A stretch of DNA of 64,000 bases from Nyssa sinensis (taxonomy: Eukaryota > Streptophyta > Magnoliopsida > Cornales > Nyssaceae). A model generated the notes under the pieces. That model saw only the letters and a program-made list of their open reading frames with translations, did not search any database and was not told the origin of the DNA. The DNA is taken from positions 36,363,240 through 36,427,239 of the forward strand of contig CM018051.1 of assembly GCA_008638375.1 (NCBI GenBank), written 5' to 3'. The position numbers were made by a program, and so were the translations under genes. This document shows positions 1 through 64,000 of this stretch, in pieces. Within the stretch, counting starts at the first letter, position 1. Each line of letters starts with the position of its first letter.

Positions 1-56
1 TGTCAGCTCCTTTTGAATCCCCAAATGTAAGTGAGGGAATAGGAAATTCTTCGGAG

Positions 57-1917
57 ATGGCTGTACCGTCTCCTGTGGAAGATGTAGGTGACCTTGCTCC
101 CGAAGATATTGGGGAGAGGCTTGTTGAACCTCCCCGTAGTCTTGGGGTTAGGATAGTTGATGCCTTTGAAGAGCCCCGAGACAGGGCTGGGGAGACCTCT
201 GGTAGGTCTTCCCATAGAGAAGAGGGTGACAGTGCTGTTACTCAGAGCCTTCTGGACGAGTGGAGGGTAAAATACCATTTTCTCCCAAAAGTGACCTGCA
301 GAGTTCCAAGCCCCATGGATCGTCCCCAAAATATTGAAGCTGGGGAGATTTGTGTTTATCTTGCCTGGTTCAAAATGGGTTTGAGACTCCTATTGCCGGA
401 TTTAGTCAGGCAATTCTTTTGTTGGTACAAGCTCTGCCCTGTCGACCTGAATCTCAATAGCTGGCGGCAGCTTCTAGGGTTCATAGTATTGGGACACCAA
501 AACAAGGTGGATGTGTCCCTTGGACTTGATCCGTAGCAATATGGATCTGAAGTTCAAACAGGCAGAAGGCCTTTTCTATATGTCCTTCGAGAAGGGGTTC
601 CGACCCCTGTCCTCCGTTCCCACTTCCAATAAAACGTGGAAGAAGTGGTACTTCTTCGTCGGAGGAGGATGGGAGCATGAAGACTTTCAGGACGGAGAGG
701 CCTCGCCATTCCCTCGTGCTACGGGTCATAAGGGTGAGGCTTATTCCCTTAGGTTTGCTTTAGCTTTGTTATGCCTTCCGAACTGACAAACTGATATATC
801 ATTCCTTACTTATGTGCAGTTAAGAGTGCTTGGAGGAGGCCCGAGTTTACCGACATACTGCGAAATCAGTATCGAGTGCTGCTTTCGACTCCTGACCGGG
901 CTCACTCTGTTATTATAACCCTGCAGAACTTGATAGCTGCTCGTTCTGCAGAGCTCAAGAAGAGGCTGACGTCGAAGTGGGCAGCCACGGAGGCTCAAGT
1001 GGTGGGGGAGGCTTCGTCCCGAGTTGAGCCTGAGCCCCCCTTGAAGTAAAAAGGAGGAGGTTGATTTCTGGCTCTCCCGAGCCAGCCCTTGCCGAGGTTG
1101 AGAAGGAGGCTGAACCTGCCATTCCTATTTCGGTTGCTCCTTCTGCCCCTTCAGCTCCGAGCAGAAGGACTAGGAAGGGGAAAGCACCTGCCGTACCATC
1201 CGAGCCGTTTGATGAGCCGGACTATCAAATTTCCAAGAAGGCATTTGACCAAATATGGGCTCGGGGCCCTCACCGATACAGAGGGGACAACCCCTCAAAG
1301 CTGATGACTGAGATGATGAATCTCCAAATGAGGGTAACTTCTGAAGTTGTTCTTGTCTTTACTGTCTGTTCATTTTGTTCAATCTAACTTATCTGTCTTA
1401 CCTTGTGTAGAGCATGCATAGTTTGGCTGCTCTGATGGTGACTCCCATGGGCCTCGAGGAGGCTGAAAAAATGAAGGCCAAAATGGACGAGATGAGGCTG
1501 GAGCTCGGAACAGCCCAATCCAAGGTTCAGACTGCTGAAGAGGGTCTGAAGGAAGCTAGCACCAACCTTGTCGTGGCAGAGTCTGAGAGGGAAATATATG
1601 CTCAGAAAGTTGAGGGGCTTCAGGCGGAGTTGGTTGAGCTTCGAAATTCCTTTGATCAGAAGGTTCAGGAGGCAGTTGATCATGCCAAGATTGAGACTGA
1701 GACAGAATTGAAAGAGGAAGTCGAACAGATGGGTAATGACTTGATCTGGTTTGGTTTTGAAAGCTTCCGAACTAGATTTCAAGCTCAGTTCCCAAGTTTT
1801 GACGTGTCGTCAATCGTTCCTCCTGAACCTGCCTCGTCTGGTCCTGACCCGTACAAGACGGCTGGAGCTACTACTCTTAATTTGGAAGAGGATCCAGGCC
1901 CTTCTAACAAGGCTTGA
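57..1917 (+). pseudogene. Antisense spliced gene of the Tat element (coiled-coil protein)
   Basis: Coding-like sequence runs on the strand opposite to gag-pol. The first part (57 to about 740) has motifs such as IEAGEICVYLAWFKMGLRLL and NKTWKKWYFFVGG, like the plant 'putative gypsy type transposon' domain family. After an acceptor-like TTATGTGCAG at about 811-820 the frame continues through WRRPEFTDILRNQYR. A one-base slip at the C6 tract near 1035-1040 shifts the frame. An intron at 1334-1410 (GTAACT...TGTGTAG) joins in phase to an exon at 1411-1917. That exon has a strong coiled coil (about residues 15-110) and a C-terminal FESFRTRFQAQFPSFD motif. Function is unknown. Tat relatives such as Grande carry antisense genes in this place. 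Confidence 0.7.
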
Positions 1918-3430
1918 GGCTTTATGGGCTTTTTGATTTTTTGTTATTTCCCTCTTGATGTAATGAATGTATACTTCTGATCAGTAAAATTGACTTTCCT
2001 TCAAATTCTTCTTGTGTTCTTTCCTCCTGTGCAATTTTTTCGTAAGTGTAGCTGTTCTGAGCCTCTTGCATGTTAGGTCAACTGTCCAGTAGTCAATAGT
2101 TGCTCTCTAAGCTTCGATACTTGTTATTGAATAATGAGTGTAGATTAACTTCAACTGTCTCATCATAATAAGATAAGAAAACAAACATAATCGGATAGAC
2201 AAAGCCCAATAGAGTGGGAGTAAACTTTTGTAGAGCTCTGAAATAGACTGTTCTGAATCAAGAGCTTGTGAAGATAACCAGTCAGCTTGTGCTTGACATT
2301 CTGATGCTCGGCATGCTGTTTTTTGAGCACTCAAGATCAGGATATATCCGAGCTGTTTGGCCTTTGTCATATGGCTGGCCTGTCATAAAATAGTTAAGAC
2401 TGGAAGGTCTGAATCTCGGATAGGGGGCCTGTACATCCAGATTTTGTCCCTTTCTCTTTATCAATTCAGAAGCTTTAGTGCTAGACTGTGGTTTTCGTTC
2501 AAAGAGTTCTGTACCCTGTCCCTTGGTATATCGAAGAGGCACATTTAATGCACCGTTTATTTATTCGATTGTCTTTTGGGATTTCGAGGCCAATCTCTTT
2601 TTCACTGTTGCGACGGTTCAGTTGGATGGCTTTTGGACTTCAAGGGTCTATATATATGGAAACGAGGGCATACGTTTGCGCTCAACCCTTTTGTTCCCAA
2701 ATTGTTCCTTTGTAGGAGAGATTTTAGATGCTACCGGAATTTTGTCACTCGCTTGGAGATGATGGATGATTTTCTGTCTGAGTTAAGAATGATTAAACTG
2801 TGGCCGAGAGTTAACCTTCCCCCTTTTTCAGTCTCCAAGGAAGGATTAAAGGAGGCACAAGTCTTCTTGTCCCCTCTGGCATCCGATCGAGATTCCTTCG
2901 ATTGGTGGTGGTCCCTCCTTGATTCAACCGAGGCCTGGAGCGTCGGTGATGAAGACGCAAGTGGGGTGCCTCCTCTTCCTCATGTCTTGGCAGAGACCCT
3001 TGCTCAATTTGGCTGGGGTGAAACAACTGCTTTGAGGGAGATGAATGTGGGCTGCTTCCTCCCCTTTGTGACTTGGCAGAGACCCCTACTTCAATCGGCT
3101 GGGGCGTCATGCTGATTACAAAGGTGGAGAATGAAAAGTCTCTTGAGGCCCAGAGCCCTCATCATCCGTTGGTCGTGAGATCAATGATAGTGATGATGAA
3201 ATGGCCTGGGTGCTCCTTGATGCAGATTGGGGTTCAGGGTTCCTTCCTTTCAAATGGAGCCGGCGACGGCGGTAATGGAAGTGTTGGATCCTGTGCCCCT
3301 TTATCATCCGAGGAAGAAAGCCATGATGTTGCAAATTGTAGCTTCTGTAGTAGCCTATGTAACGATGTCTTTATTGTTTTATTTTCAGCCTTTGTTATAC
3401 TGATGTAAATCTTCTGAATTATCAATAAAA
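1918..3430 (+). pseudogene. Second, decayed antisense unit in the Tat 3' region
   Basis: After the first antisense gene the plus strand has a weak open frame (2576-3115) with Trp- and acid-rich segments such as DSFDWWWSLLDS, and then a stretch at about 3180-3400 coding for SDDEMAWVLLDADW-like sequence in broken frames. Both antisense units end in a similar 3' block: GATGTAAT...TCTGATCAGTAAAATTGA near 1957-1992 and GATGTAAATCTTCTGAATTATCAATAAAATTGA-like sequence near 3402-3434, the latter with an AATAAA polyadenylation-type signal. This suggests an ancient duplication of the antisense gene inside the element. No function can be assigned. Confidence 0.4.
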
Positions 3431-3736
3431 TTGAGTTCTTTTTTCTCAGATCAGATGTTCTTTGTATTCGAATGTGCTCTTCTGTAGTTAAAACACTTTC
3501 TCGTGCACTTCTGATATATGAATGTTCTAAGAATAGATCAAAGAAATTTAGAAGAATGCTTGAATCAAAGTACTTCACTCCTGATTGGTACCATAGTACT
3601 TGTTGCTTGTTAGATAAGCCAAATAATATCAGATCTGAGGTGTTCCGATCTAGGAAACTTTAGTTTGTAGATGTTCGGAAACTTCTGTCTTTGGATGGAC
3701 TGGATCATAGAATCTGTGTATTAAAGATAGACCAGG

Positions 3737-4497
3737 TTGAAGAGACCTGTGCATTATAAATGGACCAAGTCCTTGAGACTTGTACATTATGCACCAGGCT
3801 CTAGAGGCCTGTGCATTATAAATGGACCAAGTATGAAGACTTGTACATTATGGACCAGGCTCTGGAGGCCTGTGCATTATAAATGGACCGAGTGCAAAAA
3901 CTCGTACATTATGGACCAGGCTTTAGAGGCCTGTGCATTATAAATGGACCAAGTACGAAGACTTGTACATTATGGACCAGGCTCTGGAGGCCTATGCATT
4001 ATAAATGGACCAAGTACTTGTACATTATGGACCAGGCTCTGGAGGCCTGTGCATTATAAATGGACCGAGTGCAAAAACTCGTACATTATGGACCAGGCTC
4101 TAGAGGCCTGTGCATTATAAATGGACCAAGTACGAAGATTTGTACATTATGGACCAGGCTCTAGAGGCCTGTGCATCATCGATGGACCAAGTGCTGAGAC
4201 TTGTACATTATGGACTAGGCTCTAGAGGCCTGTGCATTATAAATGGACCGAGTGCAAAAACTCGTACATTATGGACTAGGCTCTGGAGGCCTGTGCATTA
4301 TAAATAGATCGAGTGCAAAAACTCGTACATTATGGACCAGGCTCTAGAGGCCTGTGCATTTATAGATGGACCGAGTGCAAAAACTCGTACATTATGGACC
4401 AGGCTCTAGAGGCCTGTGCATTTATAGATGGACCGAGTGCAAAAACTCGTACATTATGGACCAGGCTCTGGAGGCCTGTGCATTTATAGATGAACAT
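3737..4497. repeat. Dimeric 62-bp tandem repeat with two hairpins per unit
   Basis: About 12.5 head-to-tail units lie between integrase and the antisense genes of the Tat element. The period is about 62 bp, with one unit shortened by an internal deletion near 4010. Each unit splits into two related halves of about 31 bp, both built as GGAC, a small inverted repeat, then a GTRCATTAT-like tail. The first half carries CAGGC-(7 nt)-GCCTG and the second carries CRAGT-(about 6 nt)-ACTYG. Tandem repeats in the 3' untranslated region are known from Tat/Ogre elements and can seed satellite DNA. Open frames across the array are a by-product of the period and are not genes. Confidence 0.95.
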
Positions 4498-4521
4498 TCT
4501 ATGGAAGTAAAAGAAACATCT

Positions 4522-5640
4522 CTACTGATAATACTTCCGTAAGTGTTCCACGTTCCATGGCCTAGGAACAGGCTTCCCGGTCATGTCTTCTAGCCAGTAG
4601 GTGGTACGCCGAACAACCTTTGTTACTTTGTCGGGGCCTTCCCAGTTTGGTGACAATTTTCCCATAGTGGGATCCTTGGTGTTCTGAAAGACTCTTCTTA
4701 AGACATAGTCTCCGACTTGAAAGCTGACTGTCTTGAGTCCTACCTTGGATTTGTTGACCATTCTTTGTTGATAGGCTTCCATCCTGATGCTGGCTTGATC
4801 CCTTCTCTCTTCGAGCAAATCCAAGTTTTCCATCAGCTGCTGATCATTGGTTTCTTGCTTAAAGGCTTCTACTCTCAGGGTTGGCATACCGATCTCAACC
4901 GGAATTACTGCTTCTGTCCCATAGGCTAGTGAGAAGGGAGTTTCAGAGGTGGGAGTTCTTCTGGTTGTTCTGTAGGCCCAAAGGACTCCAGGGGAGTTCT
5001 TCTGCCCACTTTCCTTTGGCCTGTTCTAACCTTTTCTTTAACCTGTCAAGGATTGTTCGGTTGGTGACCTCTGCTTGCCCATTTGCTTGTGGATGGCCTA
5101 GAGAGGCGAAGTGCTGCCTAATGTTAAGATTTTTACAGAATGTCTTGAAGCCTTTACCAGTGAATTGTGTCCCATTGTCGGAGATAATTACACGTGGTAT
5201 GCCGAACCTGCATACAATGTTCTTCCAGGTGAAGCTCTCAACTTCCTTTTCTGTGATATGTGTTAAAGGCTCAGCTTCGGCCCATTTAGAGAAGTAATCA
5301 ATGGCCACCAATAAATATTTCCTGTTCGGAGGTGCCTTTGGTAATGGACCCACGATGTCCATCCCCCATTGAGCAAAGGGCCAAGGACTAGAAATCGGGA
5401 TGAGCTCGTGATGAGGCTGATGTTGGTATGGGGCAAATCTCTGGCATTTGTCAGCACTTCCGAACATATTCCTTAGCCTGTTTCAACATGCTAGGCCAGT
5501 AATAGCCTTGGATAGAGCTCAGTAGGCTATAGTTCTGCCCCCATTATGATTCCCGCAAATTCTCTCGTGTATTTCAGCCAAGACATATTGTGACTCGTCT
5601 GGAGCTAAGCATTTTAACAGAGGTTGAGAATACGACCTTC
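4522..5640 (-). pseudogene. Integrase of the Tat element (broken)
   Basis: The minus strand shows three integrase parts in order. A zinc-binding N-terminus, with HERICGNHNGGRT and the C..C pair near KCQRFAP, lies at about 5640-5440 and has stops. The catalytic core at 5467-4943 carries the D,D(35)E triad: Asp in WGMDIVGPLP, Asp in ISDNGTQF and Glu in GQAEVTN. A C-terminal segment in another frame at 4887-4522 ends with the GP...WLEDMTGK and NVEHLRKYY signature common in plant gypsy integrases. The enzyme would insert element cDNA. Frame changes between the parts show this copy is not functional. Confidence 0.9.
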
Positions 5641-5849
5641 TGTAAAGCTTGTTGTTTAGGATCAGGTACCGAGCCGCTCTGATTCGGATTCTCTTGGCTT
5701 TGTTTTTGTCTTCTGGGAGGAGCCCGGATCTTAGATACTAGAGGATTGGAGTCATCCAGTTCTGGGGCTATTCATCAATTTGAGCAATTTGGGCTTCCTC
5801 AATGCTGGATCCTGGCTGAAAGGAGATTTTAATTAGTGGAGTTTGCTTC

Positions 5850-6270
5850 AGACTTGAGGCGTGAGGCCATGTTAGCCAGAGCATCTGCTCTGCAACTCTG
5901 GCTTCTCTCAATTTTCTGGATAGTAAACGTCTAGAAGGAATGCCTTAAGTGGTTCACCAATTCAGGAGTACCGAAGCATCCTATCATCTTTAATGGCGAA
6001 TTCTCCCAAGACTTGGCTCATCACCAGTTGGGAGTCAGAGAAGACATCGAGGTTCTGAGCCTCACATTCCAAGGCAAGCTTCATGCCTAAGATTAGGGCT
6101 TCATATTCGGCTTCATTATTAGAAGCTTTGAATCCTAGGCTGACTACTTTTTCTGACGTGAGCCCATCAGGGGACTGTAGTACCAGGCCTACCCCTGAAC
6201 CTTGATCGGTTGACGATCCATCAATGTATAGCAGCCAAGTTCCCGAAGTTTCAGTGAGTTGTGCTTTGTT
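5850..6270 (-). pseudogene. Second, archaeal-type RNase H domain (Tat marker)
   Basis: Reading on from the RT frame past a single TAG stop, the minus strand encodes a recognisable RNase H fold. It has LYIDGSSTDQGSGVG with the first catalytic Asp, then NNEAEYEALILGMKLAL with the catalytic Glu, then VFSDSQLVMSQ with the next catalytic Asp. Later stops break the frame. In plant Ty3/gypsy elements an additional RNase H placed after the original one is characteristic of the Tat clade, so this domain is the main evidence for that assignment. The domain boundaries are approximate. Confidence 0.82.
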
Positions 6271-7722
6271 CTAAAGTGCCGGGGTGAACTCGGCAACGAA
6301 ATCAGCTAAGGCCTGCCCTTTGATGGAGTTTCGGGGTACATAAGATATGTCGAATTCCCCTAGCTCCACAGACCACTTCACCAATCTTTCCGATACCTCA
6401 GGTTTCCTCGGTATTGACTTCAGAGGATAGGCAGTCGGGATCTCGATTGGATAGGCTTGGAAATAAGGTCGAAGCTTCCGAGCTGATATGACCAAGGCAT
6501 AGGCCAGCTTTTCTACTTCTGGATATCTCTTTTTCGTGTCAAGTAGTGCCCTACTGACGTAGAATATAGGCCTCTGCACTCCCCTGTCCCGTTTGATTAA
6601 TACGGAGCTGACCGCGTTTTCAGAAACTGCGAGGTACAAGAGTAGCTTTTCTCCTTGTACTGGTTTTGACAGGAGCTCTGGAGAGGCTAGATACTCCTTT
6701 AGTTCTTGAAAGGATTTTTCGCATTCTTCCATCCAGTGCAAAGCTTTGCTGCCCTTCAGAGCTTTGAAGAAAGGTAGGCAGCGATCAGTGGATTTGGATA
6801 TAAACCTGCTCAGTGCCGCAATTCTGCCATTCAGTGCCTGAATTTCCTTTCTGGTTCTTGGTGACTTTAGTCCAATCAGAGCTTGGATCTGAGTGGGGTC
6901 TGCTTCGATACCCCTCTGAGAGACAATGTATCCCAAGAATTTTCCCTTCGTAACTCCGAAGGTACATTTCGAGGGGTTGAGCTTCATCTTGTGCTGTCTG
7001 AGGATATCGAAGGTCTGGGCTAAGTGCTGGAGGTGACTGCCTTTCTGCAGACTCTTTACCAGCATGTCGTCGATGTATACCTCTATGGTGCTACCGAGCA
7101 GTGGGCTGAACATCTTGTTCACCAACCGCTGATAAGTGGCTCCAACATTCTTCAAACCGAAAGGCATTACTATGTAGCAGTAGAGCCCTCGTTCGGTTAT
7201 GAAGGCTGTCTTTTCTTGATCTGGAGGGTACATATGGATCTGGTTGTACCCAGAGTAGGCATCCATGAAGCTCATAAGCTCATGCCCCGCAGTGGCGTCG
7301 ACCAGTTGGTCTATTCTTGGCAGTGGAAAGCTGTCCTTAGGGCACGCCTTGTTGAGGTCTGTATAATCAACGCAGACTCTCCACTTGCCATTTTTCTTCT
7401 TGACAAGCACGGTGTTGGCTAGCCACTCAGGATAGAACACTTCTCGTATCATCCTGGCTTCCAGTAGCCTTTGGACTTCTTCATTTATAATCCGATGCCG
7501 TTCAGGAGCAATCGGCCTTCTCTTCTGTCTAATTGGCGGGTGATCCGGATCCACCATCAGCTTGTGAGTTATAAGATTGGGATCTATTCCCTTCATGTCT
7601 TTGGTCTCCCAAGCAAAGATAGAGAGGTTGTGTAATGGCCCGATCCACATGGCATGATATTGTCCGCTTTGGGCCTCGGCCCGCACGGCTTTGTTCTTGG
7701 CAGTGGGCTTGCCCCATCCCAA
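6271..7722 (-). pseudogene. pol: Reverse transcriptase and RNase H of the Tat element
   Basis: The 483-residue open frame carries a full gypsy RT core. It shows the first catalytic Asp in SFMDAYSGYNQ (about residue 154), the VMPFGLKN block, and the YIDD active site at about residues 216-219. The connected RNase H region ends near the conserved ALADFVAEF. The first 30 or so residues (7722-7631) are not RT at all: they are translated from the end of the nested TRIM-like element. The true upstream pol coding resumes on the far side of that insertion, at 8266 and above, with a DNL...IFAW context typical of the segment before RT. An in-frame TAG at 6273-6271 separates this frame from the second RNase H. 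Confidence 0.93.
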
Positions 7723-8260
7723 AAGGCCTCATTGGGTATCAGAGTGCCAGCCGAAGCCTGGGCCCGTCTCCCACATGATATTGTCCTCTTTGGTCCCAGC
7801 AGGCCCGAGTACTCAGCCTCAATGACCTCTGGATTCGACCTCAAGGTTTTGTTTCCCACTGGAAGGGAAAAGTGAAGGACTTATATGGATGGTTGCACAT
7901 CTCCTTGGTACAACGCGTTTTAAAGCCGTGCGGGCCGAGGCCCAAAGCGGACAATATCATGCCATGTGGATCGGGCCATTACAAATGGTATCAGAGCTGG
8001 ACCTCAGCCGAAAAGTGTGCCACGGGGACGCGGGCCCTCCTGAGTGGTAGTGGATGGCTGAGAAAGCGTGCCTGAGTGCATAGGGACTCGGCATCCCACA
8101 TCGCCTGGGGAAAGGAAAGGTGAAGGATTCATAAGTAAGGGTGCTGCTTTCCAATGGTATGAGGCCTTTTGGGATGGGGCAAGCCCACTGCCAAGAACAA
8201 AGCCGTGCGGGCCGAGGCCCAAAGCGGACAATATCATGCCATGTGGATCGGGCCATTACA
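7631..8260. mobile_element. TRIM-like nested element with 102-bp perfect terminal inverted repeats
   Basis: The insert starts TGTAATGGCCCG and ends CGGGCCATTACA, and is flanked by the direct repeat GGTTG (7626-7630 and 8261-8265), a 5-bp target duplication of the LTR-retroelement type. The outer 102 bp (7631-7732 and 8159-8260) are exact inverted copies. An internal copy of the same end (7922-7983) lies in direct orientation to the right end and is followed two bases later by TGGTATCAGAGC (7986-7997), the initiator-Met primer-binding site. No coding capacity is present. It resembles plant TRIMs, small non-autonomous LTR elements, but the inverted left end is not a normal LTR arrangement. It interrupts pol just upstream of RT. 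Confidence 0.85.
7986..7997 (+). other. Initiator-Met tRNA primer-binding site of the TRIM-like element
   Basis: TGGTATCAGAGC follows the internal LTR-like end ...GGCCATTACA after two bases. This is the standard primer-binding site of plant copia and TRIM elements. A weaker lookalike, GGGTATCAGAG, occurs at about 7735 just after the left inverted terminus. Confidence 0.75.
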
Positions 8261-8520
8261 GGTTGTCTCTCAAGAACCTAACTATCTTTTCCTGCTCAGT
8301 GTGTGTTAGGTCTGGGCCGATGTATAAATAACGCCCCTCTGATTCTGAACTGACCAATACTTTGATGGGCTCGCCAATGGGTTTGGCTCGGCTGTCTCGC
8401 CCCCTTGGGCTTAGGGGTTCTTCAATGCTGGGTGGGCAATCCTCTCTCTCGGGAGAGTGAGTGAGAGCCAGATCTGCACAGTCCCGAGTGTACTGTAATT
8501 GCTATTTAGGAGCCTTCTCC

Positions 8521-9095
8521 TTAAGAGCAATAGCGTGGCACTCCTGGGAGGTCGGCTGACACCCTTTGACAGAGTGAACGCTCTGGTTGTGGACGTACTT
8601 CAGACACTAATGAAGGGTTGAAGTGACTGCCCCTATCTGGTGCAACCAAGGTCTCCCGATTATGACGTTGTAGGGAGATCTCATGTTTAGCACCATGTAC
8701 TCCGAGATGGTGGTCTTCTGCCATTCACCCTCTCCTACAGTGGTAGGAAGGTCGACTCTCCCCAACGGGGTGCTGAGATTGCCATCAAAGACTGCCATCA
8801 CCGCAGTAGTGGGCTTGACGCTGTCATGGTCCATCCCCATCTGTTTAAGTGGCTCATAGAACAGTATGTTGACGGAGCTGCCAGTATCTACCAGGACTCT
8901 TCTGATCTCGCAGTTGGCGATTTTGAGCGTGATAACAAGGGCATCACTGTGAGGGCAGTGTACCCTTGCTAGATCTTGTTCAGTGAATTGGATCTCCGGT
9001 GCTAGCTTGAACCTCTTTTCTACGTTGGAGATCTGTAATACGTTCGGGGCAGCTCTGGCCTCCCGAGAATATCTCTTTCTTGCCCTGTTAGACAT
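8521..9095 (-). pseudogene. Retropepsin-type aspartic protease region
   Basis: The 162-residue open stretch at 9095-8607 contains the active-site motif VLVDTGSSVNIL (about residues 66-77) and, further on, the IIGRPWLHQIGA segment that precedes the second half of gypsy proteases. This enzyme cleaves the Gag-Pol polyprotein. It sits between gag and RT, as in other gypsy elements. The frame closes at 8607 and a different frame continues to 8521, so a frameshift or stop separates it from RT. Confidence 0.85.
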
Positions 9096-9099
9096 TCCT

Positions 9100-10866
9100 G
9101 TGGTAGGGGAGTCAGCATGGAGGACGTAGATGACGTGGTTGTTCTGCCTCTGAGGCTCGTTTCGTCCCTCCCTCTGTTCCTGCCTCTGTTCGGGCCTTTG
9201 GTCTGGCCGTTGTTGAGGCTTATCTTCTTGGGGGTTCTGTCTTCCGTCCTGCTTGACAAACTCCCGAAGACGCCCATTTTTTATGAGCTGCTTTATCTCA
9301 TATCGAAGGGTCCTGCATGTGTTAGTTGTATGTCCATGATCTTTATAGAAATTACAATACTTACTTTGGTCCCGAAGACTGGGATCTCCTTTGATTGGCT
9401 CTAGCCACCTCAGGTTCTCCCGATCTCGGATCTGCCGGAGTACCTGGTTCGGTGTGGTGTTTAAGGGAGTGAAGTTAGTGAACTCCCTTGGTCCGAATTG
9501 TACACAGCTCTGGGAGCTGTTCTCTTCTCTAGGCTCCTGGCCCTCTTTTTGTTGGAGTCTCTTCTGTGATCCTCCTTCTTGTGGTCCTCCCTCTTTGGAT
9601 TGTCCCTCTAGGTCTGATCTTTGCCCTTTTTGGATGTGCGGTTGGCTTCTTCCAAGTTGATGTACTTTTTGGCCCGATCTATTAATGCCGCCATATCGGC
9701 TGGAGGGCTCTTTGTCAAGGAGTCTCTAAATCCACCTTGGGCAAGTCCAGCAGTTAGGGCTGCTACAAGGAATTTCGGGCTGCAATCAGTGATCTCCGTG
9801 AGTTCGGTATTGAAGCGCGCGATGTAGGCTTTGAGGGATTCCTCCCTAGTCTGCTTGACATTTAACAGGAACTCTGGGCCCCTACTGAGCCTCCTGTTGA
9901 TCATAAACCTGTCCAAGAACTGTCTACCGAGCTCGTAGAAGTTGGTAATTGAGTTCAGAGGGAGGTTGTGGAACCACTTCAGAGCAGTTCCCTTCAAGCT
10001 GGTGATGAAAGTTCGGCACATGAAAGCATCAGAGGCCCCATGAAGGGCCATCGTATGCTGGTAGTGCAAGAGATGATCTCCTGGATCTCCAGATCCATCA
10101 TAGAGGGTGAACTTGGGCACCATGAACTTCTGGGCCTCTCTTCTGACATGATGGCGGGAGTGAACGGAGTGGCTAGTCTTTCGAGTAGCCTGGCCAATTC
10201 GTCTTGTTCTAGAGGGTTCTGAGGTCCTCTCAAGGCGATTGTTCGGTCCATAGACTCGGTAATTTCCTCTACCCTCCGTGGGTCTCTGAGTTTGACATCT
10301 TGCGAACCCTGCCTGACAGCCTCGGCTTCAGGGTAGTAGGGTTGAGTACGCCCTTCGGACAGAGGAGGATTCCGAATCGGAGGGATTGGTGCTGCATGGG
10401 GATGAGGCTCCTGCGGTGCTGGATGTGCTCCCGAGGCCCTTGGAGTTGGGGCCCGAGTAGTACTCCGGTAATGGACGTCAAGAACGAAGGCTGATGTTCC
10501 CTAGCCTAGAGCTGCTGACGGTTAGGGATCTCTGCCAACGCGGGCAACGCCTGGGGGGTGCCCAGGCTGGTTAGTTGGAGCCTGTTCATGAAGTTCTTCA
10601 TTCTCCGTGGCAACAGGAGGTTGCGTTCCCGCAGCGAAGTTGACCAGCGGGTTAGGAGAACCCACTGCTTGGTTTTGTGTGAGTGTTGCCAGCGTTCTAG
10701 TAATGGCAAGCAACTGTTCTTGCACCAGTTCATTGTGTCGTTTGATCGATTCGATCTCTTGTCGCATGGGGTTAACCGCTGGTCCCTTTGTATGAGGAGC
10801 AGGCGGCTGACGTTGAGAGTTTTGCGAATTCTGAGTATTCTGTCGCGGTCGGAGATTTGGTGCCAT
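9100..10866 (-). pseudogene. gag: gag polyprotein of the Tat element (frame-disrupted)
   Basis: The likely start is the ATG at 10866, 58 bases inside the primer-binding site. The first 115 residues (to 10522) are rich in Gln, Pro and Asn, with a helical stretch around MRQEIESIKRHNE, typical of a gypsy gag N-terminus. The best preserved part is 10123-9608. There a retrotransposon-gag capsid domain is recognisable by LKGTALKWFHNLP, by FLDRFMINRR and by the run ESLKAYIARFNTEL. A basic, Arg/Gly-rich tail in a different frame follows at about 9277-9020. The three pieces lie in different frames, so the gene is broken. The product would package element RNA. The family call is secure. Confidence 0.85.
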
Positions 10867-10923
10867 GGTTTTCTGGTGAGGAAAGAGATGAGTTTATGAA
10901 TAGAGCACTTGGAGATTAGTCGT

Positions 10924-10941
10924 TCCCTACAGACGGCGCCA
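10924..10941 (-). other. Primer-binding site of the Tat element
   Basis: On the minus strand the sequence directly after the LTR reads TGGCGCCGTCTGTAGGGA, which is the form seen next to the 5' LTR in many plant Tat-type elements (complementary to a tRNA ending GGCGCCA). It lies three bases from the inferred LTR end, as expected for minus-strand DNA priming. I do not assign the tRNA species with certainty. Confidence 0.75.
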
Positions 10942-10944
10942 AAC

Positions 10945-11588
10945 TGATGCTGCACTTTTTGACTCGCAATAAGTGTGGGCTCCGTGACTTGTAGAACACT
11001 CAGAAAGACGATCAGAGGTCCACCGGATTGGTTCCGGCGGTAGCCAGCTCCGATGCTTAAGTAAGTAAAAGGAATTGAAAGACTGTATTGAAAGCCAAAG
11101 AATGAGCATGAAAATAAAGCGTACTTTTAGGGTTTAATTTATAGACCGTGGCTTTCCTAAGTTGATTAGGATTCGGAGCCATGATTGTAGGGATTTGATC
11201 ATCGGAGATTGCAGTTACCTTGTTGAGTATCGCATAGAGATAACCATAGATGGTAGTTTTCTTGTTGAAGACTGCTTCCTTATTCCCTGCTCGGCATTCG
11301 CTAAGGCGGTGACGAGGTCTGGAATGTTGGTCTGGACCCTGTGATCAGTACTAAGACCCTTGTCCGGATATATGTGCTCTGAAGGCATATGTTCAGTTAC
11401 TTCCGACCTTTTGTGATGATCTGGATGCTTGAGCTTTTAATCATTGGCTGAGTGAGAACCGTGTTGGCCGAGCATGAGTTGGATTATGGTCATACGTGTC
11501 ACGTGCTGATTGGCCTGCTCTTTATGGTATATCAATATCTATTATTTTACTTGAAAAGAAGTTTTTAGGGGTCTAATTTTGGTTCACA
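10945..11588 (-). repeat. 5' LTR of the Tat element
   Basis: On the minus strand this stretch starts TGTGAACC and ends GCATCA, just upstream of the primer-binding site, so it has the TG...CA ends of an LTR. A TATA-like TATAAATT lies on the minus strand at 11136-11143, correctly placed to drive transcription toward gag. The outer border (11588) rests on the TGTG terminus only, because the partner LTR is outside the window. A diverged relative of this LTR occurs at 45660-46095. Confidence 0.72.
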
Positions 11589-12121
11589 ACTTTTGGTGGG
11601 TGTCTATCAAGGTAGTATAAACAGCAGCCTAGAAATACCCTTCTGATTAGCAAAGTAGACAGGTCTAGACTTCAAGAAATTTAACTTCAATTGGAATCAC
11701 GTGAACAATAGAAGACTAGTAGTTCATGCATTGACACTCAAAAACACCCCTTCTCTTCCAACAAGTTCAGGAGTTTGAGTGCAGACATAATCAGAAGATG
11801 AGAGTTCAAGAATTCAAACATGTAATTCATGACTTACTAAAACAACATTTGTGCAAACAGAAATTTAATTTACAAAAAAAGTTGCTAATTTTTTTTTTTT
11901 AATGAGCCGGAACCAATCTTACCAACTGCAACCTTCGGTAATGCATGTGACCGACCCTAAACCGGAACTCCTTCTACTACTATTTCACACAAGTTTTCAC
12001 TTGTCAGGAAGATTTTCTAAAAGAAACTCGTAGAATATTGAACAGAAATCTAGTACTCTTTAAACACTTTTTTTTTTTTTTTTGGCATTCCAATCAGCTA
12101 CCCCTGAGTAAAAAGATACTA
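11589..12121. other. Spacer between Tat LTR and SDR gene
   Basis: AT-rich sequence with poly(T) runs at about 11890 and 12068. I see no gene, repeat terminus or clear polyadenylation signal for the neighbouring SDR gene, whose 3' untranslated region must lie in the right part of this stretch. Confidence 0.5.
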
Positions 12122-13764
12122 TTACAAGCCAATACAATTCCTTGAGATGGTAACTCCACCATCCACAACAAGGTTATGACCACTTACGTATTTGGACTCA
12201 TCACTAGCAAGATATAGAGCAGCCTCGGCTATATCTTTAGCCCTTAATGTTGAACCTTTCAAGTTCCCCAGCCCTCTCACAAACTCCTCCATCTTCTCTA
12301 TTTCTTGTTCACACGGTGTCCCAAACCTCATGCATTCCTCTTCTTCTTCATCATTACTCCTCCATGCATTAACGAGCATGGATGTGGCCACCCCAAACGG
12401 AGATATGCAGTTAACCCTAATGCCATACCCGCCGAGCTCACAAGCGGTGTTCTTTGTTAGACCAACAATGGCATGCTTTGAAGCTGTGTAACCATGTGGA
12501 CCGAGCCCTCCCATGACTCCAGCTACACTAGCTGTGGAAATGATGCAGCCAGCACCTCTAGGAATCATAACACGTGCTGCATGCTTTATGCCTAGTGCTG
12601 TTCCTCTCACATTCACACGCATCACACGATCAAATTCATCTACATCAAAATCAACAATGCTCTTGTGCTTTGATTGATTTCCGAGCACTCCAGCATTGTT
12701 GAAAAGGATATCGAGCCGCCCATAACGGGAAATAGTTGACTCAATCAAGTTCTCAATGTCTTCTTCCAAGGTAACATCACAGTGAACATAGGTAACTGAA
12801 GAAGCCAAAGAGTTGGCGAGCACAGCTCCCAGTGTATCCTCAACGTCGGCAATGACTACCTTAGCACCATGTCTAGCAAAGAGTCTTACTGTTGCCTCTC
12901 CAATCCCTTTAGCACCGCCTGTGACAATAGCAATCTTTCCCTCCAACCTATGCAATTTCAACAAATAAAAATTATTTTTCAGTGCTTCTATGTTTTATTT
13001 ATTTATGGACAACCATACTTTCAGGAACAGAAGATGCAAATATGACCGTTTAATATAAAGTAATGCAATATCCAAACAAGGGTCTCAAGTAGAAATAGAA
13101 TATTATTGTACATATGTTAATAAAAGTCATTACTATATTTAATATATAGTTACAACAATAGGCACAAATAATGTGCTGATTTAATATGTAATATTATATA
13201 TATTTAACTGTCTGTCATTTGAGGAGCTAATCTTTGAGATTTAGATTTTGGCGAAGCTTCAGCCGGCCGGAAAAAGTATGATTGAGTCTCCAAATTCATA
13301 AACGAATCATAGGTGAAGGCATTCTTCTGAAAAAATAACATAGATGTACTACAAAATATCAAAACTTACATTGATATTTGCAATTTTAGTTGTTTGATAT
13401 TGCTTGTGTTAGATAATCAGTTTGTTTCAAAAATTAGGTTGTCAGTAATTGAAATGAATAATTTATATTAAGTTAATTTTTTTGTGTGCAATCTGGTCTT
13501 ATACAACTACATGAAAAGATAACACACTAACACAAGAAAATGAATGAAAAAAAAAAAAGAAGAAGAAGATTTAAATTTAATACTTCTCATAACTATCACG
13601 TTAGATTATGAATTATTCTGAAATTTTAAACAATTAAAAAACTAAACTCAATAATGTATATCAAGTTAAAAGAGCAATTACCTTTTATGAGAGGGACTAA
13701 TATTTTCCCTTCCCAATACATGAATTCCTTGGAAGGTTTTCTCAGGAATCACTTGAGCAGGCAT
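12122..13764 (-). CDS. NAD(H)-type classical short-chain dehydrogenase/reductase, two exons
   Basis: Exon 1 is 13764-13682 and exon 2 is 12947-12122. The 734-bp intron has GT (AAAAG|GTAATT) and AG (TTGCATAG|GTTGG) borders, and the split Arg codon restores the frame, giving 302 residues. Visible motifs in the spliced protein are the cofactor loop TGGAKGIG (37-44), Asp62 after the second strand (favouring NAD over NADP), NNAG (111-114) and the catalytic tetrad Asn140, Ser168, Tyr181 and Lys185 (YTASK). The C-terminal [12 protein letters not shown] resembles the plant SDR110C group that includes xanthoxin dehydrogenase, Tasselseed2-like and secoisolariciresinol dehydrogenase-like enzymes. These oxidise alcohols of hormones or specialised metabolites in the cytosol. 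The exact substrate cannot be read from sequence. All motifs are intact, and this is the only convincing intact host gene in the window. Confidence 0.93.
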
Positions 13765-13830
13765 GGTGAGAGACAGAGAGAAAGTGATGATAGCCAAACA
13801 AAGAATGGTGTTGGTGAGAGTAGACAAGGC

Positions 13831-13837
13831 ATTTATA
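13831..13837 (-). promoter_or_regulatory. TATA box of the SDR gene
   Basis: On the minus strand the sequence reads CCTATAAATGCC, about 67 bases upstream of the ATG at 13764. A start site some 30 bases downstream would give a 5' leader of roughly 35 bases. This spacing supports the exon-1 ATG chosen for the SDR gene. Confidence 0.65.
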
Positions 13838-13952
13838 GGCGGTGGATGAAAAGAAAAAAACAAAAAAAAAGGTGTTAGGGGTGTAGCATGGATTGTAGTC
13901 CCACGGGAACACAACCCGTTTTAGTGCGCTGTCTCACTAATGCCAAGAAAAA

Positions 13953-13960
13953 GCCACGTA
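13953..13960 (-). promoter_or_regulatory. ABRE-like element upstream of the SDR gene
   Basis: The minus strand reads TACGTGGC, an exact match to the abscisic-acid response element consensus YACGTGGC, about 190 bases upstream of the SDR start codon. Such an 8-mer can occur by chance, but the position in the proximal promoter of a gene from the xanthoxin-dehydrogenase-like family makes it worth recording. Confidence 0.4.
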
Positions 13961-13964
13961 GGCG

Positions 13965-15868
13965 ATGCACTTAGTGGGGCTTGTTATTAATGTTCAACTA
14001 GCCAGCCGTGTTTTGGGAGAAATTATGGGGGTTCTTTTCATTGTTTAAATTTTTCGATTTGTATTCAGAGCTTGCTGGTAGAAAAATATAGAATTTTTTT
14101 TCTTCATTTTTTGGTAATTTAAAATTAAAGAATTTTTTACTCTAAGAAAGTAGTCACTCTTATACCAATTTGACTAAGAAAATGCAGTTACATTTTCAAT
14201 ATGATATGTTAATATTTGATAGTTTGAATTTTAGAAGATGTGATTTTTAAAGTCACTATATCTTAATACATTAAATTAAAAATATAAATTTAAGATATAA
14301 ATTAAAAATACTTAATACTATTTATTTGACTCTATTATTCACATTTTCATTTATTCACCTGGAATCTCATTTTTTTAATAATTAAAATTATACTTTTTGA
14401 ATGTCAAGTAATTCAATTAAAAGTGGAAATAGGGTTGCCAATATATTTTGTGCCCTTGAGTAATTCACACTTCAAAAGACAAGATTTAGATTATGTTACC
14501 TGAAAAATGGGTAAGTTGGTTATGTGAAAGAAGAATTTATTGTATGAATCAAAATCAATAGTTTCAGTCAATCATAAATTGTCATATATATAATATATTT
14601 AGTTTTTAAGAGACAATAAAACAATTTTTATTGATACAGTAGTTTATGATTGGTCAAGACTATTAACTTGATCAATAATCCAAGACTATATAATAAGTTC
14701 TCGCCTGCGAGGGGTGTTCTCCCATTTTCGAGGCAACTTCCTTGGTGATATTCCTTTATTGCCCCATGGATGTTTCTGCGCATACCTAAGTACCAAAACA
14801 CCCCAGAAATTTTCGTGGGGATAAAAAAATATTTTCCATCTACTTAATAGACTGGAATTGATTTGATGCATTGACCTGAACCCAATTCACACAAAAACTT
14901 GAAAACACTCTTTTCATTACATGCCTGAATTGAATGTATGGTTCCACCGCTACCACAGTACTCAAACCTCAGTCATCTTCCTCTTTTGTTTTAGAGTGAT
15001 GCTATTCTCACTAAATAGCTAGACATCTTTCATTGAAATACAAAAGATAATTTTTTAGAACAACCAAGATCTTATTATATTCAATATTATCATTCTTTTA
15101 AATGTTCATAGAATTGTAAGTCTTTTTATATTTTGTGGGTATAAGCATTTTCTTAGTGAAATCATTGTTTGGGCTACCCAAAACTAAACTCACTCTCGTA
15201 AAAATACATACCATTTTCTACTTTGAAGGCTACTTGTTAGTCGTTAGGTTGTTAGTTGCTCTAAAAGCTTTAAAAATTGGCATACTGATGTAACGAAGTG
15301 TAAGGTAAGCGAGTGTGAGTGCGAGTGCAAGTGCGAGTGCAGGTGAGTGGGTGTAAATTGTACCGAGTGAATAAAAACTTAAACCCAAGACCTCTTAGAG
15401 GTAAAGTTCTAATACCGTGTTAGATTATCAATTGTTTTAAAAATTTAAGTTGTTAAAAAATAGACCAAAAATTTATATCAAGCAATACCACTACCAAAGC
15501 AGTCAGAGGCGTATTTAGCACTGCGGCAGGTGCCCCCACTAAATTTTCAAAAACAAAAAAGGTCAATTCAAAATTTTTAAACTTTTAAAACTTGCCCCTC
15601 ATGGATAAGTTATTTGAAAAATTCCCCCCTAATATGTCACTCTTATATGCCTCATTATCTCTCCACTTTTCTACACCTCTGTCCCCCTCTTTCTTTCTCT
15701 CATTAGGTTCAACATCTCTGCCGCTCTTTCTCTACATCTCTCTTACGTCTACTTCTTTCTATGTCTAGTCCTTGGCCTCCCCTCCGTTTAGTCTCATTCA
15801 ACCTTCAATCATCCTTGATTCTCAATATCTCTACACCATCTCCAAATTGAATTGGTGGCTACTGACTA
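13965..15868. other. AT-rich intergenic spacer with a small palindromic MITE-like sequence
   Basis: No gene is seen. At 14558-14664 an imperfect inverted repeat of about 25 bp (left arm around CAATCATAAATTG, right arm around GTTTATGATTGG) brackets about 50 bp of AT-rich DNA, the layout of a short MITE. A GAGTGC-type imperfect hexamer repeat lies at 15309-15352. The stretch AGAGGCGTATTTAGCA...GGTGCCCCC near 15507 resembles hAT-type terminal sequence found widely in plants, but I found no partner end. Confidence 0.4.
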
Positions 15869-17428
15869 TGTCACGCCTCTGACTTGTAGGGCCAGACTAA
15901 GGGGTCATTGAATTCTGATAAGGTAAGTAATAGGACTAATCATCCTAGTCAAGTACATAAAATACTAGCCTTTCTTTTTTAATTGATTTCCTTTAATTAT
16001 TTAAATCATTTTCTCTTTAATCAGTTTTAGTTTGGATTCCCTGATTAAACTTGTTCAAGTCCCGTAACGGAATTAAATGAATTTGATTACATTTTCAACG
16101 TAACTATATTAGATAACCATCAATTATATTAAACAAGGTATGTCTATAGCTGACTCTATAGTTCTTATATCCATGACATATACATGAATAGTATGAAGGG
16201 TACATGCACCCTTGATAAATAAATGAATAAATACAAGAAAGTAACTAAACAATGCAGTGACTTCAGTTCATCCCATACTGCTCCTACAGCTATCTTCCAT
16301 CGAGGCAATACCTATCATTCCCATGAACAACAAGGGATGAGCCATAACTGCTCAGTAAGGTTTCCCAAAACACACAAGGAAGCAGCATGCCGAAAAACTA
16401 ATGCAAGTCCGAAGAAGATATACCCTATAGTCCAATATGCATCACAAGCACACCATCATATCCCAAACACAGGCATAAGCATAAATGTAAAAAGGGCATT
16501 AAACCACTACATGTGGTTTGACAATAATAGTGAAGTAGTCAATACATGGAGGGTCGAGCACATGACATAAATATAAACATATGATTCCATGAAGCACCTT
16601 CATTTCTTGTTTTAATGCTACAAGAACAATATATTTAAACATATAACCAATCACAAGATGTAAGTATAAACTTACCAACCCCATGAAGCACTTCTATTTC
16701 TTGTTCAAAACCATAAGAACAATGTATGTATTCACAGCTAAGAAACCATTCACAATTGCCATAGTACTACAACTGGTAGTATACAATCCATCAATGATCA
16801 TAATGAAGTATCACAGATAAGTCAAGGAAAATAATTTCAGTGAATCAATCATCGGCAAAAAGGGATAAAGTTTTATTCATCTCATTTCATTATCTCAATA
16901 GTCTCAATCCCATGAGTATTCACCAAATTTGGCTCCCGGTAAGTCTAAGTGTTTTACGGGCTACCAACCCTGATAGAGACAAACGACCACCTACGCGAGT
17001 TTACGGCTCGCAAGTTAAGAAGAGACACCATTTCTATCATAAATGGAACCCCGAGTAAAGCGCAATCTCACCACGCTCAAAGGCACACAAAAAATGTGAC
17101 TAATTCCCATCCAAAGTCCTTTTCTTATAAGTGTTCTTTACCAACATCTCAATCTACACCACAAACGATGCTCATCAACATCAATATTCTCTCAAATCTC
17201 ACACTACTCAAGTATGTTCAACAAGATATATTATATATCTATATTATATCAATATCATCAATATCCACAACAACACTAACAATCATAAGAGAGGATATAT
17301 GATTCAACATAGATATGAGAGTAACAGTGATCGTATATATATATATATATATATCAACATCCACAACAACACTAACAATCATAAGAGAGGATATATGATT
17401 CAACATAGATACGAGAGTAATAGTGATC

Positions 17429-17462
<34 letters not shown>

Positions 17463-17680
17463 GACAAAAAATAGAAATCATGATAAGCATCAACATGGCA
17501 ATCACATGTACCTAATGTAACCATGAAAATATCCAACTTCATAGCATTCGATGTAATAATCACGCCATATTGATAATGTAATGGCGAGGTATCAAATGAT
17601 ACAGATAAACATATCATGTGAATCACATAGCAAGTATACACATCATGGCATCAGGACATTGTCCTTGTCCAAATCCTCAA
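15869..17680 (+). repeat. Probable gypsy-type LTR remnant
   Basis: TGTCACGCCTCTGACTTG at 15869 has the form of a plant chromovirus-type LTR start. The interior contains a phrase around 16935-16975 about a TTTTACGGGCTACC motif, common in such LTRs. Two internal tandem duplications occur: a diverged repeat of about 105 bp at 16575-16720 and a nearly exact repeat of about 97 bp at 17263-17460, each copy ending in (TA)n. No coding domain is visible. The right boundary is taken as the start of the next LTR at 17681 and is not independently supported. Confidence 0.4.
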
Positions 17681-18159
17681 TGTAACACCTGTGACCTAAT
17701 TTTATTGTGAATGTTGTAAAATCAAAATAATACTAATTAATAGTACAATATTGGATTTCGCTAAAAAGCTGAATTTATGCACTATATTAAAAGATATAAT
17801 AACGAAAGATATTTTTGAAGCTGTGAACGTGTTATGTACAGTAATAATGAATTAAGGTTAGGAATATGGCCTAATTATATGCAGACTTAATCTAACCACG
17901 ACTAATAAATTTAAGTGATTTAATGCATCGGTAACTGAATAGTGCCAAATGTATATGTGTAGATAATGATAGTGTGCGAATATTACCTGCGCATGGATTT
18001 GAATAGTGCACGTAATGATGTATGCATTGTTGTATGGACAAGATAAGAGGATAGCCAAAAGTGATTGTCACCCCACCAGTGTTTTGGGCATGTGAAGTGA
18101 ATAGTATATATATTACATATGCACACTAACAAGACAATATATATATATAAGTAGGTATA

Positions 18160-18190
<31 letters not shown>

Positions 18191-21100
18191 CTATAAATAA
18201 CATGGGAGTCAATAGTAAGAAGATATAGGTGCATATATATATATATATATATATCTTTATATTCATACAAATAATGAATTATTAAAAAGAAAAGAAAAGA
18301 GAGGGTGGGGGAAGGTGTCTACCACCAACTAAATCTATAGAAATAGAGAAAGCTTCCAAAGGAAGCCTCACATGGTCAAAAATAGCAAGATATATAATTA
18401 TACGTACAGAAACCCAAAGAGGAACTCAATTAAATAAGAACAAGAAAATGGGTTTCTGGTAACTTAAGGAGCTCAGAAGATGAAGCATGCAAGGACAAGA
18501 GTCCGAGGGAGAGGGAGAGAAGCCATTGAAGGTAAGTTTCTCTCACTAAAATTCTTCTCTTCAAATGTTATTGTTGTGAGTTCTAGTTAGCATAAAAATG
18601 CATGAAACTATAAAAGAATGAAAATGGAAAGAAAATGAAGTTGGTTAGGCTAAGAAAACCTAGACAACTAAAATACCCAAAAAAAATATGAGGAAAACTG
18701 GGTTTTGAACCCATGTCAAACTAAACTTAAAAGTAAGGATGAGGTTCAAAATAGCATAGAAAATGGGACTGCGAAGCAAGTTAAAGCAACAAAAATGGTC
18801 ACGGGACTATGGAGAGAATCAGAGTTATAGGTATCGTAAGATAATCGGAGTGAAAAGATTTTTGGTTGATTTAATTGGTTTTGTGAATGGTAAATGGTCC
18901 CTGAGGGTTTCAGCAAATCAATGGAGTAAAAATAGGGCAAAATCAACATCGAAAACTCCACGAAATAGGAAAAACAAACTATCGCTGAAAAAATGGGCTT
19001 CGCCGGAGCAGCCCTATAACTACCTATTTCGACGACCATGGTTAGGTAAAACCAAATTTCAACATGGGATATGGAATCCTCATAGAAAAACAATTCGAAC
19101 CATGTTGCATTGATTGCCAGAAAATAGTTGTCGGAGTTTTCCATCGTCGAAAAAGGCAATTAGTGCCTGTAGGGTCCTTGTTGACCAAGTCAACTATTGA
19201 CCAGGTCGGTCAACGAGTCGAATCGGGTTGACCCGCTTTGAATGGATCCTAATAATAAATGGAACGACATCAGTTTTGATTTGGTGAAGGGCTGATGTCA
19301 TCATGACGCAAAGAAACCCTAAAATCGGTTGGTTCTCATCCATTTTGGACCGGTTCACTTGGTTAGGAACTAGACCAGTCGGTTTTTTATTTAAAGTTTC
19401 CTAAAATTATATTTTGACCCCCAAATGTTTTAGTTAATTACAAAATGGACCAAAAAAATAATTATAAATTATTTTAAATCCTTTTTAATTATGAAAAATT
19501 ACCAAATGCCCTTAAGCCAAAAATAAGCCAAATGAAGGCCAATTAAAGTGAAAAAAGACTTTAACCCAATATTTTTGGGTGTTCCAAACTCAATAGCAAA
19601 GTTTGATTCACGAAACTAGATTCCAAAAAATACGAACAAATAAACTAGAATAATTTTAACTTTGTCCTAATATATTAATTAAGTTACCAATTGAACCCCG
19701 ATGACTATAGAAATACATACCTTAACATTTTTTGACATTTTGGACCTAACAATGGAGTCTGTTTAGTCAAACGAGGTACCAAAATTATAGACATATAGAA
19801 ATGTAAAATTTCTAAACTTCCTTTAGCATTTACGGGGTACCAAACAGATTGAGAAAATATAGGGAGGGGTATAATTAATGTTTTTGGACGTTTTGAACCT
19901 AATAGTGAAGTCAAACTAAGCATCCAGGTACCTGAATATGGTCTCGCATGAAAGTGTAAAATTATGAAAATGTCCCTAAAGGCTAAAGTGAGCACACAGT
20001 GAACTAAGAAGTATTAGGAACCCTAATTAAAGACCATAAAGGAATCCTAAATAGTAAGACTAAGTCCAAAAAGAGAATAAGTACATTAAGTAAATAAAGA
20101 TTAAGTCCAGTATTATACTAATATAGTACCAATGTATTTGAACCCATGCTTTAGGAATGCCAAGGCATATCAAGTAGATGAATAAAGGAATGACTGTGAA
20201 CATTGGACCAAAGGTGAGTAACCTAGAACCTTGAAGTGGAGACATTTTCTATGAAATGTAGTTGTTTACAATTTTATAATACTACATGCAGTTCTTTACA
20301 GCTTTATAATATATTTCAGACTCCTATTCTAAATATTTTAACTGCATGACTATTTATAGAAAACTAAAATAAATGGTTGAATTTTATGCTTTTAAGTAGT
20401 ATCTCCTTAAATGTTTCATATCATGGATAGCCTATATAGAATGTTTTATAAGTATGTTTTAGTTTTATGTGCCTTACGACACCCTGCTGGGGGTAAAGAG
20501 CCGGTAGACTTCCAGTAAGTCTTCATAAGCGACTCAGCTAGAAGTTTGTATACGGTGAGAAGGCTATATAGGCCAAAAGCTCTAAATTACATAGAGTTGC
20601 CAATGTGACATTTATAGTCCCTAGGGACTGAGCTTATGAGATGTATAGCACAAAATGTTTTCACAGCTTTAGTTTATAGGTCACCATGTAACAACCCAAA
20701 GTCCTAAAGGATAACAGTTTTTAAGAATGTGGCATGTTCTAATTGCTCACCTGTATCACATTTTATGATATCATATTTAACTTGCAAAACTATCTGGCAT
20801 AAACTATTGCATGAATTCCTGTATATATCTTGCAACTCTAGTTATATTTTCATGCTTTAAGAATGCCAATAGCTTTCAATACAGACCTGTCCTATTACTA
20901 TCCATGAGACTTTACAAAAATGGGGTTTCCCTGAAAACCCATGATAGGGGACCGGTGTTACTTACAAGCTTTTCAATAAAGCTTACATGATTTTTATCCT
21001 ATGTATTTCAGGGATTAGCAAGAGGTTTTCAAACCCAGCTACTATTGAATCATAACGAATAAAGGCACTGGTGAAAGGTTGATTTGTATCCTAACTATAG

Positions 21101-21441
21101 AGATGACAACCTGAGACCATAGAAACCAGAATTATATGACGGGGAAAGGATAATGAGCAAAATTCATCAATATTGTAATAATTAAGGGTTTACGTTATTG
21201 TAACTCTAATGTACAGTTTAATTATACTCTGCCAAGTATGACTGCATTCAAACAAAATTTTTAACAGATGAGAATTTTGTTGCACGATTTCACGTAATAA
21301 AATGAATCTACTTGGAAATGATAAAAAGACCTTTGGTTAGAGACATTATCAATATGATATCAAAGGTTAGTGTATTGGTGAAGTGCCTAATTGGCCGGTC
21401 ATTATCCCTGATCTGCATAGGCTAGGTTCGGGGATGTGACA
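17681..21441 (+). repeat. 3.76-kb LTR of the long-LTR element
   Basis: It begins TGTAACACCTGTGACC and ends GGGGATGTGACA, with a methionyl-tRNA primer-binding site four bases downstream. About 0.85 kb in, a purine-rich tract is followed by GAAGGTAAGTTTCTCTC (18527-18543), which looks like a 5' splice site. Related LTRs share this tract: one at 47336-49620 on the same strand, and one in inverted orientation at about 25400-27900. Open frames inside it (for example 18746-19159) are not convincing genes. Confidence 0.7.
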
Positions 21442-21445
21442 TAAT

Positions 21446-21457
21446 TGGTATCAGAGC
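21446..21457 (+). other. Primer-binding site (initiator Met type)
   Basis: TGGTATCAGAGC lies four bases after the LTR end GTGACA. The same site occurs in the duplicate at 52501-52512. Confidence 0.8.
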
Positions 21458-22830
21458 AAAGGTTAATGGTCTTTGGGAAATACCAACCTAAGAACATCAA
21501 AGCACGATATTATTAAGTTGCCTTTAGGGATATCGGGTTAAAAGTTTCATACTACCAACAAGGTTGGTATGTAAAAAGATTAGGTTATGGAGTCAGCCAT
21601 ACTAGCAAAGTCAGTATCACAGATTAAAGATTAAGTGACCATCGAAGAAGGGAGGGAAGGATGGTAGCGTATGCTGGTGTGCTATCAGAACCTTAGTTAT
21701 GAGTGAGACTGGTCACCTTACTATATACCTTTAGGGCTAAACACATGTGGCATGCATCCAACCATCGAGTTAAGATTCATAAAGTATGAACTGAGTGAAG
21801 AATACGAGTAGGCATAAATGACTGTCCATAGTATGTAAAGTCACAGGGACTACAAAATTAGAGTTAAGGTAGTATAAAACTAAAGTAAAACGTTGCTTTA
21901 TCCAAAGGAAAAGGAGAATACTGAAAACATTTGAAAGAAAGCTAAGTATCAGGAACTACAGATTTTCCTTGAAACCTCAGTCAAGAGTCTTTCATATTAT
22001 TCTCGTAATTTACTCTTGTCCTTTTCCAACTCTAAGATTCTAGTCTCTAGAGATTGATTAGACTTATCCACAAGTTTTCCCAACTTTTTTTTTTCTTATG
22101 AGAACTCTTTAATCCTTTGACTGGATTCGGTGCTCAATCATTGCAAAACAACAATGTGGTCGTTTAGGGATCGAATTATAGCATCCCTGGTGTATAAACA
22201 TCGAGTATATTTGAATCAAAGTTCATAGCAGGAGCACAAAGAACCAAGGAATCATATACGACATTAGCATCAGACCTGGCTGCCAGTAATCCCTCGTTAC
22301 AGGGAGAAATGAGACCTAGGGCAACCATTGCGGCAACAAGGTCATCCTGCATCACAGAGTCATTAACTCTGATAAGACCAATCCAAGTTAAGAAGGATGG
22401 TTGCCATAAAGGTTGTGGTACATTAGGTGTGTCATCTGAATTAAGGCACTTCTAAGAAGAATAAGCCATTAGATGACTGAAGGAGGGTAGATAGAAAAAA
22501 TGAGGTTGATAGTATTATAAACATTAATAAGCCTTAAGTATCAGTGAGTAGGTTTCTTTTAACATAAGCCGAAACATAAGGTCTATGACCAACTGTATTG
22601 ATCCACGAGCCACTAGAGATCCAACCCTCAATAACCTCGAGGTAATTGGTCTATCAATTAATTACCATAAATGATCTACTAAAATTGTGACTATGGTAAA
22701 ATAGTACACTTAATACAAATCCAAGAATGAAAATCTCTATAAACTAATAATGGTTAAAAGAGTTAGACCAGTCACTAACATTGGACTAATATGGATTAAA
22801 ACATAAATTAAGTTTGCGAGTGATGCTGGC

Positions 22831-24185
22831 TGTAAACACCTTATTTTGTGACCCTTGATTAAGTAGTAAAAATTGATAATTATGCTAAGAAACCTACTTC
22901 AAGTAGGGACTCTTCATGATTGAGTCATATTCATATTAGGACTACTCTTGATAGAGTCCTATTCCTACTAGGACTCTCTTGACAGAGTCTCAGTTCTATT
23001 AAGACTCCTCTTGATAGAGTCCTATTCCTATTAGGACTCTTCTATCAGAGTCCTAGTCAAATTTTAAGGCTCTTCTATCAGAGTCCTAGTCAAATTAGGA
23101 CTCCTCCCAATAGAGTCTCACTCCCGGTAAGAATCTATTGCTAGAGTCCCAATCTAAATAGGACTCTTCCCAATAGAGTCTTACTCTCTTTAAGACTCTC
23201 CTACGAAAGTCCTACTCCAAGAAGGACTCTTTTTGATAGAATCCCACTTCAGTTAAGACTCTTCTGCAAAAGTCCCAGCCCAAGTAGGACTCTTCCCGAT
23301 AGAGTCCCATTCTCGTTAGGACTCTCTTACTAGAGTCTCACTCTAAGTAGGACTCTTCCCGATAGAGTCACACTCCTATTAGGACTCTTCTATTGGAGTC
23401 ACAATCTAAGTAGGACTTTTCATGATAGAGTCTCACTCCTCTTAGGAATATTCTTGATAGAGTCTCACTCCCATTAGAACTCTTTTGCCCCTCAGAGGGT
23501 ATTTTGGTCATTTTAACACCCTTTTGCCCCATTAAGGGCATTTTGGTAAGTTTGGCACAATCCTACCCTCAGTAGGACTTTCTAGTTACTTGAAGGGTAT
23601 TTTCATAATTTTAATATCATTTTACCCACATGGGGATAATTTGGTAATTTTAGTCCTTTGGTGATGAATTAAGGATAATTTGGTCATTTTACATGTTTGT
23701 GGCAATCTAGCGATTCTCCACCGAATTGGGGGCAATTTGGTAATTTTGAGTGACAGTAGTCTATTTAGGCTTAATTAGGACTTTCCATTTCTAGTGTTTC
23801 CACAAATCTAGTTGCTTGATATTTCTTTAAATGGAGATACATCGAACCTAGACGTTTTCATTTTAGAGTTTATTTTTCATATAAATTCTATTTCTGTTTT
23901 ATCTCATTGGCTCTTTCATGTAGACACCAATGCCATTGGTTCGTGCATTGTCATAATTATTTATTAATTCATTTAGTTAGGATAATCATTCTTATTTATT
24001 TAATTAGATAATTATGACTCAAGACATGATCTTAGCCCTCCATTTCAAGGTTTCCATCTTAGACCCTTGGATCAAATCTCTATATTTTCCTATAAATAAA
24101 GCCCCCAAGCCATCAGTTTTAGGAACACGAACGGAAGATGATTTCCATAGCCTTATGCTTTTAGTTAAATTTTAGAGTTCTAAGA
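22831..24185 (+). repeat. Possible nested LTR carrying the 22.9-kb minisatellite
   Basis: The interior of the long-LTR element includes TGTAAACACCTTATTTTGTGACCC near 22835, a form common at plant LTR starts. A TATA-like CCTATAAATAAAGCCCCC lies at about 24090-24107, followed by leader-like sequence. The right boundary is placed where homology to the long LTR resumes (about 24186), but no CA terminus or target duplication is clear. If real, the hairpin minisatellite would sit in its U3 region. Confidence 0.35.
22905..23495. repeat. Hairpin-bearing minisatellite, about 31-32 bp half-units
   Basis: About 18 diverged copies of a 31-33 bp motif are arranged head to tail. Each has GGACTCT-(6-7 nt)-AGAGTCC, an inverted repeat able to form a stem of 7-8 bp, plus a short C/T-rich linker. 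In the right part the copies alternate in two types (linkers like CCATTCTCGTT and TCACTCTAAGT), giving a dimer of about 63 bp. The same array is present at 53955-54540. Confidence 0.9.
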
Positions 24186-25391
24186 AGTATAAAAGTGTAA
24201 AATTATAAAAATGCCCCTAAAGGCTAGAGTAAGCACACGATGAACTAAAAAGTATTAGGAACCCTAATTCAAGACCATAAGGGAATCTTAAACAGTAAGA
24301 CTAAGTCTAAAAAGAGACAAAGTACATTAAGTAAACAAAAATTAATTCGAGTATTATATTTATATAGTACCGATGTATTTAGACCCATGCTTTAGGAATG
24401 TCAAGTAGACGAATAAAGGAATGACTGTGAACACTGGACCACAAATGAGTAACCCTAAACCTTGAAGTGGAGACATTTTCCATGAAATGTAGTTATTCAA
24501 AATTTTATAATACTACATGCAGTTCTTTACAGCTTCATAACATATTTCAGACTACTATGCTAAATGTTTTAACTATATGACTATTTATAGAATACAGAAA
24601 TAAATGGTTGAATTGCATGCTTTTAAGTAGAATCTCTTTAAATGTTTCATAGCATGGATAGCCTAAAGAATGCTTTGCAAACATGTTTCAATTTTTATGT
24701 GCCTTACGACACCCTGCCGGGGGTTAAAAACCAATAAACTTCCAGTAAATTTTCATAAGTGACTCGTCCGACAGTTTGATTCCTGTGAGAAAGCTATGTT
24801 TATGCTTTAAGAATGTTAATAGCTTTGAGTATAGACCTTTCTTATTGCTATCCATGAGAGTTTATAGAAAATGGGTTTCCTCAAAAACTAATGGAAAGAG
24901 ACGGGTGTTACTCACGAGCTTTTCAATAAAGCTTACAAGGTTTTATCCTGGGTATTTCAAGGATTACCAAGAGATTTTGAAACCCAGCTACTATTGAATC
25001 ATGACGAATAAAGGCACTAGTGAAAGAGGAATTTGTATCCCAACTACAGAGGTGACAACCTAAGACCATTGATGCCAAATTTATGTGACAGGAAAAGAAT
25101 AGTGAGCGATATTCATCAATAATGTAATAATTAAAGGTTTATGTTATTATAACTCTGATGTACAATCTAATTATGCTTTGCCAAGTATGACTGCATTCAA
25201 ACAAAATTTTTAATAGACAAGAATTCCACTGCACGATTTCATGTAACAAAATGCAATCTACTTGAAAATGATAAAAAGGCCTTTGGTTAGACACATCGTC
25301 AATATGCTATCAAAGGTTAGTGTACTAGCGAAGTGTCAAACTGGCCGGTCATTATGCCTAATCCGCATAGGCTGGATTCGGGGATGTGACA

Positions 25392-27066
25392 TTTACCCCA
25401 CTAAAAAGAGACACTACCTGTATCTTTCATAATGTTTGTCAATTGTCTCACGTACCTCCTATTCCATTCTCGGGACCACCTTGGCCCATAACACTAAGGC
25501 ATCGTATCAACTCTTACAGTTCTCTATAGCCAATTACTTATTAGCCTACATCTTGGGTACCTGTTTACCTAAACAGATATCAAAAATGTGTTCCCAGGTA
25601 TCAAAAATCCTAAAGAAGTCATATTGTATTGTCTCTAAGTCATTTGATTGTCTTTTAAACCCATAAGGGTATTTTTTTAATTTACCAGACAAGTTACGCT
25701 TCTATTGAGACGTCATTTCTCAAAACCGACCTTAGAATCAAATCTAGAAGGTCCAATAACCCTAAAGATGTCCTCTTTATATTTTATTAATGCTTCTAGG
25801 TATTTGTTCCATGTTTCGGGGCATTTTAATAATTTCACATTTTCATGTGGGACTACCCCGAGTCCCTATTTCATTATTCTAATATCATATTTGAGTCTCT
25901 AGCGTCTAAAAACATTGGAAATGTCTCTTCAAATCTTAATTTGACTTTCAATTGCTTAATATAGGTCTAGGAATATAATTTTCATTTTTTCACTTCATGT
26001 AAGACCATTGAGTCCCAATTTTCTCAATCTGATCATATATTTTAATCTCGGGAATCCAACAACTTAGAATAACCCTTTCTAAATTTTAATTAGCCTTTCA
26101 GTTATTTAAACTATCATTAGGGGTTTTTATAATTTTTTATATTCATGTGGGACCACCCCGGGTCCCCGAATGTTCAAACCGACTCCGCCATTGAGTTTGA
26201 AATACCCAAAAACCTTCAAAATGTCCCTTCTTGTATTTTAATTGGCTTTATTTTTAATTTTATGAACAAGTTGGTTTTTTTGTAATTTTCTTAAAATTTG
26301 TCCACTGTTTTGTAATTATTAAATTTAAGTCAACCTCTTTACAATTTCCTGTAATTCAATTTCTAATCCCTGTTACTAAACGGGTCAATTTCAATCTCAA
26401 TTCCAATTTCTGGAATAAGGTCATCCCTATTCCAATTTACCATCCCTAAATAGAGGATTACGCAACACTACGCCCAAACACTTTCACTCACAAACCAATA
26501 GCCAAACAACCCATAAGCCCAACTACCAATTGGGTCAGCCCAGGACCCGACCCGAATACCCGATTGACCCGTTGACTAGACCTAGTCAATTGTTGACCGT
26601 GTCAACCCATTGACCGATCAACGCGACCCGTTGACCAAATGACCCACTGGAACAATGTTTCTTCTTTAACGAGTTTGCTGGAGTTTCGTCGGAACCCTAA
26701 TTAGATTTAAGGTGTTTATCATAAGATTTTACGGCCAAAACATGGCATTCCGATGAATCCTAATTTTTTAGCGACCTTTCTGATCTTTCAATTTTCCTGG
26801 TTTCATCCATTGTTTCCCACCATTTTTTATCCCATTAGATTCTTCACTATCCTCCAACCTTCAAAAGAAAGTTTGGAACTCCATTGCACCGAAATTCAAG
26901 AAAACCCAAATTGGGTTCTCTCTCATCCTCACTAAACGCGTTCCCATACACACATGCACATATGTATACACAGCCACACTCCCAAGCATGCATACATCAC
27001 TAGAAATTTAGAGAAAAGTTAAGAAAAATCCTTACCTCACTATTCGACTAGAGAGAGAAAAAATGT

Positions 27067-27106
<40 letters not shown>

Positions 27107-28440
27107 CTCTTATGGCTACCACTGCCCAACCCTCTCTTTTCCCTTCTTCCTTTTCTTTTCCTTCTCTTCTTTTCTTCCTCTTTTCTTTTTCCTTTTCTTC
27201 TTCTCTTCTATTTTTCTTTGTTATTCACTATGTGTGCGACACACACATATACCCACTGTTTACACACATAAACACATGCTCACACACACAGACACAGACC
27301 CCATGTTTTGTGCACACACTCACCTCACACAACACTATCTCAATATCTTATTCTCACTTACAGTACACACATACACACACACTTCTTGCCATAAAAGGTA
27401 GAGTGAGAAAGAAAGAAAGAGAGGGAGAAAGAGTTTGAAAGATAGGGAGAGAGGGGTTGGCATGTTAGAGGGGAGAATCAAAAAGTTGAGGGAAAAAATG
27501 GAAGAGATCAAAAAAGGTAGGTGGTCCTCTCTTGTCACTTCCATCACATGCATATACAGCATCTCGTCCCCTTCCTATGCACCTTACCTACACACCATAC
27601 TTGCTAACCTTGGATTCCTTAAGAACTAACCATAAAAAAACACTTTGCATTGTCTAGAAAATCCCAACCAAGCTTCTTGAGGAAGCTTTGCACATCTCTC
27701 AATGCACTATGTGGCCAGTTGGTCAAATATGCGTACACGTGCCCGAATTTAAACTATCTCAGAATCGTACCAAACTTGATACGCTAGCTAATTTCGATAC
27801 TCTGATTCCAAATTTGTAGTCTGCTTCTCCAAATTCTTTATTTTGGATTTTTATGTTTATCTACGTCCTATAAATGACTATGTAGCCTTGAGGCTCACAC
27901 CAATCCTGAATAAATCGCTAAAATTTATTTTTACCCTCACTGTGTTATAATGATGACTTATCAACTTATTTTATAATTTATCTGACTCATCTTCGATTTA
28001 TATCCAGTCTGTCTTTAGGTTATGCTCGTAATTTACTGAATTGTCCTTTAAGGATTTTTCGAGTCCTTAAAGGCTAGCTCTATAAAAAAAATGCTTCAAA
28101 GATCTAAATCACAATTTACATGAAGAACTTTTGGATATTGGGTTCCTGTTTCATCTTAAAAATTTGAAGTATTAATTCTTCTCTATCTATGTAGGACCAA
28201 AGGTCCGATATTGTGATTGGCTAATTCGGTTTGAAAAAACGTGCTTTAATTATAATAATTACACCAGTCCTAGGTTTAGAAGTGACTCAATACCCGTTCT
28301 TCTACTCCAAGATGGTCCAAGCTTTGTTGTCGTACACATCTACCGGCCGACTTCATTCATGAAGGGTATTTTGGGTATTTTGGACTTTTATTTTTATTTG
28401 GATCTCACACACTCACACATTACATGCATTTCATATAGTT
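25392..28440 (-). repeat. Diverged, inverted copy of the long-LTR family plus spacer
   Basis: The reverse complement of about 26520-26650 aligns with 19178-19235, a GTCAAC-rich block containing CGGGTCAATCGGGT on one side and CGAGTCGAATCGGGT on the other. The reverse complement of about 27000-27110 places a GA-rich tract and an AGGTAAGG splice-donor-like site at the matching distance upstream, as in the LTRs at 17681 and 47336. This order supports a minus-strand relative of the same LTR. Its exact ends are not resolved. A pure GA run occupies 27071-27103. The CT-rich and CA-rich open frames at 27112-27438 are low complexity and not genes. Confidence 0.45.
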
Positions 28441-28477
28441 GACATCATATCATCATTATGTGTGTAGTTGACTTGTG

Positions 28478-29277
28478 TTGTGAAACAATTATTCCAAAAA
28501 TGCATATCTGAGAACACTTAGGGAAATTGAGTTCACAATGTAAGAAGACAATGACTAACCCTCTATTCACTGTTTAAACAAACCAAGTGGCTCATTCGAA
28601 TGAAAAATAGTATTGTACGATCATTTTTAATCATTCGATCATCGTTTGATAGACATGATCAAATGAACATCAAAAGGTCATCATTTGATTATCATTTGAT
28701 GTTCAATTGAACGAAGGGTTCTCGTTCGAACAAGCTATTGCTTCATTCAAACGAACACTGCATGAAAATAAAATACTTTTCTACTTTGAATCCTTATTTA
28801 AGATCCGATCTCTAAAAGATAAATTGACGAAAATTTAGTTTTGAATAGAGAGATCAGAAAGAACAGAGATAAAGATAGAGAGAGTTCAGCTTTTGAGAGC
28901 TTCCATTAGAGAACATTTATATATAAGCTTTATCTGTATCTCTCATCTCATCATACATTTATTTGATCATCTCACTTGATCTAATTCAATCAAAGAGCCT
29001 CAATCATCAATTCAATTCAATTGAAGAGTTTGTGTAGTTCAAATTTTTGGATTTCATTGTTGAGCAATCAGAGTCGGAGTCTAAGGTTTTATAGAGTTTG
29101 CAATTGTGTAGAGTGCCAATCGGAGGATTTTGAGATCGCATGGAGCTTGCAGTTGTATAAATATTTCAGCTATGGTAGAGACTTATGACTATTAGGGAGA
29201 TTGAAGACGGTTGAGTAGAACGGAGCTTGAAGAACTAAGTTTGTGTCATCACCAGGTTGTATTCAATCTCACACATA
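28478..29277 (+). repeat. Possible copia-type solo LTR
   Basis: The stretch has U3-like AT palindromes (ATGATCAAATGA and ATCATTTGATTATCATTTGAT, 28630-28710). These are followed by purine-rich leader-like sequence (28850-28910) and end GGTTGTATTCAATCTCACA, all reminiscent of copia LTR 3' halves. No primer-binding site or target duplication was found, so this is a tentative reading. The same sequence recurs in the duplicate at about 59515-60312. Confidence 0.3.
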
Positions 29278-29439
29278 ATAGATTTTTCAATGAGCATGGC
29301 CGGCTCCAGAGCTTTTCATCACATATAGTTTTTCGTGTTGGTTTCTCTATCATCATGTTTGGTTTGCAAACTCTTTTCATGCTTACAATTTCTAAATTTC
29401 TCAGCATGATTATTATTTCTGCTTGATTTAGAATTAGGT

Positions 29440-31868
29440 TTTCAAGAATGTTAAAAATTGAACATCAATTAAATAACTGAGAACCTAGTAGAGCGATTGG
29501 ATTGTTAATTGAATTGAGAAAATTAAAAATTGATCACATAATCAAATTAATGATTGAATTGTAAAATTGGCATTTGAAATTGATTAGTTGATCAATTAGG
29601 CTTGTGGTGAATTGTTTTGTGAGTTAAATACTTTATTACAATTACATTGGATTAATTGAACATATTGATTATAAAATGCTTGAAATTTTAATTCAAATAT
29701 TGTGTTATTCTTTGTTGTATAGTTAACTCTCTTATAATTAATATTCAATAAGTTAATAATTTTTAATAATTAATAAAATTTTAAGGAACCGACTTGGTTC
29801 TATGGTAGATAAGTAATAATTCTCTTAGTTAATAATTATTACTTTTTTCAAATTAAAAAAGCCTTTATAATATTAATTATTAGAGAGATAAAATAGCTAT
29901 ACATATACTTATATATATATATATATATCCCATTTACAATATGTTTTGGTAATTATAATTGTAAATTTTACTTAAATTAGAGTTAAATGTATTGTAAGTG
30001 AAGAAAATTATAGCATGAGTATGCGTAGAAGTATAACTTCTTTAATTCAAAATAACATTATGAATTTTTATATGCCCTAAGTTGAATATTATATCTATTT
30101 TTTTTTTTTTTTTATGAAATATCAAAATGCCATAAAAAATTTGAATATAAGGTATCTTTCTGTGTCGAAATTCACATACATATATGAAATAATTTTTTAT
30201 TAATAAAAATATATTAAATTTATAATTAATAATTCTAATAATTAATAAATTTTTCATCTTCCAACTCTATTAATTATAAGAGAGTTGACGGTAGTTAGTG
30301 TTGTAGATGAAAATTTAAAAAATTGGTACAAACTTATTCAACTTCCTTCTAGGTTAATTTCACACTAATGGACCACCAACAATCTAATTTCTACTGTCCT
30401 TTTTCTTTATTCTGGGTTGTATAACCATCAAATTGTTGCTCAAAATTAAGAAGTTAAAAAGGAAAGAAATTATTCGCATGCATGTGTTCTTGATTTTAAA
30501 AGGATTGATTATGAAAGAAATCGTCCGGAAGTTAAAATCAAGTTATATATTTGTCATAATATTGCTCAACATTAAGAATTTAAAAGGAAAAAATTATTGC
30601 TCTGGTTATATATTTGTCATAATATTGAATGGAAGTTTAATTTAATATCAAAATTAGTTGTTTATGTCAAATGTTTGAAATTTTAGAATTAAAAATGCAT
30701 AAGAATTGTATGTTGTTCCCTAATGCAGACTTCTATGTTATAAGAAACTCTCCAAGTTTTGGAATATTGTGGTCAATTTTTTCTTGATGAACTTCTAGTA
30801 ATTTTTCTGGTGAATAGCCTAACCAATAACCATTAATAGAAGTTTAAATCTAACTAAAATTTTGGACAACATTGATTATGAGATGATCCACGGTTCTAAA
30901 ATATGAAAACTCGTCAGGAGCAACTATAAAAATTAGTGTACAAGAATTAGGAGATGGAGACCAAATTTTTTGTGTAAGTAATGTCCAAATTATGTGATTT
31001 TTTTTTTTGGACAATCAATAGTTAAAAGTGTATAAAAGGCATCCAAGGGAAGCTAACCACATGTACAACATGTGTGAATATTTCAAACATATATTTTTTG
31101 TTAATGACATGATCAAACTTTCAAATTGTTTTTGTTCTTTTCAATTATTGATGATACATGTAGTTACAATTAATTTTTATGAAATCAATTTTGATTTTAT
31201 GGGTGAGTTATAAGTGTTCGCATTGAGATAAAATCCTGACTCCGCCCCTGAAAATAGTTACTAGCCTTTATGGGGATAAATAAGTCATTCAAGCTCCATA
31301 AAAGGGTGTATGTAGATATTAATGCGCAAGTACATATATGTATATAAACACACATAACTATATTAAGGGTAAATTAAATTAATTTTCTTGAAATTTATAA
31401 AAATTACACTGACCTCCCTTGAAGTTTTTGAAATTACATTGACTTCTCTTGTTTTATCAAACAATATATAGATATTCTCCTCCAGTCAAATTTTTGTTCA
31501 AAATGACAAAACTACCCATTTCATGTTTTTGTTTTTAAATTTTGACCAAATTATTTTTTCATTTTTAAATAAATATTGATAAGAACCTTAAATTTATTTG
31601 TATATAAAATAAAAATAAGTTATTTACCTTCATTGTTTTTAAATAAAATAATAAAAAATCTTTAAAAATGTTTTAAAAAAAGGTTGTCTAAATTGAAAAA
31701 ATATAAAAATAAATAAATAAAATATGTAGTTCCGTCATTCTAAAGAAAAAAAATTGACTGGGGGAAGGTAGTTGTATACTGTCAGGTAAAGTAGGAGAGA
31801 TCAGTGTAATTTCAGAAAACTCAGAAAAGGTCAATGTAATTTACTCCTATGTTAATACATACATACAA
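29440..31868. other. AT-rich spacer, no gene seen
   Basis: This stretch is very AT-rich, with (TA)n near 29912 and poly(T) near 30100, and its open frames are short and low complexity. A GACTCCGCCCCTG motif near 31240 resembles one end of plant hAT-type elements, but no matching opposite end was established. Confidence 0.4.
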
Positions 31869-31897
31869 AGATATATATATATATATATATATATATT

Positions 31898-34612
31898 AGT
31901 TAATATACAGCACATATATGTGTGTGTGTGCATATATCCTTTTACGATAGTAACTAAGTGCTCGTTTGGATGAGTTGTAAAAAAGTACGGTTTGAATTAA
32001 ACAGCTGTAAAAAAGTGTAGTTTGAATTAAACTATTGAGTGTTTAGATTAATGTATTTGATAAGTATTTAAATAATATTGTAGTGTTTGAATAAACTATG
32101 AAAAAGTGTGGTTTTAATATGAATTGTCTTTTTGCCCTTGTTTATTAATCGTGTGTTTTGTAATTAATTATATTTTTATAATTAGATTATTTTTATAAAT
32201 AACAAATATGTAATAATAAAGTAAGTAATTACTTATATTTGTATTAAATATATATTGTCAATATTATATTCAAATATAATATAATATTATTTATTTTAAT
32301 AAAAAACTAATATTATTTACTTTAATATTAAAGAGACGTAGATAATATCAATGTTTTCAAAACCGGACCGTTCATCGAACCGGAAAATTGTCCGGGTTAC
32401 GGGTTACCGGTTCAACCGTCGAGTCAACCGGAATCAAACCGTGATGTCATAATTATATAATTAATAAATTTAATAATATATATTATTAATATTTTAAATT
32501 TAAAAAATTATACAAAAATTACTAAAAATTATATAAAATTTTTTTACAAAATATGAATTTTCTTAATCTATAAAACTTCAAGAAAAAAAATAAAAAAAAT
32601 ATAGTAGACATACTTTATTACAATGTTGAAAGTTAAAACTTTATTTCCATTCTTCCATAATAACAAAAGACCACAACAAAAATTATTTTAACATCCAATC
32701 CAAGCATAATCCAATAATTTAGTCTTCAACTACATGAAAAAAAAGAAAAGATACAAACACTAATAATCATGCATAAAATAATGAGAAATGAGAGTTGAGG
32801 CTTCATCTCTGTCTCCATCACCATCACCACCGCACCTTCACCACCACCGTCGACTATCATCTTCCTAACCAATAGAACCCCAGCTGCACCATCACCACAG
32901 TCCATAACCCCCGCACCTTCACCACGACCCCAGCCGAACCCACAAGCACCGCACCTCCACCGTAACCATCCTCTCCCACAATCACCACCGCCCGTCGCTT
33001 CCACCGCTCCATCGCACCGCCACCATCATCACCCGAACCCCTACCCTTATCTCGTCCATAACTCCACCAGCCAACACCAACCCCTAACCCTCTACCAGCA
33101 CCGCCGACCACAGCTGTGCCCCCTCATCCGACCACACCCATCTCTCTCTCTCATCCGCTCGACCGTATCACCACCGACCATACCACCAGCACCTCCATCT
33201 CCGTCTCTAACACACCAGTACCTCAATCCTCCCTTATGTCGCCGTCGCCGAGTTACCTTGAGAGTTGAGGCTTTAGTGTTCAAGTGATGATATGAAGTGA
33301 GACTGTGAGAAACAGACAAAGGGAAAATGGGAAATGAGAAATCTCAGATCTGAGAAATCTCAGATCTGAGAAATGAGGGATTCAGGGATTGATTACGTAG
33401 GTTTATATATATATAGAGAGAGAGGTGAACCGGTGACCCAGGGACGGGTCGACCGATTCACCGGTTGAACCGCCCAGTTCGGACGGTTTTATCTTTTAAG
33501 CCCGATTTTGAGATTAAAACAGTTTCTCGGGTTCGACCAGATCGTTCCTTGGACCGGTCGACGGTTCAATCGGTCGAACTGTCCGGTCCGGTCCGATTTT
33601 GAAAACATTGGATAATATTAAAATAATGTATTTATATGTGTGTGTGTGTTAGTGTGTGTATTAATGGCATGATCGTAATAAACTTTGAAAGTTAGACTGA
33701 CCTTTTAAAACAAATCAAAATGAGCTGTTTTTTGAAGAAACAAAAAAAAATCTCCATCCTAGCTTAACAATTCCGCCTGCTTTGGACAAGATAATGGCGA
33801 ACAAGTGCCGCTAGGCGGCGAACAAGTGCCGCTAGGCCGCAACAACCAAACAACAAAGTTAAGAAAAAATTATGCTTCGGACTAAAAACGCTCAAAAGTA
33901 CGACACAAATTCTGAACCAAACAAATTTTAAGGGAGTGGTTGAGTGTGCGATAAATAGTAACTAAGGAACTTCTTTTTTAAGGCTGCCAGGTCGAAATTT
34001 AATAGATGTTATTTCTTTTGGTGCCGGTCTATATAGAGAGCTACCCGGGTCTTAATCGGACTCCCCTACTAGTGTACGGTGGGGTTAATTTCTTGGAGTA
34101 GTCGATTCGAAGAATAGCATACTGAATTATAAAAAAAAAAAAAAACTTTGAACCAAACATGGACATGCATATATCCGGTAAGTCATTTACTATTTATGTC
34201 CAGACACTTGCATGCAAGTAGTCAACTACGAAAGATTAAAAGATTAATCCAAACTGGAAGAATACAATAAAATCCAACCAAGGATCTTCATTTGATTTCA
34301 TATGTTTATAAAATTGTTAAATTAGAGGAATAAAGATCTTCTTCAATCAAGATAGATTACACAAACTGTACTCCTATTTAGGACTCTTCCACAAAAGAGT
34401 TAAAACTTTCAGACAGATTATACGTCCAAACTAGCTTATCATGTTGTTTATCCGCGAAGTACTCATCTCTCTTACTCTCTGTGTGTGTGTTAGATTCTCC
34501 TGTTGAAGGAAAAAAAAAAGAATTGCACGTTGTCCCAGTAGGTCTTCCACATGGGCTCCAACCCATCTAGATACCAGATGAATACGTACCCGCAGGAAGT
34601 TAGGAGTTAATT
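31898..34612. repeat. Local tandem duplication, copy 1 (holds the hAT element)
   Basis: About 1.45 kb of this stretch, after removing the hAT element at 32349-33610, is repeated at 34632-42868 after removing the LINE. Diagnostic shared phrases are GTGCTCGTTTGGATGAG (near 31962 and 34710), GAGACGTAGATAAT and TAACAATTCCRCCTGCTTTG (near 33764 and 42057). Both copies start at a TA/TG microsatellite and end at GGAGTTAATTAAT. The copies differ by many SNPs and small indels, so the duplication is older than the 13-kb repeat. Confidence 0.88.
32349..33610. mobile_element. Non-autonomous hAT-type DNA transposon, 1262 bp
   Basis: The termini are inverted repeats, CAATGTTTTCAAAACCGG at the left and the complementary ...GATTTTGAAAACATTG at the right, extended inward by CCGGTT-rich sequence. 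The 8-bp direct repeat GATAATAT flanks it (32341-32348 and 33611-33618), which is the hAT target-duplication length. The paralogous sequence at about 41903 has only one such site and no insert, confirming the boundaries. The interior is AT-rich on the left and Pro/Gly-codon-like low-complexity DNA at 32800-33240. No transposase is visible. A second copy starts at 63378 and runs off the window. Confidence 0.88.
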
Positions 34613-35604
34613 AATTCAAACTAGCATTATTGATATATATATATATATACATATTAGTTAATATACACACACATATGTGTGTGTGTATACTTTTATGATA
34701 GTAACTAAGTGCTCGTTTGGATGAGTTGTAAAAAAATACGGTTTGAATTAAACAGCTGTAAAAAAGTATAGTTTGAATTAAGGTATTAAGTGTTTGGATT
34801 AATGTATTTGATAAGTATTTAAATAATATTGTAGCGTTTGGATAACCTATGAAAAAGTGTGGTTTTAATATGAACTGTCTTTTTTTGCGCTTGTATATTA
34901 ATCGTGTGTTTTGTAATGTATTATATTTTTATAATTAGATTATTTTTATAAATAACAAATATGTAATAATAAAGTAAGTAATTAGTTATATTTATATTAA
35001 ATATATATTGTCAATATTATACTCAAATATAATATAATATTATTTATTTTAATAAAAAAACTAATATTATTTACTTTAATACTATTAAAGAGAGACGTAG
35101 ATAAACCCCGACCTCAACCCACCCCCTCGTCCGTCTTCCTCTGCAACGTCACCATCGCCAACCCCCCCTTCTCTTCTCCTTCATGCCATAATCGACCTCA
35201 ATCCCCAGTCCCAGCACTCACCCCTAAATCTATTGACCCACCCCATCATCAAAACCGATCGACCCACCGCCAACCCGAAAACCCAACTTCTTCCCCTCTG
35301 GCGGCACAACCCCCTTCGCAGCTGCACGACAATACGAGACCCATCTCTTCCATTCCGTTTCAAAATAAGGTGAGCGAGCTTCTGGAGTGTTGCTTCTGTT
35401 GGTTGTGGTGTTACCGCTATCATGATCTGCTCTTTGAGAAGCAGTGTTCTAAGTATTTGGCTGGAAAGTTTCTTCAAGGTTTTGTCCCTAAAAATCTGAA
35501 AATTCAAGGGGAAGATATACATGGCGTAGATGAGTTCTCCTGATGTTGATGTTGCCTGCTGTTGAGGCTACCTCTGAAAATTACAAGGGGAAATTACTGC
35601 TGTC

Positions 35605-36375
35605 ATGATCTGCTCTCAGTCCCCTTACTTTGCAGACAACTTCTTCAAAATTGGAAAGTTGTGGGGAAACATCATCAGTCTAGACAACGCAACGGCCAAA
35701 CTAGGATCATTTGCTAGCGAAAAAATTCATATCATAACCAGTTGCTTTGAATCTATTAACAAAGCCATTACCCTTACTTGCAAAGGGAAGACTTATCCCA
35801 TAAGGTTTGTTGAAGAACAGGTAGTGAAACCCTGTATCATCCAACCATACATCAAAGATAACACAGGCACTCTCCGGACGGTAGCTTCATCACCAAATTC
35901 ATTCCCATCGGAACCCATTGATGATGACGATGGGGATATTAACATGGTCGAAGCAGCCCGTGTGGATTCCTAAGACAGCGTGGACAACTTTGCTGACAAC
36001 TGTATGGTTGATGAGACGCTTCAGTGTGAGGGGAATGGAGAAGATTATACCTTAAGCGGAGAGGTTAGTAATACATCCAGTGATAAGAATGGGATGCAAA
36101 CTTCAAAATCAATTCAAAACTCTAATTCAAATGAAAATGGGATACCTGAACCAATGAGAAGTATAAGCGGCCCATTAAGTAAATATCCAGAGATACACTT
36201 AGAAATCTGTTTGCAGGGCCAAGATGCAACCAGGGTCACTGGACCTCTAAAGGACCCAATTCTGGTCTCTAGCTCTACTTCACCGAATTCTCTCAAGCAG
36301 CCCCAAAATTTAGCCCATACACAATCATGCCCTACAACTCTACCTTTCAAACATCTTCCCCTCTCTCAACCTTAA
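35605..36375 (+). pseudogene. LINE ORF1-type protein (broken)
   Basis: The first 122 residues (35605-35973) contain FFKIGKLWGNIISLDNATA followed by an IRFVEEQV motif. This is the pattern of the DUF4283-type RNA-binding domain found in plant L1 ORF1 proteins. A TAA at 35971-35973 interrupts it. The next open part (35980-36375) is Ser/Asn/Pro-rich linker without a clear domain. No CCHC zinc knuckle was seen. The protein would bind LINE RNA. Confidence 0.7.
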
Positions 36376-36739
36376 AAGAAACCAGCCCCCACAAAGTAGA
36401 AAAAATTCCCTCAATCAAATTCTCGCCCAAACTCTAGCATAAGATTCTTCAATCCAATTGGGTCCTTTCGGTCTCTTGTAAAGATCAAACCCAGCAAGAA
36501 GAGTGTAATTCTCCGATCAACAGCCACTGCCACTTCTCTCCCAGCACCCCCTAACCATCTCGTAGAAGCTCAGGCCATAAAAGATTTAAGCAAAGCCCTT
36601 GGTTTGGTGTACAGCGGTACAGAGCAGGAACTCCTCAATAAGATTGTAGAATTGAAAGAGAAAGACCGACGAGATTATGCTCAGGGAACTCGAGCAAAAC
36701 CACTATAAATATTTTCTATGGGTGTCTAGATTTCCCATC

Positions 36740-39700
36740 AATTTATGATTATTCTATCTTGGAACATCAGAAGGTTGGTTCGACCATAAAAGAAAAGGAA
36801 GCTAAGAAATTTAATCTTGGAAAGGAAGGTAGATTTCCTGTTGCTTCAAGAGACGAAAAAATCTTGCATAGACAAGCCCTTCGTCCAATCAGTATGGCCC
36901 TAGGATAGCTTCAATTACATGGAAGTTAACTCAATGGGTAAATCAGGCGGTCTTTTGTGTATTTGGAATTCAGAAGTTTTCTCCATCTCAGAGTGCTGCT
37001 ACAACCATCACTTCATTCTTATATCAGGAATTCTTCTCCCGAATTTTCCATGCTGCATCATTAATATCCATGCTCCAAATGACGCAAGGTCTCGAAAGCA
37101 ATTTTGGGACGTTTTGTCTAACCTGAAGCAGTAGTTCGCTTCTCCATGGTGTGCAGGTGGTGATTTCAACGAAATTAGATTCATTACTAAAAGAAAAGGG
37201 TGCTCGAGGAGAGATAAAGGAATGAAGGATTTTAACAACTTCATAGACCAAATGAAATTATCAGATCTACCACTTTTGGGTAGGTAATTCACATGGTGCA
37301 AATCACATGAAGAAGACAAATGGAGCAGGCTGGACCGTTTCCTATTGCACCTCAAATGGATTGAACATTTCAATTTCAAAGTCTGGGGCCTCTCAAGATC
37401 ACTCTCAGATCACAGCCCTATCCTTCTGATGGAAGATTTAAGGGATTGGGGCCCTCGCCCATTCAAATTTATCAATGCATGTACCTCTCATCCATATTTC
37501 CTCCCAAAGGTTGAAAAATTTTGGAGTAAGTGCCAATTCAATGGATGGGCTGGATTCAAACTCCTAAAAAAAATGCAAAGTCTTAGAGCCACTCTAAAGT
37601 CTTGGAATTTAATAGAGTTTGGAAACATCACCACAAATCTTAAAAAGGTCGAAGAGGATCTTCACTCCATGGACGTCATCGCAGAATCCAGACTTCTGGA
37701 TCATAGTGAATCCCTCTAATACAAGTCCCTCAAATGTGATGTATGGAGGCTCGGAAGGATGCTCGAATCTTTATGGCTCCAAAAGTCCAGAGCAAACTGG
37801 CTGGCTAATGGTAATAAGAACACGAGATTCTTCTATCTCTTAGCTAAAGGCCGGCAGAGCAGAAACACCATTAACTCCATCCCAGTCAACAAAATAGACA
37901 TCACAGACCCTTAGTTGATAAAATCAGAGATAAACAAGCATTTCCATTCCGTCTTCTCTGATAGTTGGAAAGTCAGAGCTCTGCTAGCTGGCCCTTTCGA
38001 TAAAACTCTTAACCATAATCTCTTCTCTTCTCTTGAAACTGAGTTTTCTGACCTCAAAATTTGGAAGGCAATCGATAGCTGTGATTGCAATAAAGCTCCC
38101 AGTCTGGATGGCTTCGACTTCCACTGGATCAAGAAATGCTAGCACGTGATTAAGGCAGATGTGACACAATTTCTAAAAGAGTTTCATGAAAATGCTAAAC
38201 TAGTCTCGGGTATTAATTCTTCCTTTATTGTTTTGATTGCAAAGAAGAGCAAAGTGTCAGTCTTGGGGCATTTTAGACCTATTAGCTTGGTCAGCTAGGT
38301 CTACAAAATTCTTGCTAAAGTTCTATGCTCAAGATTAAAGAAGTCGCTCCCGTTAATATTGATGAAAGTCAATCAACCTTTCTAGAAGGCAGATTCATAT
38401 TGGATGGGGTTCTTATCACAAATGAAGTGGTGGACTGGTGGAAAAAGAATAATAAGAAGGGCATCCTCCTTAAGTTAGACTTCGAGAAAGCCTTTGATAG
38501 TGTAAACTGGAACTTCCTTTTAAACTTGATGGAAAATTTTGGTTTTGGCTCAAAATGGGTGAAATGGATAAAGGAATGCATCTTAACTCCAAAAATTTCA
38601 GTTCTATGAAATGGATCCCCATCTTCTGAATTCAGTTTGGAAAAAGGTTTAAGGCAAGGCGATCCCTTATCACCTTTCCTTTTTAACATCGCCGTTGAAG
38701 GTCTAAACATCTTATTCAAACGAGCCAAAGCTCTAGGCTTTATTTCAGGAGTTTCTATTGGGGCAAATGGGGCAACCATCAGCCATCTTCAATTCGCAGA
38801 TGACACGATAGTCTTTTGTAATGCCAAGAAGGATGAAATTGTGAACATCAAAAGAATTCTGAGGTGCTTTGAAGTTCTCTCAGGCCTAAAAATCAACTTC
38901 CATAAGAGTGATACTTGTGAAGTGGGTGTCTCTGCTGATCTCATAAAGGACATAATTGACATCCTCAAATGCAACGTCAAATCCTTGCCTTTGAAGTATC
39001 TTGGCCTTCCTCTAGGTGCTAGCCCCAAGCTAAAAAAGACTTGGGCCCCTGTTATTGACAAATTCAAAAGTGAAGCTGGCCTCTTGGAAAAGAAGGTTTC
39101 TCTCATTTGGTGGTAGAATAACTCTAATCAAATCGGTCCTCCAAAGCTTTCCCCTGTATTTTCTATCCTTATTTAAAATGCCTATATTAGTTGTGAATTC
39201 GATTAACAAGATCTAATCAAGATTCTTGTGGGGAGACAGTGACGGAATAAGAAAATTTCACTTAATCAAGTGGGAGAAATGCACTTTTAGTAAGCAATCC
39301 GGCAGTTTGGGCCTCAAAAACTTGAAATTTATGAATGAATGCCTTCTTCTCAAGTGCTGGTGGAGATTCGGCATTGAAAAGAATTCTCTCTAGAAAAAAA
39401 ATACTTTCAGCAAAATACCATCATTTCGATGGAGATTGGCTCCCAGAACTAGAGATTAGGCACAAACTATCTAGGCTTTGGCTGGACATCTTTCTCTTAA
39501 AAGAAAGATGCCCAATTCTCTTTGATTTTTTTGTGTCCAATATGAGCACTGTGGTTGGCAACGGTCTCAATACATCCTTCTGGCATGATATATGGGCTGG
39601 GAACTCTTCTCTAAAATCTTTATTTCTCAAGCTTTTCAAATTATCAAGATCAAATAAGGGTAATCTCGCCAGCTTCGCAGCTCTAAAAGATGAAAATAGA

Positions 39701-40141
39701 GAATGGAACCTAATGCTTTGTCGTCGCTTAATGGCGTGGGAGGAAGAAGAGTTATCAAAATTCCAAAATACCCTACGTGGTGTTCCGCTGATGTTGAATG
39801 CTAAACAAGACACCTTGGTCTGGAAAATTAACTCCTCCAGTCTCTTCTTAATTAAATCCATTTACTCAAGCTTCGATTGCTCTCTCGCCCCAAATATGCA
39901 GATCGCAAACCTTATTTGGTATAATGCAGCCCCTTCAAAAGTTCAGTTCTTCGGCTGGTTGGCCTGGAATAACCAAACCAAAACCGCTGGTTATCTTCTC
40001 AAGTTAGGGATTCTCAACTCCATCGATGAATGCTTATGCCTCTTCTGCAGATTAGAAGTAGAATCCATAGATCATCCTCTCTTATTGTGTCGTGAAGTTT
40101 GGAAAATCTGGTCAGAGTGTATCAGCTGGTGGAGTATTTAA
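36740..40141 (+). pseudogene. LINE ORF2: endonuclease, reverse transcriptase, zf-RVT (broken)
   Basis: The endonuclease part begins at ILSWNIRR (about 36750) and includes GGDFNEIRF (about 37150) and SDHSPILLM (about 37408). The RT follows from about 37900 and shows LKLDFEKAFDSVNW (about 38472), GLRQGDPLSPFLFN (about 38648) and the catalytic FADD (about 38792-38803). The C-terminal zf-RVT region (about 39840-40135) shows SKVQFFGWLAWNNQTKT and CLFCRLEVESIDHPLLLC. At least five stops or frame changes separate these parts. ORF2 would nick target DNA and copy LINE RNA at the nick. Confidence 0.93.
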
Positions 40142-41896
40142 TGGGCATCGCCTAAATCCATCAAAGCAACCCTTGATTGGTGGCAAAGCTTTAAGTTCAA
40201 GAAGGAACATAAGCTGATCTGGGAAACAATCCCCTTTACCATCATGTAGTCTATTTGGAAGTTAAGGAATGAATATATCTTCAACAAGGATAAACCTCGC
40301 TGGATTCATGTTCGTGATCTGATTAAAACCAGACTTGCCTTCTGGATTAAAAAAAAGAAAAAGGGGGCTCTCTATATTCCATTAACGACCTGATCTTCAA
40401 CCTTCAAAACATCATTAGCTGCCGCTGATCCATTTTTCAAATGAAGTCCAACCTGGTTCAGAGCAGTCCCAAAGCCTTGTCCTTCAATACTAGTAGTTTG
40501 GTGCTGATTGTTGGGAGTGTTCTGGCTGCTTTCGTCAGGGAGAGTTATTTTCTGTTAAATTTGGTCTTCAGGAGCTTCTAATCAGTTTTAAGGGAAGAAT
40601 TTATGCTCGTCTTTCCCAAGTGGAGAGATTTTGTTTTGGAGCTGTGGTTGTCTTTGCTGTTTGTACCCAATATGGGTTTGATGTTATTGGCTGGGTTGGC
40701 TTAGTTCTTGTTGGGAGCTGCTAGATTTAATTTTCACTCCTATAGAATAGTGGATTCCAGGTGGATGATGCCAATGCTTTGAGGAATGTGGTTCTGTATT
40801 ATGCATTTGCCTTTCTTTCTCTGTTTTGTGGTTGCTTGCCATTGTCGGCAGCTTCGGTTCAGTTCTTCTTGGGGGCTGCTAGCTCTTCTCAACTCTAGAG
40901 AAGTGAATTTCAGTGTGGTGAAGTTTAGCTCTGTTAACTCTATTTCGAAGTTTGTTGCACTCAGCACTCCAAATTGTTAAAGTTGGAAGTTATTCAGAGG
41001 AGGCAAGAGTATTTTGTTATTTTTGTGGTAAAGAGTTTGAACTCTCCGATCACCTACTGTTGCGATGTCACAATGCTTGGAAGGTTTTGGTCTGATCACA
41101 ATGCTTGGAAGGTTTTGGTCTGATTGTTTAAAGATGGAAGGATATCTCATGGGCCCATCCTAGTTCTCTTGTTGGATTGTTTGAATGGTGAAATGAGTTT
41201 GAATCAGTTTAAAATTGGATTTCATGATCTATTTGGGGTGTTGCTTCTAATAAGTTTGAAGGGAAGAAATTATGCTCATCTCGTCTGCTGCTTTTATCCA
41301 ATATGGTTTTGGTGTTTTCTTTGGTCTAGCGGCCTCTTTGACTGTTGCTCCATCCCTTCCTCTTGTCTGCTGACATATTTCTGTCCCTGCATTACTGCTG
41401 GAAGAATTACAGAAATTGTGTCACATGGTGCAACTTCTTGTTGTTGTGCTGGATCAATTTATTACTTGCTGCTGGTGTTCACTTATTTTGAGTGCTTCTT
41501 CAATTGCCAATATCGTGCTAGGTTAAGGCAGAAATTCTCGTCAGGAGAAGATCCATGCCATGATTTGTTGTTTCATGCCTTTTTGCTTGAGCTGAAGCAA
41601 GTCTCCTACAAAATCTATGAGATCTTTTGTCCTGTTGCTGTTTGTTGAGGTGATATTTTTCTGCTTCATCTTGTTGCTTGAGCTGGAGATTGGCAGCTTC
41701 TTTTCTCTGTTTTTGCTATTTGCTTGTTCTGTATTTGGCTCCTTGCCAATTTTCTGTTCTTGCTGTATTTTCTCTCTCTTCGGTTTTGTGCTGCAACATG
41801 CTTGTTTGCCCTCACCCCTGTTTTGATGTAGTTGTGATGTTTCCCTTTTTCATTCGCATTTTCATCAATATATTATTTTCTTTGCTAATAAAAAAA
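40142..41896 (+). other. LINE 3' region
   Basis: T/G-rich sequence follows the zf-RVT part. It holds an exact tandem duplication of 28 bp (starting GATCACAATGCTTGG...) at about 41067-41122, and a typical plant LINE end, CATTTTCATCAATATATT then TTTGCTAATAAAAAAA. The 174-residue open frame at 41124-41648 is Cys/Leu/Phe-rich because of base composition, and I do not regard it as a gene. Confidence 0.6.
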
Positions 41897-42390
41897 AGAG
41901 ACGTAGATAATAGTAAAATAATGTATTTAGATGTGTGTGTGTGTGTGTGTGTATTAATGGCATGATTGTAATAAACTTTAAAAGTTAGACTAATCTCTTA
42001 AAACAAATCAAAATGAGCTGGTTTTTTGAAGAAAAAAAAACCTCTCCATCCTAGCTTAACAATTCCACCTGCTTTGGACAAGACAATGGTGAACAAGTGC
42101 GGCTACAACAACCAAACAACAAAGTTAAGAAAAAAATATGGTTTCGACCTAAAACGCTCAAAGTACGGCACAAACTCTGAACCAAACAAATTCCAAGAGA
42201 GTGGTTGAGTGTGTAGTAAACAGCAATTAAGGAATTTATTTTTTAAGGTTGTCAGGTCAAAATTTAATAAATGTCACTTTTTCTTGGTGCCGGTCTATAT
42301 GGAGAGTTACCCTAGTCTTAATTGGGCTCCCATGCTAGTGTTCGATGGAATTGATCTTCTGAATTAGTCGATCCGAAGAATCGGATACCG

Positions 42391-42423
<33 letters not shown>

Positions 42424-42868
42424 CTTTAAACCAAACATGGACATGCATATATCCGGTGAGTCATTTACAATTTATGTCCAGACACTTGCATGGAATTAGT
42501 CAACTACCAAAGATTAATTCAAACTAGAAGAATACAATAAAATCCAACCAAGGATCTTCGTTGGATTTCATACGTTTATAAAATTGTTAAATTAGAGGAA
42601 TAAAGATCTTCTTCAATCAAGATAGATTACACAGACTGTACTCCTAGTTGGGACTCTTCCACAAAAGAACTTTCAGACAGATTATACGTCCAAACTAGCT
42701 TATCATGTTGTTTATCCGCGAAGTACTCATCTCTCTTAGATTCTCCTGTTGAAGGAAAAAAAAAAAAGAATTGCACGTTGTCCCAGTAGGTCTTCCACAT
42801 GGGCTCCAACCCATCTAGATACTAGATGAATACGTACCCCCAGAAAGTTAGGAGTTAATTAATGCAAA

Positions 42869-45659
42869 CAACCAACACAATTCTTTTGAAATAAACGAAG
42901 TGAGGGTATTCTTGTAATTTGCAAGGGCTGGAGAGATGACCTTGCTTCAATCCACTTATAAGTTTATTATGATCATGGGGCGATATTGAGTTGAAGGAGT
43001 ATAAAATTAATTCAACCAAGTTTTTTGGATTGCAACCAGCAAATGCTTTATTCTTTATTCAGGGGAAGATCAATGAATGAGAAAATAGAAAAATATAATG
43101 GAAACAGAACTTTTGCACTGAATTCCAAATGGTGCTGCATTGGTGGTAGCAAACGACACACACACACACATATATATATATATGGAAAATTATACATAAA
43201 AGTTCTATTTGGAATCATTTCTCCCAAACAAATGTTGATATATGGCAAACCTTGGTTAATTAACTTAATTTGACCAGTAAATGGTTTGTTATATAGCAAT
43301 TAGAAAAATGTAGAAAAGTCCACTGGAAAGGAGTCCATTGTGTTATATGGCAATTAGATAAGTCCATGTTGTTTGTTTGTTTGTTTTGGATTTTCCTTTT
43401 TCTTTTAATATATACTTCTCTCATGCAGCTAGAGATATTTTAGTATTTCAAGAAATGGTAAAGCAACTTGTGTATAAGAAATCTAAACAACCCCTAGAAA
43501 AGATTTTGATCTGTAGCTACTTTGACCTTGATTTTTGAGCATTTGAATGGCGTTCACAACGTTGTAAGGAAGCAGAAGCCTCGTGCAAGATATGACCAAT
43601 TAATTAAGCCAACATTATCAACTACCATGTCCTCGATTTGTCTTCATTTAGTTGCTTACAAAACCATATGATGATCCTGAAGATCGCATCATGTCCAAGC
43701 CAATCCAGGCTGGCTACTCAGGATTAACATCCATCTGCTTTGCTCACTATCTATAAGCTACTAATTAATCAACCTTTTTATAATTAAAGGTCAATATCTA
43801 AGAGCAAATCGAATTTTAAAAGTCCAAGAAATTAGCTGTACATGGAACAATGATGTTAGGGACGTATTTTTATATAGTCATTCATCCTCTGCTTAAGCAT
43901 ATTCCTTACTAGCAAGTTGCTGATAGAAAAGCTTATTGACAGAGAATGAAGATAAACCGGAAAATGAACTCTTAAGTAAGAGCTTGTAGCCAAAGTAAGG
44001 GACCATTTTAGCACAAAAACTTGTACAACTGAAAGGCCCAAGCATTTCCCAACCTCTATAAAGATTATTCATATGGAAGGTTGTTCTTCCAGGCAATAAT
44101 TAGGGACAGATAAAATGCTATGGACCATTGTGTTATTTAACTAGAAACACTTGGTTAAGCTATGACTCCCATTATATATTTTTGTCGTCTTTCCAATCAT
44201 TACTTATTAGTTAATGTGAAGCAAAATCGGTTAGTTTCCTTGGTTCTCTTGCTTCTTTTTTCCCTTATTCTCTCTTCTTTTAGTATGTGAATATTGTTAG
44301 AATTTATTGAATTTTTGTAAGTTTCAAAATTTCAATTTTCAATACTTTCAATACAAATTTTATTTTGTGATTTAACGACCTTAAGCCATAAAACTATATT
44401 CTAGTCTATAAAAAGTCAAGAGTGCTAAGATTTTAGAGTATCCCTTCCAAAGCTTTCTGCCGTGACTCTCTTTCTACAAGTTTTCTTATTCTTTCTTCTT
44501 CATTACATTCTATATTTTTATAGCCAGAGATCTTTATTTTTGAAAAATCTGAGAAGGGTAATTCACCCCGTTACTCGTTGCACATCAACCCTAAAGAAAC
44601 CTGTTGAGAGCACCATGGTTTATATATTTGTTGTGATTGAATTTGAAAACCAAAGTTGTCTACTTATTATCTCTGTTGATGCCTGTAAGTAAATCAAAGA
44701 GAAAAATCAATATTTTATAACATGTATTATCGAAAAACAAGTAGAAGAAAAAAAAGGTATACCAGGGGCATACCCCAGAAATTTATAAGAAAAATAGATA
44801 CAAGAAAGTTAGATAGACGTCCTCAAAAAATAGATTTCAGCAAGCATGTCATGAAATTGTTACGGACATGATTCCTCTCAAACTTTTAACGATATTTTAA
44901 ATGCATATCATATCATCTAAGATTTAATTATTTAATAATAAATCTATGATGTGACATACATTTACAACTCCCATTTAATAAAATTTGTACTCAAGAATCC
45001 TGGCCAAATTGCTGTTCTTTTACTTTAATAAGTCACTAATCTTTTTCAGTATTTAACAAATTGGCCATCCATGAAGCCCACTTAAAGAGATGGACCATCA
45101 AGATTTGTGCCCCTTAAATTCTAATTAAGTGACTGCTTAACACGTGTCGAGTCATTAGCCAGTATTCTATAGCTTAACCACTGATATCAAACTATAGCAT
45201 TGCATAATTACGCATATGTTTATAATGCTAATGGTCCCCTATTTTATGCATTCCACCCACGAAAAGGAAGGAAAATGGGAAAAATAGAAAAAAGGTATCA
45301 TGGGACCTTATCTTCACACTAACACTAAGTTATGTTTGGCATTTACCTTAATTTTGGGACCAATGTTGAAAGAGAAGGTGCCCCAACCACCAACGAAAAA
45401 GATAGAAGGTGCACAAAATTTTCTAACCGGATTTTTTTCCTTTTGATTAATATAACTGTCAATTATATGATCAACTTTCAAGTACTTGGTGCTGATCCAA
45501 AGGATCCATATATGTACAATATAAATGTTAAAAGAATCAAAACCATCTTTGTTGCATTAATCTCTAATAGAAGAGGCATATTTTGAATCATATATAGCTC
45601 CAAGCAATACAACAATAGTGCTTCATATACTTTTCTTCATGATCGATGATGTTGCCCTT
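42869..45659. other. Intergenic spacer, no confident gene
   Basis: AT-rich DNA with a CA/TA microsatellite at about 43157-43182. On the minus strand 44096-43893 encodes a 67-residue open frame beginning MPGRTTFHMNNLYRGWEM, somewhat less biased than its surroundings. I do not recognise it, and it could be an exon remnant. No splice partners were identified. Confidence 0.4.
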
Positions 45660-47335
45660 TTTTTGTTTGAAAGTTGCTCCTCTCCAATTTCTTGTCAAGA
45701 ACCCGAGGTCAGAGGGTTACCGAGAAGGCTCCAATCCACTCCGATGATATAGTTAGTGAATAATAATGATAGTAATTGAAGGAGAGTAATTGAACATGAA
45801 TTGAAAACATACCTTGTGGCCTTATTTATAATTGTAGTTCTCCTAAGTTAAATAGGATTAGAAGCCATGAAAGTATGAATTTGAAGATGTCCATATTTAG
45901 TAGTTACTTATATTGAACTCTATTTCCTTATTATGATATTAGTAGTCTATTGAAGACAGTGGTCAGCTTGGAAACCCTTCAATGCTAGTGCTCTATAACC
46001 CATAGATCAGGAAGGATGCGGGCACACACAGTCTGTATTATGGGGACACGGTGTCATACTCTGAGATCCTTGGTCAAATTATGGCATATCAGCTACCCCC
46101 TGAGCCTCAGTTCTGTGGGATTCATCCCAAGTTGAGGTTAGGGTTTCTATAGTGTCACACTGTGCTTCCTCATAAGTGCGTCGTTTCTTATTCTGAGAAG
46201 ACAGTCGTGATAAGACAGTTAATGTCCCATCATTATGTCAATCGTCGGTTCGCCAAAGGATCGCTCGTATGAGACTGTACTTAGCATGAAGAACTTGATA
46301 GAGGCTGGTCTAGCAAAAGAGAAGAGTGAAGGGTTGAAGAATACTATCTTCTCTGCTTAGAAGCCCGGTTAGAAGAAAAAGGCCAGGGAGACTTCAACCC
46401 TTGCTGATCCTACTCCTCCTCAAAAAAGAAAGAGACACTTGGCTAATTCTCTCGAGTGAATTGTCTCAAAGGATTTGTCCCTCCCCACAGTTCATGAAGC
46501 AGTTCCCCATCCTACACCAGTGCAAAAATCTCAAAGGGGAAGAGCAAAGCTGAAGCTGCCCCTCCTCTAACTAAAAATATTGGGGCTAATGCCAATAAAA
46601 ATGCTTACATAGAGTCTTGGATGCCCGACCCAAGCAAATTCAAGGGGCAAAAATCTAAGAAGATAGCCATGGATCTAATGGTGACTCATGTAATAGTAAG
46701 TATTTAGAAGTGCTCATCCTTACTCCTTTAGTCCATTGGCCTGTCAAGCTAATAAGTTCTTTATGGTTTTCAGTTTGTTCATGCTCTAGCCACAATTATG
46801 GGACAGCTATGAGGACACCGAATAGATTGACACGCTTCAAACTGAGCTAGATAAGACACGACTTCACCTAGGATCTGCCCAGTCAGATATTTTCTACTTC
46901 AGACGAGAAGCTAAAGGAGGTTGCCAATGATTTTACGATCCTAGAGTCTAGGAGGAATGCGTTAGCTTCCGACCTAGAAGCTATAAAGAAGAAGATGGCC
47001 GAGTTTGAGGCTGCAGCAGCAGCTCGAAAACTCATATCAAGTGTCAAAGCAGCAAGGAGAGAAAATAAAGAGGCTCTGAGGGTTGAGGTTCAGAAGTTGG
47101 GTATGGAGTTTGCTAATTATGGATACAAGATGTATAAGAAGAAACTCCTCAAACTTCACCCAACTCTCGATATCTCTAGTCTACATAAGATTCCTATTTC
47201 TGATGTCGAGATGCTGGAAGAAGAAGAGCAAGAAGTGGCTGGAGCCGTGAAGCCAATTGTCGATCTTCCTCAGCCAAGCCCCACCGAGCAAAAAAAAATG
47301 AGCTTGTCATTGTTGAGCATAGGCCTTAGCCTTTT
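45660..47335. mobile_element. Fragment of a second Tat-type element: 3' LTR and antisense gene
   Basis: The left part (about 45700-46095) is a diverged relative of the LTR at 10945-11588, sharing the order CAGAGG..., CTCCGATG, a TTATTTATA/TTAATTTATA TATA region and CTAAGTT.AATAGGATT...AGCCATG. To its right, plus-strand coding-like sequence follows (46200-47360), ending with a coiled-coil exon (46995-47330) with RKLISSVKAARRENKEALR and MEFANYGYKMYKKKLLK. It corresponds to the antisense exon at 1411-1917. An LTR to the left of a plus-strand antisense gene is the arrangement predicted for the missing 3' end of the first element. It is truncated at 47336 by another LTR. Confidence 0.7.
46995..47335 (+). 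pseudogene. Antisense coiled-coil exon of the second Tat fragment
   Basis: The exon encodes Ala/Glu/Lys-rich heptads over about the first 50 residues, then YKMYKKKLLKLHPTLDISSLHKI, matching in position and pattern the segment around FRTRFQAQFPSFDVSSIV of the exon at 1411-1917. This shows the two antisense genes are homologous although diverged. The coding sequence then runs into unrelated LTR sequence. The function is not known. Confidence 0.55.
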
Positions 47336-49625
47336 TGTAACATCCCGACCTAATTACTAGATAATTAGGGATGCTTAGTAAGTTTTGAGAGAACAATTGT
47401 GTACAATTAGATCATGATAATAATGTCGCAATGATAATTCTTGAGTGATTTAAGATAGAAGAAAATTGATATGAAAAACGACGACGAAATTAATAAAGAA
47501 ATACATGAATGTTAAGCCAAAACGTTTAAGCAAGTACCATAACTAATCATGTAATGCAGAAAAGAGAATATTTATGAACGTGAAATACATCAAATAATTA
47601 AGAAATATAAAATTAAGTGTATAGAATAAATAAAATACTAAATAAAAGTACAAACATTCTCCACGCAACACAACAAAAGAAGAAAAAGAGTAAAAAAGGA
47701 GTTGCCAAGGTCTTGAACCCAAAACCAAGAAGAACAAGGAAGGACTTAACACCAAAAATAATAGCCACTAGGCTATAAGCACTTTTGTGCTATATCAGCC
47801 ACATGTTATATAGAGATATATATATATATATATACGACCCATAAAATGTGTAAGAAATTCAAAAAATGAGACAAATGACAACACCCCATTGCACAAGCAT
47901 CTAGCTAATTAGATGGCATGTACAAACTACATGATGTGGACACTTAGACTTGAGTGTATAAGGAGGAATTCAGACCTTGCATGAGGAGTGTGTATCAGAC
48001 CATGTGTGTTTTCGGCTAGAGAGAGAGAGAAGAAAGTGGGGGAGAAAGTAGAAGAAGAAGAAAGAAAGAAAAGAGAAGGAGTCATGTATGGCTGTCTGAG
48101 GTTGAGGGAAGGGTTCACGAAGAGAAGGGAAATAGCAGAGCTGTTACAAGAAGGTGAAGAAATTGAAGAGAGAGAATTGAAGCAGGTAAGCTTCTCTCTA
48201 GAATTTGCTAAAATTTAGCTTCTATTAGTTGATTTAAGATGCATGCATGAGCTTTTGCATTGAGGTTTAACAACCTGGGAATGAGGATAAGGTTTGAAAA
48301 CACCCTAGAATAATCAGACTCACCAAGACCGCCATTGACGGCCTTAGAATCTAGATTTGAATCAAGTTAAACGAAACGAGTATTAATGCATAGGGACTTA
48401 AACTAGGGAATACAAGAACCTCAAACCCACAAGAATTAAACCCAAAAGATCACAAGAGAGTGAGAAAACTCGATTTACAGGTCATGAGTTCACAACCCAG
48501 CCTCACCAATGAAGTTTCAAACCTTATTTTTGGAACGTGGTTTGAATCTCCATAACCTAAGTGTCATCACTTACCAAACCCCGTTGATTTTCATGAAGAA
48601 ACGGGTATGAACCAACCTATTGTTAAGATCGAGCATAAACATTCAAACCCAATGTTTGATCCATTACAATCCATAAAACCAACGCCAAAACCTTTCCTTG
48701 ACACCCAGAAGAAGATTAGAATCAAAAATAGAAAATGGATGCTTGAAATGTCACAAAATAGACTGCAAAACTCTAGGGTTTCTGATGAACAATGTCATCC
48801 CTGTTGGGGAAGATGACATTGTTCGGGTCGGTTCTGGGTCGAGGCTTGAGTCGGGTCCTAACCGATTACTTAAAAGGGTTTTAGGTTTAATGAAACGACA
48901 ACGTTTTGAGGGAATTTAAAATGATTTAAATCAGAAATTAGGAGCGTTTGGTTACAAGGATAAGAGAGGGATCCAATTCTCCACGCTCGGACAGGGATAC
49001 ATTATCCTTGGTTTGAGCCTTATCCACTGTTTGGCACTAGAAAATTATAATAATAATAATAATCAACAACAACATAATAAAATAATAATAATAATAATAA
49101 TAATAATGAAAGGGCTGACATCATGATGGCGTCAGTATAACGTAGTGAACCCGTAAAACTGGTTGGTTCTTAACATCGTTGGATTGGTTCAACCAGAGTC
49201 TAACTGAATTGGTTGGTTTTCTTTATATAATCTATGAAATTACATTTCAACCCCAAATGTTTGTATTAGTTACAAATTGACCCAAAAAAAAATTAAAAAT
49301 TATTTTTAAATCCTTTTTAATTATGGGAAATTTTCAAAATACCCTTAGGCCAAAAATTGGCCAAACGAAGGCCAATTAAAATAAAAGAAGAGCCTAACCG
49401 AATATTTTTGGCTATTCCAGACTCAACAGTAGAGTCCGATTTACGAAATCAGACCCCGAAAAATATGAACAAGAAATTGGAATAATTTTAAGTATGTCCT
49501 TGTGATTAATTAAGCTATCAATCAAACTTCGATGACCTTCAAAATACCTACATTGATATTTTGGACATTCTAGACCCAATGGTGGAGTCTATTTTAGCCA
49601 ACGAAGCACCAAAAAATATGACACG
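47336..49625 (+). repeat. Fragment of the long-LTR family (related to 17681-21441)
   Basis: It starts TGTAACATCCCGACC, directly abutting the Tat fragment. Its order matches the LTR at 17681: purine-rich tract (48018-48090), splice-donor-like GCAGGTAAGCTTCTCTC (about 48182), then a block starting CCCCAAATGTTT...GACC at 49245 that aligns at about 75% with 19418. It lacks the last 1.6 kb of the LTR and any primer-binding site. An AAT microsatellite lies at 49046-49108. Open frames in it are short and not convincing. Confidence 0.6.
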
Positions 49626-49639
49626 TAAAAGTATTGAAT

Positions 49640-50344
49640 TAAATGCTGATCATCAATTTGGTGTGGTGGACACTCGAACATAACTTCTTAAACCTCTCCC
49701 AATACTCGTAAAGAGATTCTCCATTATATTGTCTGATACTACATATCTTTTCCTTATATTAGCAGCCCTATAAGCAGGAAAATATTTTTCCAAAATAGCC
49801 TCTTCATCTCATTCCATGTCTGGATCGATCTGGAAGGAAGGTAATATAACCAATCCTTTGCCAAGTCTGCCAATGAGAATGGAAAAGCCCTAAGATTTAT
49901 CTGCTTCTCTATTATTTCTTAAGGCTTCATGCTAGAACATACCACATGGAATTCCTTCAGATGCTTGTATGGATCTTCACCTATAAGACCACGAAAGTTA
50001 GGCAAAAGATGTATTAGTCCTGATTTCAATTCAAAAGTAGTAGTTAAATCAGGATACTCAATACATAATGGCTATTGATTTAGATTAGGAGCAGCTAACT
50101 CCTTCAAAGTCCTAGCAGCCCTATTGTTATTAGGAGCAGCCATATCTTCCTCTTCTGAATCATTGTATGAACTGTTAGAAAGTGATTCAAGTACTATGTT
50201 CAGGTCAGGTGATGCAGCAGCAATAGCTTTTTCAGAATTTGTAGTTGTAATTCGAGCATGCCGAGTCTCTTTTCTCAACTTTCGTGCGGTTTTCTCAATC
50301 TCTGGATCAAATTTTAATTCATCAGATTGAGAAGATCGAGTCAT
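49640..50344 (-). pseudogene. gag: Athila-like Ty3/gypsy gag fragment
   Basis: The minus strand starts with the 90-residue frame at 50344-50072, MTRSSQSDELKFDPEIEKTA..., including MAAPNNNRAARTLKELAAP, typical of Athila gag N-termini. Past a stop, the frame-broken remainder to about 49640 still shows segments like IHLLPNFRGL and KHLKEFHVVC, also gag. The primer-binding site 150 bases upstream confirms the family. The rest of the element is missing to the left, where it joins the long-LTR fragment. Confidence 0.75.
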
Positions 50345-50493
50345 AAAAAAAAAATAGGAAATAACTAAAAATAAGCAAAAGTAAATTAGAAATAAATAAA
50401 TAAATAATAAATAACCAAAAACACAATTGACCTAAAAGCAACGAATTAAAAATAAGAAAACAGCCAGAAAATAAAAAAAATGACAGAAAACAC

Positions 50494-50511
50494 TCCCCGG
50501 CAACGGCGCCA
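50494..50511 (-). other. tRNA-Asp primer-binding site (Athila type)
   Basis: The plus strand here reads TCCCCGGCAACGGCGCCA, the 3' end of plant tRNA-Asp with its CCA-type terminus, so the minus strand carries the complementary primer-binding site. Athila elements use this primer. Confidence 0.88.
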
Positions 50512-50516
50512 AATTT

Positions 50517-50837
50517 TGGAAGTGCGTCGTTAACACTCCAAAAATAAATTAACCTTACTTCTTAACACAATAAAATAATAGCTAGACGAGTAAGGGTCGA
50601 ACCCACAGAGAGTGTTCACAATTTATTTTCTATTTATTCTGACCAATCCTAAACTAAAATTCAATTAATAACAAAACAATAAATGGGGGGGTTGAAATAT
50701 TGATCAAACTAATTATGATTGAAAACTAAATTAATAACAGAAATCAATGAATTAAAACTTCAGTTCTTCGGTTCAATCTTACCCTCAAGTTAATGGAACA
50801 ATCAATCAATTATAACATTATTCACCCTTCAATAAAT
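50517..50837 (-). repeat. Athila-like 5' LTR, cut by the assembly gap
   Basis: On the plus strand the LTR begins TGGAAGTGCGTCG just after the primer-binding site and includes the phrase GACGAGTAAGGGTCGAACCC, common in Athila LTRs. Its far end is lost in the run of Ns. Confidence 0.6.
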
Positions 50838-50937
50838 NNNNNNNNNNNNNNNNNNNNNNNNNNNNNNNNNNNNNNNNNNNNNNNNNNNNNNNNNNNNNNN
50901 NNNNNNNNNNNNNNNNNNNNNNNNNNNNNNNNNNNNN
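50838..50937. other. Assembly gap, exactly 100 N
   Basis: A run of exactly 100 Ns is the conventional placeholder for a gap of unknown length. It coincides with the left border of the 13-kb repeat copy. Confidence 0.99.
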
Positions 50938-53900
50938 TTGGACGTTTTGAACCTAATAGTGAAGTCAAACTAAGCATCCAGGTACCTGAATATGGTCTCG
51001 CATGAAATTGTAAAAATTATGAAAATGTCCCTAAAGGCTAAAGTGAGCACACAGTGAACTAAGAAGTATTAGGAACCCTAATTAAAGACCATAAAGGAAT
51101 CCTAAATAGTAAGACTAAGTCCAAAAAGAGAATAAGTACATTAAGTAAACAAAGATTAAGTCTAGTTTTATACTAATATAGTACCAATGTATTTGAACCC
51201 ATGCTTTAGGAATGCCAAGGCATATCAAGTAGATGAATAAAGGAATGACTGTGAACATTGGACCAAAGGTGAAACCTAGAACCTTGAAGTGGAGACATTT
51301 TCTATGAAATGTAGTTGTTTACAATTTTATAATACTACATGCAGTTCTTTACAGCTTTATAATATATTTCAGACTCCTATTCTAAATGTTTTAACTGCAT
51401 GACTATTTATAGAAAACTAAAATAAATGGTTGAATTTTTATGCTTTTAAGTAGTATCTCCTTAAATGTTTCATATCATGGATAGCCTATATAGAATGTTT
51501 TATAAGTATGTTTTAGTTTTATGTGCCTTGCGACACCCTGCTGGGGGGGGGATAAAGAGCCGGTAGACTTCCAGTAAGTCTTCATAAGCGACTCAGCTAG
51601 AAGTTTGTATACGGTGAGAAGGCTATATAGGCCAAAAGCTCTAAATTACATAGAGTTGCCAATGTGACATTTATAGTCCCTAGGACTGAGCTTATGAGAT
51701 GTATAGCACAAAATGTTTTCACAGCTTTAGTTTATAGGTCACCATGTAACAACCCAAAGTCCTAAAGGATAACAGTTTTTAAGAATGTGGCATGTTCTAA
51801 TTGCTCACCTGTATCACATTTTATGATCATATTTAACTTGCAAAACTATCTGGCATAAACTATTGCATGAATTCCTGTATATATCTTGCAACTCTAGTTA
51901 TATTTTCATGCTTTAAGAATGCCAATAGCTTTCAATACAGACCTGTCCTATTACTATCCATGAACTTTACAAAAATGGGGTTTCCCTGAAAACCCATGAT
52001 AGGGGACCGGTGTTACTTACAAGCTTTTCAATAAAGCTTACATGATTTTTATCCTATGTATTTCAGGGATTAGCAAGAGGTTTTCAAACCCAGCTACTAT
52101 TGAATCATGACGAATAAAGGCACTAGTGAAAGGTTGATTTGTATCCTAACTACAGAGATGACAACCTGAGACCATAGAAACCAGAATTATATGACGGGGA
52201 AAGGATAATGAGCAAAATTCATCAATATTGTAATAATTAAGGGTTTACGTTATTGTAACTCTAATGTACAGTCTAATTATACTCTGCCAAGTATGACTGC
52301 ATTCAAACAAAATTTTTAACAGATGAGAATTTTGTTGCACGATTTCACATAATAAAATGAATCTACTTGGAAATGATAAAAAGACCTTTGGTTAGAGACA
52401 TCATCAATATGATATCAAAGGTTAGTGTATTGGTGAAGTGTCTAATTGGCCGGTCATTATCCCTGATCCGCATAGGCTAGGTTCAGGGATGTGACATAAT
52501 TGGTATCAGAGCAAAGGTTAATGGTCTTTGGGAAATACCAACCTAAGAACATCAAAGCACGATATTATTAAGTTGCCTTTAGGGATATCGGGTTAAAAGT
52601 TTCATACTACCAACAAGGTTGGTATGTAAAAAGATTAGGTTATGGAGTCAGCCATACTAGCAAAGTCAGTATCACAGATTAAAGATTAAGTGACCATCGA
52701 AGAAGGGAGGGAAGGATGGTAGCGTATGCTGGTGTGCTATCAGAACCTTAGTTATGAGTGAGACTGGTCACCTTACTATATACCTTTAGGGCTAAACACA
52801 TGTGGCATGCATCCAACCATCGAGTTAAGATTCATAAAGTATGAACTGAGTGAAGAATACGAGTAGGCATAAATGACTGTCCATAGTATGTAAAGTCACA
52901 GGGACTACAAAATTAGAGTTAAGGTAGTATAAAACTAAAGTAAAACGTTGCTTTATCCAAAGGAAAAGGAGAATACTGAAAACATTTGAAAGAAAGCTAA
53001 GTATCAGGAACTACAGATTTTCCTTAAAACCTCAGTCAAGAGTCTTTCATATTATTCTCGTAATTTACTCTTGTCCTTTTCCAACTCTAAGATTCTAGTC
53101 TCTAGAGATTGATTAGACTTATCCACAAGTTTTCCTAACTTTTTTTTTTCCTATGAGAACTCTTTAATCCTTTGACTGGATTCGGTGCGCAATCATTGCA
53201 AAACAACAATGTGGTCGTTTAGGGATCGAATTATAGCATCCCTGGTGTATAAACATCGAGTATATTTGAATCAAAGTTCATAGCAGGAGCACAAAAAACC
53301 AAGGAATCATATATGACATTAGCATCAGACCTGGCTGCCAGTAATCCCTCGTCACAGGGAGAAACGAGACCTAGGGCAACCATTGCGGCAACAAGGTCAT
53401 CCTGCATCACAGAGTCATTAACTCTGATAAGACCAATCCAAGTTAAGAAGGATGGTTGCCATAAAGGTTGTGGTACATTAGGTGTGTCATCTAAATTAAG
53501 GCACTTCTAAGAAGAATAAGCCATTAGATGACTGAAGGAGGGTAGATAGAAAAAATGAGGTTGATAGTATTATAAACATTAATAAGCCTTAAGTATCAGT
53601 GAGTAGGTTTCTTTTAACATAAGCCGAAACATAAGGTCTATGACCAACTGTATTGATCCACGAGCCACTAGAGATCCAACCCTCAATAACCTCGAGGTAA
53701 TTGGTCTGTCAATTAATTACCATAAATGATCTACTAAAATTGTGACTATGGTAAAATAGTAAACTTAATATAAATCCAAGAATGAAAATCTCTATAAACT
53801 AATAACGGTTAAAAGAGTTAGACCAGTCACTAACATTGGACTAATATGGATTAAAACATAAATTAAGTTTGCGAGTGATGCTGGCTGTAAACACCTTATT

Positions 53901-53954
53901 TTGTAACCCTTGATTAGGTAGTAAAAATTGATAATTATGCTAAGAAACATACTT

Positions 53955-54540
53955 CAAGTAGGGACTCTTCATGATTGAGTCATATTCTTATTAGGACTAC
54001 TCTTGATAGAGTCTTATTCCTACTAGGACTCTCTTGACAGAGTCTCAGTTCTATTAGACTCCTCTTGATAGAGTCCTATTCCTATTAGGGCTCTTCTATC
54101 AGAGTCCTAGACAAATTTTAAGGCTCTTCTATCAGAGTCCTAGTCAAATTAGGACTCCTCCCAATAGAGTCTCACTCCCGGTAGGAATCTATTGCTAGAG
54201 TCCCAATCTAAATAGGACTCTTCCCAATAGAGTCTCACTCTCTTTAAGACTCTCCTACGAAAGTCCTACTCCAAGAAGGACTCTTTTTGATAGAATCCCA
54301 CTTCAGTTAAGACTCTTCTACAAAAGTCCTAGTCCAAGTAGGACTCTTCCTGATAGAGTCCCATTCTCGTTAGGACTCTCTTACTAGAGTCCCACTCCAA
54401 GTATGACTCTTCCCGATAGAGTCACACTCCTATTAGGACTCTTCTATTGGAGTCACAATCCAAGTAGGACTCTTCATGATAGAGTCTCACTCCTCTTAGG
54501 AATATTTTTGATAGAGTCTCACTCCCATTAGAACTCTTCT
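53955..54540. repeat. Hairpin-bearing minisatellite in repeat copy 2
   Basis: This is the second copy of the array at 22905-23495. It has the same number of units within the limits of reading and a few substitutions, for example one GGACTCT changed to GGGCTCT. Confidence 0.88.
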
Positions 54541-57500
54541 GCCCCTCAGAGAGTATTTTGGTCATTTTAACACCCTTTTGCCCATTAAGGGCATTTTGGT
54601 AAGTTTGGCACAATCCTACCCTCAGTAGGACTTCCTAGTTACTTGAAGGGTATTTTCATAATTTTAATATTATTTTACCCACATGGGCATAATTTGGTAA
54701 TTTTAGTCCTTTGGTGATGAATTAAGGATAATTTGGTCATTTTACATGTTTGTGGCAATCTAGAGATTCTCCACTGAATTAGGGGCAATTTGGTAATTTT
54801 GAGTGACAGTAGTCTATTTAGGCTTAATTAGGACTTTCCATTTATAGTGTTTCCACAAATCTAGTTGCTTGATATTTCTTTAAATGGAGATACATCGAAC
54901 TTAGACGTTTTCATTTTAGAGTTTATTTTTCATATAAATTCTATTTCTGTTTTATCTCATTGGCTCTTTCATGTAGACACCAATGCCATTGGTTCGTGCA
55001 TTGTCATAATTATTTATTAATTCATTTAGTTAGGATAATCATTCTTATTTATTTAATTAGATAATTATGACTCAAGACATGATCTTAGCCCTCCATTTCA
55101 AGGTTTCCATCTTAGACCCTTGGATCAAATCTCTATATTTTCCTATAAATAAAGCCCCCAAGCCATCAGTTTTAGGAACACGAATGGAAGATGATTTCCA
55201 TAGCCTTATGCTTTTAGTTAAATTTTGGACTTCTAAGAAGTATAAAAGTGTAAAATTATAAAAATGCCCCTAAAGGCTAGAGTGAGCACACGATGAACTA
55301 AAAAGTATTAGGAACCCTAATTCAAGACCATAAGGGAATCTTAGACAGTAAGACTAAGTCTAAAAAGAGACAAAGTACATTAAGTAAAAAAAAATTAATT
55401 CGAGTATTATATTTATATAGTACCGATGTATTTAGACCCATGCCTTAGGAATGTCAAGTAGACGAATAAAGGAATGACTGTGAACACTGGACCATAAATG
55501 AGTAACCCTAAACCTTGAAGTGGAGACATTTTCCATGAAATGTAGTTATTCAAAATTTTATAATACTACATGCAGTTCTTTACAGCTTCATAATATATTT
55601 CAGACTACTATGCTAAATGTTTTAACTATATGACTATTTATAGAATACAGAAATAAATGGTTGAATTGCATGTTTTTAAGTAGAATCTCTTTAAATTTTT
55701 CATAGCATGGATAGCCTAAAGAATGCTTTGCAAACATGTTTCAATTTTTATGTGCCTTACGACACCCTGCCGGGGGTTAAAAACCAATAAACTTCCAGTA
55801 AATCTTCATAAGTGACTCGTCCGACAGTTTGATTCCTGTGAGAAAGCTATGTTTATGCTTTAAGAATGTTAATAGCTTTGAGTATAGACCTTTCTTATTG
55901 CTATCCATGAGAGTTTATAGAAAATGGGTTTCCTCAAAAACTAATGGAAAGAGATGGGTGTTACTCACGAGCTTTTCAATAAAGCTTACAAGGTTTTATC
56001 CTGGGTATTTCAAGGATTACCAAGAGATTTTGAAACCCAGCTACTATTGAATCATGACGAATAAAGGCACTAGTGAAAGAGGAATTTGTATCCCAACTAC
56101 AGAGGTGACAACCTAAGACCATTGATGCCAAATTTATGTGACAGGAAAAGAATAGTGAACGATATTCATCAATAATGTAATAATTAAAGGTTTATGTTAT
56201 TATAACTCTGATGTACAATCTAATTATGCTCTGCCAAGTATGACTGCATTCAAACAAAATTTTTAATAGACAAGAATTCCACTGCACGATTTCATGTAAC
56301 AAAATGCAATCTACTTGAAAATGATAAAAAGGCCTTTGGTTAGACACATCATCAATATGCTATCAAAGGTTAGTGTACTAGCGAAGTGTCAAACTGGCCG
56401 GTCATTATGCCTAATCCGCATAGGCTGGATTCGGGGATGTGACATTTACCCCACTAAAAAGAGATACTACCTGTATCTTTCATAATGTTTGTCAATTGTC
56501 TCACGTACCTCCTATTCCATTCTCGGGACCACCTTGGCCCATAGCACTAAGGCATCGTATCAACTCTTACAGTTCTCTATAGCCAATTACTTATTAGCCT
56601 ACATCTTGGGTACCTGTTTACCTAAACAGATATCAAAAATGTGTTCCCAGGTATCAAAAATCCTAAAGAAGTCATATTGTATTGTCTCTAAGTCATTTGA
56701 CTGTCTTTTAAACCCATAAGGGTATTTTTTTAATTTACCAGACAAGTTGCGCTTCTATTGAGACGTCATTTCTCAAAACCGACCTTAGAATCAAATCTTG
56801 AAGGTCCAATAACCCTAAAGATGTCCTCTTTATATTTTATTAATGCTTCTAGGTATTTGTTCCAGGTTTCGAGGCATTTTAATAATTTCACATTTTCATG
56901 TGGGACTACCCCGAGTCCCTATTTCATTATTCTAATATCATATTTGAGTCTCTAGCGTCTAAAAACATTGGAAATGTCTCTTCAAATCTTAATTTGACTT
57001 TCAATTGCTTAATATAGGTCTAGGAGTATAATTTTCATTTTTTCACTTCATGTAAGACCATCGAGTCCCAATTTTCTCAATCTGATCATATATTTTAATC
57101 TCGGGAATCCAACAACTTAGAATAATCCTTTCTAAATTTTAATTAGCCTTTCAGTTATTTAAACTATCATTAGGGGTTTTTATAATTTTTTATATTCATG
57201 TGGGACTACCCCGGGTCCCCGAATGTTCAAACCGACTCCGCCATTGAGTTTGAAATACCCAAAAACCTTCAAAATGTCCCTTCTTGTATTTTAATTAGCT
57301 TTATTTTTAATTTTATGAACAAGTTGGTTTTTTTGTAATTTTCTTAAAATTTGTCCACTGTTTTGTAATTATTAAATTTTAGTCAACCTCTTTACAATTT
57401 CCTGTAATTCATTTTCTAATCCCTGTTACTAAACGGTGGGGTCAATTTCAATCTCAATTCCAATTTCTGGAATAAGGTCATCCCTATTCCAATTTACCAT

Positions 57501-60500
57501 CCCTAAATAGAGGATTACGCAACACTACGCCCAAACACTTTCACTCACAAACCAATAGCCAAACAACCCATAAGCCCAACTACCAATTGGGTCAGCCCAG
57601 GACCCGACCCGAATACCCGATTGACCCGTTGACTAAACCTAGTCAATTGTTGACCGTGTCAACCCATTGACCGATCAACGCGACCCGTTGACCAAATGAC
57701 CCACTGGAACAATGTTTCTTCTTTAACGAGTTTGCTGGAGTTTCGTCGGAACCCTAATTAGATTTAAGGTGTTTATCATAAGATTTGACGGCCAAAACAT
57801 AGCATTCCGATGAATCCTAATTTTTTAGCGACCTTTTTGATCTTTCAATTTTCCTGATTTCATCCATTGTTTCCCACGATTTTTTATCCCATTAGATTCT
57901 TCACTATCCTCCAACCTTCAAAAGAAAGTTTGGAACTCCATTGCACCGAAATTCAAGAAAACCCAAATTGGGTTCTCTCTCATCCTTACTAAACGCGTTC
58001 CCATACACACATGCACATATGTATACACAGCCACACTCCCAAGCATGCATACATCACTAGAAATTTAGAGAAAAGTTAAGAAAAATCCTTACCTCACTAT
58101 TCGACTAGAGAGAGAAAAAATGTAGAAGAGAGAGAGAGCTTCTCTCATGGCTACCACTGCCCAACCCTCTCTTTTCCCTTCTTCTCTTTTCTTTTCCTTC
58201 TCTTCTTTTCTTCCTCTTTTCTTTTTCCTTTTCTTCTTCTCTTCTATTTTTCTTTGTTATTCACTATGTGTGCGACACACACATATACCCACTGTTTACA
58301 CACATAAACACACGCTCACACACACAGACACACACCCCATGTTCTGTGCACACACTCACCTCACACAACACTATCTCAATATCTTATTCTCACTTACAGT
58401 ACACACATACACACACACTTCTTGCCATAAAAGGTAGAGTGAGAAAGAAAAAAAGAGAGGGAGAAAGAGTTTGAAAGATAGGGAGAGAGGGGTTGGCGTG
58501 TTAGAGGGGAGAATCAAAAAGTTGAGGGAAAAAATGGAAGAGATCAAAAAAGGTAGGTGGTCCTCTCTTGTCACTTCCATCACATGCATATACAGCACCT
58601 CGTCCCCTTCCTATGCACCTCACCTACACACCATACTTGCTAACCTTGGATTCCTTTAGAACTAACCATAAAAAAACACTTGGCATTGTCTAGAAAATCC
58701 CAACCAAGCTTCTTGAGGAAGCTTTGCACATCTCTCAATGCACTATATGGCCAGTTGGTCAAATGTGCGTACACGTGCCCGAATTTAAACTATCTCAGAA
58801 TCGTACCAAACTTGATACGCTAGCTAATTTCGATACTCTGATTCCAAATTTGTAGTTTGTTTCTCCAAATTCTTTATTTTGGATTTTTATATTTATCTAC
58901 GTCCTATAAATGACTATGTAGCCTTGAGGCTCACACCAATCCTGAATAAATCGCTAAAATTTATTTTTACCCTCACTGTGTCATAATGATGACTTATCAA
59001 CTTATTTTATAATTTATCTGACTCATCTTCGATTTATATCCAGTCTGTCTTTAGGTTATGCTCGTAATTTATTGAATTGTCCTTTAGGGATTTTTCGAGT
59101 CCTTAAAGGCTAGCTCTATAAAAAAAATGCTTCAAAGATCTAAATCACAATTTACATGAAGAACTTTTGGATATTGGGTTCCTGTTTCATATTAAAAATT
59201 TGAAGTATTAATTCTTCTCTATCTATATAGGACCAAGGGTCCGATATTGTGATTGGCTAATTCGGTTTGAAAAAACGTGCTTTAATTATAATAATTACAC
59301 CAGTCCTAGGTTTAGAAGTGACTCAATGCCCGTTCTTCTACTCCAAGATGGTCCAAGCTTTGTTGTCGTACACATCTACCGGCCGACTTCATTCATGAAG
59401 GGTATTTTGGGTATTTTGGACTTTTATTTTTATTTGGATCTCACGCACTCACACATTACATGCATTTCATATAGTTGACATCATATCATCATTATGTGTG
59501 CAGTTGACTTGTGTTGTGAAACAATTATTCCAAAAATGCATATTTGAGAACACTTAGGGAAATTGAGTTCACAATGTAAGAAGACAATGACTAACCCTCT
59601 GTTCACTGTTTAAACAAACCAAGTGGCTCATTTGAATGAAAAATAGTATTGTACGATCATTTTTAATCATTCGATCATCGTTTGATAGACATGATCAAAT
59701 GAACATCAAAAGGTCATCATTTGATTATCATTTGATGTTCAATTGAACGAAGGGTTCTCGTTCGAACAAGCTATTGCTTCATTCAAACGAACACTGCATG
59801 AAAATAAATACTTTTCTACTTTGAATCCTTATTTAAGATCCGATCTCTAAAAGATAAATTGACAAAAATTCAGTTTTGAATAGAGAGATCAGAAAGAACA
59901 GAGATAAAGATAGAGAGAGTTCAGCTTTTGAGAGCTTCCATTAGAGAACATATATATATAAGCTTTATCTGTATCTCTCATCTCATCATACATTTATTTG
60001 ATCATCTTACTTGATCTAATTCAATCAAAGAGCCTCAATCATCAATTCAATTCAATTGAAGAGTTTGTGTAGTTCAAATTTTTGGATTTCATTGTTGAGC
60101 AATCAGAGTCGGAGTCTAAGGTTTTATAGAGTTTGCAATTGTGTAGAGTGCCAATCGGAGGATTTTGAGATCGCATGGAGCTTGCAGTTCTATAAATATT
60201 TCAGCTATGGTAGAGACTTATGACTATTAGGGAGATTGAAGACGGTTGAGTAGAACGGAGCTTGAAGAACTAAGTTTGTGTCATCACCAGGTTGTATTCA
60301 ATCTCACACATAATAGATTTTTCAATGAGCATGGCCGGCTCCAGAGCTTTTCATCACATATAGTTTTTCGTGTTAGTTTCTCTATCATCATGTTTGGTTT
60401 GCAAACTCTTTTCATGCTTACAATTTTTAAATTTCTCAGCATGATTATTACTTCTGCTTGATTTAGAATTAGGTTTTCAAGAATGTTAAAAATTCAACAT

Positions 60501-63377
60501 CAATTAAATAACTGAGAACCTAGTAGAGCAATTGGATTGTTAATTGAATTGAGAAAATTAAAAAATTGATCACATAATCAAATTTATGATTGAATTGTAA
60601 ATTGGCATTTGAAATTGATTAGTTGATCAATTAGGCTTGTGGTGAATTGTTTTGTGAGTTAAATACTTTATTACAATTACATTGGATTAATTGAACATAT
60701 TGATTATAAAATGCTTGAAATTTTAATTCAAATATTGTGTTATTCTTTGTTGTACAGTTAACTCTCTTATAATTAATATTCAATAAGTTAATAATTTTTA
60801 ATAATTAATAAAATTTTAAGGAACCGACTTGGTTCCATGGTAGATGAGTAATAATTCTCTTAGTTAATAATTATTACTTTTTTCAAATTAAAAAAGCCTT
60901 TATAATATTAATTATTAGAGAGATAAAATAGCTATACATATACTTATATATATATATATATATCCCATTTACAATATGTTTTGGTAATTATAATTGTAAA
61001 TTTTACTTAAATTAGAGTTAAATGTATTGTAAGTGAAGAAAATTATAGCATGAGTATGCGTAGAAGTATAACTTCTTTAATTCAAAATAACATTATGAAT
61101 TTTTATATGCCCTAAGTTGAATATTATATCTATTTTTTTTTTTTTTATGAAATATCAAAATGCCATAAAAAATTTGAATATAAGGTATCTTTCTGTGTCG
61201 AAATTCACATACATATATGAAATAATTTTTTATTAATAAAAATATAATAAATTTAGAATTAATAATTCTAATAATTAATAAATTTTTCATCTTCCAACTC
61301 TATTAATTATAAGAGAGTTGACGATCGTTAGTGTTGTAGATGAAAATTTAAAAAATTGGTACAAACTTATTCAACTCCCTTCTAGGTTAATTTCACACTA
61401 ATGGACCACCAACAATCTAATTTCTACTGTCCTTTTTCTTTATTCTGGGTTGTATAACCATCAAATTATTGCTCAAAATTAAGAAGTTAAAAAGGAAAGA
61501 AATTATTCGCATGCATGTGTTCTTGATTTTAAAAGGATTGATTATGAAAGAAATCGTCCGGAAGTTAAAATCAAGTTATATATTTGTCATAATATTGCTC
61601 AACATTAAGAATTTAAAAGGAAAAAATTATTGCTCTGGTTATATATTTGTCATAATATTGAATGGAAGTTTAATTTAATATCAAAATTAGTTGTTTATGT
61701 CAAATGTTTGAAATTTTAGAATTAAAAATGCATAAGAATTGTATGTTGTTCCCTAATGCAGACTTCTATGTTATAAGAAACTCTCTAAGTTTTGGAATAT
61801 TGTGGTCAATTTTTTCTTGATGAACTTCTAGTAATTTTTCTGGTGAATAGCCTAACCAATAACCATTAATAGAAGTTTAAATCTAACTAAAATTTTGGAT
61901 AACATTGATTATGAGATGATCCACGGTTCTAAAATATGAAAACTCGTCAGGAGCAACTATAAAAATTAGTGTACAAGAATTAGGAAATGGAAACCAAATT
62001 TTTTGTGTAAGTAATGTCCAAATTATGTGATTTTTTTTTTTCGACAATTAATAGTTAAAAGTGTATAAAAGGCATCCAAGGGAAGCTAACCACATGTACA
62101 ACATGTGTGAATATTTCAAACATATATTTTTTGTTAATGACATGATCAAACTTTCAAATTGTTTTTGTTCTTTTCAATTATTGATGATACATGTAGTTAC
62201 AATTAATTTTTATGAAATCAATTTTGATTTTATGGGTGAGTTATAAGTGTTCGCATTGAGATAAAATCCTGACTCCGCCCCTGAAAATAGTTACTAGCCT
62301 TTATGGGGATAAATAAGTCATTCAAGCTCCATAAAAGGGTGTATGTAGATATTAATGCGCAAGTACATATATGTATATAAACACACATAACTATATTAAG
62401 GGTAAATTACATTAATTTTCTTGAAATTTATAAAAATTACACTGACCTCCCTTGAAGTTTTTGAAATTACATTGACTTCTCTTGTTTTATCAAACAATAT
62501 ATAGATATTCTCCTCCAGTCAAATTTTTGTTCAAAATGACAAAACTACCCATTTCATGTTTTTGTTTTTAAATTTTGACCAAATTATTTTTTCATTTTTA
62601 AATAAATATTGATAAGAACCTTAAATTTATTTGTATATAAAATAAAAATAAGTTATTTACCTTCATTGTTTTTAAATAAAATAATAAAAAATCTTTAAAA
62701 AAGTTTAAAAAAAAAGGTTGTGTAAATTGAAAAAATATAAAAATAAATAAATAAAATATGTAGTTTCATCATTCTAAAGAAAAAAAAATTGACTGGGGGA
62801 AGGTAGTTGTATATTGTCAGGTAAAGTAGGAGAGATCAGTATAATTTCAGAAAACTCAGAAAATGTCAATGTAATTTACTCCTATGTTAATACATACATA
62901 CAAAGATATATATATATATATATATATAAGTTAATATACAGCACATATATGTGTGTGTGCATATATCCTTTTACGATAGTAACTAAGTGCTCGTTTGGAT
63001 GAGTTGTAAAAAAGTACGGTTTGAATTAAACAGCTGTAAAAAAGTGTAGTTTGAATTAAACTATTGAGTGTTTAGATTAATGTATTTGATAAGTATTTAA
63101 ATAATATTGTAGTGTTTGAATAAACTATGAAAAAGTGTGGTTTTAATATGAATTGTCTTTTTGCCCTTGTTTATTAATCGTGTGTTTTGTAATTAATTAT
63201 ATTTTTATAATTAGATTATTTTTATAAATAACAAATATGTAATAATAAAGTAAGTAATTAGTTATATTTGTATTAAATATATATTGTCAATATAATATTC
63301 AAATATAATATAATATTATTTATTTTAATAAAAAACTAATATTATTTACTTTAATATTAAAGAGACGTAGATAATAT

Positions 63378-64000
63378 CAATGTTTTCAAAACCGGACCGT
63401 TCATCGAACCGGAAAATTGTCCGGGTTACGGGTTACCGGTTCAACCGTCGAGTCAACCGGAATCAAACCGTGATGTCATAATTATATAATTAATAAATTT
63501 AATAATATATATTATTAATATTTTAAATTTAAAAAATTATACAAAAATTACTAAAAATTATATAAAATTTTTTTACAAAATATTAATTTTCTTTATATAT
63601 AAAACTTCAAGAAAAAAAATAAAAAAAATATAGTAGACATACTTTATTACAATGTTGAAAGTTAAAACTTTATTTCCATTCTTCCATAATAAAAAAAGAC
63701 CACAACAAAAATTATTTTAACATCCAATTCAAGCATAATCCAATAATTTAGTCTTCAACTACATGAAAAAAAAAAAGAAAAGATACAAACACTAATAATC
63801 ATGCATAAAATAATGAGAAATGAGAGTTGAGGCTTCATCTCTGTCTCCATCACCATCACCACCGCACCTTCACCACCACCGTCGACTATCATCTTCCTAA
63901 CCAACAGAACCTCAGCTGCACCATCACCACAGTCCATAACCCCCGCACCTTCACCACGACCCCAGCCGAACCCATAACCACCGCACCTCCACCGTAACCA
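63378..64000. mobile_element. hAT-type element, left part (repeat copy 2)
   Basis: The left terminus CAATGTTTTCAAAACCGG follows the target site GATAATAT at 63370-63377, exactly as at 32349. The right end is outside the window. Confidence 0.85.

Follow-up and report, generated by a model that had tools for sequence, protein, structure and literature searches.

The window, that is, the whole stretch of 64,000 nucleotides of Nyssa sinensis DNA analysed here, contains a tandem array of hairpin units close behind the integrase of a minus-strand retrotransposon. The array, the parts of the element and an open frame beyond the array are as follows.

1411..1917, plus strand: open frame from stop to stop, 168 amino acids, antisense to the element and 3' of the array in the element's sense
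3729..4497, minus strand: tandem array of hairpin monomers (A of 33/34 bp, B of 28 bp, dimer of 61 bp), 3' of the integrase in the element's sense
4498..4521, minus strand: tract between the integrase stop and the array, pyrimidine-rich in sense across the Tat loci examined
4522..5025, minus strand: C-terminal part of the integrase, with the GKLSPNWEGP motif and the stop codon at its end, without a Pfam match of its own
4943..5482, minus strand: integrase core (Pfam rve), in a frame different from that of the C-terminal part
5962..6270, minus strand: second RNase H domain (RVT_3 / RNase_H), between reverse transcriptase-RNase H and integrase
6271..7728, minus strand: reverse transcriptase and RNase H
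9608..10327, minus strand: gag (Retrotrans_gag)

Along the minus strand, reverse transcriptase-RNase H (7728-6271) is followed by the second RNase H domain (6270-5962) and the integrase (5482-4522). The second domain was matched by RVT_3 (E 2.6e-11) and RNase_H (E 1.4e-07), and RT_RNaseH was found separately within 6271-7728. A second RNase H between the first one and the integrase is described as a mark of Ogre/Retand-type Tat elements (PMC6317226) and has the same position here; judged from its domains, the host of the array is a Tat-type Ty3/gypsy element of the Ogre/Retand type. Since the integrase is split across two frames, this copy looks dead. LTRs were not found for the element, and the candidate extra ORF lacks a Pfam match. 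A blastn comparison of 1-3800 with 10001-20500 gave no LTR match, and the 3' LTR may fall outside the window. The plus-strand frame at 1411-1917, for which Pfam gave no match, is possibly the extra ORF of Tat elements; in Retand elements this ORF is reverse-oriented. For the Retand subclade, an extra ORF in the 3' part is given for 23% of elements with Transposase_28, with a minimum of 250 codons that the present frame does not reach (PMC6317226). An AATAAA lies on the plus strand at about 3430, some 1.5 kb beyond this frame and, with the frame before it, suggests that the array may sit between two convergent transcription units.

Elsewhere in the window, a coiled-coil-like frame on the plus strand (46872-47360, no Pfam match) resembles the 1411-1917 frame by eye. 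Tandem arrays of another kind, built of 32-bp hairpin units (GGACTCT...AGAGTCC), occur at 22907-23487 and 53962-54537; in a comparison by eye their stem changes were often one-sided, and no integrase frame was seen alongside. The window also carries a 13-kb duplication (19884-32968 and 50938-64000, 98.3% identical over 13103 columns), which contains further repeats of about 0.6 kb. Two other frames were judged by eye: 12122-12994 is presumably short-chain dehydrogenase-like, and 38610-39116, with FADD, we take to be a fragment of a LINE-type reverse transcriptase.

TRF gave the array a period of 61 with 12.5 copies. Thirteen A monomers alternate with 12 B monomers, which are 28 bp long except for one of 29 bp and one of 22 bp. 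A preliminary description had placed a tandem array at 3737..4497, in a Tat element and 3' of its integrase; the array is real, the second RNase H domain is present and the placement was right. A coding repeat was set aside, as 61 bp cannot be divided evenly into codons. The units referred to below are these.

3729..3761, minus strand: edge A unit, CAGGT...ACCTG in plus-strand letters
3762..3790, minus strand: first B-type hairpin unit, CAAGT...ACTTG in plus-strand letters
3885..3912, minus strand: first of six identical CGAGTGCAAAAACTCG units, the others starting at 4062, 4245, 4306, 4368 and 4430
4007..4028, minus strand: B unit without a loop, CAAGTACTTG

Listing the units confirmed the B hairpins as first counted, six with CAAGT (five closed by ACTTG and one, a wobble, by ATTTG) and six with CGAGT...ACTCG, as well as the perfect loopless palindrome at 4007. 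The paired A/G and T/C change between the two B forms had been read as covariation within the array. This reading was not upheld: the six CGAGT hairpins are letter-identical, so the change is a single variant in six copies. The first A unit does read CAGGT...ACCTG, as claimed, but in the CAGGY-TGAARAG type, to which 17 first units belong (the window's among them), the final letter of the left arm is T in seven and C, opposite A, in ten. The remaining A units had been described as CAGGC...GCCTG or a wobble form. The unit at 3974 (CAGGC...GCCTA) has C.A on the plus strand and U.G in the element's sense RNA; in those at 4212 and 4273 (TAGGC...GCCTG) the reverse applies and the sense RNA has C.A. 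By eye, A and B share GGACCARGY, the loop and RCYTGTRCATTAT; they look like paralogous monomers, so that the two kinds of hairpin first distinguished would be a single hairpin family. On either strand the array folded more stably than 20 shuffled versions (z -5.1 for minus, -10.9 for plus), which is expected of a tandem palindrome by construction. A more-than-chance signal can hardly be drawn from the window alone.

The family was examined in 40 arrays, the window's and those at 39 other loci of its own genome (a 1.0-Gb assembly in 211 contigs), with 680 dimer units including partial ones. The arrays had 12 to 43 dimer units each. Copy number this variable would suit the idea that the hairpins cause the array, with monomers that slip and amplify more in copying and have no role in the life cycle; for reasons given below, we consider this improbable. 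One-sided stem changes were common: pair 1 of A was TG in 37 cases and CA in 35, and the paired TA occurred twice against 2.2 expected (plus strand). Among the 520 interior units, strong covariation was found at one of the ten inner pairs, pair 2 of B (p 8.5e-89), and it belongs to one linked haplotype in which 132 of 135 units share a loop class. The lowest p at the other nine was 0.029, uncorrected, at pair 2 of A, and the remaining eight gave nothing. Six outer pairs tested in the 40 arrays did not covary. When all units were counted, paired double changes were in excess at three further pairs, namely pair 3 of A (AT, 16 against 2.8 expected), pair 5 of A (TA, 18 against 1.7) and pair 3 of B (GC, 10 against 0.4), much of which comes from other unit types at the array edge. 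Because one haplotype carries the strong signal among interior units, covariation within the window's array was rejected as proof.

Private variants, counted in the 680 units without loops and eight polymorphic columns, were found at 0.0198 per site in stems and 0.0142 in spacers. Unpaired stem changes in other copies thus reach the background rate, which counts against the covariation claimed within the array. The claim of free loops beside kept stems stands for the loops, which are the more variable, but conservation in spacers roughly equals that in stems. Private variants giving a sense wobble or its mirror image stood at 85:89, with 90:69 expected; the missing wobble excess is what decay would produce. 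Types with at least three copies across the 40 arrays were the paired CAGGC, CAAGT and CGAGT, four G.U types and two A.C types. Within the window's family these data favor an account without selection on folding, in which a few mutation events were multiplied by unequal exchange and deamination sites placed as mirror images altered both arms alike: the strong covariation is one linked haplotype, stems mutate at no lower a rate than spacers, and CHG sites account for some of the commoner transitions in stem A. We rate this account as unlikely on the comparison between families given below. Inserted copies with broken frames decay freely, which is why unpaired changes abound in single copies, and changes within the family therefore measure decay after insertion and say little about the active lineage. 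The lesson for method is that dead copies hide covariation by decaying, and that the test belongs between families.

The integrase motif pattern GKLxPNWEGP had 3716 matches in the same genome. From 100 listed matches, all on chromosome C1, 70 Tat loci were used, 40 of which were picked, mostly for differing integrase codons. TRF found a tandem array in 67 of the 70 (none in L073, L096 and L102), and in 65 of these 67 it began 168-213 nt downstream of the motif's first nucleotide. In the 65 measurable loci, the first unit followed the integrase stop at a median distance of 42 nt. Nucleotides 5-26 after the stop had a median pyrimidine fraction of 0.76 and a lowest value of 0.55 (62 loci). Some loci of the L049-L118 set have TTTCAG within this tract, which we take to resemble a splice acceptor. 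Viral contigs scanned with the integrase end gave no relative. In integrase-tail third positions, clades differed by 0.31-0.58, and two close clades by 0.14; the clades were set by hand from the tree and covered 47 of the 70 loci, with L066 left out for its frameshifted tail.

Short units were selected by flanks with at most one mismatch and a loose stem pattern, and a type was called amplified with at least three copies in a locus. Amplified short monomers of this kind were present in 43 of the 70 loci. Full pairing was found in 64 of the 69 amplified locus-types; four had G.U and one was broken. Types seen once comprised 8 paired, 49 G.U and 69 broken ones (118 not paired), and those seen twice per locus 3 paired and 17 not. 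When distinct types from the 70 loci and 40 arrays were compared, 4 of 12 amplified-derived and 6 of 124 rare ones were fully paired (p 0.006); among the amplified types there are two with A.C and one that is otherwise broken. The amplified paired stems, in sense, were CAGAC/GTCTG (19 loci), CAGGC/GCCTG (23), CAAGT/ACTTG (19), CGAGT/ACTCG (2) and CAAGC/GCTTG (1). The imperfect ones were CGGGC/GCCTG and CAGGC/GTCTG, both with G.U and in two loci each, and the broken CAGAC/TTCTG in one locus. Other families have stems CAGAT/ATCTG or CTAC..GTAG, or long units with an inner second hairpin. Where a hairpin lies inside a hairpin (L070, L084, L086, L093, L095 and L106), the inner stem takes two paired forms, CTTGCA/TGCAAG and CTTGTA/TACAAG.

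The flanks AATG, YA, GTC and CAT, where Y is C or T, were 91-98% constant per base in 375 hairpin contexts from 53 loci, picked around paired short stems regardless of flanks. Most clades, by comparison, differ by 0.31-0.58 at third positions of the integrase tail. Slippage of hairpin monomers leaves these near-constant flanks (AATGYA/GTCCAT) unexplained, as it does the fixed place after the integrase stop, and partly unpaired units amplify too. The spacing between arms was mostly 4 to 7, and 38 of the 53 loci had at least two spacings. This variation makes it unlikely that the units are DNA dyads, in which a dimeric DNA-binding protein reads both half-sites so that both change together. Symmetric sites in many copies would suit such a protein, and the paired changes would look alike in DNA, but some families enclose a second hairpin, and with the strand-specific wobble preference described below we regard dyads as very improbable. 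For the TRF consensus units of 67 loci, fold z-scores gave no uniform picture (medians -1.2 sense and -1.6 antisense), and the strongest were mostly in long-unit families. Low scores also came from other arrays of the window, those with hairpins (22907, 53962) as well as the short ones at 31387, 31976 and 63005, and so fold z-scores were not used as proof.

Covariation between families was measured on 35 distinct monomers, each present at least twice in a locus; as the alignment was anchored on the flanks, the inner stem alone was tested. Of the cells, 98.6% were paired, 35 cells were changed on both sides (9.6 in shuffles), and the covariation score was 0.340 (0.180 in shuffles), with none of 500 shuffles reaching any of the three values; the shuffles ignore the relatedness of the monomers. 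Two of the five measures did not stand out, as 59 of 500 shuffles reached the number of pairs changed on both sides and 496 that of further pair types. When partners were slid by 1-3 columns, 6-36% were paired. Stem-preserving change, as first proposed, thus finds no support within the array but does between Tat families, where fully paired stems differ and three of five measures exceed the shuffles. Pairing at this level over so many distinct monomers argues against the account without selection. Under a rough neutral model with transitions only, four successive paired double steps had a value of 0.0006-0.0024.

The order of the stems was examined on an integrase tree of 335 columns and 71 rows, built by a quick method with a midpoint root. 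CAGAC is scattered over the outer families with three changes, and CAGGC and CGAGT also have three each. CAAGT needs one change, on a 20-row clade supported at 99, and CAAGC occurs in row L066, which neighbors the CAAGT clade, and in L115. The tree suggests the order CAGAC, CAGGC, CAAGC, CAAGT, CGAGT, in steps of one pair. Some forks are open, states change in several places, and which of CAGAC and CAGGC came first is only partly settled. Steps with the same loop were counted in the 70 loci and 40 arrays together. At pair 4, loop TCAG occurs with CAGAC in 16 units and with paired CAGGC in 6, and loop CTTCAGA with CAGAC in 14 and CAGGC in 20. Loop CTTAGT spans the pair-5 step (CAAGC 5, CAAGT 63), and loop YTTTGC the pair-2 step (CAAGT 3, CGAGT 101). 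For pair 3, loop CTCYAGA has 491 CAGGC units and only three with paired CAAGC, which all belong to arrays of the window's family and may be products of double decay. If the tree order is right, paired steps go both ways, from A-T to G-C at pairs 4 and 2 and from G-C to A-T at pairs 3 and 5. Symmetric deamination as the sole cause is not enough for these directions.

Template switching in DNA replication or reverse transcription, by which one arm rewrites the other and stems are perfect without function, would also change both arms. It has been proposed to create and maintain RNA hairpins (PMC8794818), and reverse transcription of a hairpin array gives it many chances. Half-steps exist and are amplified, however, which indicates that many changes were sequential. 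Every stem type among the 93 stem-loop combinations examined has a neighbor one pair away. Inverted loops were rare, in 4 of the 93 and all of 5 nt, which counts little, since such loops are described as extremely rare, isolated pair changes as uninformative, and short switches as leaving no such trace (PMC8794818). Template switching also predicts no strand preference of G.U over A.C, and as a general source of these stems it seems rather improbable.

If the sense RNA folds, a G.U half-step would be tolerated and its mirror image A.C would not; if DNA folds, both would be treated alike. Motif-anchored units were counted genome-wide with both strands added. Sense G.U exceeded A.C at pair 4 (1187 against 212) and pair 2 (889 against 60), and U.G exceeded C.A at pair 5 (361 against 75). 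Pair 3 had no wobble excess (G.U 862, A.C 909). Its context is CAG/CTG, where decay is frequent, and in the first 100 listed places per form its variants mostly numbered one or two per array. Pair 3 can serve as a sign of strand-symmetric mutation, but at the same time the expected excess is missing from it. Counted by eye, the arrays on C1 with such units stood at 36:14, 21:2 and 19:7 for pairs 4, 2 and 5. Together these make 76:23, which differs both from 1:1 (p 8.5e-08) and from the 1.31:1 expected on spacers (p 4.1e-05); pair 5 alone does not differ from the latter (p 0.11). At least three such units were present in 19 of the 76 G.U arrays and in none of the 23 A.C arrays (p 0.005). Among the listed matches, about nine amplified wobble lineages were counted by eye at pairs 4, 2 and 5, with one amplified A.C case there. 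Many of the wobble units come from few amplified lineages, and the true weight of the excess is therefore below the raw counts. The asymmetry at three pairs with mirror-image contexts argues against mutation without selection, and the sense preference is left unexplained by slippage.

Taken as sequence evidence, these results point to a multicopy structured element, a hairpin kept in the sense RNA of Tat retrotransposons, and we give this interpretation close to an even chance. In the sense transcript the short monomer would fold as AUG-YA-stem-loop-stem-GUC-CAU with a stem of 5 to 7 bp. In this fold, a short ATG/CAT helix on the outside would be separated by an asymmetric internal loop (YA/GUC) from an inner stem free to change while pairing. 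Pairing may have been kept because lineages whose RNA lost it left fewer descendants. A protein, either Gag or a host RNA-binding protein, could bind the repeated hairpin, or the hairpins might give the beginning of the 3'UTR a form that favors stability, export or packaging of the genomic RNA. More tentatively, the hypervariable 3' repeats of Tat elements may as a class form a repeated RNA module that directly follows the integrase stop and whose YA/GUC internal loop is constant while its stem drifts freely. Selection on the sense genomic RNA would maintain such a module, a protein would read its many copies, and the repeats would be more than by-products of faulty copying. A caveat to selection on the sense RNA is that arrays exchanged between families could produce apparent steps. 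Tat elements are abundant in many plants, and if their 3' repeats are a selected RNA structure, the role of these repeats becomes testable by reporters and probing. The contrast of G.U with A.C can also tell which strand folds.

The place behind the stop codon and the pyrimidine tract recalls elements that shield long 3'UTRs from decay, and packaging or export would fit equally; the preliminary description had suggested packaging, 3' end formation or export as possible roles. Termination-proximal shields of long 3'UTRs against nonsense-mediated decay, such as the Rous sarcoma virus RNA stability element and the unstructured region of carmoviruses, lie likewise after the stop codon (PMC6277124), and such elements are also the subject of PMC5580461 and PMC4764554. 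The analogy is one of place alone, without sequence relation, and carmovirus protection comes from a lack of structure. In the template-switch hairpins of PMC8794818 both arms change as they do here, but the array differs by its amplified half-steps and its strand preference. Tandem repeats in the 3'UTR of Ogre and other Tat elements are described as lying downstream of gag-pol, as hypervariable in monomer and length, and as able to seed satellites (PMC7004042). The arrays found 3' of the integrase, in the window and in the Tat loci on C1, are tandem and have the same place. A literature search mostly short of full texts, and without the 2009 description cited in PMC7004042, gave no account of hairpin units or co-changing stems in Tat 3' repeats. 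The main text of PMC7004042 is without the words hairpin and palindrom, whereas the units examined here are hairpins, with short monomers that have co-changing stems and common flanks. Within the literature searched, the tandem repeats at the 3' side of Tat elements are therefore known, and the hairpin architecture with co-changing stems, as it appears from these sequences, would be new.
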